From Zanthoxylum bungeanum (lineage: Eukaryota > Streptophyta > Magnoliopsida > Sapindales > Rutaceae): a DNA stretch of 64,000 nt. Made by a program: the position numbers and the translations under genes. This document shows, one piece after another, positions 1 to 64,000 of this stretch (the stretch's first letter is position 1; each line of letters starts with the position of its first letter). The notes below the pieces were generated by a model that saw nothing but the letters and a program-made list of their open reading frames with translations, was not told the origin of the DNA and did no database searches. Where the stretch lies: positions 1-64,000 of the forward strand of contig SKCR01035554.1 in the NCBI GenBank assembly GCA_019454045.1, read 5' to 3'.

Positions 1-394
1 TACATCTACGAGACCACAAATTGTAAAGAAACTAGTGATTTTTGAATCTTATCATTTCTTTTAAGTCCTTCAAGTACAATTTTGCTAAATCACTACATGT
101 ATTATATCATCCATTATGTGAGGTCGGTTACATAAATCTTTTGATGACATTGAGTTCTATCTGAAATCATTATCTCATTTTCTATTGCTGTAGAGTATTG
201 GAATTTTATTGCTGAAACAATAAGGAGCCAGGTGATGTGGAGAGGTTACATGCATGTTACATGGTAGTAATTTGTTTGGACATGGAAGACATAGGCACAA
301 AAACAATGCCTCTGGCTGTCCTTAGTCATTATAGATGGAAATAAGTGCCCACATTTAAACATTGATATGAAATGTGTTATTTTTTTTAAAAAAA
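1..394. other. AT-rich intergenic stretch, no gene seen
   Basis: I see no open reading frame with recognisable protein content, no clear inverted repeat and no tRNA-like structure in these bases. They could be the edge of a gene or element that lies outside the window. Confidence 0.5.
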
Positions 395-590
395 AACTTT
401 AGAAATTCTGCCACCAAATCACTCGCTCTAAATTTAAGCAGAACAGATAAAACCTCTGGTTGTTCCGGGTTCTTACAAGAAATGCACCATTGGAACCCAT
501 GACAAGACAATCAAGTCCTAAGCCATTTGCCATAAAACCACACCATTTGTGGGCGAAATGTGTTATCTTCTTAATAGGCTCTTTCATTTC
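395..590 (-). repeat. SINE-like dispersed repeat, copy 1
   Basis: Read on the minus strand, this segment runs in the same order as 1478-1690: a stretch resembling GGCTTAGGACTTGATTG, then GTGCATTTCTTGTAAG, then a part reading like ACAACCAGAGGTTTTA. The layout (box A-like and box B-like motifs near one end, no coding capacity) fits a tRNA-derived SINE. It is diverged, and I could not define a poly(A) tail or target-site duplication. The short open frame here (399-587) is part of the repeat, not a gene. Confidence 0.45.
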
Positions 591-640
591 GTAGGGAGAT
601 GCAACTGTGGGCTAGTGGCTTGCACTTGACATGTCATTGC

Positions 641-1071
641 TAGGGATGTTCACGGGTCGGGTCGAGTTTTTTTGAATTTTGTGAGACCCGATCGGGTCGG
701 GAAATTCGAATCTGAAATTTGAGAGGTGAAACCCGATCAGGTCGGCAAAAAAAAAATAAAAATCTTTTTAATGAATTAATTATTTTGAAATATAAATATT
801 AGTTATTTTATGTCTCAAAAATTATCATATATATATAGTTTCAAGACAACAAAAGTAATAAATAAATGAAATAATAGTAAAATTTTTTTAAAAAAAAATT
901 AGAAAAATTAGAAAAATATTATCGTGTCGGGTCGGGTTTTAATATCAAACCCGTGACCCAACCCGTAAATTTCGGGTCGAGTCTGGTTAACCCAAAAAAT
1001 CATTAATTTTTTTTGAAACCTGCGCGGGTCGGGTCGGGTTGCAGGTTGACCCAAAAATTTGCACACCCCTA
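641..1071. mobile_element. hAT-type MITE (GGGTCG-rich family), copy 1
   Basis: The element begins TAGGGATGTTCA and ends TGCACACCCCTA, so its ends are imperfect inverted repeats of the TAGGGGTGTKCA type. It is flanked by a perfect 8-bp duplication, GTCATTGC, at 633-640 and 1072-1079, which is the hAT signature. Both ends are rich in GGGTC/GGTCGG repeats around an AT-rich core, and there is no coding capacity. The same family recurs at 6047 (truncated) and 59559-60027 (opposite orientation, matching AT-rich core). At 431 bp it is a non-autonomous derivative. Confidence 0.85.
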
Positions 1072-1079
1072 GTCATTGC

Positions 1080-1363
1080 CAGTGTTTTCATAACCGGACT
1101 GGTGATCGAACCGATGATCCTAAAGGTTCAATGAGTCAATGGTTCGACTGGTTGAATCGTTCCGAAAAAATCAGTCTACATAAATAGTTTTATTTAATTA
1201 AAAATTATAAAAAAAAATATTAAATTTTTGATTTTAAAAATAAGAAAATTGAACTGATTCGGTCCAGTTCACCAGTTTTTATATGTTTTTATCCATTAAC
1301 CGAATCAGACTCGCTGTCGGTTCCCTGTTCGACTGGTCGTTTGGTCTGGTTTTGAAAACATGG
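1080..1363. mobile_element. hAT-type MITE, second family, adjacent to copy 1
   Basis: It begins CAGTGTTTTCATAACCGGAC and ends in the inverted form of CCATGTTTTCAAAACCAGAC, so the terminal inverted repeats are about 20 bp with a few mismatches. Upstream it abuts GTCATTGC (1072-1079), which is also the downstream target duplication of the neighbouring MITE. Downstream lies TTCATTGC (1364-1371), seven of eight bases the same. It is 284 bp long and noncoding. Confidence 0.8.
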
Positions 1364-1477
1364 TTCATTGCTGTAATTTAGCTTAATTATTATAATTGTG
1401 CTGCAGTTGCTCAATAAATCACACTCTACAAAAGACTATTGAGTTGATGATTATCAACTTGATAATGACCCATTTTT

Positions 1478-1690
1478 TGTGGCTTGGTGGAAAAAGAGCT
1501 TAGGACTTGATTGTTAGGTATTGAGTTTGAGTCCAAGATGTGCATTTCTTGTAAGAGTTTGGGACAACCATGAATTTTACCTGCTCTGCTTAGGTTGAGT
1601 GGTTTGGCGGTGGGGTTTCCAACGTTTCCAAAAAAATAGCCTCTTTTCCACCCAAACTTGTGGGGTTTCCATTTGCGGTTCAAGAAGAAA
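1478..1690 (+). repeat. SINE-like dispersed repeat, copy 2
   Basis: The segment has a box A-like GTGGCTTGGTGG at 1479-1490 and a box B-like GAGTTTGAGTCC about 35 bp further on. After these come TGTGCATTTCTTGTAAGAG and a part ending in GGTGGGGTTTCC. This order matches tRNA-derived plant SINEs (Au-like layout, from general knowledge) and the inverted copy at 395-590. No clear target-site duplication was found. Confidence 0.5.
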
Positions 1691-2485
1691 TGGCACTGGG
1701 CCTGGACACAGTCGACATAAGCGGTTGATTGGATCCAAAATTTGGTCTAAAATTATGGTACCTAAATCTAAAGAAAATTCATTTTTTAAACATATAAAAT
1801 AACTTTTATATTATCGATATGGGCCTCGTTTTAAGAACTTGCCTAAACCTCTTAAAATTTAGGACAATTCATGGTCGCCCGTGAATGGCCAGAGTTGGCC
1901 ACATTTCACTGGAATTTCCACCATATGTGATTTTGTAATGTTTTCTGATTTTGCAATGTTGGTGTGTTAGTGAAGAATCATATGGCCATTAACAGAGGCC
2001 ATTACACACCCCCAATACCCCATGTGTGATTTTTCAATCACGATTCAAGGTTGAATTGAGTTTATACTGAATTAATTTTCGAATTGAGTTTATACTTAAT
2101 ACTGAATTAACTTTCAAAATCTATCTAATATGAACTCCACACTAATTTAGTTAATATCCTAAGTATTGATTCAGTGCTCACTTTTTGCTTTTCCCTCTCT
2201 CTGCAGTACGTTTTCTTCTTCACTATAAAAGCAGTTTCTGCAAACCACACCATAATAAACACATGGGATTTTATGTCCCTTTCCATTGATCATCTGTGAG
2301 GCACTTACAAAAGCACCATCCATGATCCATATTCTCTTATTTTCAAACGCATTGTTTTTTTTTGGCCACAGTGTCCACCATGAAAGTCTTGTAAATAAGT
2401 TTCTAATATATAATCTTTTCAAAAACTTTTTTTTCCTTCTTGGTTTGGGGAGTGTAGGTTTAGGCTCCATATAACATTAAATCAT
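1691..2485. other. Intergenic stretch, no gene seen
   Basis: No supported coding region. The small frame at 2171-2470 (minus) has no recognisable family and overlaps low-complexity T-rich sequence. A short phrase (GAATTGAGTTTATACT) is repeated near 2050 and 2080. Confidence 0.5.
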
Positions 2486-2597
2486 CAAAAATGATATACT
2501 TACACACACTTATAATGAGTTATTGTAACTCACTATAGCTACAGTGAGAGAGTTGGGAAAACGTTAGGGATAAGTGTGTGTAAGTATATCATTGCTC
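2486..2597. mobile_element. Small Mutator-type MITE
   Basis: The two ends share the inverted repeat AATGATATACTTACACACAC (about 24 bp in all). The element is 112 bp, can fold on itself, and is flanked by the perfect 9-bp direct repeat TTAAATCAT at 2477-2485 and 2598-2606. A 9-bp duplication points to the Mutator superfamily. It lies about 490 bp upstream of the MSL start codon, so it is in or near the promoter region. Confidence 0.75.
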
Positions 2598-3016
2598 TTA
2601 AATCATACTTAAAAATTAACTCGAAAATTACTCGGCTGCTTTCTAGAGATGCTAATGGTACTCAAACTGTGCGAAGTGGTAAAACTTAAAAAAAAATAGT
2701 TTTTTTTATTGTCAATGAGATTTTTTATTAAAATTATAAAATTATTTTAATGGATAAGATTTTTACAATTGTTTTATGAAAGGAATAAAATAATATAATG
2801 AAATAACATAAGAGTGTTCTACACAATTCAACTATTTAAAAAAGTTTTAAAACCTCTTTTCCTAAGAATTCAAAAAAAAATAAGAAAATCTCTACTCAAA
2901 ATATAACTTAACATTATTAAAAATCCAAAAAAGAATTTTTTAGATTAAAAATCACTTTCGGCTAATAGAGAAATCATACTAAACATGCACTTAACCCAGA
3001 AATTATGCTCACTCCC

Positions 3017-3024
3017 TATAAATA
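3017..3024 (+). promoter_or_regulatory. TATA box of the MSL gene
   Basis: TATAAATA lies 67 bp upstream of the ATG at 3091, in a CTCCCTATAAATAAAAG context. That spacing leaves room for a short 5' leader starting near 3050. The ATG context (ATAGAAATGGCA) suits a plant start. Confidence 0.6.
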
Positions 3025-3090
3025 AAAGAGTAAGAGCATGCTAGAAAATGCACCTAAAGCTTGCAAGAATAAGAGGCTTGAGAGATAGAA

Positions 3091-4337
3091 ATGGCAACTG
3101 CTGATCATGTGGTTCTCTATATAGACCAGCAAAACCCTAATAACCACCCATCCATGCTTGAAATTGATGAGCTCAAGGAACATAACATACCCTTAGAGAA
3201 AAAGTCTCTCAGCTTCTCATCAGCTCCGGATCATCATCAAAATCCTAGAAGAATAAAAACCATAAACCGTCTCAGCTTCTCAAAACCCAAAGCTCGATTA
3301 CAAGAGCTCAACTATCCAGTCACCGCCCCCAACAAAACAATCCCTGAATCCCATGAAGTTGAAGCATTTCTGGACGATGATGATGATGATGATGAAGATG
3401 ATGAGTGGGACAAAGAGCTCCAGGATGATGAGGATGATGAAGAAATGGGAACCAAGAAGTGGAAAAAGAATAAGAGAAAATTCAACTGGAGACTCTTGGT
3501 GGAACTAGTCATGTTTTTCATAATCATGACCAGTCTGATCTCTTCGCTAATTACCATAAAACCTGTTAAGAAATGGGGGATCGAGATATGGAAATGGTGC
3601 TTAATGGTAATGGTAACCTTCTGCGGCCGCCTTGTTTCAACTTGGGTGATGGGATTTGCTGTCTTGTTAATTGAAAGAAACTTCATGCTTAGAGAAAAAG
3701 TACTTTATTTTGTTTATGGATTAAGAAACAGCATCAGGAATTGTATTTGGTTAGGTCTTGTTCTTATTGCATGGACTTGCATGTTCAATGCAAAACTTCA
3801 TAAGAAAAACAAGATGCTTAAGAAAGTGTTTCAAGGATTAGTAGCTGTGTTACTTGGTGCAACAATCTGGCTAATCAAGATTGCTTTAGTCAAAGTGTTG
3901 GCATCAACATTTCATGTTACCACTTACTTTGATAGAATGAAGGAGAGTGTGTTCCATCACTACATATTGGAAACACTATCAGGCCCACCAATGGAGGAAA
4001 ACCCTAACCCTAACCCTATTCCTAACCCTAACCCTAATTTGAGTGGATCTAAGTCATTGCCAGTGAAATGGAAGGAAGGGAGGAAAATGGACAAGTCAAT
4101 GAAGAGAATGGGGTCAAGGAAAATGGACATGGAGAAGCTGAGGAAGCTGAGTATGGAGGGGACAGCAACAGCATGGAGCATGAAGAGGTTGGTCAGTTAC
4201 ATCAAGTCTTCAGGTTTATCGACGATTTCTCAGACTGTTGATTATTTTGGGAAGGCGGAATCCGAGATTAGTAGTGAATGGGAAGCTAGAAATTCTGCTC
4301 AGAGGGTCTTCAAGAACGTGGCCAAACCCGGTGCCAA
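3091..4337 (+). CDS. MSL10: MSL gene, exon 1
   Basis: Codes residues 1-415 and two bases of codon 416. The frame appears to stop at once (TAA at 4339-4341), but the donor GTAATT at 4338 interrupts codon AA|G, which exon 2 completes as Lys followed by [11 protein letters not shown], the expected family sequence. The exon holds the acidic N-terminus, four predicted membrane helices and the cytosolic loop with the [13 protein letters not shown] repeat. Confidence 0.9.
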
Positions 4338-7300
4338 GTAATTCATTTCTCTATCTCTACCTGCATATGCATATGTGCATGAACTGTGGATCAGGATTCT
4401 ACACGATTTTTCATCCAAAAAAATTGGATTGGAATTCTGGATAATTTTTCATCTCAAATCCAACTTTTTTTTTTGTTCAAAATTGGGATTTATGAGCCCG
4501 GACGGAATGGTCTGAAATTTGCAACAATTTTTTGTCATGATTTAAAAATCGGTATGACATTTAAGATGATTTTTTTTTTTTATCTCGAATCCATAATCGA
4601 GCTGGTACTAGGGTTGAAATGTCTCGATCAGTCTACACTGATTGTCATATCTATTTATTAGTAATGTTAGAACCATAAACTTGTTTTTTACAACTTGATT
4701 TAATATAACAGTATAATTAATAGGTTATAAGCACCATCTTTATCCACACAAAAAAAAGGTTATAAGCACTAGATAGCTCTTTATTTTATTTTATGTTCTC
4801 ATCTAATATATATATATATATATATCAATTTATATAAAATAGTTAGTACAAAGAATTAGTACAAAGAATTTGTGATCCTAAAATTACTGATATGCAGGGT
4901 CGGTTCTAATATTCTCGGAACTCTATTATTTTTCATGTTTTGATGCTCTTAATAATAATATATTATTATAATATAAAAAATATGGGACCTTTGTTCATTA
5001 ATTTTTTAGTCGCTATAATAAAATATATTTAGGAGCCACATGCTGGCGCCTCGCTCGCTTAGCCCCATGAGCGGCCCGGCTGGCATGTATATATGCATAG
5101 TCACTTGTGATAATTGTCATGATATTTTTTCATTATCTTAAATTCTTGTATGCATATACCATAAACTAATGACTTTGTTTTTTCATTGCTTTCTCAATAT
5201 TAGCTAGGGTTTCGATTTTTATTTTAAAGATGATAAATAATATAATGAAACATGCATGTCTTTCTTATTATTTTCCTTTTTTTTTTTTCCCTATTGAATT
5301 ATTAACATGCCTTTCCTAACATTTCTTGAGCTAAAAGTCTGCCCAATTGAGAAGATAAAAAAAAAAAGTATAATGGCTTTTATGCGTGGGTGTCTTAATG
5401 CGCGGACGATGATATAGATTATTTTTATAGCCCAATCTTATAGTTAGGGATGACAAAAATCTCCATGTGGCGCGTAAAAAAATAATTTTTTATACTTATT
5501 GGTTGGATAAATATTATATGAGTATTGACATCTCAATTCAAATAGAGATAAAATCTCAATATAAATAGGAACGTGATACTTAATTAGAAGCAAATAAGAG
5601 AATGATTTTCGTAATCGTTAATTAAACGAGACGGATACAGACATTGAGATTCCGTATGATATTGCACATCCCTACCTGCAGCGAACTAAGTGAGCGCAAG
5701 AGAGCAACTGGCTAGTGCTGTTTGTGCTCAAAGTGCTTGAGTGTTCCATTGAAAGAATGTGTGGCTCAATTAGTCTAGTGGTCTAATGCTATAAAATGTA
5801 AAATTGACAATAATATATGGACCAAAAGAATTGTCGGTCTCCAAGTAATCATTTAGATCTATTAATGTTGTACGGGATTATCCTTCCAGCTTTTGATGGT
5901 TCTATTGCATTCACTTGTCATGCATTCGTCAGAAAAATGTATGTAATACACCCATGTTTAATTTCTGAAAAGACTAGGGTTATAAGGCTTTACACACTTT
6001 CTACTTTTAGAAAAAAAAAAATCTACAAGTACTTTTTAGTTTTAATTAGGGGTGTTCACGGGTCTGGTCGGATTTTTTCAAATTTTATGAAATCTGATCG
6101 GGTCGGGTCACGCAGGTCGTCAAACTCGAACCCAAAATTTGAGTATGCAAACCCGAGAGGGTCGGCCAAAAAAAAAAGAAATTTATTGAAAAGAAGTTGG
6201 TGGACTTCTTGTAGGAATACACATATGTTTTTGTATGAAGCCACGAAGATATGCTTGAGATAGATCATCGGGTCATCAGCCACCGTTTGGCAATAGACCG
6301 AGTTCATAAGCCCGTAAATCAAAAGAGGATGACCTTTAACGGGGAGCAGTATGAAGCTATTCATGCAGAGGTAGACAAGTTGATAAAGGTCGGGTTCATA
6401 AAAGAGGTTAAATACCCGGAATGGGTATCAAATATGGTATTGGTGAACAAGGCCAATGGCAAGTGGAGGATGTGTGTGAATTTCTCCGATTTAAACAAAG
6501 TTTGCCCGAAAGATAGCTTTCCACTTTTGAATATGGATCAGCTGGTGGATTCGACAGCCTGCCACGGGCTGCTCAGTTTTATAAACGTCTTCTCGAGGTA
6601 CAATCAGATCAGAATGCATCATGATGATGAGGAAAAAATAGCTTTCATCACCGACCAAGGGCTGTATTGTTACAAGGTTATGCCATTTGGACTGAAGAAT
6701 GTTGGGGCTACATATCAGAGGTTGGTGAATAGGGTCTTCAAGCCACTCATCGACAAGACAATGCAGGTCTATGTCGATGACATGATCACAATGACTGAAA
6801 AGCATGAGGACTATCTGGGGGACCTCAGAGGGACTTTTGCACTTTTGAGGAAGTACAAGATGAGGCTGAACCCATACAAGTGTGTATTCGGGGTGTCTTC
6901 AGGAAAATTTTTGAGGTATATGGTCAGTGCAAGAGGCATCAAGGAAAATCCTCAGAAGATCAGGGGGTGCTGGATCTAAAATCTCCGAGGACAGTGAATG
7001 AGGTGCAGAGCTTGACTAGTCGAGTAGCAGTGCTCAACCGGTTTATCTCCAAGGCCACAGATAAATGACATGTCTTCTTCCAACTGATCAAGAAGGAAAA
7101 GAAGGAAGTCAACTGGATAAGCGAGTGCGAGGAGGCATTCCAACAGCTTAAAGGGTACCCGACCCGACCCCCACTTCTCGCTAATTCAATTCCGGGTGAG
7201 ATGTTATTTCTTTACTTAGCCATTTCTGAATATGCTGTAAGTTCAGTCTTAGTGCAAGAAGTAGATAAAATTCAGAGGCTGGTGTATTATACTAGCAAGG

Positions 7301-10300
7301 CCTTATTAGATGTAGAAATCTGGTACCCAGCCCACGAACTGGTGGCCTTGTCCCTAGTTACTGCAGCATGGAAGTTGCGCCCATATTTCTAAGCTCACCC
7401 CATCGGAGTATATACCGAACACCCAATTAGGCAAATATTGCATAGACCTGAGACCTCGGGTTGTCTTGTAAAATGATCTGTAGAGCTTAGTGAATATTAT
7501 GTATCATACATGTCCCAAGTGTCAATCAAGGGGCAAACTCTAGCTGACTTTATAGCAGATTCATTGGGCCCCAAATCATGATAGTGAATGCGGAGAATGA
7601 GAACTGTTTATTGATGGGTCGGTTAGTTCACAAGGATGCAAGGGTGGAATCATTCTCAGAAGCGAAGAATGAGAGGAGCTGAGGTTTACATTTGGGGCGA
7701 CCAATAATGAGGAGGAATATGAAGTAATCTTGGCTGGGCTGAGGCTTTACGGAACAGTCGAGGTAAGAAATGTGGTAGTAAAAAGTGACTCTCAGTTAGC
7801 CGTTCAATAACTGAATGACGAGTTCCAAGCTAGAGAGCCCAATATTATAGCTTACCTCGTGGAGGTGAAAAAAACTAATATGAGGAATGGGAAAATGTGA
7901 CATTCGAACAAATCGGGCGAGAGAATAATTAGCAGGCAAATTCATTGGCCTGACTTGCCTCATCCATCAAGTGAAAAATTCATCAGGTCATCCCCTTGGA
8001 GATTTTAGAACCAGAAATCGTAGGAGAACCTAGCATGATGGAGGTGGAAATTGAAGTCAAATTGTCTTGGATGGACCCGATCAATAAATATTTAGAATCA
8101 ATAGACTTTCCGGAGGACAAGAAAGAATCCATGTAATTGAAATATAAGAGTGCACATTTTTGTTTGATAGATGAGGTACTGTATAGAAGGAGCTATATAA
8201 TGTCATATCTAAAGTGTTTGGGCTCGAGGAGGCTAACTACGTGCTCAGGGAAATTCAAGAAGGAATCTGTAGAAGCCACTTCGGTGGTAAGTCAATCACC
8301 CACAAAGCACTCATGTAGGGTTTTTCCAGCCGACGATGCATCAGGATAGGGTCGGGGATGCCCGAGCATGTGATGGGTGTCAGAGAAATGCTAATGTGTC
8401 TCATCAGCCACCCGAGCAGTTGACCGCTTTATCAAGCCCTTGGTCATTTTCCCAGTGGGGGCTGGATCTCATTGAACTTATGCTTACAGGTCAGGGACAA
8501 GCCAAGTTTGCGATCGTGGCAATTGACCACTTCACCAAATGGGTAGAGGTCGAGCCACTGTCCACCATAACCGAGAAGAAAGCCATAGATTTTATCAAGA
8601 AGAATATTGTGTGCCGATTTGGGATTCCTATGGCCATCATCACATACAATGGAAATTAGTTTGACAGCACGGGCTTCAAGAAACTCTGTGATGATCTCTA
8701 GATTGCCTTGAGATTTACCTCACATGCGCACCCGAAGTCAAATGGACAAGTATAAGCGGCAAACAAGACCATAAAAATAATCTGAAGGCAAGACTCAGGT
8801 CATGTAAAGGTTTGTGGGTTGAGAAGCTACCAAAAGTGATATGGGCGCATCAGACGACCTATAAAGACTCAACGGGGGAAACCCCATTCTCATTGGCTTA
8901 CGTATATGAAGTAGTCATTCCAGCAAATATCGGGATGACGACCCATTGGGTCCAGCATTTTGAAGTATGACAGAATGAAGAACTCATCAGGCACCACCTT
9001 CACCCGATAAAAGAAAAAACAGAGAGGTCATCACTCAAGGTGGCGGCATATCAGAAAAGTATGTCTCGCTTCTACAACAAGAGAGTCTGAGTACGAACCT
9101 TTCATCCCAGAGATTTGGTCCTGAGGTGGGTCACTCTAAATACAAAAAGGCCTTAGGAAGGCTACTTGGGAGCCAAGTGGGATGGACCTTACAAAGTTAG
9201 TGAGGTCATCAAGTCGAGTGCCTATCACCTGGAATAGCTGGACAGCACCAGACTCAGGAAATCATGGAATGCAGAGATGTTGATGAGGTATTTTCAATAG
9301 AGCATCTCTTAGAATGACTTTCAAAGAGTTGTAAGAATGGCAATAGATCCCAAGGATATAAATAAGGCTTTCCTTTTTTAAATAAAAACTTGTTCATCTA
9401 TGCTTGTTTATTATTTGGATGGGAAATACTTGTTTAATATTCTTGTGAAATACTCATGATCGGGATACTTCAAGGGGTGTATGACAGGTGGGAAAGGCAC
9501 GAACCCCTATGGCATGCTATCCCCGGTGTCATTATCAAACCTCCGGACTGAAACATTGGTACCCAATGATTTACACATTGTTGGGGTTGGTGCTCAGAGC
9601 GCCAATCCGGACCGTATTTATGTCTGATTCATGAATACGAACATCCATTTTCCCCTTAATATTACCAATTTATGGTTGCACCTCTTGTTTTTATATACGT
9701 ATTCAATCTGATTACGATTAGATTGAAACTAAATGTGGTTTAGTGATATGTATATATTAGACAAATGCCCGATAATATATAATGCAGTACACAGTTACAA
9801 AGTTAGTTTGTAATTGACATTGGGAAGTGTCACTGTTAAATGTATATTATCAAACATAGTTCATGGTCAAGATTTACTAACACGGGTCGGTTAGTCAAAT
9901 CCGTTGAGACCAGTACATTTCGTATATCGAGACTTGGTCCGATGGTTTATCCCAATGAACCATGAGTCTGGGGAGACTCGTATAGACGTGTAGGTGTTTA
10001 TAGTGGATAAACACTGAACGATTCACCGAAGATTCTTAATAGATAGTACACCAACGTCAATAAGAATCTTCTCGGGTTGAGTAGCACTTGTGATTCTTAG
10101 ACTTGAGATGTCATTGTGGGCACATGAGACATCTTCTACACTTAGATGGCAGTCATGTCACCGATCTATTTAGATCAGACCTCCGTCTGTTCGTTGGGTG
10201 TAGATAGATCCTCAGGGTGTCCTGTGAGTATCGAGATATGATCCGTCAGTTCTGTGTATCAGAGCATAGGTAGTCCATATGATTAGCAATCTGATAAAAC

Positions 10301-13300
10301 CATGGGCCCGTGGTACAATTTAGAAGCTAGTTCTAAATGTTCTTTTTGAGATTGCTAATAAAATAGTCGACTGGATAATCCATATAGAGATTTGACGTTT
10401 ACATCTTTATCTCTGGGATTTATCCGGATACCTGTGACGGAGGAATTATACATTTGCCATGACCTCGACCTGTATGATTCAACGAGTTTATCCGTGATCG
10501 TCATAATTTACGGGTGGATAGATTATGGACACGAAATTAGATTTCGTGACGGATATGCCTAAATCTAGAGAGTCTCAATAATGAAATATACTCGTAGAGC
10601 ACTAGGGCAACAATTATAAATAATATTGGTTATTTATAAAGTCGTTTAAAGGTTAAACGCAAAATACATGTGAAGGGACCTGATAGTTATTTCCTTAATT
10701 ATTGTGTATTTACATTTAATACTTGATTAATTTAAATACACATTAATTAATTGTCAAATTGAGATATTTGACCAATATCATAAATGAATATATGTATTTA
10801 ATATTTAATGTAAATATTATACATATATTTAATATATTTGTAGTTAATTAATTAATTAATTAATTAATTGTTAAATGATTAAATTAATTAAAATATAAAT
10901 ATCTTATGATTTAGATATTTGTTTTAAATGGATAAGTTGCCTTTGTTGACTTAATTAGAAATATCCTTAAAGTGTTTTGGATATTTTATCAAGTTGATTA
11001 AATGAAATCCAAATTAAATTGAAATTAATATTTCTTGTTTTGGTTAAGGCCAAATTCGGCCAAGGCATCCATTTGAGCAAGTATATATTGTTTCATTTAT
11101 TTTAGGGTTTCATTAACCTAATTCACTTTATCAAAACTCCATTAAAACAAGACAAAGAAGGTAGAGAGAAAAGAAAAGAAAATCAAGGAAAAGCTTGGAA
11201 TTTAGTAAGTATTTCCAACCTTCCATTATAGAGTAATTTGTTCCTCTTGTTGTGGGCAACATCTTGTGATGTTCTTGAGTTTTTCTATTCTTTATTCTTT
11301 TTACTTTTGATGGATAAAAGTTTGATGAAGGTGATATGCATGTATGATGTTGGAAGTTTATTACTAGTGTAGTAATAAGCATTCTTTTAAGGTTTTAGAA
11401 CCTTGTTGCCATTCTAGAGTTATTGACCCACTCTTAAATGACTTAGAATTGTTCTATAGTTATTTCATTGTGTTGAGACTTGATTTGGATGGAAGAAACA
11501 TGATTGAAGTATTGGATTTAACCAATTTGGTCTAATTTGTCCAATTTGAAGAAATTGAAAAATTAGGGTTTAAGACCACTTCCAAATTTGGGGCTTTTCA
11601 TTTATGTTGTGTATTTGGATGTGTATATGATGCATATAAAGTTTCATGTTGATTGGATTACATATTGATGTGTTTTGAAGCATGGAATTGCAAAATGCAC
11701 AATTTGGAGCTTTATGAAGCTCTCGGCCAAATGGAGAAATTTGGGGGTTTTTTTTGTTCTTCTTGGTGTTTTGATGTTTTGAACATGCTAAGTTCATCTT
11801 AGAAATGATTTAGAATCATCCAAAATTGATTTGATCAATTTCGGACTAAAATGAACAAAATATCAAGTGTAAGGGTAATCTGGTAAATTCACATAAATTT
11901 GATTTATTGAATTTTATTTCATAATTTGATTATTGGATAATTAAATAATTATGTTTATTTAATTAATCCGAGAAAAAATTTTGAAATCGGAAAATTTGAT
12001 TTTCCACAGTTTCCGCTGAGTTACTGGATTTAGCCCCTAAAACCCCTTCACACATTTGGGGAATAAGAAGGCCTGCTTGGCCTTTGGCGCCTCGGGTATC
12101 CATAGGACGCTCGACGAAAGCGTCGGCGTGACGTTTGGTGCCTCAAGGTAATCATAATACGTATAGATTGAAGACAGCTCTGAGGTATTACGGTATCATC
12201 GGGTTCGTATAACGTGGGGAGGGATAATTCCCCCACGACGTTTACCGCCCAAAGTTGGAGGTGCAAAGCACGGGGAGGGCCCATAAGCCTCTGTGGCATT
12301 TGCAGCCTCAGAATATGTCTAGCACGGGGAAGAGAAATGCCTATGTGGCGCTGACCATTCCATTTTTGATCTGTATGAGCATAGCACGAGGAAGTTATGT
12401 CATTTGTAGATTCGGGGTCTACCTAGCATGAGAAAGATATCTCATGGCGTTGGCCGCTCCCTGATCTGTAGCTCGGTTCGCCAGGACTTTGGACTATAAG
12501 GTTTAAAATTATTGTTTTAGGTAACATGAGGCAGAACGCTGCTTTAGTTCCCTTGATATTTTTGGGTCAATACATAATGTTTGATACGTCACCCCCGTTA
12601 CATTTATCGTCTTATTTTATTTTTTCGAATGACTCGATATGTGAAGACAATACCAGTGTTCTTAGGGACGATCGGAGGTTGAAAATCTTCACTCCATGTC
12701 GGTCTCAGTTGTGACTCTGATGGCTCGGGGCTACATTCGTTCCGCCGATGTCATTTTATTTCAATAGAAATATAAGTGATCATTCTCTTGTGGCCAAGGG
12801 TCGGGTATATCCCACTGATGCCTTATTGATTCACTGGCATGTGGTCAGAGTTTCTCCCTCATGACCTTGTCTGAATGACACAATAAGGGATCATTCCCTT
12901 ATGGCCAAGTGATACTAACGGTTCGAGGTAAGGTATGTCCCACTGAGGCCTTATTGATTCACTGGCATAGAGTCAGAGTTTCTCCCTTATGGCTTTATCT
13001 GAATGGCACAATGAGTGAACATTCCCTTGTGGCCAAGTGATTATAGCGGCTTGGGGTCGGTACGTCCCACCGATTTCTTATTGTGATTCGTTGGCATGTG
13101 GTCGGAGTTTCTCCCTCATGGCCTTATCGGGATGGCACAATGAGGGAACATTCCCTTGTGGCCAAGTAATTAGCGACTCATGGTTGGGTATATCCCACCG
13201 ATGTCTTATTATGATTCGTTGGCATGAGGTCGGAGTTTCTCCCACATGGCCTTATTGGGATGACACAAGGAGGGAAAATTCCATTGTGGCCAAGTAATTA

Positions 13301-14742
13301 ATGGCTCGGGGTCAAGTATGTCCCACCGAGGCCTTGTTGGGTTCATTGGCATGAGGTCGGAGTTTTCCCCATCGTCTTATCAAGATGGCATATGTTGAGA
13401 ACATTCCCTTGTGTCCAAGTAATTAACGGCTCTAGGTCGGGTATGTTTCACCGAGGCCTTGTTGTGTTCGCTGGTAAGGGGTCGGAGTTTCTCCCTCATG
13501 GCATTATCTAGATGGCACATGGATGGGTCATTCCCCTATGGCCAGGTATACTACAAGCTCGAGGTTGGATTCGTTCCGTCGAGCCCCTTTTATGTCAATA
13601 TGAGGTCGGCACCTCCTTGTGCCTCTACTACAAAGCTGTGACAAGTAGAGTTGAGTTCCCTCGGGTAAGCTGACACACTCACAAAGTGGTTTTTTACTCC
13701 TAAGTATAAGAGTGTCGAAGTAATAAAATAACCTGGTGATTCGGGGTCGATCCACATGGAATAGATTTAATATGATAAAATAGTAATTCAACTAATAAAA
13801 TAAAATACTAGGGTTAAGAAATCCACTCTTTATATTTCAAATATAAAATAATTTTTACTTTTTATAAAATATAAATTATAATTATTTCTCAATCAATTTA
13901 TTTCATAATTATCAAGTATTAATTATGTCAACACATGTAATTCGTCATGTCGATAATTAGTCATGTCAAGGTACTAAATATGTCAAAATAAATAAAACTA
14001 GCCATTAAGACGGTGATAACATTTGCCTATAACAAGTCCAATTAGGTACTCAATCATGCCAAATATATATAATAAAAAAAAAGTCATATAGGTGGAACTA
14101 TATTGTTTATAATTAATCCAAATCTTTAATAGTTCAATCTCTCTCATTTATGGGATTCAAGTATTATCTATGTCAATCGGGAACTATCTACCGCTAGTCA
14201 AAAGTCCTCAATAAACTGGAAAATGTATGAATTTTATTTGGAAAATTATCATAATTTATAAAATATAATATAAATAAAAATTATATATATTTTCATACCA
14301 AGAGCTTCACCATTTACCCTCAGCAGGGTGCAAATTAACAAAACAAAATATAAATAAAAACACACATAATTTTACTACTCAAAGAAAAAAATAAAATAAA
14401 ATAAAACACACATGATACTTACCCAAAATCTCCCGAAATGGAAAAATGAAATAACACATTCAGACTAGAGGGGGGCTCTCCATTTTCTCCCCCTTTCATT
14501 CAGGTGTCGAGCACCTCATTTTATAGGAGGCTTCGGCCAAATTGCAAATGCAATTGCATTCTTAAATGCAATGCATTTGCAGGCAATGTATTATTTCTTT
14601 GATGTCAATCAATGTAATAATACATTGCATTATTTTATTTATAATATAATATAATATAGTATAATAATCTATTATATATAAAAAAAAAAATATTGGTGGG
14701 CCCTCAAAAATATTATTTATATAATCTCGGTGGGACCTCCTA

Positions 14743-14812
<70 letters not shown>

Positions 14813-17800
14813 AATATATGTGTAGCTAAATACATCATAAGCTAATTTTGTTGTCAATCTAAACACGATGAGTATTTTTCAAGCCCGATTTGAATCTAGC
14901 AGTCACACTCTTTTGGATTTCCTAGGTCCTGAAATTCAAATCTCATATTCATTTTTCCTGTTGAGCTTCCAAAATAATATTTTGCCTACACAATTTATAA
15001 AAAAAATACAATAAAAATATATAAAAAATAAATTTAATTTTTATTTCACAAATGTATTAAATTAAGGGGATTAATGAAACTATAAGTGTAAAATAATTAT
15101 TTTTCCTTTTAATGAATATACATTTTTTAGTGTTCATCATCAACATCTCATATGATACAAGTCAGTTTGGGAACTGTTGAAGATGGTCGGGCAGAAGATG
15201 CTCAGTATTGAGATCTTTTTGAAGGGTTCATGGTATGATAGACTCAGACATTAGTGTTTATGATCGTGGCATGATCCTTTATGGGAGTGACTAAAGTGAA
15301 TTTGGTTGAATTTGCCGAGTATTGATTAATATTGATTAGTTTAGCACGTTACAGTAGAAGTTACCCTGATTCGGGTCTTTGTTCAGTGTGCACTTCAATA
15401 TGGAAAAATAAGAGCATGTGCGAAAATTGAATCTTCATTAAAAAGAAAGTTTTTACATTGGGCTCCCTCAGGATTACCTATAAAAAATAATGTACAAGTT
15501 ACATGGAGTGGTCAGGTACATTCTCGGAGCCTCGGAGAGGCAGCAACAGAAGACGAGGGGCCTCGATCTCTTTGAGTTGGAGGAACCGAGGACACGGGCT
15601 TGACATGTACCATCATATTTTTTGAAGTTCCCGGCACCAACTCACTAACTCGTTGATACCGATAACTATGAGATAGTTGTTGATGATGGTTTTTCAACTC
15701 GAGGAAGTTTGAATACCGAAGAGGGGCGGTATGGGGTTTGTACTTGGCTAGATGAGAATGATGAGGGCCCAGAGAGGCTAAAGTCAGATGCGAGACCCGA
15801 GCCCATTGTGCGAAGGATTTTTCCCGATGGACCCTGTTGTTGTTGAAGCAAGTAGGTACCCCGACCCGACCATAAAGGAAGTACTAGATTTGGCAGCATT
15901 TGAGCATTTGTGGAAGCTGACCCGAGGTGGTCCATGCTTACCGACCCAACCTGTCTGAAGAAAGACAGTTTTGATCCTACATCATTCACCTCGGTATGCC
16001 AACCCGGGGTCGGGGTTAAGGCCATGATATTTTTTACTTACAGGTATATGACGTATGCCCTACTTGGAAGTTTGGGCTTCTAGAAGGTTGATGTGACAGG
16101 AGTCAGCCAACAGCTCTCCTTGAGAAATGACTCTGTCAGACAGAACAATATTAGAGTGGTTGAATCTCAAGGTGTCACGTCAACAGAACGTGTGGCAGTG
16201 GCCAAAAGGTTGGAATGATGGGTTTCTGCTAATAGTAGGTGGTTGAGTCAGATGTCAGAGCAACTATTTACTGAGTGGTTGGGGAAAATGAGCATGTGGT
16301 AGGGGTGAGCAAAACAAGTTTCGATTCTGATTCTGCATGGAACCGAAATCTACTCAATTAAATAGGATACCCTATTAATCGGTTCCAATTCGGTTCCTGT
16401 CCGATTCTGAATTACCCTATTTATATAATATTGTCAAACCTACAAGCGTACCTGAACAAAGAGATTGTGATATGTATTTGCAGTAGAGGTTATGTGTTGT
16501 ATTTGGAGAAGAGTTGATATGAATTCTGCTACGAGCAACAACGTACCTATCATCCATTGGAAAATAAGAGATTGTGATATTTGCACCACTCTACCAATGA
16601 TTCTGGAAATGAAGAGACAAATCTTAATATCCATAAACAAATGCATATATCATTTAAGTAAATGTGCAAATTGACATGAATTTTGGGTACCTCAAAAGCC
16701 AATGAGATTGTCTCACAACTTCTGCAGTACCCTGGAACCACCTATTACCTGCTTCTCTAGGAGTTTGGGTAGCTGCTAGAACCTATGATATGAATTCCCA
16801 GTTAATTGAAACATCAGTTAACAAATCATTTTTGAGTTCATAATAAAGCATTAATAAAATTTCAAATCATGTTACCCCACTGTCATAGTTGTAAGCGCGA
16901 GAAAGATGCATGTTGAGTGATGTTGAGTTAAACTGAGTGAGAATGTAGACCTTGTTATTCAAAACGATCTCGTTTCAAAGTAATTCGGGTATTATTTTGG
17001 TTCTACATTCGGTTCCAGAACCGGTTCAAAATTCGATTCTAGAAACTAGTTCTAAATTTAGTTCTAGAAACTGATTCCATGGTTCGGTTCCGGTTCCGAC
17101 CATTTTGAAATCAAAATCGGACTGGTTACAACCGATTTCGATTCCAAACCCGGAAAATCGGTCCGATTCCAATCGATTTCGGGTAGAACCGGAACCGGTG
17201 CTCAACCCTAGCATGAGGCGACGATGACAGGGTGACATGAGCTGACATCATGGGTTGGTGGAATAGTAGATTCAGAAGCCTATATAAAGGGTTTGAAGCC
17301 ACAGATTCAAGGTGAGCAATTTTCATATTTCACTCATTGTAAAAAACTATAAAATCTAAGTGATAGAGAGAGAGAAAGCTGATTGGTTTCGACCTCGAAT
17401 AAGTAATAAAATTACCCCATTTTACCATGTGGACGTAGGTTGGAGCTATTTTCTGCCGAACCACGTTAATCATTTTCTCTGTGATTTTTTATCTGCTTGC
17501 TAAGTTTGCTTTGGTTCCCTACTAACTAAAAAAATTCACTGATGAGGGAGGTTTGTTCGAGAGGCTAAATTTCCAAATTACCCCTAGAACGAAAAACAAT
17601 CTTCAACATATGCTACACTGTTTTTTTTAATTAAAATAAAATATTATCAAAATATTACCACATGTCAGTTAAAAATTGGATGATACATTAATGACGTGGT
17701 TATCATGTCCGATTCGTTGAGTCCATCTTTCCCTTTGCCACATCACAAAAGTCCCCTACCCGTACCACCCTGTCCACTGTCACTGAATGGTGTTCCATGA

Positions 17801-20800
17801 CCTTCCCGGTACTAAACTCACCATCACCGACGAAGACACAGGGAGAGGACCTGGACTCGAGTTTGTGAGATGTGTAAGGACGAAGCCAAGGGTAGCAGAG
17901 ACAGCCAAAGCTGCGCAATTTTGAGTAGTTCGGCTTATGGCCGAGCAGTTGGAGATAAGGTGATTTTTGGTTTAAGGTCGGTGTAGGCATGCGATTTATA
18001 AGATAGACGGCAGTGGAAAAGGCAAAGGGCCAATATGAAAGAGGCATGGATGAGTGGGTAAGGAGAGAGAGACCTGTTTCGACTATATGTCGGTGACGAC
18101 GTTCAGAGTACCCATTGTGTTCTGGAGTGTGAGGAGGGGAAGTGAGATGTGAGACCCCATGGATTGTGAGGAAGGAAGAGAGAGCTTGATATTCCCCCCA
18201 TTGTCAGAGTAAAGTGTTAGGATTGGTCGGTTGAAGAATTTTTCTACTAGTGCCTTGAAGCGCACAAAGACATCACGAGTGTCGGACTTTCGTTTGAGGG
18301 GATAAAGCCAAATATATTTGGTGAAGTGGTCGACAAAGATTATATAGTATTTGAAGTTATCAAACGAGTAGACCGGGGAGGTCCATAAATCAGTGTATAT
18401 AACCTCAAGAGGTGTAGTTGTAGTAAGAGTAGACGAAGAGAACGGTAGCTTGTGACTTTTATTGCATTGACACGAATTACAATTGAAGTTAAGATAAGAG
18501 GAAAGAGAAACATCTGAATTAAATGAAGACATGATATTTTTGAAGACCGACGAGGATGGGTGCCCGAGCCGATGATGCCACTCAGGTATAGTAGTTCTGA
18601 CACTTGAAAAGGCGACTAGAGGGGACCGAGTGGGGGAGGTCGGCCATTCGTATACACCATCTTTAGTCCGACCCTGCAACAGAATTGCCCCCGTGCGAAG
18701 ATCCTTCACATTAAAGGAAGAGGGTAAGAACTCATGGAAGTGTTATTGGAATTGCAAAATTGAGAAATGGAGATAAGATTACGTTTCATAGTGGGAACAT
18801 ATAAAACATTAGATAAGTCGAAAGAGTGAGTCTGAGTTTTAAGAGAAGTAGAACCATGATGGGAAATGGGGAGTGCAGTGCCGTCACCGATCATGATTTC
18901 ATCTGTGCCGTCATAAGGATTGTGGAGAGCAAGGTTGTTGAGGTCAGTAGTGACATGATGCGAGGCTCCACTGTCTAGAAGCCAGGCTGGGTTTGAGGAA
19001 GAGGTGGTGATGACATTAGCTTGATATTGCCAGGGACTGCTGGAGCGAGGGTTGGATGAGTTCGTGGGACGGGCTGGTTGGTGCGCACGTGGAAAGTGTT
19101 GGCGGAAGAGAGGGCATTGGGAGACCACATGACCATGAGTGTGGCACCATTGGCACCGACCAAGAAATGGACGAGGAGGTGGTCGGTCAGTTCTAGGGTT
19201 GGTGGGGGAGTTTCTGGGAGGTTGAGGGTTGGTGGTGTTTGTAAACCGACCGGGCTGGGCAGTGTGATTAGGATGAGGTCGGTTGTAGGTCCGAACATTG
19301 GTGGGATGGGCAGATGCCGGGTGGGAAGGTGGTTTAGTCCTGTTGTTGAGGGATAACTCCTTGTTGATGAGTTTTTCATGGAGTTCATCGAATAAAATAG
19401 TGGAATCACGGCCATTGACAGAGTCAATGATAGACTGATAGGGATCATCAAGTCCATCAAGCACCTTTTCAATTAGATCTTCATGGTCAAGAGGTTTTCC
19501 AAGGGCAGCCAGTTGGTCGGCTGTGGTTTTGATAGTTTGCATGTACTCGGTTATTGTTTTTGGGCCTTTGGTGATGTGTTTAAGATGATCTTTTAGTTGT
19601 TTGATATGACCTCGAGAGGGACGGGCATAGGTGTTGGCAAGGGTTTGCCAGGCTTCATAGGTGGTGGTAGATTGGGTGATGAGAGGAACCAGAGATGGTG
19701 AGAGGGTGCCGACCAGAGCTGCAAAGATTAGTTTGTCTTGGCGTAGCCAGGTGCGATATGCGGGATTGGGAGTAGGTACGTTGTTTGTGTTGATTGAACG
19801 TGGTGGGGTGGGTTGATTTCCATCAATGTAATCATGTAAGTCATAGCCGATGAGAGTGGCTTCAATTTGTGTTTTCCAGGAGAGGTAATTTGTTGATGTG
19901 AGTTTGATTGAGTTGTGGATAGTAACAATGATTAGAGGTTTTGTTGGGTCTTGGGCATTGGGGATGACATTTTGGGTACCATCGGTGGCCATTGAACAGA
20001 GAATGGGAGAATGTGGTCGGAAAAAAAAAATTAGATAATGGATCTCAGCTCTGATACCATGAAGAGAAGACAAGTTTGAATAATATTTTTCTCTTACTAT
20101 TCATAATGCCATTAAGCATTATATATACACAATGTTTGAAATTTGAAATACAAAAGAGATTACAATAAAAGGAAAGGATTAATTACTAGATAAATGTTAC
20201 AAATTTAAAGATTTGAGATCCCTTGATTTTATCCCTTTAATTACTCATCTTGATTGTGTAATCTTATCATGCACAAGTAGGGTAGGGGACTTCGTCGGTG
20301 ATGGTGAGTTTGTGAGGGAATATTCTTTGAGTGAGGGAATAAGCTCACTCAGAGATAAGCTCTCTGAGTGAGGGAATATCCGACGAAGACACAGGGAGAG
20401 GACCTGGACTCGAGTTTGTGAGATGTGTAAGGACGAAGCCAAGGGTAGCAGAGACAGCCAAAGCTGCGCAATTTTGAGTAGTTCGGCTTATGGCCGAGCA
20501 GTTGGAGATAAGGTGATTTTTGGTTTAAGGTCGGTGTAGGCATGCGATTTATAAGATAGACGGCAGTGGAAAAGGCAAAGGGCCAATATGAAAGAGGCAT
20601 GGATGAGTGGGTAAGGAGAGAGAGACCTGTTTCGACTATATGTCGGTGACGACGTTCAGAGTACCCATTGTGTTCTGGAGTGTGAGGAGGGGAAGTGAGA
20701 TGTGAGACCCCATGGATTGTGAGGAAGGAAGAGAGAGCTTGATATTCCCCCCATTGTCAGAGTAAAGTGTTAGGATTGGTCGGTTGAAGAATTTTTCTAC

Positions 20801-23800
20801 TAGTGCCTTGAAGCGCACAAAGACATCACGAGTGTCGGACTTTCGTTTGAGGGGATAAAGCCAAATATATTTGGTGAAGTGGTCGACAAAGATTATATAG
20901 TATTTGAAGTTATCAAACGAGTAGACCGGGGAGGTCCATAAATCAGTGTATATAACCTCAAGAGGTGTAGTTGTAGTAAGAGTAGACGAAGAGAACGGTA
21001 GCTTGTGACTTTTATTGCATTGACACGAATTACAATTGAAGTTAAGATAAGAGGAAAGAGAAACATCTGAATTAAATGAAGACATGATATTTTTGAAGAC
21101 CGACGAGGATGGGTGCCCGAGCCGATGATGCCACTCAGGTATAGTAGTTCTGACACTTGAAAAGGCGACTAGAGGGGACCGAGTGGGGGAGGTCGGCCAT
21201 TCGTATACACCATCTTTAGTCCGACCCTGCAACAGAATTGCCCCCGTGCGAAGATCCTTCACATTAAAGGAAGAGGGTAAGAACTCAATGGAAGTGTTAT
21301 TGGAATTGCAAAATTGAGAAATGGAGATAAGATTACGTTTCATAGTGGGAACATATAAAACATTAGATAAGTCGAAAGAGTGAGTCTGAGTTTTAAGAGA
21401 AGTAGAACCATGATGGGAAATGGGGAGTGCAGTGCCGTCACCGATCATGATTTCATCTGTGCCGTCATAAGGATTGTGGAGAGCAAGGTTGTTGAGGTCA
21501 GTAGTGACATGATGCGAGGCTCCACTGTCTAGAAGCCAGGCTGGGTTTGAGGAAGAGGTGGTGATGACATTAGCTTGATATTGCCAGGGACTGCTGGAGC
21601 GAGGTTGGATGAGTTCGTGGGACGGGCTGGTTGGTGCGCACGTGGAAAGTGTTGGCGGAAGAGAGGGCATTGGGAGACCACATGACCATGAGTGTGGCAC
21701 CATTGGCACCGACCAAGAAATGGACGAGGAGGTGGTCGGTCAGTTCTAGGGTTGGTGGGGGAGTTTCTGGGAGGTTGAGGGTTGGTGGTGTTTGTAAACC
21801 GACCGGGCTGGGCAGTGTGATTAGGATGAGGTCGGTTGTAGGTCCGAACATTGGTGGGATGGGCAGATGCCGGGTGGGAAGGTGGTTTAGTCCTGTTGTT
21901 GAGGGATAACTCCTTGTTGATGAGTTTTTCATGGAGTTCATCGAATAAAATAGTGGAATCACGGCCATTGACAGAGTCAATGATAGACTGATAGGGATCA
22001 TCAAGTCCATCAAGCACCTTTTCAATTAGATCTTCATGGTCAAGAGGTTTTCCAAGGGCAGCCAGTTGGTCGGCTGTGGTTTTGATAGTTTGCATGTACT
22101 CGGTTATTGTTTTTGGGCCTTTGGTGATGTGTTTAAGATGATCTTTTAGTTGTTTGATATGACCTCGAGAGGGACGGGCATAGGTGTTGGCAAGGGTTTG
22201 CCAGGCTTCATAGGTGGTGGTAGATTGGGTGATGAGAGGAACCAGAGATGGTGAGAGGGTGCCGACCAGAGCTGCAAAGATTAGTTTGTCTTGGCGTAGC
22301 CAGGTGCGATATGCGGGATTGGGAGTAGGTACGTTGTTTGTGTTGATTGAACGTGGTGGGGTGGGTTGATTTCCATCAATGTAATCATGTAAGTCATAGC
22401 CGATGAGAGTGGCTTCAATTTGTGTTTTCCAGGAGAGGTAATTTGTTGATGTGAGTTTGATTGAGTTGTGGATAGTAACAATGATTAGAGGTTTTGTTGG
22501 GTCTTGGGCATTGGGGATGACATTTTGGGTACCATCGGTGGCCATTGAACAGAGAAGGGGAGAATGTGGTCGGAAAAAAAAAATTAGATAATGGATCTCA
22601 GCTCTGATACCATGAAGAGAAGACAAGTTTGAATAATATTTTTCTCTTACTATTCATAATGCCATTAAGCATTATATATACACAATGTTTGAAATTTGAA
22701 ATACAAAAGAGATTACAATAAAAGGAAAGGATTAATTACTAGATAAATGTTACAAATTTAAAGATTTGAGATCCCTTGATTTTATCCCTTTAATTACTCA
22801 TCTTGATTGTGTAATCTTATCAATCGGTTCTATACAAAAATTTCTCGTTTAAAAATTTCTCTCAATCTTGAAATCCAAGTCCAAGAAAGATGAAAAATAA
22901 TGTGAAATACTATTTCACTAAATAGCTTTTAACATAAATGAGACCTAAATATAATTAAAATTGATAAATGGGTCAGGCTTGAAAATACTCATTCATAAAA
23001 TCAAGTTGTTTATCAATGTTTTCAAGATATTGGAAAAGTTTAGTTTCTTAACTTTTAAATTGATCATCTTATTGTATTTTTTCAAACCCAGATTTAAATA
23101 AAAAAAAACACTTAAAATATGATTGAGTTTTTCAAACCCTGTCCCATTTGCCAACCTTACATATAGCTATAATAATATGCATATTTTTTTTTTTGAAATA
23201 ATAATATTGGATACTTTAATCTTGTATATATCCTCAAATTTTTTTTTTTTTTTAATTGAAGGTATATTGAGGAGGAAGATCTAATGAGATTCTTGAAGAG
23301 GGTTGAAGTTCATACTATATTTCCACACTTCGAAGGAGCCCTTGAAACAGGAAGAATTACACAAACTTCATTCAGAAATTGGGTGGTATGAATTAGCTTC
23401 TCTTTTTATAATAGTTTTTTTACTGTCAATACCAAGCACATTGAAATTGAAATAATGGTCGTTGAACTTTTTAACTTCTAATATTGAACATGAAACATGT
23501 ATTAATTTCAAATTCAGTAACTTCCGTTTCAAATTCAATAGTTCAAATTCAACTTCAATGCCCTCAGTATGAATACATAATAAACATTAGCAAAATACTA
23601 CCATATATAGATCAATGCTTTTGTTTACTATAATTAATTTTTTATTTCTAGTTCTGTCCTTGTTTTAAAAAAATAAAAATAAAAGAAAGTTTAAATCACT
23701 TCCTGATATATTATATTATATTATTTAATAACAAAGAAGAAGAGAATCCAAACGCTCTATAAAAATTAATTTTCGCTTGACGAATCACCGTCGACTAGGT

Positions 23801-25885
23801 CTCAAAGAAAATGAGAACAAGGCCGGTAAGGTAATAGAATCATGTCCGGAAACTGTGAGAACAAGACTCGAAGACTAATAATTACATGAATTCCTACGAT
23901 ATACAGTATATGTGTCTTGACCAAGTGAATTAGCATCTTAGAACACATTTTAATTAATTTGGATTTGAACTTTTTGTGCTTATCCTCCGCAGGTTCGAGC
24001 TTATTTTGAAAGAAAAGCTTTAGCACATTCATTGAATGATACAAAAACAGCAGTGCAGCAGCTACATAAACTAGCAAGTGCAGTGGTGATAGTGATAATA
24101 GTAGTGGTGTCTCTCTTAGTAATGGAGTTGGCAACAACCAAGGTTATATTTTTTGTCTTAACACAGCTAGTGCTTGTGGGCTTCATGTTTCAGAATACTT
24201 GCAAGATGGTTTTTGAATCCATTATCTTCATCTTCGTCATGCACCCTTTTGACATTGGAGATCGTTGCGTTATTGATGGTGTTCAGGTAAATCAATTACT
24301 AATAAATTTTTAATCTTCAACTCGCAATCGCTGGAGTTTTGTGCATATCGAGGAAAATATCATCTACTGGTTTAAAATGATCTTGATTTCAAAATATAAG
24401 CATAAGCCTCAATTTTCAATCCAATTTTTTGAGTTGAGTTAAGTACATAAATTTTAACATTATATCCATCTAACCACCCGACATAGACTAAGACTGACCT
24501 GCACATGAAGAGAAGTGTGAGTCAGCTGCCCAAGCCCAAACTTGATTTTGATCCGATAATTTCTTATATTTTCATATTTTTTAAAATATTTAGCCATCAA
24601 TATTATATGAAATCATACCTACGTCCATATTGAAAAGTGATATTGATATAAGAATATGAACATGAGACAATTTTCAAATTAATTTTTGGGTTGATTAGTT
24701 GAGTTTATATATGCTTTTATGTGTTGATGCATGAACAGATGATTGTGGAAGAAATGAATATATTAACAACAGTATTTCTTCGGTACGATATGGAGAAAAT
24801 TTATTACCCGAATGCAGTGTTGCTCACAAAACCAATCAGCAACTTTTACAGAAGTCCAGAAATGAGTGATAATGTTAATTTCACAGTTGATATTTCCACG
24901 TCAATGGACACTATCATTGCTCTTAAGAAAGCCATTCAAGTGTAAGTTTGTTTAATTCTATTATAATATCATCAATTTCTTTTTCAATTTAAGGGGCAGG
25001 ATGAAATGGAAAAACTTCACCCATTAAATATCAGGATTTGGATTCAATATTGAGTTAAATTATGTTAAATTTTCATAATCTTTTATCACTCATGTTTTAA
25101 TAGCAATAATATAAATTATTATCCAATAAATACTAGTCATAATTTATTAAAAATACTCGGTACAAAATTCAGTTCGGTACTGAATCCAAATTTTAAACAT
25201 CAACCCATGCCCTCTATTATTACTCAAATTCGAGTGACTGTGGGTCATGAGCGGCCCTGAGTTTTGAGAGGCTTTATACTAATTTATCAAGAATGTAACC
25301 CCTATCGATAAAATATAGAAAAAATTTAACTTCCTTATTATAATGAGTATTAATTTTTCTTATATTTGAACCCCAAATTTGGGGTGCATCTGATCGTCTA
25401 TTATTACGCTATCCCCAGGGCCATCCCTGCGCGGCCTACAAGTACAAAATTTAGTATGATCGCGGACGCAAAACGCATTCACGAGCAGCCCTATTATCAA
25501 TAATGATGTTTTTTGTTTTGTTTTGTTTTGTTTTGTTTTGTTTTGGAATAAATGCAGGTACATTGAGAGCAAACCCAAGTATTGGAACCCAAAGCATTCA
25601 GTGATAGTGAAAGAAATAGCAGAGCTGAACAAGTTGAAGATGTGTTTGTGTGTGCAACATACAATAAATCACCAAAACTATGGAGAGAGGAGTAATAGGA
25701 TATCAGAGCTTATCCTTGAGCTTAAGAAGATTTTTGAGAATCTGGGCATCAACTATCATCTTCTTCCTCAGGAAATACATCTCACCCACCTCAATTGGAG
25801 CATCCCATCATCCCATTCTAATTTAAGTTGTCTCTGTCAACTGTTGTTGTTCATTATGTTTGTGTTTCTGTGTTGCTTTGGTTAA
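3091..25885 (+). CDS. MSL10: MscS-like mechanosensitive ion channel (MSL10-like), five exons
   Basis: A plasma-membrane type plant channel of the MscS family, which opens under membrane tension. Coding exons are 3091-4337, 23262-23385, 23993-24286, 24739-24941 and 25558-25885. All introns are GT-AG, and the joined length is 2196 bases (731 residues plus stop), close to the roughly 730 residues usual for MSL10. The N-terminal part is cytosolic with an acidic Asp/Glu run (about residues 91-118). Likely membrane helices are near residues 136-156, 172-198, 215-233, 255-275 and 485-503. The pore-lining MscS helix follows (about 506-540), ending with the motif [12 protein letters not shown]. The rest is the MscS beta-domain with [19 protein letters not shown]. 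Odd points: intron 1 is about 18.9 kb, there is an in-frame CCCTAA repeat, and the C-terminus is hydrophobic. The member number within MSL4-MSL10 is inferred; the family assignment is firm. Confidence 0.9.
4001..4038 (+). repeat. CCCTAA hexamer repeat inside MSL exon 1
   Basis: Six consecutive hexamers, four exact CCCTAA and two with one change, encode alternating Asn-Pro (residues about 304-316) in the large cytosolic loop. The unit resembles a telomere repeat but is a hexamer, not the seven-base CCCTAAA usual in plants. It is in frame and does not disrupt the gene. Confidence 0.85.
6047..6189. mobile_element. hAT-type MITE (GGGTCG-rich family), copy 2, truncated
   Basis: Starts TAGGGGTGTTCACGGGTCTGG and follows copy 1 (641-1071) for about 140 bp, through the GGTCGG-rich part and the A-run. 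It then stops abruptly where Tat reverse transcriptase sequence begins. The other end is missing. Confidence 0.7.
6190..9300 (+). pseudogene. Ty3/gypsy Tat-lineage pol fragment (RT, RNase H, second RNase H, integrase)
   Basis: Degenerate polyprotein with stops and frameshifts. Reverse transcriptase runs through 6251-6979 with [17 protein letters not shown] and the catalytic YVDDM. The usual RNase H follows (about 7120-7400; [15 protein letters not shown]). A second, archaeal-type RNase H lies near 7590-7960 ([23 protein letters not shown]). Then come the integrase zinc-binding part (about 8240-8400), the integrase core (about 8400-9000) and an end of the form [14 protein letters not shown]. 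Two RNase H domains are a known mark of the Tat/Ogre lineage. Gag, protease and the 5' LTR are absent, because the 5' side is cut at the MITE junction near 6190. It is inactive and lies in MSL intron 1 in the same orientation as the gene. Confidence 0.85.
9579..12050. mobile_element. Solo LTR, 2.47 kb, inside the Tat element
   Basis: Starts TGTTGGGGTT and ends AACCCCTTCA, so it has TG...CA termini with short inverted ends. It is flanked by the perfect 5-bp duplication CACAT at 9574-9578 and 12051-12055. The flanks on both sides are Tat 3'-region sequence, so removing it restores continuity. No coding domain and no internal direct repeat were seen, which favours a solo LTR over a complete short element. 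The small frames inside it are not genes. It includes a (TTAA)n tract near 10850-10870. Confidence 0.75.
12240..12480 (+). repeat. Degenerate short tandem repeats in Tat 3' region
   Basis: The phrase AGCACGGGGAAG/AGCACGAGGAAG/AGCATGAGAAAG recurs about four times with spacing of roughly 40-65 bp. It is followed each time by a version of TGGCATTTG or ATGTGGCG. These repeats precede the cleaner 128-bp array. Confidence 0.5.
12785..13550 (+). repeat. About six tandem copies of a ~128-bp unit
   Basis: The landmark CTTGTGGCCAAG recurs near 12790, 12900, 13029, 13158, 13287, 13412 and 13540, giving a period of 125-130 bp (one shorter, 110). Each unit also contains a version of GGTCGGAGTTTCTCCCTCATGG. 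Such arrays are common upstream of the 3' LTR in Tat/Ogre elements. Confidence 0.85.
13671..15140 (-). mobile_element. LTR-like insertion related to Athila LTRs, probably a solo LTR
   Basis: The left edge TGACACACTCAC is preceded by TAAGC (13666-13670). A second TAAGC occurs at 14838-14842 directly after ...ACATCA, which would give a 1167-bp TG...CA LTR with a 5-bp duplication. However, sequence up to about 15140 still resembles the start region of the Athila LTRs in this window on the minus strand. The right edge is therefore either 14837 or about 15140. No coding sequence. Confidence 0.5.
14745..14812. repeat. Compound microsatellite (AT)n-(AAT)n
   Basis: A run of AT dinucleotides passes directly into about 15 AAT trinucleotides, inside the LTR-like insertion. 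Confidence 0.9.
16300..17210. mobile_element. hAT-type element, 911 bp, possibly with its own insertion
   Basis: Starts TAGGGGTGAGCA and ends TGCTCAACCCTA. Flanks are GCATGTGG (16292-16299) and GCATGAGG (17211-17218), an 8-bp duplication with one change. The terminal parts are rich in GGTTC/GAACCG phrases, whereas 16430-16980 has a different composition and may be a nested insertion. No transposase frame was found. Confidence 0.7.
17703..18709 (-). pseudogene. Copia integrase remnant of unit A
   Basis: Includes the GAG-pre-integrase HHCC-type region ([24 protein letters not shown]) and the integrase core with YTDLW and YSDNGG. A frameshift after YSDNGG follows, then a separate frame with [16 protein letters not shown] and [12 protein letters not shown]. 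The end is joined to unrelated or rearranged sequence after CVFVG. Not functional. Confidence 0.75.
18706..19992 (-). pseudogene. Copia gag-protease of unit A
   Basis: The minus-strand frame starts at the ATG at 19992 (MATDGTQNV). It shows the UBN2-type gag region, a CX2CX4HX4C zinc knuckle ([14 protein letters not shown]), then the retropepsin motif [10 protein letters not shown] and the [14 protein letters not shown] region. A 1-bp deletion relative to unit B near 18735 ends the frame before the integrase. Lineage call (Ale/Retrofit) is from the gag and protease style. Confidence 0.8.
20060..20269 (-). repeat. Copia LTR A (210 bp)
   Basis: On the minus strand it runs TGATAAGATTACAC... to ...CTCTTCA, directly followed by the tRNA-Met primer site (+ strand 20041-20059). 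It is the same length and almost identical to LTR B (22613-22822). Confidence 0.85.
20270..20379. other. Rearranged junction between the two copia units
   Basis: About 110 bp join LTR A to unit B. The part 20290-20311 is the reverse complement of unit A 17813-17834, and the GTAGGGTAGGGGAC just before it mirrors GTCCCCTACCC near 17750. The remainder is a local jumble of GAGTGAGGGAATA repeats. This looks like a deletion repaired with an inverted filler, or an assembly fault. Confidence 0.65.
20380..22545 (-). pseudogene. Copia gag-protease-integrase of unit B
   Basis: Gag starts at the ATG at 22545. A 1-bp deletion near 21604 (compared with unit A) breaks the frame just before protease. The frame at 20636-21709 then covers protease and integrase up to the same shared frameshift after YSDNGG. 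The 20349-20600 frame carries the integrase tail. Units A and B have different single-base lesions, so each preserves what the other has lost. Confidence 0.75.
22613..22822 (-). repeat. Copia LTR B (210 bp)
   Basis: Runs from TGATAAGATTAC (minus strand, from 22822) to CTCTTCA at 22613, followed by the primer site at + strand 22594-22612. The outer flank is ATCGG (22823-22827). No matching flank was found near 17700, so the left end of the composite is missing. Confidence 0.85.
22823..23261. other. End of MSL intron 1, AT-rich
   Basis: Apart from T-runs before the acceptor (long poly-T at about 23239-23253, then TTGAAG), no further element is seen. Confidence 0.5.
23262..23385 (+). CDS. MSL10: MSL gene, exon 2
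   Basis: Codes residues 416-457, from Lys-Tyr-Ile-Glu through [19 protein letters not shown] to SFRNWV. The acceptor ends at 23261 and the donor GTATGA starts at 23386. Intron 2 is 607 bp. It is the first exon beyond the transposon-filled intron and is fully conserved in style. Confidence 0.88.
23993..24286 (+). CDS. MSL10: MSL gene, exon 3 (pore region)
   Basis: Codes residues 458-555: [18 protein letters not shown], the last membrane helices, and the MscS pore helix through [18 protein letters not shown]. Acceptor CCGCAG ends at 23992 and donor GTAAAT starts at 24287. This is the functional core of the channel and has no stop or frameshift. Confidence 0.9.
24739..24941 (+). CDS. MSL10: MSL gene, exon 4
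   Basis: Codes [20 protein letters not shown] to LKKAIQ, the MscS beta-domain. Acceptor AACAG ends at 24738 and donor GTAAGT starts at 24942, splitting a Val codon GT|G. Confidence 0.9.
25511..25545 (+). repeat. (TTTTG)7 microsatellite before exon 5 acceptor
   Basis: Seven TTTTG units end 12 bp before the acceptor GCAG at 25554-25557, so the microsatellite takes the place of the polypyrimidine tract of intron 4. Confidence 0.9.
25558..25885 (+). CDS. MSL10: MSL gene, exon 5 and stop
   Basis: Codes the final 109 residues (GTACATTGAG onward, [14 protein letters not shown] through [16 protein letters not shown]). The last 20 or so residues ([18 protein letters not shown]) are strongly hydrophobic, unlike the polar tails I would expect, before TAA at 25883-25885. 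The 3' UTR is short or interrupted, because a retroelement starts at 26037. An (AT)n run lies at about 25911-25937. Confidence 0.85.
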
Positions 25886-26036
25886 TTTTAAAAACCTTCA
25901 AGGTTAAGGATATATATATATATATATATATATATATGACAACATTATGTGATTCCTCCAGCTGAATTGTTGTTTTATTTTGCTTATATTATGTTTAGTT
26001 GTGTAAGAGTGGGAATATTTAAAAATATATTAGTAG

Positions 26037-26846
26037 TGTTGACGGCGGATTTTGGTCTCAGGGGCAATATGGGAATATCACTCCCGAGACTAATCCTCCC
26101 TCAATAGTGAATTTGTTTGGTTATGGGGGACCAAAGGCAAACTTAGCAAAAAAACAGATAAACACACCAATCAACAAGGAGATTTAACGTGGTTCGGTGG
26201 ATTTGGATCCGACCTACGTCCACGGACACAAACAAGATGGTACTTTTTATTACTTAAACACTCTTCTTGGATCTCTTTTTGTTTTCTACAAGTCAGAGCT
26301 TGAAGATTCAGATCCCGTATTTTTGATGTCTTTTACACATACTCTGCCCTCCTATTTATAATAGTGTAGAAATCATATTCCTTCTCCTATAAGAATTTCC
26401 TAGTTGAAACTATTCCTTTTTCCCATAAGGATTCCTAGTCAAAACTATTCCCTTTTCCCATAAGGATTCCTAATCAAAACTACCTTTACTTTCTTTATCA
26501 TACTAGGACATTGACTTACTAGTTTACCACATGAAAGTAGGATAACTTATTATCTTATCTTGTATGGATAGAATGCTTTATTTTCCCGAACATGTCTTGC
26601 CCTATGCTCGGTCTTCATGTGGTCGGTCATAATAGTCTTTTGTACTGAGAATGCTGCTGTCGACCTGATAATTGCCCGGTCATCTTGAACTCAAGTGCTC
26701 GGTCACTAACCGTAAAGTTCCCGGCCTCTTACTGTTGACTCTTTAGTGGTCGGGTCGGCATTAATAATCTTGACTGAGAAGTGAATTACCTTTTTACCCC
26801 TGTCGTGCTACTTTAAATAACATAGTGCCTGAAAACACCATCAACA
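26037..26846 (-). repeat. 3' LTR of the Tat-like element (810 bp)
   Basis: Ends TGTTGACGG...ATCAACA on the plus strand. Contains GGTTCGGTGGATTTGG and CCTACGTCCACGG, which resemble the inverse of the LTR-like part at 17440-17490. Confidence 0.9.
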
Positions 26847-27269
26847 TTTGTCCCATAGTTCTCGGTTCCAACGAGTATGCAAGTTGATGCTGGGAACTAT
26901 ATAAAGATGGTGTGCTGATCGCCTTGCTGGTGGTCGCTCCAGAAATCACAGAGAAATTACCTTCGCCATCAACTAAGTCTTCTGTTTCTATCTTCATATT
27001 CTCGGTTATTGGAGATGCTGATCCTATTCAGAACGATTCTCCACCTCAAAGCAAATTGCTTACTTGGGTCGTTCCATCAGGAGATGAAGTTCCTCTTGTT
27101 GTCCAAACTAGGAATGACTCCTCCTCTGTAATATCTGTACCAGAGATTTAGAGGTCTTGACCTCTGACTGATCCAATCTTGATTGTGAGGAGAAAATTTT
27201 GCCTCTGAGCTAACGATAATGTGCTCGGTGGCATGTGATCTTGTCTCGAGCTGTGAGAGATGCTCGGTC

Positions 27270-27740
27270 TTGGGGAATGTTACGTCCCCAGTCCGAAGGA
27301 CTGACTCGGTGGGACGCAACCCGACCCCGAATGAAGAGAGGCACTTAGACCTGGGGGAATGTTACGTCCCCAGTCCGAAGGGCTGACTCGGTGGGACGTA
27401 CCCCGACCCCGAGCTGAGAAGACACTTGGACCTGGGGGAATGTTACTTCCCCAGTCCGAAGAGGTAGACTCGGTGGGACATAACCCGACCCCGAGTGAAG
27501 AGAGGCACTTGGACCTGGGGCATTGTTACGTCCCCAGTCCGAAGGGCTGACTCGGTGGGACGTACCCCGACCCCGAGCTGAGAAAGACACTTGGACCTGG
27601 GGGAATGTTACGTCCCCAGTCCGAAGGGCTGACTCGGTGGGACGTACCCCGACCCCGAGCTGAGAAAGACACTTGGACCTGGGGGAATGTTACGTCCCCA
27701 GTCCGAAGGGCTGACTCGGTGGGACGTAACCCGACCCCGA
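27270..27740 (-). repeat. Six tandem copies of a ~82-bp unit
   Basis: The phrase GTTACGTCCCCAGTCCGAAG recurs at about 27279, 27361, 27443 (one base changed), 27526, 27607 and 27689. Each is followed by GACTCGGTGGGACGTA and CCCGACCCCGAGCTGA. Three further copies lie at about 28660-28900. The small frames read through here are by-products of the repeat. Confidence 0.9.
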
Positions 27741-27930
27741 GTCGAATAACTAAGTGGCCTTGGCGGAACGAATCCAGCTTCGAGCCGATTAATCAAGTGG
27801 CCTCGGCGGAACGAATCCAGCCCCGAGCCGATTAATCAGGTGGCATCGGCGGAACGAATCCAGCCCCGAGCCGATTAATCAAGTGGCCTCGGCGGAACGC
27901 ATCCAGCCCCGAGCCGATTAATCAGGTGGG
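27740..27930 (-). repeat. Four tandem copies of a 43-bp unit
   Basis: CGAGCCGATTAATCAAGTGG followed by CCTCGGCGGAACGAATCCAG repeats with a 43-bp period. A single related unit reappears near 28940-28990. Confidence 0.9.
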
Positions 27931-28213
27931 ATTTACCCAGAAGGGAAGTGAATCAACCTTTTGAAGCCCTACTGAGTCCGGCACAGGCGTCCCCCTACCA
28001 GACCAGTGGAAAACGAAAACAAAACTCTGAAAAATAAAATTAAAGGGTGGGGGCGACTTAGCGCTTGTCCCAAAATAAAACGTTTCGCAAGTATAAACAA
28101 CAACACGGATGCCTCAAAACAGCGTCCTGCCCGAGGTCTCCAAAACACAATTCTGAATCTTTCAATTCAGTGTCCCGGCGAACCAGGATTTGGATCAGGA
28201 GAGCGTTTGAATG

Positions 28214-28640
28214 GTAAGGGCACATCCTCTATACGTCGGGTCACTGTAGAGCCTGTGTATTGCACGAGGGCTCCTCCTTACCGCGCTGGAGCAGGCACAC
28301 GCTACATGGGCACAACGCATCCCCGTGCTGCGCCTCTCTTGGATCCGAATGATGAATGGATCAAAGAGCGTCCGGGATACTAAGGGCACATTCCTCCTTA
28401 GGTCCGGCATCACTGGAGCTAGCAATCGTCACGGGGGCCTCATCACTCCCCGTGTTATGCTTTCCCACGGATCCATTACATCGCGTAAGTGAGGATCAAA
28501 GAGTGTTCGACACATTAAGGGCATATTCCTCCTTATGTTCGGTAACACTGGAGTAAGCAATCGCCACGGGGGTATCATCCCTCCCCGTGCTATGCTTCTC
28601 ACGGATCCTATGCATCGAGTATGTCCCTGAGGACCCCGAG
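28214..28640 (-). repeat. Three diverged copies of a ~135-165-bp unit
   Basis: Units begin TAAGGGCAC/TAAGGGCAT at 28214, 28381 and 28515. They share a CTCCTTA phrase, CCCCGTGCTATGCTT-like sequence and CACGGATCC. Confidence 0.7.
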
Positions 28641-28654
28641 CGAAGAGAGATACT

Positions 28655-28905
28655 TGGTTCTGGGGAATGTTACGTCCCCAGTCCGAAGGGCTGACTCGGT
28701 GGGACGTACCCCGACCCCGAGCTGAAAAGGGCACTTGGACTTGGGGGAATGTTACGTCCCCAGTCCAAAGAAGCCGACTCGGTGGGACGTAACCCGACCC
28801 CGAGCTGAAAGAAAGACTTGGCTCTGGGGGAATGTTACGTCCCCAGTCCAAAGAAGCCGACTCGGTGGGACGTAACCCGACCCCGAGCTGAAACAAACAT
28901 CGATC
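28655..28905 (-). repeat. Second block of the ~82-bp unit (three copies)
   Basis: Copies of the GTTACGTCCCCAGTCC unit at about 28667, 28750 and 28832, two of them with AAAGAAGCCGACTCGG in place of GAAGGGCTGACTCGG. Confidence 0.85.
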
Positions 28906-29019
28906 TCGGCGGTACAAGAGCAGACCCGAGCCGGAAAGAAAAAAGTGGCCATGGCGGAACGAACTCCAGCCCCGAGCCGATTGTTGAAGGGGTCTCGGCG
29001 CCAACTGTCCTCTGTAATG

Positions 29020-29925
29020 GGCGTTGAGTATGTCTCCCGTGCGAAGATGTCCGGATACTCTTTTAGACATTCTAGTAGGCTATGTCTCAGGGTTTTGTCC
29101 AAGCCTCCCCCTATTTTTATGTTTTTTCCGGTCCGAAGAGTTCTATCCCTTCTAATTCCTCAGCTGCCGCTAGCCGGGCTATTCTGTTTGGCCGAGGACT
29201 AGGATCTCCACTGGCTTTTCCTCCGTCTTCATTCCTTAGCGTTTTTTGGTACCCTCCTCAATGCAGAGGGTTTCTCGTGAGAGAGTTGCAAAGCAGCTGC
29301 GGGCTGCCTTCTGACTCCGCATGCGATCCCGATCCCTTCCCGGGTGTCTCATGTATCTGTTTTGAGATTTGTCCTCCACTTGGCCATCTCTTTTTTTTAA
29401 CCAAGATTTTACCTCGCTATTTGGGCCGTCATGTCGCCTTCTGTGATCTTCTTCATGTCAGTTGCGCCGGGTGCGATATTCCTTACGCCTTGGAATCTCC
29501 CGCACAGTTTCGTCGTACTATGTGTCTCCTCTTCTAGTGTAGCGGAGACTATCATAAGATGAATTTGTTGAAAGTCTCTCTTCTTCTTCTTCCCATGTGT
29601 CCTCTGCTTGTGAATCTTTTTCCACAACTATGGATTTTATCCCGTAAGGCCCCCTCCTCCTAGGTCCATCGTCCTCACTTGTATCCACAACCATCTTTCC
29701 ATCTGCTATCTCTCATCTTCTTTGATTAGCTCTGGTTTCAGGCTTCTCGCGGTTCCCCCCTTCCATTCTCTCCAGTAGGTCCATCATGGTTTTTAGGAGG
29801 GCCTGACTATCCTCCATGTCATTCCTTATGCTTTCTTCTATCTTATTCATCCAATCTGTGGCCGGATTTCCTGACGATTGGTGATTTCCGCCTTATGCCA
29901 TTGTCTTACTACACGAGTTGCTTTT
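29020..29925 (-). pseudogene. Decayed gag-like region of the Tat-like element
   Basis: On the minus strand, starting just after the primer site, broken frames with DWMNKIEESIRNDMEDSQ-like and KTMMDLLERMEGG-like segments can be read between stops. Acidic and basic gag-type sequence follows. No zinc knuckle or pol domain is found. The position and style suggest a gag relic, but the match is weak. Confidence 0.45.
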
Positions 29926-29952
29926 TGTCCAGTCCCCACAGACGGCGCCAAC

Positions 29953-30762
29953 TGTTGACGGTGGATTTTGGTCTCAGGGGCAATATGGGAATATCACTCC
30001 CGAGACTAATCCTCCCTCAATAGTGAATTTGTTTGGTTATGGGGGACCAAAGGCAAACTTAGCAAAAAAACAGATAAACACACCAATCAACAAGGAGATT
30101 TAACGTGGTTCGGTGGATTTGGATCCGACCTACGTCCACGGACACAAACAAGATGGTACTTTTTATTACTTAAACACTCTTCTTGGGTCTCTTTTTGTTT
30201 TCTACAAGTCAGAGCTTGAAGATTCAGATCCCGTATTTTTGATGTCTTTTACACATACTCTGCCCTCCTATTTATAATAGTGTAGAAATCATATTCCTTC
30301 TCCTATAAGAATTTCCTAGTTGAAACTATTCCTTTTTCCCATAAGGATTCCTAGTCAAAACTATTCCCTTTTCCCATAAGGATTCCTAATCAAAACTACC
30401 TTTACTTTCTTTATCATACTAGGACATTGACTTACTAGTTTACCCCATGAAAGTAGGATAACTTATTATCTTATCTTGTATGGATAGAATGCTTTATTTT
30501 CCCGAACATGTCTTGCCCTATGCTCGGTCTTCATGTGGTCGGTCATAATAGTCTTTTGTACTGAGAATGCTGCTGTCGACCTGATAATTGCCCGGTCATC
30601 TTGAACTCAAGTGCTCGGTCACTAACCGTAAAGTTCCCGGCCTCTTACTGTTGACTCTTTAGTGGTCGGGTCGGCATTAATAATCTTGACTGAGAAGTGA
30701 ATTACCTTTTTACCCCTGTCGTGCTGCTTTAAATAACATAGTGCCTGAAAACACCATCAACA
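29953..30762 (-). repeat. 5' LTR of the Tat-like element (810 bp)
   Basis: Same length as the partner LTR. Visible differences include GACGGTGG versus GACGGCGG and TTTACCCCATG versus TTTACCACATG. The primer site is two bases inside it. Confidence 0.9.
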
Positions 30763-30767
30763 AGTAG

Positions 30768-31084
30768 TATTTTTTTCAATGTTAAAATTATTTGAAATCA
30801 ATTGATAAGAAATATAAAATCACTAATTAAGTAACACTTCCAAACTGACCATAAAGCCAGGTTAACAAGCCACACATGATAACACTCAATAATATGCCCA
30901 AACTTAGAAATGGTAATGGGACATGATGGACCGAGATTTTTCTATCCCGGTCAATCCCTATTCCGTTATTTTTGGGATAAAAAATTATCTTGTCCTACAT
31001 CTTATCTCATCATGTTAAATCTTGTTTCATCCCGTTTGTTTTGTTCGGTCCCATTTTCAAATTGAGATATAAGAATATGTTCAT
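30768..31084. other. Spacer between Tat-like and Athila elements
   Basis: AT-rich with no coding sequence. The stretch about 30930-31050 (GGGACATGATGGACCGAG, then TTTTTGGGATAAAAAATTATC) may be an old repeat, but no ends were defined. Confidence 0.4.
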
Positions 31085-32010
31085 CATGTTGGTTGTAAGA
31101 TTATGCCTCTGGTGCTTCTCCATATGGTGAACTTGTGGATCCAGCATTAATCTTCATGTTAAGAGTTTCCAGATTTTTACAAATCTGATCCAGCTTGTCA
31201 TTCATTGTTGTGTTGGCTCCTACTTCGTGGAATCCTTGAGTTATTGTTGGCAATTTCTTCAATTAAGTCCTAAGCCCGATCTTCTATTTTTCCATTAAAG
31301 CTCCTCTAGCAGCAGCATCTATTGTGGTTCTCATCAATCCAGAAAGTCCATTGTAGAAGATTTGAACTTGTAGCCATTTTGTAATCTCATGGTGATGACA
31401 TTTTCGGAGTAATTCCTTGTATCTTTCCCAAGCTTCGCAGAAGGATTCTGAGTCATGTCGCACAAAAGATGTGATGTCGTTCCTCGGCTTTGCTGTTCTG
31501 GTTGGCGGAAAGTATTTTGCAAGGAATTTGGTGGCAAGAGTGTTCCAATTTGTGATAGAACATGCTGGTAGTGAATGGAGCCAAGCCTTAGCTCTGTCTT
31601 TCAAAGAATATGGGAACACACGCAGTCTCATTGCTTCCTCTGCCGCTCGGTTGTAATTGAATGTGCCATAAATTTCCATGAAGTTGCTGATGTGAGAATT
31701 AGGATCTTCAGTTGCACTTCCTCCAAACTGGACTGATTGTTGTATCATGTGAATGCATATTTTGATGTCACACGCATTTGCTGGTGATGGAGGAAGTACG
31801 ATACATGATATGAAGCCGTCAACCACCGGAATTATTCTGTCTCGAATGGGAATTGGTGGTGCAACTTTCAAATGTCCAGGTTCTTGATTGTTCATGTTGA
31901 TCAGTGCTTCTTGGCCTTCTCGCCTTTCCATTCTCAACTTTCTGATAGTTCTTTCAATTTCTGAGTCAAGCGGACAGATTTCGAAGCTTCTGCTTCTTCT
32001 CATGTAGTGT
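31085..32010 (-). pseudogene. Athila gag fragment
   Basis: The minus-strand frame 31284-32204 contains a Retrotrans_gag domain: VQFGGSATEDPNSHISNFME, FPYSLKDRAKAWLHSLP, NTLATKFLAKYFPPTRTAKP and SESFCEAWERYKELLRKCHH. The natural start is probably the Met near 32003 (MRRSRSFEICPLDSE), after a short leader intron-like stretch. A stop and a frameshift near 31280 break it, with DLIEEIANNN readable in the next frame. No zinc knuckle is left. Confidence 0.8.
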
Positions 32011-32134
32011 CTGAGAACCTGAAACATAAGAAAACAAAAATAATAAGTAAAAAGAAATGAGACACAAGTAAAGTATCTAACCCCAAAATTAATAGTAAAA
32101 GATAAATATGTCCCCGGCAACGGCGCCAAAAACT

Positions 32135-33802
32135 TGATCGGTGAAATCACACACGTAACGCAAGCGCACGTATCGCTCAAGTAGTATAAATGTATCGATC
32201 TCACGAGGACTTAATACCTATGCTATCAATTTATGAAGCTAAATATCTACGAGTATCTGATTGATTAGATTGTTGGTTGGATGGTGATTTTTATCTAAAA
32301 CAAGTAAATAAAACAGTGCGAAAGTGAATTAGAGGAAAATCAATATTATAAAGCTATATAAGGTTGTGAATCCTTCCAATATCTTTTAAAGATGAAGTGA
32401 TTATCTCATGTTTGTGCAATATATCGGTTTATTAACCTGGAACACGAATATATGCAAAAGCCTCTGTCGATTGTCAGTTGCAAACACTCAAAGTAACCCA
32501 ATTAATCATATGTCTATGTTAACCAAGTTACCTGAATTCATTAAGATTAAGTTACAATTGTAGCTACCCCCGTCCGACAGGTATATGTCTATCCTGAAAG
32601 GAAATATACCTTCAGGAAATTTACCCTAAGGTGAGATCGTGAGTTATTGAGTTTAATGCTGAAACCTAAAATTCATTCGTCAAGTTCATTTTACGTTTAC
32701 CATATCAATCTTATTAGTGGCCAGTTAATAAGAAGCATTAAGATTAAGACTCAATAAATAAATCAATATATTACCCAAGACATAAAATAACCAACTTATA
32801 AATCGGTGATATTAGAATTCATCACAACCCTATATACGGTATTTAGTTACAACACATATCTAGGATTATTAAAGACATAAATAAATAAAACAACATAAAA
32901 CAAACTTGAAAATTAAAAAGGTAAAATAAAACAATAAAATAAAATGTTGGGGGTTAGTGGATTCACTTTTATTACTTCTAATTTAGAAATCTCTCTTATT
33001 ATAATATACAAATCTGCATTACATTACCAACCGACCATATAGGTGGTATCCTGATTTAGTCATATTTTTAATTAATTCCAACCGACCATAAAGGCGGTGT
33101 CCAATTAAGTCAGATTAAAATTAATTTAATTAAGTCCAACCAACCATAAAGGCGGTACCCCATTAAGTCGGGTTTTAAGATAGTTTATATATTATAACTA
33201 AGGAAGATTAATCTAAATTATAATAATAAAAGTTTTACCTTTCACCCCAGCAGAAATAATTTACCTACTCATACTTTAAAGTAAACAAATAAAGATTTAT
33301 TACTTAAAATAAAAATTAAATACAAGAAAGCTGTAAATAAACAAACAAGATATTATCTTCTTTGTATTCTTAAGGAAATCCCCATAAGAAAGTATGAATT
33401 TTTCAAATGAAATCGGCCTCCATTTATAGGCAAAATTTGGCCTTGCGCGACGCGCCGTTGATTTCTGACACATGTACGCGATTTTGACGAGATATTGACA
33501 CGTGGCACGCGGCTGTCGGCAGCTGAATTATTGGCTGATGTCATGATGATGTGATGATGACACACATGCTGACATGGCGATGATGAGTGTCGGCGGCATA
33601 GTAACTACGGCGCGTCGCGATGTGAATTTTCATTTTTGTCTGTTTTTCGCTGTTTTAGCCCCAAGTTGATTTCATTGAATCCTGAAATCTTATTTATCTA
33701 CAAAATAACACAAAACACATCAAAATATTCACAAAACTCGAGAAACTATACAAAACATTAAGTAAAATGGACGGTAAATATTGATGTATTTTCCGCTTAT
33801 CA
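32135..33802 (-). repeat. 5' LTR of the truncated Athila element
   Basis: 1668 bp with TG...CA ends. It has three copies of a motif like AACCGACCATAAAGGCGGT at about 33025, 33080 and 33142. The partner LTR is absent. Confidence 0.8.
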
Positions 33803-34264
33803 GTTATGTGACAATAATTGTGACTGTGACTATTGCACTATAGTAATTTTAGGACAGATTTTGACACTATAGAATTCTTAATTTGAAAGAGATTTCTTTA
33901 TGAAAGTTGTAAGTTGGAATGTTAACTATATATAACATCTTATACATTGTGATTTGGAATCTGTGTTAAGAAAATATGAACGTTTCAAAAAGATTGATCA
34001 ATAACTTATAAATATAAGAGTCATTTTTTATCCATTTGTCATCGAAAATATATATCAACTATGATTTTTTATTTGAAGTTTATGATTTATAAATCAATAA
34101 TATGTAATTTTTTCTTAAAACACTTTATATTTTGGGAGACATTTAATTTTTAAATTTAAAGTTGAAGAAAAATCCCTTTTATATATATAAAAAAAAACAT
34201 GCTTTTTCATATATTTTTTGTGTGTGGCAAACTTGTAATAACATTACTTACAACATATATTTAT
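33803..34264. other. AT-rich spacer, no gene seen
   Basis: No recognisable element or coding region. Confidence 0.45.
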
Positions 34265-34273
34265 TTCTTTTTA

Positions 34274-35455
34274 GGCAAAAATGCAAAAGTGACCCTTTAA
34301 CTTTCATGTTTTTTCATTTAAGTTCGTTAACTTTCAGTTTTGTCAATTCAGTCCTCTAACTTTCAATTTTTGTCAATTTAAGGCTCCGTTATAAATTCAT
34401 CACTGTTGTCGTTACAAATAACGGCAACAGCAAAGTAAACGTACTTTGCCTGTTACTTAATTAATACCCTCAATTAGAAAATATAGGCAGACAGATGAAG
34501 TTAAAGCAAAGTAAGCGTACTCTGCTTGCATCTTTGAGCTATTTTTTGTCAAAAACACATATACCAAGTTCAATGACTTTTTGTCAAAAATTTATAAAAA
34601 TTATAGCTAGTGCTAGTAACGAAGATATGTATTTATTATAAGAGATTAAGATAATCAAATGTTTTACCTACTATATTTAGACTCGAATCGAATGATTCGA
34701 TTGTGTTATTTCCAATCCTTCAAAAAAAAAAAAACACGAGACGATACATTTTACACTGCAGTTGATCAGTGGACCCTAGCGACGAGTGTGGAAAATAATT
34801 ATACGCAACTTATTTAGCAAGAACTTAATGGTTAGACATTACAATACATGCGATTGCACATAATCAAAAGTATTGGTTGTCATCAAATGTAATGTCACGT
34901 CATCCGAGAATGCCATCATGCCACTCAAAAGATGGAGATACCATACAACGGAGGTAGATTTTTGTAAATGACATCAAATGTGATACCGCGTTGTATGGTA
35001 GATTTTCTCCATCTTTTGATTCGATGGAGAATAACACAATCGAATCATTCGATTCGAGTCTAAATATAGTAGGTAAAACATTTGATTATTTTAATCTCTT
35101 ATAAAAACACATATCTTCGTTACTAGCACTAGTTATAATTTATATAATTTTTTGACAAAAAATCATATTGAACTTGAGATATGTGTTTTTGACAAAAAAT
35201 AGCTCGAATATGCAAACATAGTACGTTTACTTTACTTTATCTTCATCTCTCTGCCTATATTTTCTAATTGAGGGTATTAATTAAATAACAGGCAAAGTAC
35301 GTTTACTTTGCTTCTAACGGCAACAGTGATGAATTTATAACGGAGCCTTGAATTGACAAAATTTGAAAGTTAGAGGACTGAATTGACAAAACTGAAAGTT
35401 AACGGACTTAAATGAAAAAACATGAAAGTTAGAGGGTCACTTTTATATTTTTGCC
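34274..35455. mobile_element. Mutator-type element with very long inverted repeats (1182 bp)
   Basis: Ends are GGCAAAAATGC... and ...ATATTTTTGCC. The left arm (34274 to about 34730) is matched in inverted order by the right arm (about 35005-35455) over roughly 450 bp with a few percent mismatch and small indels. A perfect 9-bp duplication TTCTTTTTA flanks it (34265-34273 and 35456-35464), the Mutator signature. The short core holds a second, smaller inverted pair (AAAGATGGAGA near 34928 and TCTCCATCTTTT near 35005). No transposase is encoded. Confidence 0.85.
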
Positions 35456-35920
35456 TTCTTTTTATATGTAGGTTGACTAAATGGGAAGAAACATTTGTGC
35501 TTAGACTAGATTGGAAGAGATCTAATGGTTTTAGTCTTTTTTAGAAATTCTTCTCTTTTTTATCTACTGTCACAATGTCATTATTAGTTAGATGAATGAA
35601 AATTTAGTCACACATTGATGAGTGGTATTTATATCACTATTTCACACTCATTTAATCTAATATTTTGTATAGTTTCTTGAGTTTTGTGAATGTTTTGATG
35701 TATTTTGTGTTATTTTGTAGATAAATAAAGTTTCAGGACATTCTGGAGATGATTTGGAGTAAAACAGTGAAAATTGGCGAAAAAGGGCATTTTGGTAATT
35801 TCCAGCATCGCGCCGCCCAGACCTTCCGCATCGCGACGCCCAGCATGCGCCGAATCTGCTAACGTGCGCCTGGTCAACTGATCAGGATTTGAGAAGTTTG
35901 ACTTTGCTAAAATGCGCCGT

Positions 35921-36345
35921 GACACGTGTCACCATCACATCCAATCTGCTAACTTGCACCGTGCCACGTGTCAACATTATATGCTGCCGACACTTTGACT
36001 TGACACGTGTCGCCTCGTCATCAGCCATGTCAGCGGTCAACGAGTCAACTTTGCCATGTGTCACGCCACGTCATCAGCCACGTCACAAGGTCAACGAAGT
36101 CAACATGCCACGCCAGCATTAGCCAATCACAGCGTGACACGTGTCGCCACATGTCGCAATCCTATTGTGCCGACAATTGCAACACGCGTCTTCGCCACGT
36201 CAGCGCCACATCATCACCACGTCAGCATGACGTCATCAATGACGTCATCACAATAATTGAGTCTTAGCCGCTTGCCACGTGTCGCGTGAACAGTCAGCCG
36301 CCATGCCACGTGTCGCCTTCTCAGCGTGCCACGTCTTACTATTCC
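35921..36345 (+). promoter_or_regulatory. Cluster of 13 ACGT-core motifs in the LTR promoter
   Basis: Six CACGTG (G-box, mostly CCACGTGTC or ACACGTGTC), four CACGTCA, two TGACGTCA and one CACGTCT lie within about 425 bp. Chance would give one or two ACGT tetramers in this length. ACGT cores are known binding sites for plant bZIP and some bHLH factors. The cluster ends about 50-60 bp upstream of the TATA box. The 3' LTR has the same cluster at about 43240-43660. Confidence 0.75.
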
Positions 36346-36393
36346 AGCGTCGCGACGCTGACCTGGCATCGCGACGCTGGCACCAAAAATTTC

Positions 36394-36401
36394 TATAAAT
36401 A
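36394..36401 (+). promoter_or_regulatory. TATA box of the Athila 5' LTR
   Basis: TATAAATA in the context TTTCTATAAATACTGCGCG, followed by a CT-rich stretch (CTTTCTCTCTCTCATC) suitable for transcription start. The same motif recurs in the 3' LTR near 43702. Confidence 0.65.
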
Positions 36402-37690
36402 CTGCGCGAATTTCATAATTCTGTGTGCCTTTCTCTCTCTCATCTTTTTGATGAAGAGAGAGTGTCTCTCTCTAAAATTTCTTTTAATTTAATTTTTTTT
36501 ATTTTTAATTTGTAATTAATTTTAATTACCATTTGTAATAATAGTAATTTAGTTTTTTACTTTTTACAATTTTTACTATTCTGAGAAAGTAATTTCCCAA
36601 CTAGGGTGAAAGGTAATTCTTTTACTGTTACTATTTAGATTAATCTCCCTTAAAAATAATATTATACTAAATTAAAATACTGATTAAAAAGGATACCGCT
36701 ATATTGGTCGGTTGGTAATTTAATTATGGTACCGCCTATATGGTTGGTTGGACTTAATTTGACTTAATCAGGATACCGCCAGATGGTCGGTTGGTAATAT
36801 ATAACAAGTTTATATATTATTTTATGGGAGATATCTAAATTAGTAGTAGTAAAAGTAATTACTTTTACCTTAGCATTTTATTTTATTTTACTTTTCAGTT
36901 TTACTTATGTCTTTTATTTTTCAGTTATTAGTCCTAGTTATGTGTTGTAACTAAATAGTTATCTGGGGTTGTGATGAATTTCAATATCACCAGTTTATAA
37001 GGGTTAGATTATAGTTTGGGTAATATAAAGATTTATTTATTGAGTCTTAATCTTAATGCTTTTTATTAATTGGCCATTAATAAAATTGATTAGGTAAACT
37101 TAAAATGAACTAGACATAGAGATTTTAAGTTTAAAACCTTAGACTCAATAGCCCACGATCTTCCTTGAGGATAGATAACCCTTTAATAGATTTCTTTACA
37201 GGATAGGAATATATCTGTCGGGCGAGGGTATCCATAATTGGAACTTAATCTTAATGAATCCAGATAATGTGGTTGACATAGGAATATGGTTCAATTGGGT
37301 TATACTGGGTATTTGTGTCTGACCATCGACAGATGCTTTCACATAATTTCGTAATCCAGGTTAATAAATCATTGTATTTCCTAACTATAAAATAATCACT
37401 TCATCTTTATAATGGTATTGGAATAAATCACAACCCTAGATCTTTGTGTCTTTTGTTATTTTCTTAGTATTTTCTTTTGTCTTTTTATTTATTTATTTAT
37501 TTAGCAAAGTCTTTCAACCAAACAAACAAACAATCTATCTCTTCTCCATTTAATTAGATATTTGTAAATAAAAGATTCAACAATTAATAACAACAGTAGG
37601 AATTAAGTCCTCGTGGGATCGATATTTTTATACTACTTGAACGATACGTGCGCTTGCGTTATACGTGTGTGTTTACGCCGGTCAAGTTTT

Positions 37691-37709
37691 TGGCGCCGTT
37701 GCCGGGGAC
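37691..37709 (+). other. Primer binding site (tRNA-Asp type)
   Basis: TGGCGCCGTTGCCGGGGAC begins six bases after the 5' LTR. It matches, in inverse orientation, the site at 32110-32128 of the neighbouring truncated Athila element. Confidence 0.85.
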
Positions 37710-37816
37710 TTATATTCTTGAGTTGTTAATTTTGAAACTATCTAATTTACTTATATCTAATTTTCTTTCTTTTATTTTGTAATTTTTATTTCTTTTGTTT
37801 TCAGGTGATTAAAAAA

Positions 37817-38454
37817 ATGGAACATTATTGGGAGATTGAAAGATCACAAGTTTTACAAGAAGATACACCCCAAATCTGGGAGCAACAGTCCGGTTTTCTG
37901 AGGCCTGTTGTACAGCCCAATGACTATCATTGGATGTCAGAACCAAGTAATACTACATTTGCTCAACAGAACTCAATGTGGAGATGTGACATATGTAATG
38001 GTAACCACCCAAGCGATTATTGCGAGTACAACTACAATTCAGGGTGGCAGAACTATCAGAATCTTTCATGGTATGATGAGCCATCACATTTCACAGAGCC
38101 ACATTTTCCATCTTATCCACCATCTACCTTTGATCCTATCAAGAACCAGAACCATCCGAGGAAGATCAATTAATTCACATGTTCAAAGAACAAGAAGCTC
38201 GATTCGATGCACAAATTCAGAGTAACGCAGAATCCATGCAGAGAATGACAGATCAGATCAGACAATTAATAGAAAACCAGAACATCATACCTCAAGAACC
38301 AGTTTCAGATGACACTGATGAAGCCTTCAAGAACCCAGAAATCCACAATGACACCTTAACAGAGGAGGAGGCTGAGCAGTATCAACAACAGAGGTATCAG
38401 TTCAGGAACCCGAACCGACAAAGTCTCGATTTGATTTCTTATATCAGATTCTGA
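37817..38454 (+). pseudogene. Partial Athila gag (zinc knuckle and C-terminal part)
   Basis: The first ATG is at 37817 (MEHYWEIERSQ), after an intron-like pyrimidine tract ending TTTTCAG at 37804. A CX2CX3HX4C knuckle (CDICNGNHPSDYC) lies near the middle, a spacing I associate with Athila gag. The frame stops at 38173. The following frame (38179-38454) has a polar, probably coiled segment (MFKEQEARFDAQIQSN, RQLIENQ). The N-terminal Retrotrans_gag domain, present in the element at 31284-32010, is missing here. Confidence 0.7.
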
Positions 38455-39144
38455 CGAGGATGAAACTGAGCTGTTTGTGCCAACTGCATCAAAAATTGAG
38501 GATGGAATTCTGTATCCTCAAAATGAAGATCTTGGAGATTCCATTGCACAAATGTTTGATGAAGATCTACCTGAGCCAATCATTCAACCAGATCAGAGGA
38601 TGAAGACCTAAAATCTAACATTTCTTTTCAGGTTGACAATTTTGAAACATGTATTTCACAGATGACAGATGAAGAGCTGAATGCAGAAATAGAATTTTAA
38701 AAAATCTGTGAAGAAAAGGTGGAGCAAGAAGCAGAGCAATGGAGGAGCAAATGTCTGACCTTATTAAAATCCAGAGCATTCAGGAAAAACATCGCTGTTT
38801 TGGGGAGTACAAACCAAAGATATCACCCAGAAGCTTGACAGAATGGAATTTCCATTCCAAGTCAAGCACCATACGGACCTCCTGATTTTATTTCTTTCTT
38901 TGCAGGAACCACTGGAGCAACAAAGATAAAAAAGGTAGCACAAGCACTGAATAAGACAAAATTCTTTTTATCACTTTACAGTTGGAAGAGACCCTTCAAA
39001 AGCAACGCTCATGGGATTGTCTTTGATATGACATCCAAAACGACACTGAAACCTCCTAACAGATGAATTTCAGTCACGTCTGGCTGAAGACGAAAAATTT
39101 AGCGCTAGCAGGGAGGCAACCCATGCATTTGTTGTAATTTATTT
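38455..39144 (+). other. Athila interior, no clear domain
   Basis: Broken acidic frames in several phases (for example DDETELFVPTASK-like after 38455). No protease, reverse transcriptase, RNase H or integrase motif was found here or further on. Confidence 0.5.
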
Positions 39145-39999
39145 TTGTATGTGAACTTTTTAATTTTATGTGTGAGTTTTGCAGGAAAAATTAAAATGGA
39201 ATTATCAGGACAAAGCAAGCCAGAACAAACGGGATTTTCACAAAATAAAAATTTGACAAAATCACGAAGATACAAAGTCAATCCAGAAAAGACCGGCCGA
39301 GTAAGAAGTCATCTTTTGGGACGCGTCCCTATGGATTTATCTGTCGCAAGACATGGTTTTGCCGAAAAAAAAAAAAAAAAAAATCCTGCGTCAAAACCCT
39401 AAAGAATCGAGTGTCGCGACGTTAGACAATTTTCGGCGTCGCGACACGCGATCGAAATCAGAGACATAAGCAGAGGTGCCACAGATCTCATTTTTATTCC
39501 TTCTTCTTCTCAAACACCACGAAACCAGAAACCATCGCCCCACCAACCCACCACGCACGATCCAGCTAGCCGAGAAGCCACCAAACCGAGAGGATTTGAC
39601 CGAGATCTATCAAACCATCATCATCTTCCTCTTCGAAATCAATCACCATCACGAAACCGCAAAAGCCCCGAGAACCACCGCAAGCCAACACAAACCGAGA
39701 TCCAACACCATCACCAGATCCAACCAAAATCAAACAAAGCCGAGCCTAGCCGAGCCACTGCCGTGTTTTGCCGTGACTACCAGAGCCGACCTTCACCATC
39801 GACGGTTTCGACCGCCCTTGCCGTGACCGAGCCCTTCCTTCTCCGAGTCAAAACCAGACCAACACCACCGAGATCCACCAGCCGAGACACCACTAGCCGC
39901 AAACCTCACCTTTGTCGAGCCGTGAACCACCAAACCGATACCAGACCAACATCACCGAGATCCACCAGCCACGCCACTGCCAAAACCGACCAAAGATGA
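39145..39999 (+). other. Athila interior with Pro/Thr/Arg-rich frames of unknown origin
   Basis: A frame at 39145-39402 (KMELSGQSKPEQTGFSQ) is followed by overlapping Pro/Thr-rich frames (39476-39826, 39763-39999). A phrase of the form CCGAGATCCACCAGCC occurs twice (about 39868 and 39955). GTCGCGACG motifs near 39412-39445 echo those in the LTR. It could be captured host sequence or untranslated filler; I do not recognise a protein family. Confidence 0.35.
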
Positions 40000-40369
40000 G
40001 ATACCCACCACCGTGAAATCACCGAGACAGCATCTGACCCACGATCAAAACCATCCATGATCAGATCTGATTTTTGTGGATAATTTGTGTGGTTAATTTT
40101 GATAAAAATTGGATGTTACAGGTTTTGAAATTTTGGCAGTAAAGAGGATAATCGAAAAATTAAATGAGTTTGTGGTTGATTTTGTTGAAATTGGAGGATT
40201 GTGAATTTGGAAGTTTAGTGGTGAATAACTGGCTGAATTCTGAGTTTAGAATTGCCAGATCGATGGATTTTGTAGAATTGGGGGCGAAGTTTGCATTGTA
40301 GTGATTTTTGAAGTTTAGTTTTAGGATGATTTGGGGAAATTTTGAGTTTTTAGAGGAGACTCTGTCGAA

Positions 40370-40497
40370 ATTTTCACTAAAAAATGGTCAATTATCGATC
40401 GTGGTAAAAAAAAAAACGTAAATTGAACATAAATTTTTCCTATCGGTAATTTTTCCTGTAAAATTTCAGCTAACCAGGTATTATCTTCTAAACTCTT
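40370..40497 (+). pseudogene. Decayed second copy of the LOG 3' end
   Basis: The run AAATGGTC...GATCGTGGTAAAAA with the following TTCCTGTAAAATTTCAGCTAACCAGGTATTAT parallels the end of the LOG copy and its 3' flank at 41535-41637 (AAATGGTCCGAGGATGATCG, then TTCTTGTAGAATTTCAC and AATCAGGTATTAT). In translation both read KWS..DRGKK. This suggests that a captured module was duplicated, and the first copy has decayed more. The comparison is by eye over about 110 bp. Confidence 0.5.
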
Positions 40498-40942
40498 TTG
40501 TGTATACATAGTGTGAACTTTTTAATTTTGTGTGTTATTTTTGTAGGGAAAAGCACAAACGGAGCATTTTAATACAGAAGGAATTGTGTTTGACAATCAA
40601 AAAGAAGAGAGCTAATTCATTTGTGATGGCTAAGTAAAGAATTAAGTCTTGAGACACATCCTAATGAATTTATACTATGCGAGTGGCGTATTGCATACAC
40701 AATTCCGTTGCCTTATTATTACTTTGATTCGTTTTTTTTGTTGTAATTATCTTTATTTTCGTAGACAGGATCCAGACTTTTTGACCTTTCACGATTTCTT
40801 TTGTTGTTTAGCTAACAATCGTCCTCTGAAAAAAAAAAAACTTGTGCTATTATTGTATTCACCCTTTTCAGGTACTATAAATTCAGCCCGTCATTGCACT
40901 TTTGAAGGCATCCTGATTTGAAAAAGAAATACATAAAAAAAA

Positions 40943-41594
40943 ATGGAAGCCACTTCAAGAAGACGAGTTGAGAACATCTGTGTGTTTTGCGGTAGTACTG
41001 TTGGTACTAAACCACAATACGTAGAGGCAGCACAGAATTGGGTCGAGTCTTAGCAGCAAGGAATATGCACCTAATATATGGCGGAGGAAATCTTGGACTT
41101 ATGGGGATCGTTTCAAAGGCCGTACAGGAAGGAGGCAGTCATGTTTTGGGAATCATCCAAAACCCTTGGCAGAGGCAAATCTTATTGGATCATCAAACGG
41201 AGAGGAACTGATCGTGCCAGGTATGTCTGAACGACTGGTAGAAATGATTAACCGTTCTGATGCTTTTATTGCTTTGCCAGGTGGCTTGGGCACATTGGAG
41301 GAAATTTTTATAGTTCTATCTTGGGCGAACCTGAATATACACCAGAAACCGCTTGGACTGCTCAACGTTGATGGATTTTATGATTTTCTTTGTGTGTTTC
41401 TTGATGATGCTCGGAGAAATGGGTTCGTGTCGAAACCTATGAAAGAACTCCTCTTTACTGCCAGAACTGCTCCGGATCTAATAGACCAACTCATAGCCTA
41501 TGAACCAAAAGTTGACCCTATCATTTCAAAAATAAAATGGTCCGAGGATGATCGTGGTAAAAAGCGTAGGATTAATCTGGATCTTAACCTTTAA
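40943..41594 (+). pseudogene. LOG: Captured LOG-like cytokinin riboside 5'-monophosphate phosphoribohydrolase, intronless, two frameshifts
   Basis: LOG enzymes cut cytokinin nucleotides directly to active free bases in the cytosol. The copy starts at the ATG at 40943 (MEATSRRRVENICVFCGS). It loses frame near 41037, continues in another frame with [12 protein letters not shown], and loses frame again near 41165. It then runs open to TAA at 41594 with SDAFIALPGGLGTLEE, the PGGxGTxxE family motif, and GLLNVDGFYD. Its total of about 215 codons matches the usual LOG length. Plant LOG genes normally have several introns, so the continuous sequence points to capture from spliced RNA. The last residues are INLDLNL. 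The 142-residue open part begins without an ATG (first in-frame ATG at 41223). It lies on the element's sense strand. LOG identity is firm; enzyme activity as it stands is unlikely. Confidence 0.85.
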
Positions 41595-42934
41595 TTTCTT
41601 GTAGAATTTCACTAATCAGGTATTATTTTATAACTCTTCTTCTACTGTTTAAGACATTGGGGACAATGTCTCATTTAGGTTTGGGGGTGAGGTATAGTTA
41701 ATAGTACTTGTTTGTATTGTGTTTTTATTTTTAGTCCAAAATTTTTCGAAAAATACAAAAAAAAATTGAAAAATTTTGAAAAATTACAAAATTTTTTTGC
41801 ATTTTTGTGTTTTTATTTTGACTAAAAAGGTGAAATTGGTAAGAGATAGCCGAGTAAGGAGTTTCCACTCTTGAGACGTATTTCAATCATTTATTTCGAA
41901 ACAAGTTAATTTTTGTTTATTTCATTTTGAATTATTTAATTTGTGAATTCTCCATAATACTGACTAAAATGGATCTTCATATGCTCATTGACAGGTATTA
42001 TCAACGCATAGTAACATACAGACATGAGCTGTAATTGAAAAGCTTGTAATATTCCGTGCTCTAGTTTAATTGGAGGAACCATCTATAAATAGTTATGGAA
42101 TAAAAAAAAATAAATAAAAAAATAAAAAAATAAAGTATCTAAGATCCGGGTTATTAAGTCTGTAAGGGTGTTTTAACATCTAGTGCCCTAAAACCAACTG
42201 GTTTGGGAGTCATTGGCCCAAAGCTCGCTACATGGATCAAAGATACTGCAAAATATTCATATCTGAAGTCTGAGTAATTAAGTTCGTAGGGGTGTCTTAA
42301 CACCTGGTGCCCTAAAGCCAACTGGTTTGGGAGCCACCGACCCAAAGCTCGCTACATAGACGGAAGATATTGTATATAAATAAAAAGTCAAAATTCAGAA
42401 AAAGCAAAGAAAAAATCAGAAAAATGAGAAAAATTATGTCATTGCTACAAAAAGATGTGAAATCTGATAGAACTTTAGGACAAAAATATTACTCTCTTAT
42501 CAACTGCACTTATGACTGTTGTGGGCAAAAATGAGTTGTTTAATATTTTGTTGGTTGTGTATATGAAGAATGGTAAAAATAATCGGAGAATTTACTTATT
42601 CGGTAATTTAGAAAGAAACAAAACAACTAGTAACTTGGAGTAGAAGTTTCACCTAATTAGTCACTAACATCTTTATTCTCTTTTCGCTTGTCTTTTTGCT
42701 TTTGTGTGCATTAGTTTTACTATTTTTTTACTTTTGTAAAATGTTTGTGGGTATCATTGTTGTAAACCCTCACGAGACTACAACTCGTCCACTAGGGACA
42801 CCTAGGGGTTTAAAGGCTTGTTGCATATGCTAAATGCAACCGTAATCCCTACGAAAATGGCTTAGTGAAATTTTATTATGTTATTTTATTCTGTATTTTC
42901 CTCGAGGACTAGCAAAATGTTAGGTTTGGGGGTG
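41595..42934 (+). other. Athila 3' interior up to the polypurine tract
   Basis: Noncoding. Contains ACATTGGGGACAATGTCTCA and GGTTTGGGGGTGAGG near 41650-41690. A second GGTTTGGGGGTG lies just before the 3' LTR, so the polypurine-like tract is present twice. Otherwise AT-rich. Confidence 0.6.
42137..42368 (+). repeat. Two tandem copies of a ~116-bp unit
   Basis: Both units carry TTAACA(C/T)CT(A/G)GTGCCCTAAA, then CCAACTGGTTTGGGAG and CCCAAAGCTCGCTACAT, with about 15% difference. Confidence 0.85.
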
Positions 42935-44995
42935 TGATGAGTGGTATTTATATCACTATTTCTCACTCATTTAATCTAATATTTTGTATAGTTTCTTGAG
43001 TTTTGTGAATGTTTTGATGTATTTTGTGTTATTTTGTAGATAAATAAAGTTTCAGGACATTCTGGAGGTGATTTGGAGTAAAACAGTGAAAATTGGCGAA
43101 AAAGGGCATTTTGGTAATTTCCAGCGTCGCGCCGCCCAGACCTTCCACGTCGCGACGCCCAGCATGCGCCGAATCTGCTAACGTGCGCCTGGTCAACTGA
43201 TCAGGATTTGAGAAGTTTGACTTTGCTAAAATGCGACGTGACACGTGTCACCATCACATCCAATCTGCTAACTTGCACCGTGCCACGTGTCAACATTATA
43301 TGCTGCCGACACTTTGACTTGACACGTGTCGCCTCGTCATCAGCCATGTCAGCGGTCAACGGTCAACTTTGCCATGTGTCACGCCACGTCATCAGCCACG
43401 TCACAAGGTCAACGAAGTCAACATGCCACGTCAGCATTAGCCCATCACAGCGTGACACGTGTCGCCACGTGTCGCAATCCTATTGTGCCGACAATTGCAA
43501 CACGCGTCTTCGCCACGTCAGCGCCACATCATCACCACGTCAGCATGACGTCATCACAATAATTGAGTCTTAGCCGCCTTGCCACGTGTCGCGTGAACAG
43601 TCAGCCGCCATGCCACGTGTCGCCTTCTCAGCGTGCCACGTCTTACTATTCCAGCGTCGCGACGCTGACCTGGCATCGCGACGCTGGCACCAAAAATTTC
43701 TATAAATACTGCGCGAATTTCATAATTCGTGTGCCTTTCTCTCTCTCATCTTTTTGATGAAAAGAGAGTTTCTCTCTCTAAAATTTCTTTTAATTTTATT
43801 TTTTTATTTTTAATTTGTAATTAATTTTAATTACCATTTGTAATAATAGTAATTTAGTTTTTTACTTTTTACAGTTTTTACTATTCATGAGAAAGTAATT
43901 TCCCAACTAGGGTGAAAGGTAATTCTTTTACTGTTACTATTTAGATTAATCTCCCTTAAAAATAATATATTTACTAATTAAAATACTGATTAATAAAGGA
44001 TACCGCTATATTGGTCGGTTGGTAATTTAATTATGGTACCGCCTATATGGCTGGTTGGACTTAATTTGACTTAATCAGGATACCGCCAGATTGGTCGGTT
44101 GGTAATATTATAACAAGTTTATATATTATTTTATGGGAGATATCTAAATTAGTAGTAGTAAAAATAATTCCTTTTACCTTAGAATTTTATTTTATTTTAC
44201 TTTCAGTTTTACTTTATGTCTTTTATTTTTCAGTTATTAGTCCTAGTTATGTGTTGTAACTAAATAGTTATCTGGGGTTGTGATGAATTTCAATATCACC
44301 AGTTTATAAGGGTTAGATTATAGTTTGGGTAATATAAAGATTTATTTATTGAGTCTTAATCTTAATGCTTTTTATTAATTGGCCATTAATAAAATTGATT
44401 AGGTAAACTTAAAATGAACTAGACATAGAGATTTTAAGTTTAAAACCTTAGACTCAATAGCCCACGATCTTCCTTGAGGATAGATAACCCTTTAATAGAT
44501 TTCTTTACAGGATAGGAATATACCTGTCGGGCGAGGGTAGCCATAATTGGAACTTAATCTTAATGAATCCAGATAATGTGGTTGACATAGGAATATGGTT
44601 CAATTGGGTTATACTGGGTATTTGTGTCTGACCATCGACAGATGCTTTCGCATAATTTCGTGTTCCAGGTTAATAAATCATTGTATTTCCTAACTATAAA
44701 ATAATCACTTCATCTTTATAATGGTATTGGAATAAATCACAACCCTAGATCTTTGTGTCTTTTGTTATTTTCCTTAGTATTTTCTTTTGTCTTTTTATTT
44801 ATTTATTTATTTAGCAAAGTCTTTCAACCAAACAAACAAACAATCTATCTCTTCTCCATTTAATTAGATATTTGTAAATAAATAGATTCAACAATTAATA
44901 ACAACAGTAGGAATTAAGTCCTCGTGGGATCGATATTTTTATACTACTTGAACGATACGTGCGCTTGCGTTATACGTGTGTGTTTACGCCGGTCA
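42935..44995 (+). repeat. 3' LTR of the LOG-carrying Athila element
   Basis: 2061 bp with the same ends as the 5' LTR, followed by the CACAT duplication at 44996-45000. Carries the same ACGT cluster and TATA box. Confidence 0.9.
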
Positions 44996-45000
44996 CACAT

Positions 45001-45590
45001 GTGCCTCAGTCACAAATCACAATGATAACCGCAATCACTTAGATATCTAAATTATTTTGGTGACTGTTTTTTTTCTACTTACAGTCATATAATGACTTTT
45101 AATTCGGGTACGAACGTTACTCACATGAGTAGGGGGAATGGATTGGGGGCTGTCATTAGCTGAAAAAATAAATAAATAATAATAATAATAATATAATAAT
45201 AATAATAATTTTCTTTAAAGCGATGATCAACGACCATAGATAGCTCTTCATTGTTCATTCAACATCACACCTTAAGGAGATTGTGTTTTTTTTATTGGGA
45301 TTAAAAAAACGTTAAATAAATAAGTATAAAAAAAAAAAGTAAAAAAAGAGGTATTTAGGAAATTTAGAGGGCATAGGCTCATAGCAAGTTTTAATTATAA
45401 CGTTAAAGAATATTTGGGAATTAGGATAGTTTATTTAGGAAATGATAACAACCAAAGCAATAGTAAATTTTTAATATATATATATATACACTAATTTACT
45501 ATTGTTAATAATATTTATTTATAACTACCAATTATATACCTTTTAAAAACAAAGTATTAATTAAAAAGAAAATCATTCCTATTTTCACAT
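45001..45590. other. AT-rich intergenic stretch
   Basis: No coding region seen. An (AAT)n-type microsatellite is present at about 45172-45210 and a (TA)n run near 45475-45490. Confidence 0.5.
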
Positions 45591-46909
45591 ATAAAATAGC
45601 AGCGTTATAATGTTATATATTTAAGTCACATAAGTGAATAAGTTTTTTCTTTTAAGTTCTAATCTGTTAATGCTGACGTGACATGATGGGGCGACACTTT
45701 AGCGTAAGCATTAAATCAGTCAGCTGCCACACCGGTTTGGGATAACAACTTCTGAAGTCCTAAAAATTGTGGTGTTTTTACACTACAGTCTTAAAAGAAA
45801 ATTTTGTTTATAATTAAGTCTTATAAGTGAACAAAATTTGTTTTGAATCCTAATCTGTTAACTATAACGGACTTGCTGACGTGATATAACGAAATAATAT
45901 TTCAACGAAAGCATTAAATCAATCAGCACATACTTATGCATATTTGTATGCTTGCTAGCAAAATGACTCCTCTAGATCAACCGGAGGAAGATCCTTCTTC
46001 ATTTTCTCGATAAAAAATTTATCTATGGTCGGGTCCTAAAAGAAATACATGTTATATGTAATTTGACTGGGAGAAGTCTTGATTTGACTTTCCTTAGAAC
46101 AGTTAAATTTACGCTATGAAAAACCCAAAAATCGTTATCTTCTATGTCAGGATTTGGGATCACATCGGATGAAGATAGTGATATCAAAACAAATAATATA
46201 AACAAAGTGGTAAACATATATAATTTTTTTTATGGACAAAATGAACAAGGATCTTCCTCTAGTTGATCTACATGAGCCATTTTGTTGGCAAGCATACAAG
46301 TATGCCTAAGTATGTGCTGGCTGATTTAATGTTTTTGCTAAAGTATCGTTTTGTTATATCAAGTCAGCATATCCGTCACAGTTAACAGATTAGAACTTAA
46401 AAGAAAAAGCTTATTCATTTATAAGATTTAATTATAAACAAATTTTTTTTTTAAGAATGAAGTGTAAAACATCACAACTTTTATTGTTATCCAAACCGAC
46501 ATGGCAATTGACTGATTTAATGCTTGTGTTGAAGTGTCGTTCCTTCATGTCACGTCAGTAGGTCCGTTAGAGTTAAAGGATTATGACTTAAAACAAAAAA
46601 TTTATTCACGGACAAAAAAAAAAATAAAAAAAAAAAGCTTTTTAGAATTTAAGAGTAAAAACAACATAACGTTAGGACAAACTGGAAAAAGTCTTTCCCC
46701 GTTTTTTCCTCTGGAAAAGTTGGGTGAAAGGGTATGTGGGTTTTCAATGGCCCTTGATGGGTATGGGTTAATTCCCTTTTGGGTGTTGCTTGGGTAAGAG
46801 TTGTTTGAGGTATATCAAATTTATTCGGGCATCGTCTTTCTGATTCGTTGGGGTTTTTCTGGTTCTCTCGGTAAAGAGTTTTAAGGGGCTTAGGAAGGTA
46901 AGGTTTTTC

Positions 46910-48342
46910 ATGGATACATAGGAGTTAATTAAAAAGTGTCGATCCATCTCAATAAGTGAAGAAGAAAGTGTTGATGTTTCTTTCAACAATGATATGAGGG
47001 AAAAGGGAGAAAAAATGGCGGCAGGATGTTTAGTGGGAAAAATCCTCCAACATAAAGCGGTGAATGGAGAGGGATTGAGATTAGCAATGCAACAGTTGTG
47101 GCGAACGACTAAGGGTGTCAAGATCGAAGGGCTGGGTGATAACATTTTCATGTTTAAATTTGGGGCTGAGGTCGATAAACGAAGAATTAAGGCTGGTGGT
47201 CCATGGCATTATGATGGGGCATTAATGGTGCTAAGCGAGCTGGAGGGAATCAGAGATGTAACTAAGCAGGAATTCAGATTTGTTTCGTTTTGGATTCAAG
47301 TGCACAATGTCCCGATTATGTGTATGGATAAAGACATAATTTCAGAGCTTGTGAGTCAAATAGGGAATGTGGAAAATGTTTGGGTGGATAATGATGGAGA
47401 ATGTTTCGGAAAATACGTTCGTGTTAAGGTTTCCATCGACATTACCAGGCCTTTGAAAAAAATTTAAGATTAGCACAAGAAGGAGATCAGGAAATTATTA
47501 TGCCAGTGTTATATGAAAGGCTCTCAGGCTTCTGTTACTTGTGCGGTCGTTTGGGGCACCAATTAAAGGAATGTGAAAAGTTCTCAGGTCAATCTATGCA
47601 TTTGCTTCCTTATGGGCAATGGTTGAGAGCTGTTCAAGCTAGCAAGTTTCAGCAGTGGAGAGGGAAAGGGAAGGGTCAGAATGAGGAAGGGAGTGCGGAA
47701 AGTGATACCAATAAAAATAATACAAATGCTAGGGATGGAACGAGCAATGTTTGGGTCCAAAATTCTCAGGGGATTCCAAGCATTCCGGGAAAGGAGACGC
47801 TGCACATCCGAGGGGATGACAGAGAGGATGGGGATGTGGTAGGGCCGATGGAAAATCAATTAATGCAGGATCAGAAGAAGCATGGGCAGGAGCAGGGCTC
47901 GGTTTTCAAGGGTCCTAGGTTTGGGTATTTGGAGATTGAGGGGAGCAGGTCTGATAGCCTAGAGCAGGTTATGGAAGGTGAGAGTGACAGGACAAGGAAA
48001 ATGGCGGGAATTTTAGGGTGCAAAGGAGTGGGTAAAATAGGAATTGCAGCTGGAAAAAAAGAGGCCCAAGGAAGAGCAGCCCCTTTGGCAGGAGAAAATT
48101 CTGAAGAGCAGATAAAGCCTATTGAAAAAAAGAAGTGGAAAATGAGAGCAAGGAAGGATTTTGGGCCCATGGAATTAGATCAAATATTAGAATAGGGGAA
48201 AAGAAACAGAGAAGAGGATACAAATGTTAGTCAGAATGTCAAGAGAAAGAGAATCGACACCAGTGATGAGGAAGCTAACTCTCAGATTGATGAGCAAAAA
48301 TTATCGGCGGCGACTAGTCCCCAGTCCCGCCGAACGAAATGA
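46910..48342 (+). pseudogene. LINE ORF1 (DUF4283 and zinc knuckle)
   Basis: The likely start is the ATG at 46910, but codon 4 is TAG (46919-46921). The DUF4283-like part (46994-47467) includes GGPWHYDGALMVL and FWIQVHNVPIMCM. A frameshift in the A-run near 47455-47465 follows. The knuckle CYLCGRLGHQLKEC (CX2CX4HX4C) then lies in the next frame (47500-48195). A TAG at 48193-48195 is followed by basic sequence to TGA at 48340-48342, overlapping the ORF2 start. The product would bind RNA as the LINE nucleocapsid-like protein. Confidence 0.85.
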
Positions 48343-51300
48343 ATCTGTTAAGCTGGAACGTTCGGGGACTGGGGAACTCCCGAACGTTCAGGGCGTTGAG
48401 TAAGCTTCTCCAGTTGTATAAGCCAAAGATCATGTTTGTTAGTGAAACAAGGTTGACGGCTGTGCAAATGAAAGTGGTAAGTTCCAGGTTAAAATTTGAT
48501 TGTTGTTTGAGTGTAGATAGAAGTGGTAGGGGTGGGGGTTTGGCTCTCATGTGGGATTCTTTGATTAGCGTCAATGTTAAATCTTATAGTTCTCACCACA
48601 TTGACGCTCTGGTGCATGAAGAGAATGAGGTGATTTGGAGGTGTACTGGCGTATATGGGCATCCGGAGAATAGTCAAAAGCCGCATACTTGGTGTTTATT
48701 AAAGAGATTAGCAGATTTATTTTCTTTACCTTGGCCGTGTTTTGGAGATTTCAATGAAATCCTAAATATAAATGAGAAGAGTGGGGGAAATGAGAGAGAC
48801 TGGCATGCGATTGCTGAATTTAGGGAAGCTATTAGAGAATGTTCCATGTCTGATCTAGGTTGCAAGGGTTATCCGTTCACATGGTCCAATCGGCGAAGGG
48901 GTTCTAATTTGATCGAAGAAAGGTTGGATCGTTTTCTCTGCAATAAAGAATGGGAAAGGATTTTTCGAAATGGGTGTGCTCATAATATCGATTCGTGGTG
49001 CTCAGATCATAGCCCAATTTTGATGGAGGTGAAGGGGAGAAGAGGATCAAGGTATACATGTAGCGGCATTAAAAGAAATCACTATGAGGATAAGTGGAGC
49101 AACTACGAGAGTTGCAAAGAAATCATCAGAAGTGAATGGAAAGAAGTGGGCAGGTGGGAGAATGGGAATGTGGTTGGAAGCTTCCAAAGTTCAGCTGCCA
49201 AAACGATGTATCGGCTGAAAGGGTGGGACAAAGTTGAATTTAGAGGAAGACAGAAGGAGCTGGGTGCATTAATGGAAGAATTGAAGAATTGTAAGGAGGG
49301 GGAGAAGTTAGCAGACTATGGGAGGGAATTAAAAAAGGTTGAAGAGAAGATTGATCAAATATTGAGAGAGGGTGAGATTTTTGGAAGCAACGATCTAGGG
49401 CAGACTGGCTTAAAGAAGGGGATAGAAATACAAAAATTTTTCATCAAAGGGCATCCGACTGCAGAAGGAAGAATCACATTTGGGGTATTGAAAATGATCA
49501 GGGTATGTGGATAGAGGATGAAGTAGAGGTGGAAGGCATAATAAGCGACTACTTTAATGATCTTTATTCCAGCTCAAACCCATCCCAAAACCAGATTGAA
49601 AAAGTTACGCAAGGCTTAAGCTGTCGAGTCACAGGGGAGATGAATGTTAAGCTAGGAGTGGATTTTACAAAGGAAGAAGTTATAGAAGCACTTGCCCAGA
49701 TGTGTCCAACGAAGTCTCCAGGGCCAGATGGTTTACAAGCTTTATTCTTTCAGAAACACTGGAGTTCTGTGGAGCATGGGGTGATTACCATCTGTCTTAG
49801 AATCCTAAATAGTCATGAAGATATTACTCCTTTAAACCACACACATTTAGTTCTAATTCCTAAAGTCCCAAAGCCGAAGAAGATGTCAGAGCTAAGACCA
49901 ATCAGCCTTTGCAATGTCATTTATCGGATTGTGGCAAAAGCCATAGCAAACAGACTTAAGGAGATTCTTCACCAGGTAATATCTCCATCCCAAAGTGCTT
50001 TCATACCTGGACGTCTAATCACGGATAATATAATTGTTGGCTATGAGTGTTTACACAAAATCAGATATGCAAAAGGGAGGAAGAACGGTTTGGTTGCTTT
50101 GAAGTTAGATGTCAGTAAGGCTTATGACAGGATTGAATGGAGTTTCTTAGAGAGGGTGATGGTAAAGATGGGGTTTGACAGCAACTGGATTAGACTGATT
50201 TTGGGGTGTATAACCACAGCGTCATTCTCGATCATTATAAATGGAACAGCTAGGGGCTTTATTAAACCTCAAAGAGGACTTAGACAATGTTGCCCGCTAT
50301 CCCCATACCTCTTTATTCTGTGTACGGAAGCCTTCTCGCAGCTCCTGAGGATTGCAGAACAGCAGAGATTATTTCAACCTTTGAGATTCAGTAGAGACAT
50401 CTCAATTTCACACCTATTTTTTGCTGATGACAGTCTGATTTTTTCCAGGCTGTCTATAGAGGATTGTAAAAATTTGAAACAGATATTCGACAACTACGCT
50501 GAAGCTTCGAGACATATTTTTAATTTTGATAAAAGCTCCATGCTTTTTAGCAGTAAGACAAAGCCGGAAGTAATAGAAGCAATAAAGAGTACTCTTAGCC
50601 TGAAGGTGGTGTCTAAGTTTGAGAAATATTTGGGCTTACCGGCAATGGTGGGGAGAAATAAGGGGAATTTCTTCAATGAGGTTAAATTAAGAGTGGTAGC
50701 CAAGTTATCAAACTGGCAATCTAAGTTATTTTCTAGTGGTGGAAAAGAGGTGCTCATTAAAGCAGTGGCCCAGGCTATTCCTACATACGCAATGAGCGTC
50801 TTCAAACTACCCCAATGTGTCTGTTTTGAAATTCAAAAAGCCGCAGCGAGGTTTTGGTGGGGTTCGTCCAAGGAAAAAATGAACATTCATTGGGCTGGGT
50901 GGGAGAAACTATGTGTTTCAAAAATCAGAGGGGGCTTAGGTTTTAAAGACCTGTCAAGTTTTAATCAAGCTTTAGTTGCTAAGCAGGGTTGGCGGGTAAT
51001 GCAAGCACCTGAATCCTTAGTAGCAAGGGTTTTAAAAGCTAGGTATCACATGGATGTTGATTTCATGAATGCACAGCTAGGCTCAAACCCTTCGTTTATT
51101 TGGAGAAGCCTAATTTGGGGAAGAATGGTGTTAAAGAAAGGGTTGAGATGGCGAATTGGTAATGGTCAGAGGGTTAAAATCTTCAGGGATAATTGGATTC
51201 CGAGACCAGAAACTTTTAAGCCGATTCAAATATCTGAGATGGATGACATAGCAGTGGTTGCGGACTTGATTAGTTACAACAGATGGAACGAATGGTTAGT

Positions 51301-52447
51301 GAAGCAGTGTTTCCGAGAGATAGATGCAGCAGAAATTTTGAAGATTCGGTTGCCGAACAGGTTCCAAGAAGATCAGGTAGTGTGGCATTATGATAAGAGA
51401 GGAATGTATTCAGTTAGAAGTGGTTATCAGATTGCTTTTAGAAGCAATTATCAAGCCTCTACCAGTGGCAGTGAAGGGGAAAACAGCTGGAGTTTGATCT
51501 GGGCTAGTGCATTGCCGGCAAAGATTAAAATCTTTATGTGGAGGGCAGCTAAAAACCATTTGCCGACGAGTTTAAGTTTGTGGCAGAAGAAGATTGTGGA
51601 GGAGCCAAGATGCTTGATATGTAATGCCCAGTTTGAGACAGTCTCTCATGCAATTTTTGAATGTAAGATTGCTAAGAAGGTGTGGAGACTTACCCCATTC
51701 GCAGAAGCTATAAAGAAATCCCAAAATACAGATGCGTTCGGCATGATTCAGAAAATGGACATTTGTGGAGATGGAAAGGGCAGGGAATTATTTATGGCAT
51801 GTTGTTGGGCAGTGTGGCAAGCGAGAAATTATTTTCTTTTTTAGCATAAGCAAGAGGCTGCTGAGAGAGTGGTTCAAAGGGCAGAAGTATTGGCTGAGGG
51901 CAGCAGGAGGTCGGCTGATCAAGGAGAATTTGTTGAGAACTTTAGAAGGCTTGCAGTGGACAGGAAGTGGGAACCACCCCCGGAAGGATTTATCAAGATG
52001 AACACGGATGCGGCTATTGACAGACAAAACCATCGAACAGGGTTAGGGGTTGTATTCCGAGGAAGAGAGGGTCAAGTAATTCAAATTGCAGTTAAGAGTA
52101 CTAACTCTGATGGAGATGTGGAGGAAGCAGAAGCAGAAGCGGTTCTTTTTGGTTTACAAGTGGCTGAGGAGGGTAGAATGAATAGATTGATCATTGAGTC
52201 TGATTGTAAACAAGTAGTAGAATTAGTTTGTAACAGGAAGGGCACAAGAAAAGAGATTTTCTGGACCATTAACGAGATTAAGGAAATGATGAAAAAACAT
52301 AGTGATTCGTTGCGTCATATCCCTAGATCTTGTAATGGTTTTGCCCATGAGATCGCAAAGACAGCCTTAGGGTTTCTTTACCATGTTCAGTGGAAGGATG
52401 TCTTCCCTTCAAATGTAAAGTGTATTGTTGACTCTTTTCAGCAATGA
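48339..52447 (+). pseudogene. LINE ORF2 (endonuclease, reverse transcriptase, zf-RVT, RNase H-like)
   Basis: The AP-endonuclease domain (48339 to about 49040) shows LLSWNVRGLGN, FVSETR, GDFNE and SDHSPI. The T-run near 49380 has lost one base, shifting the frame. In the second frame the reverse transcriptase (49505 onward) has KSPGPDGL, LKLDVSKAYDRIEW, GLRQCCPLSPYLF and the catalytic FFADD. A zinc-binding zf-RVT part follows (CLICNAQFETVSHAIFEC). A TAG at 51842-51844 precedes an RNase H-like RVT_3 domain (51869-52447; MNTDAAI, IIESDCKQVV). Total length is normal for plant L1 elements. Confidence 0.9.
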
Positions 52448-52505
52448 ATTTTAGATTTTATTTTAAAAAAAAAACAAAAAACAACATAACGTTGTTATCC
52501 CAATT

Positions 52506-53900
52506 ACAATCCTTATTCCGTCACCGTGATTCTGCCACTGTTATTATTATAATTTGTGTCTTCTTGTCAAAACAAGTATATTATATACAAGGTACAAAAT
52601 GAAAATCCTACATCTGTCATTTTTCAAATAATTATCTTTTCTTGAACAAGTGATCCAAACCAGTGTAGGAAATTGCAAAATTCATTGTTAAAGAATCACT
52701 AGCTTACCAATTCAATCGCATAAGAATGCACGAAAACTCTCGTCATTGCGGGTCTAGAAAGAACATATACACAATCTTACCTTTACAAAACTCTCGTTAT
52801 TATGGATGGATACAATTAAAGAGATTGTTTCTAAAACTCGAACATCTTCCATTATAACCTTTATCGTGATATGATGAAACAAATATCACCTCATTATATA
52901 TTGAGGGCCTCAAATATCACCCAATTCGTGGAAAAATTATATTATGTTTCGGATGTATGTGTCATCTCTCTCACATCAGTTGGGTCCCATGCAAGGATGG
53001 TGCTATTAGCACCCCGCCACTATTCTAACGAAACCCATCCCAAATATACAATCTTATCCTCAATGAAAATTACCTAAAATGACTTTAAATTTGAATCATT
53101 GTATTATGTACACTTAGCTAGCCAATGCAGGTGAGAGAACAAGGAGGTTCCATCAAGCTGGAAATATTAAGTTTAAATGGTGATAGCTCTATTACAATAA
53201 TATGCTAATGCAATGGTCTATGTTTGATCGTTAATCAATCGGCCGTTTCTGAGCACGGTGGAGTATCATGTTCATCGGATCGTGAGCTTTGCCGAAAACG
53301 GCAAACCCTTAGAGCCTAATTTAATCCAAATTTCTAAACTCTAAATCTAATTTACCTCAATTTGCCAAACTCAAACACTAATTGGTATCAAACTTTCACC
53401 AAATCCTACCACTACAACCAAAATTTCTAAACACTAATCCAAAAAAAAATATTAATAAAAAAATAAAACCACCTAACGCTACACCTTACATTTCTTAGAA
53501 CCAAAGTTCGAATATACCTCACTTTTTCAAGTTATAACTAGTTTTTAGATGTAAAGTATTCACAATTACTAATTTTTTAGTCTAAAATATCCCTTTTGAA
53601 TAACTTGGGACAGACAAATGATAATTTTCAAAAACGATGAGTTTTTTCCAACTTAACCTTTTTTTTTATTGGATGGATGATAATTTCCCATTAAAGAAAA
53701 GCTAAAGAATACAACTGCAACATGTGATTAAATTTAAATTGGCAGCAGAAAATTTCATTCAACATAATACAATTAGCAAGGGTGTGACTTGTAAGTTCTT
53801 CACACACACTTACATACACTGATTTGATTGTCAGCTTAACAACATATCAAGAAATAAAATATTGGGAACTGGGATTATTAAAAAAAAAAAGGGGGGGGAA
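52506..53900. other. Intergenic stretch, no gene seen
   Basis: No supported coding region. The frame at 52871-53077 has no family match I recognise. A-rich and G-run sequence lies near 53880-53900. Confidence 0.5.
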
Positions 53901-54137
53901 AGTATACGAATACAGCACCAGGTTGATGCCTTACAAAGAATATATTTATATCAAATTGCTTTATAATTTAACAAAATTATATTATTGAATAGCTACAATT
54001 GACAAATTTGAATTTTAAAATTCTTCACTACTATGGCATAAAAATTAATCTCTGTGTGGTATTAAATTTGGTTTTCTCTGATTCAACCACTTGAATTATC
54101 ATATAATCGGGGCTCGTGATGGAGATTTCTATATTTA

Positions 54138-57100
54138 TCAACTAGAATTTTGGTTAGAAGAGTACCAGAGTTTTTTCTGGCAAATCAACATCTTCTCCTT
54201 CTCAACATGGTATTCAGTGTCCTCCGTATGACAGCTCCACCTCATCCCCTTAGCAATGGTAGAGACGGCATCGATAAAATAGCTGGATTCCCGTATTATT
54301 GCATATCCGTTGGGACGCAATATTCTATCCATCTCCAATAGCACATACTTCATATCGCATCTGTCAAAGTATGATCAATTGTCAGAAGCAGAGATATTTG
54401 TTAACACTAAGCCCTATTTTCTAAACATTAGTTTATTCCGCTGGATGTGAAGACAAGTCGGATCCCAGTGAGACACTCTTTTCGTTTAATTGCAGTTCTG
54501 GGTTGTAAAATAAAATAGCTATTCAATACCTAGTTGGTTTTCTGCTAACCATCTTGAATTTTCTTGTTATTATCTAGTTTCTATAAAACAAGACATTTCC
54601 ATCATCTTCTGCTAACATTTTGCCGCTGTTGCATACAAACCTCGACAGTGAAATTAAGCTTTTAAGTTTTAACACTCTGCAGTCTGCCCGACACTATAAT
54701 ACTATATAAAGAGCCTAATTCCACATAAAGACACATTACCAAACACTCTCGGGCAAAAATTTCAAATTTACAATTTATATAAAGTATATTTCATGCTATG
54801 TTACCTGTGGCTTTCTGCAGTGAAGAGACCGTCAAGGTGAAGGAGATCATATGTTCTAGGATATGTCGAGAAAGCTTCACACCTAACAAACAATCAGCAC
54901 ATACAGTTACCAACCTAAATATAAAGGAGAGGTAAAATGGAAGACCCATTGCAATTTTTGCCATCCGCATATAGCTTTGAAGTATAAGAATTAATGAATG
55001 CATTCAAAAATTACCAATCATGATAGGTTCCTATGAGTCCACGATCATAAACCACGGCAAGTGTGTTGGCAGCATAAGATGATACCACATTCATAACCCA
55101 CGAGGGATCATCAATTACTGCTGCAGCAAATCCTCCATAGAGCGTATTCATGTCCATCACATTTCTTATCTTATCAGTCCCAATTACAGGGAGTAACTTC
55201 TTGTAATGCTTCACTCTCACCTTCCACTTACTGTCGTCATGCTTGAAAGCGCTAGCACTCCCACCATGAACATCTCCAACGCGTTCAGGTGCAACATGCA
55301 ACCGCTCTGGCCATTTAGGCATGGATTCCAAAACTGATTTCTTTAGATTCGGTCTTGGAACAACAACACAAGGACGAAGAGGAGTATACCATGCTGAATC
55401 TGGTTCAAGGCTGTCATCACACTTAGGCGGGTAGACGTCTGGGTTAGAAAGCTTATTGTAGCAACTGTTATCAGAAGATTTTTGCCACACTGCAATATCA
55501 TCCTTTTTGTTATATAATTTGAAGCACATAGATGTAAGCAATTCCTGTAACTTTTCATAATCTGATCTCTGCTCTTCCACGGTAGTATTCCATCCTCTCC
55601 AGCGGCGTTCGTAGTTAACTGGGGGGCCAGACAAGACCCAGAATCCACCAGGACGGAGTATTCGGTGAATTTCTAGTAGATAAACTCCACCTGAAAGGAA
55701 GACACTTTTGTCATTGAGAGAAACAGCGAATGGTAATCGCAAATGAAATAAAAGTCACAATCTAGTAGCCAAGGAAATATGCACAACTGAAACCTTGAGA
55801 TATCCAATATGTATACGACAAAGCAACATCACACAAAGAAAATACAAAGTTAAAACAACCAATCACCATTTGAATGCCTCATCTATTGATCAAGAACTTT
55901 ATTGACCAAAATATTAACAGACACTTAACGATATCAAGATTTATAGCTGCCTTTATTGCAATGCTATTATAAAATTCCTCTAAAACAAAGAACCATGGTG
56001 ATTTATGTTATTTTGTCTGATTGATATAGCATTGGCAACCGTATCTCATTTGATTACACAATGAAAGTATATGATCATTAATTACCGAATTCTGTCCAGG
56101 GAATAAGGCATCTTGAGCAATGAGCCATATCAAATGAATTTGAGGGGAAAGGTAGGCGTTGTGTAGAAATGATGCCAAGGATTGCGGGAATTCCACGTTC
56201 CAATGCAAACTGGACCTGAGCTTCATGATTATCTCTTGGTGCAAGAGAAACAGTTAAAACTCCACGATCTAATAAATCACCTCCCCAGCTAGCGACCTAT
56301 AACAAAATAGTCATCTACATGAGTGACTTAAGTTTATTATATAAGATAAGCAAGCGGCATAAGTTTATTGTAAGATAAGCAAGCGGCACCATAAAAACAG
56401 ACCATTGATGCAACATTGATTACGACAGTTAAAGAAGTATATGAATTAGACCCAAAAATGAGGGAGGGGGAATAATACTAAACTCACCCCACATCCAGTG
56501 TCAATGGCTGTTCGAACTGTACCATCTTGCATTTCTGGAATCAGATCTCGCATCAAATCAACATAGGCACCAACTCCTCTGGGAAACATTGTACCCCCAC
56601 CAGGAAAGAGGAACTTCTCTCCTTGTTTTCTTAGCCAATTCTGATTTGACTTCTTCTTGTTAATCCAATCATAAGGCACATTCCTGAAACCAGATCCACA
56701 TGTTAAAACTTAATTGACTTAATAGCCAAAATCAGATGCATGACAATACCAGTATCAACATTGAGTAATAGACCATAATACCTGTACCAACATTCATCCC
56801 TGCTCTTTGGCCATTTGATAGGAGACTTATACCCATCAGGAGGGGGGACCAAGCATTCCTTCCTCTCAAAACCTGGAGGGCAGTGGCGTTCCATGAAAGT
56901 AAGCCGGTGCATACCATACTTTTTCCACCTCTGTAGCAATGAATGTTTATCATCAATATGGCCACTTGATATCATATAGCTTTGTAACATCGCCTAGATA
57001 GCTGCAACTATAATAAAAAAAAAAAATTAAGGTATACCTTTGGATCTGTGCATGGAGTGTAGTCTTGATAGTCGTTGCTGCATTCAGGATAGGTAACAGA

Positions 57101-57307
57101 TTTGATCTGAAGTGGAGCAACAGCTGGATCCTTGGGAGATGGGACTGATTTGCGGACATCCCTAACCTCGACTCTGTTTCTCTCAGAACAAAAGATCCCA
57201 CCAAGATAAAACGAAAACCCACATAATACAACAAAAAGTGCAGTCAAAGAGACAATCCTGGACTTTTTATCAGATGGAGCAATTGGTTTCCCATCTTTCT
57301 GCTTCAT
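54138..57307 (-). CDS. PMT21: Probable methyltransferase PMT20/PMT21-like (ERD3-like, DUF248), seven coding exons
   Basis: Putative Golgi type II membrane methyltransferase of the DUF248 family, thought to act on cell-wall polysaccharides. Exons in transcript order are 57307-57038, 56930-56782, 56683-56488, 56296-56086, 55690-55015, 54882-54805 and 54360-54138. All introns are GT-AG, and the joined length is 1803 bases (600 residues plus stop), the usual size. A short basic tail precedes a membrane anchor (about residues 18-39, [17 protein letters not shown]). Then come [38 protein letters not shown], the SAM-binding DTGCGVASWGGD, the HCSRCLIPW motif and [15 protein letters not shown]. The second half contains RNVMDMN and [20 protein letters not shown]. 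No lesion was seen. The PMT20 versus PMT21 choice is tentative; the catalytic role is inferred for the whole family. Confidence 0.92.
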
Positions 57308-58600
57308 TATGCCAGAAATAATTAATTACCTAAATATACAATAGTCAAAAATTAGTCACATTAAAAGCTCCAACTACAGAAATAACTAAATTCCAAGCTC
57401 CAGTTTCATTTCATTCATTATTGTAGATATTAAACTAAGCAACACAAAACATAAAGAAGAGGCGAGTTCAATATTTGGTTAAATTCAATTTCACAACTCA
57501 ATTTGCCTACAAATAATTTTGAGATTATTAATTAGACCCAGTTAACATCAATTTGATTAAACAAAAACCAATCAAATACTACGAGTTTAAGAATATGATT
57601 TACCAGTGCAACAAAAGAAGATGGATTTTTTTTTTTTACATCAATTGCAAAGGCAATGAGATGGATAAAAGCTATAGCTAAGGCTATATAAAGTTGAAGA
57701 ACTGAAATAAATTTAGTAGCATCAATTGTTTCTGATAGCGACTACCGACATGTTATACATTTCTCACATGATATTGGGCCCCAATTCCAACAAACAAAGC
57801 TATCCTAAACATGGTCCCATTTCTCTTTTTACCACCACCAAGTCAAGAAATGGCATAAAGAATCACAAGATCACATCTTGAAACAATTTTTTTTTATTAT
57901 TATTTTAAAAATGAAAAAGAAAACATTAATGTAATCTAATCATTTCCTTGAAACACAAGCAAACATTTTCAAAGATTTCAATTGCGTTAAGTTCATGGTT
58001 TTTTTTTTTTGAAATGGAATGGGTAAAATCTCGACTGTCCGGACTCTTACAAAAAAAAAATACACCACAACTCGACAACTCGAAGTCATGACTTAACAAC
58101 AAGTCAAGGTTCATATTACGTTCATGTTCTCCAAACCAAATTCCGAATATTTTTTTCATAACCAGACTCCTCAGTCGCTAAACGACGTCGTTTTACATGG
58201 GGAAAAAAAAAAACGAAACCCCGAACGAAAACACCCAAAAAAGAAAAACAGAATCCATTTGTTTGATTTACATTTTCAGTAAAAATCAAAACTCTCTACA
58301 AATAGCAAGAGCAAGCAAGCAAAAGGGAATGGCTGGCTTCAAAAACGACACAAAATTAATAAAAATTGATCTGAAAATAGAAGCAAACAAAATCAGATCT
58401 GAGGAATTCTGAAGACGAAACAAGAAGAAGAATAAATTAAGTGTTGATTTGTGTTGTGTACCTTTTTTTTACTCTCTCTCTAAGATGAGACTTGAGAGAG
58501 AAACAGACGGCGACTCGACGGTGATAATAACTGCTCAGATAATCAACTGCGATTATATGTACATCAACTCAAACTCTTTAAATAAGTCTCCTCTTTCATC
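57308..58600 (-). promoter_or_regulatory. Probable 5' UTR with leader intron, and promoter, of the PMT gene
   Basis: On the minus strand, a CT-rich leader around 58540-58462 (TTTCTCTCTCAAGTCTC, AGAGAGAGTAAAAAAAAG) is followed by a donor GTACAC at 58461. An acceptor ATTTAG ends at 57330, 22 bp upstream of the ATG. This gives a leader intron of about 1.1 kb. A TATA-like TTATTTAAAG lies near 58570-58580 on the minus strand. All of this is inferred from motifs. Confidence 0.5.
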
Positions 58601-59558
58601 GCCGTCTGTTCTGCAAGCTGACAGCTGTTCTTTTGTCTCTCTCCGAAAATTGCTTATTTTAATATTATGGGTTTTGCTAAATGTACATGTAACACGGGAT
58701 CGGCACATTAATGATACGGTTGGTTAAGAAAATCATCGGATATTATAAATTATGAAATAAACGATATATTATATAAGTTAACGTCAAAAAATAATTTTAT
58801 ATTCTAATATTATGATCTTATGAGTGTTGATGTTAATATTAATTTATATGTTTAATGAAATATTAAAACGTTAACGATTGACGCTCGTCCAAAACGGATA
58901 GTAAAATTAAAAGGTTGTTGAAGTTTTCAAGTCCAATAGTTTTATTTTTTAAGTTAAATTGTTATTATTTTACATTTAATATTAATATTATTTAGATATT
59001 TTCGACAATTGTTTTCTTGCACTTAGATACTTAGCGTTTATCGTGAACACAATAACTTATATTTTAGAGATGTGTTCTTCTTATGATCCTCTTGAATTTG
59101 AGAAATGTCCTTTCATTACTCTAATTCTCACACTAGAAATAAGACCAGATTATCGGCGAAGCGAACAACTCGATCTTTGAAACATACTATAATTTTAGAT
59201 GATGAAGAATCGATATCGAGATGTCAAACTTTTCCATTGATATGAGCTTTTGGAAGAAAAAAATCAACATGTTATTCCTATAATAAATTTTATCTGTCGG
59301 GCGACAACGATACTACTCGGAATGTAAATAATTTTTTTTTTCTACTATATAAATGACTAATTACCATCTGGCATGCAAAGAGAGTCCAGGGTATGTTGAT
59401 GGGGGCGCCCTTACAATAACATTACCTGCACACCCGCAAAGCGACGGTGCCGCCTTTAATGCAATTCGTTTAAATTGCATTTGGCACCAAAACAATGACT
59501 CTTTTTTATTTTCTGCTCCCCCCCAATATATATATTATAAATTGTAAACTATATTGAT
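58601..59558. other. Intergenic stretch upstream of the PMT gene
   Basis: AT-rich with no recognised gene. The frame at 59353-59547 has no family I recognise. Confidence 0.45.
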
Positions 59559-60027
59559 TAGAGGTGTTCAGAGGATCGGATCAACCCGTAATCCGATCCG
59601 TTCCGACATGATCAGACCCGACCCGACCCGCGCAGGTTCAAAAAAAATTCACAAAATTTCAACCTGACCCGACTCGACCCGAAATTTTTGGGTTGGGCAA
59701 TGGGTTTGATACTAAAACCCGACCCGACCCTATAATATTTTTCTAAAATTTTTATTATTTTTCTAAAAAATTTATTATTTTTTTAAAGTTTTTACTATTA
59801 TTTCATTTGTTTATTACTTTTTTGTATTAAAATTTTATATATATGATAATTTTTGAGACATAAAATAACTAATATTTATATTTCAAAATAATCAATTCAT
59901 TAAAAAATTTATTTTTTAATGACCCGACGACCCGACCCAAATCCGATCGGGTTCACATTCGCGTGACCCGACCTGATCGGATATCACAAAATTCCAAAAA
60001 AACCCGACCCGACCCGTGAACACCCTA
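59559..60027. mobile_element. hAT-type MITE (GGGTCG-rich family), copy 3, inverted
   Basis: Starts TAGAGGTGTTCA and ends TGAACACCCTA. It has CCCGACCCGACCC-rich ends, and its AT-rich core is the reverse complement of the core of copy 1 (641-1071), for example TTTTGAGACATAAAATAAC against GTTATTTTATGTCTCAAAA. The flanking bases no longer form a clear 8-bp duplication. Confidence 0.8.
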
Positions 60028-61360
60028 TTATTATGATTATTATTATTATTATGGGACTAATGTTCTTTATGGGCAATTATGGTTTACAAAAGTAATACTG
60101 TATGAGAATGATTAATTAAGTTAATAAATGGGAACCATAATGACCATAGCTGCTGCCATAATAACCAAACGCCTCCACACTACCATAATAACAAAAACTG
60201 TATGAGAATGATTAATTATAATAACCTTCCTTCTAGAGCACCCCCAAATAAAAAAAATAATAATAAAATAGCCCACCATGTGAAAGGTAACAATATCACA
60301 TGTGAATGTACACTTTTCTTCTCGCTCATCAACTTGGCACATATATTTCACCATTAAATATTGTCCTTATAAATATTAAACTAAAGTTCGAATTCAAGAT
60401 ATGTGTTTTTTTTTTTTTTAAGAATTTGAAATAATCGAGGGATTTATCAATTCCGTTTAAACTCTGGTCGAATGATTTAATGGTAGAATTTTCATAATAT
60501 TGTAGAAAGAATAATTAACATTCAGAGGTTAGATCAAAAGGGAATCTAAAATTTCCACCAAAACCTTATGACCTAAAAATAATATCACTAACCAGATGAA
60601 TCCTTAACCAACTTAGGCAGTCGGTTATGGCCTCACTCAAAGTAGATGGCCCCATAAAAAAAAAAATTTGCATATAAATTTTATGCACAAATTTTAGTGT
60701 ATTATGAAATTTTTATTTAAAAAAATAATAATAAAATTTTCTTAATTGATTAGTCAATTGTAATATAAATTTATTAGAATTATTAAATTATTACATTTTA
60801 ATAAATATTTACTTAGATCGTTCTTATTTTCCAAACAAATAATTTAATTATTAATTTTTTTTTTTTATCAAAGCTCACTACACTTTAATTTTTCACAGCT
60901 TTTTAACATCCAAACACTGAAGTATCAGAGATTCCTTCACAAATACTCCACCAATGACCAACATAATATTTGATATCAGGATGTTCCGTCTTGTATTAAT
61001 CTCGTCTTATTTTAATTATGATTCTAAATAAAAAAATTATAATATCTTATCCCGATCATTTTTTAAAATCAAAATAAAAAATCATCATAAATATTAATTG
61101 AAATTAACAACACGAAATTAGAAATTTTCTACCAACCCTAAACATCAGCGTCAAATCAAAATATTAGTCCCCTCAGTTGCCATCAAACGCTGTCTATTTT
61201 TGAACTTCGATCGATGGTATTGGTATCTATTACTATCACGGGTTTGAAAATATTTGAATCAATTTGTATTTTTGCATAATCACCCTTTTATTATTTTTGT
61301 TTTTGTTTTTGTTTTTTTAAATTTGTTTGTATTATTGTATATGTTAAATAGGAGGTGGTA
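60028..61360. other. AT-rich intergenic stretch
   Basis: No supported gene. A 20-bp phrase, CTGTATGAGAATGATTAATT, occurs twice (about 60099 and 60199). T- and A-runs are frequent. Confidence 0.5.
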
Positions 61361-61364
61361 TATC

Positions 61365-61464
61365 ATGTGCCGGGTGTATACACATTCTCTCTCACAACAG
61401 GCGGGTCCCACAACTGTGTGGGGCCCGCCTGTTGTGAGAGAGAAGGTGTATACACCCGGCACAT
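61365..61464. repeat. Near-perfect 48-bp hairpin with a 4-base loop
   Basis: Arm 61365-61412 (ATGTGCCGGGTGTATACAC...GGTCCCACA) pairs with 61417-61464 at 46 of 48 positions. One of the two mismatches would be a G-U pair in RNA. It is far richer in GC than its surroundings. It could be a tiny foldback MITE or give a small-RNA precursor if transcribed. No clear target duplication. Confidence 0.85.
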
Positions 61465-62369
61465 AATATAATTTTCGGTTAAATAGAGATCGACATAAGG
61501 AGCACAAAGTTTTGTGTTTCTTCATTTTGGTCCCCCGGGTTTTATAAAATAAAAATCGTTGCCGGTTGGTTGGCGTTCGAATATTGTCAAACATTTAATA
61601 TATTTATTTCATAAATGGCAAATTGTATTTTATTGTATGCTCTCACAATTTTATTTTCTTCCACATTTCATTCAAACAACTTAGTTGGATCCCATCATTA
61701 TGTTAATGTCTTTTCCTTTTTGGTGTGGACCATTTTATTAAATTATTATGATCTTTATTATAAATACCCTCATTTCTATTTTTTTAAAAAATTATTTACA
61801 CCTTGTTAGACTCCTAAAACTTTCATTTGTCAAAGTTTGGTTTTTTTAGAATAAAAAAAAAATTGATTTCAAATATAATATTATTTTGTAAATATAGTCC
61901 ATAAATAGATATTGTAAAACTTTGATATTTAACCCTCATATTCCTATTTTTAGAGCAATATTAGTTAAATTTGCTAAACACTCTCTCAACATTAATTTTT
62001 TTCTAATACTCAAAATAATAAATTCAAAAAAAAATTGAATATTTAAAATTGAAAAATTTCGATATTAAGAGAGTATAATCTATATTATTCATATTTTTAA
62101 GTCTTTAACCCTTAGAAATCTACTCTAATTAAACTTTTTTTGACCCCAGTTTCATAACTTTGCCATGTGGGACCCTTTAATTTGTATATAGTATACGACT
62201 TTATTTAAAGATTAAAAAAAAAAAAAAAAAAAAGAGGGAGAGAGAATAAAATAAAAAAGAAATAAAATGCACCGACAGTCGTCTGCCTTTATTCCTTGCT
62301 TGTGAAATGTCATGCATATAATAAATGTTCTTTATTCTTTATTGTATATTTATGTACTGTCCCTATGAG
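61465..62369. other. AT-rich intergenic stretch
   Basis: No recognised gene or element; long A-run near 62214-62233. Confidence 0.5.
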
Positions 62370-62530
62370 ACGTGGTTCGGTAATGTATGATTCAGAATTT
62401 CACTTTAAGATACTGGGTTCGAATTCAGAAAGTACGTTTCTTGTAAGAATATGGGACATCGGGGGATTTTATCTCTTTAAGCAAATATGGTTGGCGGCGA
62501 GAGTTTCTAATGATTCAAAAAAAAAAAAGG
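62370..62530 (+). repeat. SINE-like repeat, copy 3
   Basis: Contains a good box B match, GGGTTCGAATTC (about 62420), followed by ACGTTTCTTGTAAGAATATGGGAC, in the same order as the copies at 395-590 and 1478-1690. An A-run ends it at about 62518-62528. Confidence 0.5.
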
Positions 62531-62569
62531 TTATACATATGTACTGAAAATGTAAAGATAAATAAGTAA

Positions 62570-62660
62570 AATCTTCAACTGTCTCAAACTCTTACAAGAA
62601 GTGTACCCATAAATTCGATCTTAAGATTTGGGCTATGCCACCAAGTCACACCCTCTTTGG
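62570..62660 (-). repeat. SINE-like repeat fragment, inverted
   Basis: On the minus strand it reads GTGTGACTTGGTGGCATAGC (box A-like), then AGATCGAATTTATGG (box B-like) and ACTTCTTGTAAGAGTTTGAG. It faces the plus-strand copy about 40 bp away. A similar fragment may lie near 58005-58070. Confidence 0.45.
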
Positions 62661-63399
62661 GGACATCTTATACTTCTCGTATGTATGTTATTAACTAATT
62701 AAATTCTAATTAGTTGTCCCATTTTTTATGGTTGGAAAATGAGCCGGACTTCGAAAATAAATCCTTAAATTCAAATGTTATTTGTTAATATTTTCAAAAT
62801 ATTAGAAAAACTCATTTTATAAAATTTTAAATTGATGAACTTAGTGTGTTTTTTCGGACTTGAACTTAAATAAAAAAAATATTTAAAATATAATTCCGGT
62901 GAATGCAACTCTATCATTTTTTAATTAAAGATACACATTGACATTATTAAAGTGTAATTAAATATTAACAGGCGAATTTAATTACTGCATTGTCAACCGA
63001 CCGACAGTTTTTGGAAGTAATATACCCTTACTCTTTGTAATATTTTTCCTTTTCTTTGGCAAAAAAAAGTACATAAATGTAAATCAAATTCAAGTTAAAT
63101 ATTGTTTGTGAGTAAATCAAACCTATATTTAGCTTTCTCTTGAGTAAATATTGATAAATAATTAGTTGTGAACAAGGTAAAATGTTATAAAAAGAATGGT
63201 AAAATATTGTAGGAAATAATAAGTACATGCGTTGAGATTCTTTAGAGTTCAAATAAGTTTGTACAAAGAGAAAATCCGTATTCACATATAAAAAAAAATT
63301 GTTGCGTTTACGTATTCGTAATCGAAATTAGATGGAATTGGAATGGGTTGAAATGAGAATAATATATCGGAATCGAAATGAAGTAATATTATCATGGAT

Positions 63400-64000
63400 G
63401 TATTTATTTACAAAAATACATTTAGTTATAATTTTATATTAATTTATTACTTATTATTCATTTTTAATGTATTAAATTACTAAATTTAAAATTTTCTTTT
63501 ATTAAATTATTATTTTATTAAAATATTAAATATCATTTCATTATTAAATATTGATTAATTTTATTGATTATTTATAATTTAAGTATTTATTAAGTATTAC
63601 TTTATTAATTAATTATTAATGTATTAAATTACTAAATATTAAATTATCATTTTATTAAAATATTAAACATCATTTTATTATTAATCACTGATTAATTTTA
63701 TTTATTATTTATAATTTAAGTATTAATTAATTATTAATACATTAAATTACTAAATATTAAAATATTATTTTATTAAAATATTAAATGATTATTTTATTAA
63801 AGTATTAAATATTATTTTATTATTGATTATTGATTAATTTTATTTATTATATATAAATTAAGTATTAATTAATTATTACTTTATTAATTAATTATTAAAT
63901 ATTATTTTATTATTTTATTAAATTATTATTCTATTAAAATGTTAAAAATTATTTTATTATTAATTATTAATTATTGATTAATTACTAATTATTAATGTAT
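63400..64000. repeat. Very AT-rich imperfect tandem repeat
   Basis: Almost pure A/T sequence in which ATTAAATTACTAAAT recurs near 63471, 63623 and 63741, among many TTATTAAAATATTAAA phrases. It runs off the end of the window. No gene; it may be an AT-rich satellite or matrix-type sequence. Confidence 0.7.

Follow-up and report, generated by a model that had tools for sequence, protein, structure and literature searches.

Plant LTR elements that have captured host domains are already known. The closest described case concerns the YgdH domain, also present in LOG proteins, which occurs in LTR-retrotransposon consensus sequences of Citrus sinensis and C. clementina and, with a looser filter, of Populus trichocarpa; this result agrees with Steinbauerova et al. 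2011, which the study cites (PMC9289625, available in part). The same text describes an orchid m6A demethylase as a captured gene in a plant LTR element. According to the accessible part of a review, most of 1,235 genes captured by LTR elements in rice are under negative selection, the segments in maize Bs1 are not full-length genes, and surveys of captured genes exist for rice and sorghum (PMC13317346). The Athila lineage falls in the OTA clade of Ty3/gypsy elements, and an Athila ORF-1 domain is found in 16% of Athila elements (PMC6317226, excerpt). Cysteine-rich proteins of carlaviruses commonly function as RNA silencing suppressors, and one of them causes hyperplasia (PMC12172455, excerpt).

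Here we describe a LOG-bearing element in a 64,000-nt stretch of the Zanthoxylum bungeanum genome (contig SKCR01035554.1, positions 1 to 64,000; hereafter the window). A sequence-only reading of the window had known of no LOG gene in an Athila element. Given the reports from Citrus and Populus (PMC9289625, in part), that view is superseded, and LOG inside such elements is not new. What appears new over the LOG-domain elements in print, as far as the literature searched goes, is the pairing of LOG with a gene for a virus-like nucleic-acid-binding protein (NABP), the copy number of the family and the selection on its genes. No report of the NABP partner, the copy number or LOG selection was found in titles and the beginnings of abstracts, a body of text with subscription papers mostly outside it, and a search for the NABP Pfam names together with retrotransposons returned nothing.

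Structure of the element and its family

Positions 35611-45000 of the window form an LTR element, with both LTRs, target site duplications, a primer site and LOG on the sense strand:

35611..35615, no strand: left target site duplication, CACAT (sequence comparison)
35616..37684, + strand: 5' LTR, TG...CA (LTR alignment)
37691..37709, + strand: primer binding site, tRNA-Asp type (sequence)
37817..39057, + strand: broken gag-derived ORF1 with CCHC-type knuckle (comparison with L012, L028 and L032)
39098..39190, + strand: remnant of the post-integrase stretch of the pol-bearing relative, including GGGAGGCAACCC and a splice-acceptor-like CAG
39191..40511, + strand: extra stretch of ~1.3 kb (comparison of 22 copies)
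40943..41594, + strand: LOG (type-I phosphoribohydrolase family), intron-free, frame-broken in the window copy
42136..42357, + strand: imperfect tandem duplication in the 3' noncoding region, 98-bp units, 84%
42923..42934, + strand: purine-rich tract preceding the 3' LTR
42935..44995, + strand: 3' LTR, TG...CA
44996..45000, no strand: right target site duplication, CACAT

The primer site, 3' LTR and perfect CACAT duplications claimed from sequence alone were thus all located, as was LOG on the sense strand (40943-41594); the primer site would match tRNA-Asp. The noncoding part between LOG and the purine-rich tract is long. The two LTRs are 97.6% identical when gaps are included, with 23 mismatches in 2,078 alignment columns. 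At a substitution rate of 1.3e-8 per site and year, the insertion would be roughly 0.4 million years old, or older if the host evolves slowly. The extra stretch has a 41-bp direct repeat on both sides (39150-39190 and 40512-40552), contains a proline-rich ORF, is found at least partly in 6 of the 22 compared copies, and is similar, towards its 3' end, to the last part of LOG and the LOG 3' flank; it possibly arose by template switching between sister copies. ORF1 is open from stop to stop in two other copies (421 aa in L012, 437 aa in L028), and the window ORF1 matches the C-terminal part of the L032 gag (28% over 96 aa, E 7e-10).

The window LOG matches Pfam Lysine_decarbox (E 1.7e-28) over its 3' two thirds. 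It was said to be a continuous coding sequence; its homology is indeed continuous and introns are absent, but the reading frame is broken. The gene measures 652 bp, versus 654 bp in open copies, owing to two single-base deletions in its first part, and as a result the two motifs named in the sequence-only reading fall in different frames. The LOG of another copy, L002, is open and 99.5% identical, and the frame breaks in the window may be sequencing errors. When the genome was searched with the window LOG, all 40 scored places (of 5,829 first-look candidates) matched over the full length at 96-100%, far beyond chance.

To count the family, we used short marker patterns. A LOG 33-mer, with up to 2 mismatches, occurs at 19,881 places (9,976 + 9,905) in the 3.96-Gb genome, and an NABP pattern at 19,395 (9,693 + 9,702); the reversed-pattern control gave 0 in each case. 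A third pattern, marking the window type of ORF1, occurs at 1,682 + 1,695 places. We compared 22 copies, namely the window and 21 others picked by best similarity and hence a biased sample. LOG is flanked on both sides by the same element sequence in all 22, so the check for other family members with LOG at the same internal position came out positive. The full 217-codon frame runs without stop or shift in 13 of the 22, and in the 14 with an LTR pair aligned over at least 1 kb, LTR identity is 96.8-99.7%, which indicates that these insertions are young. We also sampled 20 LOG copies by going through the pattern list in contig order; 3 of them are open and 17 are not. These copies differ pairwise by 7.9% on average (range 3.7-13.7%), and the family as a whole is thus older than the window copy.

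Three other elements were seen in the window. A truncated one of the same broad family lies at 31074-33785 on the minus strand, with a gag protein 67% identical to that of L032 and LTR pieces at 76-88%. Another, at 6509-9231, is Ty3/gypsy-like but more distantly related; its RT and integrase show 23-35% identity to the L032 proteins. Positions 46994-52447 carry ORFs of LINE type (non-LTR; zinc-knuckle, endonuclease, RT, RNase H-like), identified by eye from the ORF list.

A pol-bearing relative and its NABP gene

A 10-kb stretch on another contig, L032, contains in order an LTR, primer site, gag, PR, RT, RNase H, INT, NABP and LOG. Pfam matches in gag-pol are Retrotrans_gag (5.9e-22), RVT_1 (6.3e-26), a single RNase H region (7.6e-34) and rve (4.3e-18), with a protease match, RVP_2 (0.008), that is under the Pfam cut-off. 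The 3' ORFs match Viral_NABP (1.3e-6) and Carla_C4 (2.8e-6), and then LOG (3.0e-34), which reaches the end of the stretch. The L032 gag-pol is scattered over several shifted frames and therefore does not work as it stands; since its pol is interrupted, no working autonomous copy was seen. The L032 and window LTRs are 85-86% identical over most aligned parts. Through L032, the Ty3/gypsy order gag-PR-RT-RH-INT is present in the family. This order, the 5-bp target duplication, the extra 3' ORF and a primer of tRNA-Asp type, which is typical of Athila, support the earlier assignment of the element to Athila-type Ty3/gypsy.

Inside the window element, there is no match to the L032 NABP, nor to L032 gag-pol beyond its first 125 bases. 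Loss of pol from the window copy, as had been proposed, is thereby upheld, and the copy is one of a group of derivatives inside a wider NABP-LOG family.

The NABP ORF of L032 is 182 aa from its ATG. NABP-like zinc-finger ORFs lie between integrase and LOG in L026 (2970-3554) and in L029-L032. Viral_NABP profile E values are 2.5e-7 and 1.3e-6, matches of moderate strength that both pass the Pfam cut-offs. The protein consists of a basic stretch followed by a four-Cys finger, whose cysteines are invariant or at least 90% conserved in a 26-row alignment; its fold model (mean pLDDT 53.6) is too poor to use. At the three NABP loci that were opened (one of them L026 again), LOG lies ~260 bp 3' of the NABP ORF. 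Among the exact places listed for both patterns are 12 NABP-LOG pairs on one strand:

NABP-LOG pairs, 786-809 bp apart: C42, C112, C123, C195, C379, C416, C739, C1044, C1052, C1088, C1117, C1206

A protein search of the genome gave 92-100% identity in the 150 places scored of 47,054 NABP candidates. Of 235 NABP relatives found, 120 were listed, most without an organism name; the named ones are from Xanthoceras, Populus, Acer and Rhamnella. Lengths of 181-186 aa are common among the 120, and some members map to tree chromosomes. One hint of NABP-LOG linkage in other plants is that P0084 and P0142 come from JGI contigs of equal length, 4,511 bases.

How the two genes might be expressed is suggested by acceptor-like sites. 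In 21 of 22 copies, the 130 nt upstream of the LOG ATG include a C/T-rich CAG. L031 and L032 also have one ~20 nt upstream of the NABP ATG, which L026 lacks; splicing to these sites would be consistent with their positions. Between NABP and LOG in L032 (~9340-9440), we also noticed an exon-like open stretch with borders CAG and CAG/GT (slash at the border). In L023, a 312-codon frame passes from such a stretch into LOG. The stretch could extend one of the two proteins.

Origin, conservation and selection of the LOG gene

To compare the element gene with host LOG genes, we searched the genome with the protein. The search was swamped (150 scored of 45,875 candidates) and yielded two host LOG loci, L053 and L054, which lie on two contigs, are 97% identical and are perhaps haplotypes. 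In both, tblastn delineates four or more putative coding blocks with noncoding DNA between them. The breaks fall behind the GNELV stretch, behind HVLG and inside PG/G.GT (slash at the break), points at which the element runs on in a single uninterrupted 654-bp ORF. The comparison of exon junctions with host LOG thus gave the expected result, and it fits capture of a spliced mRNA. Neither locus is the parent of the element gene, and the parental host LOG was not identified among the 150 scored candidates.

Six canonical plant LOG3-type proteins share no more than 45-47% identity with the element LOG. In a 120-row tree built with a quick method, its 5 own sequences and 99 relatives form a branch (SH-aLRT 100, length 0.79) apart from 15 canonical plant LOGs, the canonical rows being of LOG3 type apart from one LOG8 row. 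This low identity and the separate, well-supported branch indicate that the capture is old and not an event of the window element. The idea that spliced LOG mRNA was copied into this very element therefore holds for the processed, intron-free nature of the gene, but not for the time of capture. A search for relatives scored 7,999 proteins, of which 7,824 were hits; the named ones among 120 listed include proteins from Populus, Xanthoceras, Reevesia and Diplodiscus. Several clusters of relatives have from dozens up to hundreds of members, which is what mobile genes would be expected to show. An IMG/VR scan using LOG gave pattern matches in 3 stretches, none of which was confirmed.

The protein has the features of a LOG: the Lysine_decarbox/SLOG domain and fold, the PGGxGTxxE motif, and the catalytic Arg and Glu. 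A model of an open copy has a mean pLDDT of 84.7, with a low-confidence tail, and a TM score of 0.92-0.94, by target length, against LOG3 (2a33). In the available part of a study of CgLOG, the proposed catalytic residues are Arg99 and Glu122, and the prenyl pocket is formed by Met96, His97, Lys100, Glu125 and Trp129 (PMC4979012). The corresponding Arg98 and Glu121 do not vary across the 30 aligned rows, and this holds down to 51% identity among element-type proteins. In a larger alignment, Arg98 deviates in 8 and Glu121 in 2 of 104 element-type rows, and in 0 of the 5 own rows. The prenyl pocket is altered: in all 5 own rows, His97 is replaced by Ser, Lys100 by Leu and Glu125 by Ile, while Met96 and Trp129 are retained (in 97 and 103 of the 104 element-type rows, respectively). 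Lys100 and Glu125 are replaced in 91/91 derived relatives and retained in 8/8 basal relatives and 15/15 canonical LOGs.

The label cytokinin-activating, given to the gene at the outset, is uncertain because the side-chain pocket is altered: the element's own copies keep the catalytic Arg and Glu, but three of the five prenyl-pocket residues are replaced. Cytokinin activation by the element LOG is possible. Judging from these residues, the element LOG has probably kept its chemistry and shifted its choice of substrate, in the service of the element's own spread. The tail differs as well: among 98 relatives with lengths of 195-260 aa, 78 have LxLxL within the last 30 residues, and 77 of the 98 have it with a basic run in front; in canonical LOGs the motif occurs in 0 of 114.

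To look for selection, we scored variants as departures from the most frequent state, read in frame with an open copy, and included stops among nonsynonymous changes (N). Shared variants, defined as those present in at least 2 copies, are not independent events, and membership of the 20-copy samples depended on an exact 33-base match within the gene, which fixes 11 codons. In the 20 contig-order LOG copies, private variants have N/S 122/59, or 0.73 of expectation for the mutation classes, and shared variants 53/60 (0.36; Fisher p 6e-4 versus private). Omitting CpG transitions gives 0.73 and 0.33 (p 3e-4). For NABP, where 5 of 20 copies are open, 15 are not and 4 aligned only partly, the values are 141/50 (0.85) for private and 71/52 (0.47) for shared variants (p 0.004). 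The 22 best-similarity LOG copies have 14 N and 44 S shared, and 20 N (one a stop) and 24 S private. Genes kept during copying of the lineage, with decay after insertion, seem to be the source of this pattern.

Proposed role, rival explanations and known systems

The element's structure, its copy number, the NABP-LOG linkage, the absence of introns, the signal of selection and the catalytic residues kept in the element's own copies are observations; on top of them we place the following proposal. An Athila-type Ty3/gypsy family would long ago have picked up two accessory genes downstream of integrase and ahead of the 3' LTR. One encodes a zinc-finger protein resembling the cysteine-rich nucleic-acid-binding proteins of carla- and allexiviruses, and the other is a plant LOG gene in processed form. 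Selection would have acted on both in the lineages that replicated. The pol-bearing element carries gag-pol-NABP-LOG; the window-type derivative, left with its LTRs, the primer site, a shortened gag-like ORF and LOG, would have to be mobilised in trans. We infer that both genes are expressed from element RNA, by way of the acceptor-like CAG before the LOG ATG and, at 2 of 3 loci, the NABP ATG, and that they help the element persist. NABP might do so by countering RNA silencing, a role that the carlavirus cysteine-rich proteins motivate but do not prove (PMC12172455, excerpt). LOG would act on the 5'-monophosphate of an adenine-type base, either cytokinin or a related compound, and set the base free; this base might favour dividing, meristem-like cells, such that new insertions are passed on. 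We give the proposal as a whole (old acquisition of NABP and LOG, selection on both, expression from the element and help to its persistence) a probability of about 0.6. Its growth-hormone step is the least certain part, because the prenyl pocket has been remodelled, and we hold it to be a little short of an even chance.

The same remodelling could mean that the enzyme has been re-purposed, with phosphoribohydrolase chemistry kept and with some other N6-substituted or plain purine monophosphate as substrate in place of cytokinin precursors; this substrate might belong to the nucleotide pool or be an RNA breakdown product or a signal. The invariant Arg98 and Glu121 of the 30-row alignment fit this explanation, as do the changes at Lys100 and Glu125, found in every own and derived row and in none of the basal or canonical ones. 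Retention of Met96 and Trp129 in nearly all element-type rows speaks against it, as do the rows deviating at Arg98 (8/104) and Glu121 (2/104), and while we take it seriously, we lean against it. If, on the other hand, the tail were what matters, LOG might be a nuclear factor that binds repressors through its basic run and LxLxL, a TOPLESS-binding EAR motif, with the enzyme fold as a mere scaffold. The motif's frequency in the listed relatives and its absence from canonical LOGs favour such a role; yet it would not require conserved catalytic residues, and 20 of the 98 relatives lack the motif. We regard it as quite unlikely.

The selection data bear on a different explanation, in which LOG and NABP were captured once and hitch-hike as passengers useless to the element, the synonymous excess being due to recombination or to a small number of master copies. 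In keeping with this, the majority of the copies sampled lack an open frame (17/20 for LOG, 15/20 for NABP), and shared variants are not independent. However, it sits badly with the depletion of amino-acid changes among shared variants of both genes, with catalytic residues that stay invariant in 30/30 rows down to 51% identity, and with a derivative that dropped pol and NABP and yet has an open LOG in 13 of 22 compared copies; we consider it unlikely. There is, finally, the idea of an independent, recent retrocopy of a host LOG in one Athila element. The intron-free window LOG agrees with it, but the common element context in 22/22 copies, the ~20,000 genome places and the low identity to canonical LOG do not, and inspection by eye of the flanks of the compared copies revealed neither a target duplication nor a poly(A) tail belonging to LOG. 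We therefore reject a separate late retrocopy, which has next to no chance of being correct.

Under our preferred proposal, the lineage that gained NABP and LOG might be long-lived and carry a selected two-gene cassette for host manipulation, consisting of a silencing-suppressor-type NABP and a LOG with a remade pocket, common to elements of several woody eudicot genera. This broader statement is tentative. If true, the cassette would be a plant counterpart of a retrovirus with host-growth genes. In any case, a complete captured enzyme gene and a virus-like gene, apparently selected over many rounds of copying, are present at ~20,000 places in one genome, and the family offers a way to test whether retroelements spread by manipulating host growth or silencing. 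LOG counts in plant annotations may also include element genes, possibly, for example, the Populus proteins now named LOGL10.

Compared with known systems, the family resembles the Citrus and Populus YgdH elements in having a LOG-type domain in plant Ty3/gypsy, and Populus proteins are among the relatives listed here; for those elements, unlike ours, the available part of the report gives presence in a consensus and describes no NABP, copy number, selection, derivative or pocket change (PMC9289625). The orchid m6A demethylase, Bs1 and the rice and sorghum captures are likewise host domains captured by plant LTR elements, to judge from the accessible texts, but they involve other domains and other lineages. 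With Athila, as far as the excerpt describes it, the family shares the gag-pol order, an extra ORF between pol and the 3' LTR, the 5-bp target duplication and a tRNA-Asp-type primer, whereas its 3' ORFs are NABP and LOG. The NABP matches Viral_NABP and Carla_C4 and has the basic stretch and four-Cys finger of the carla- and allexivirus proteins, yet it sits in a retrotransposon and has relatives in plant chromosomes. Finally, the element LOG shares with canonical plant LOG (Arabidopsis LOG3, 2a33) the fold, the PGGxGTxEE motif and the catalytic Arg and Glu, and departs from it in being intron-free and mobile, with changed pocket residues and a basic LxLxL tail.
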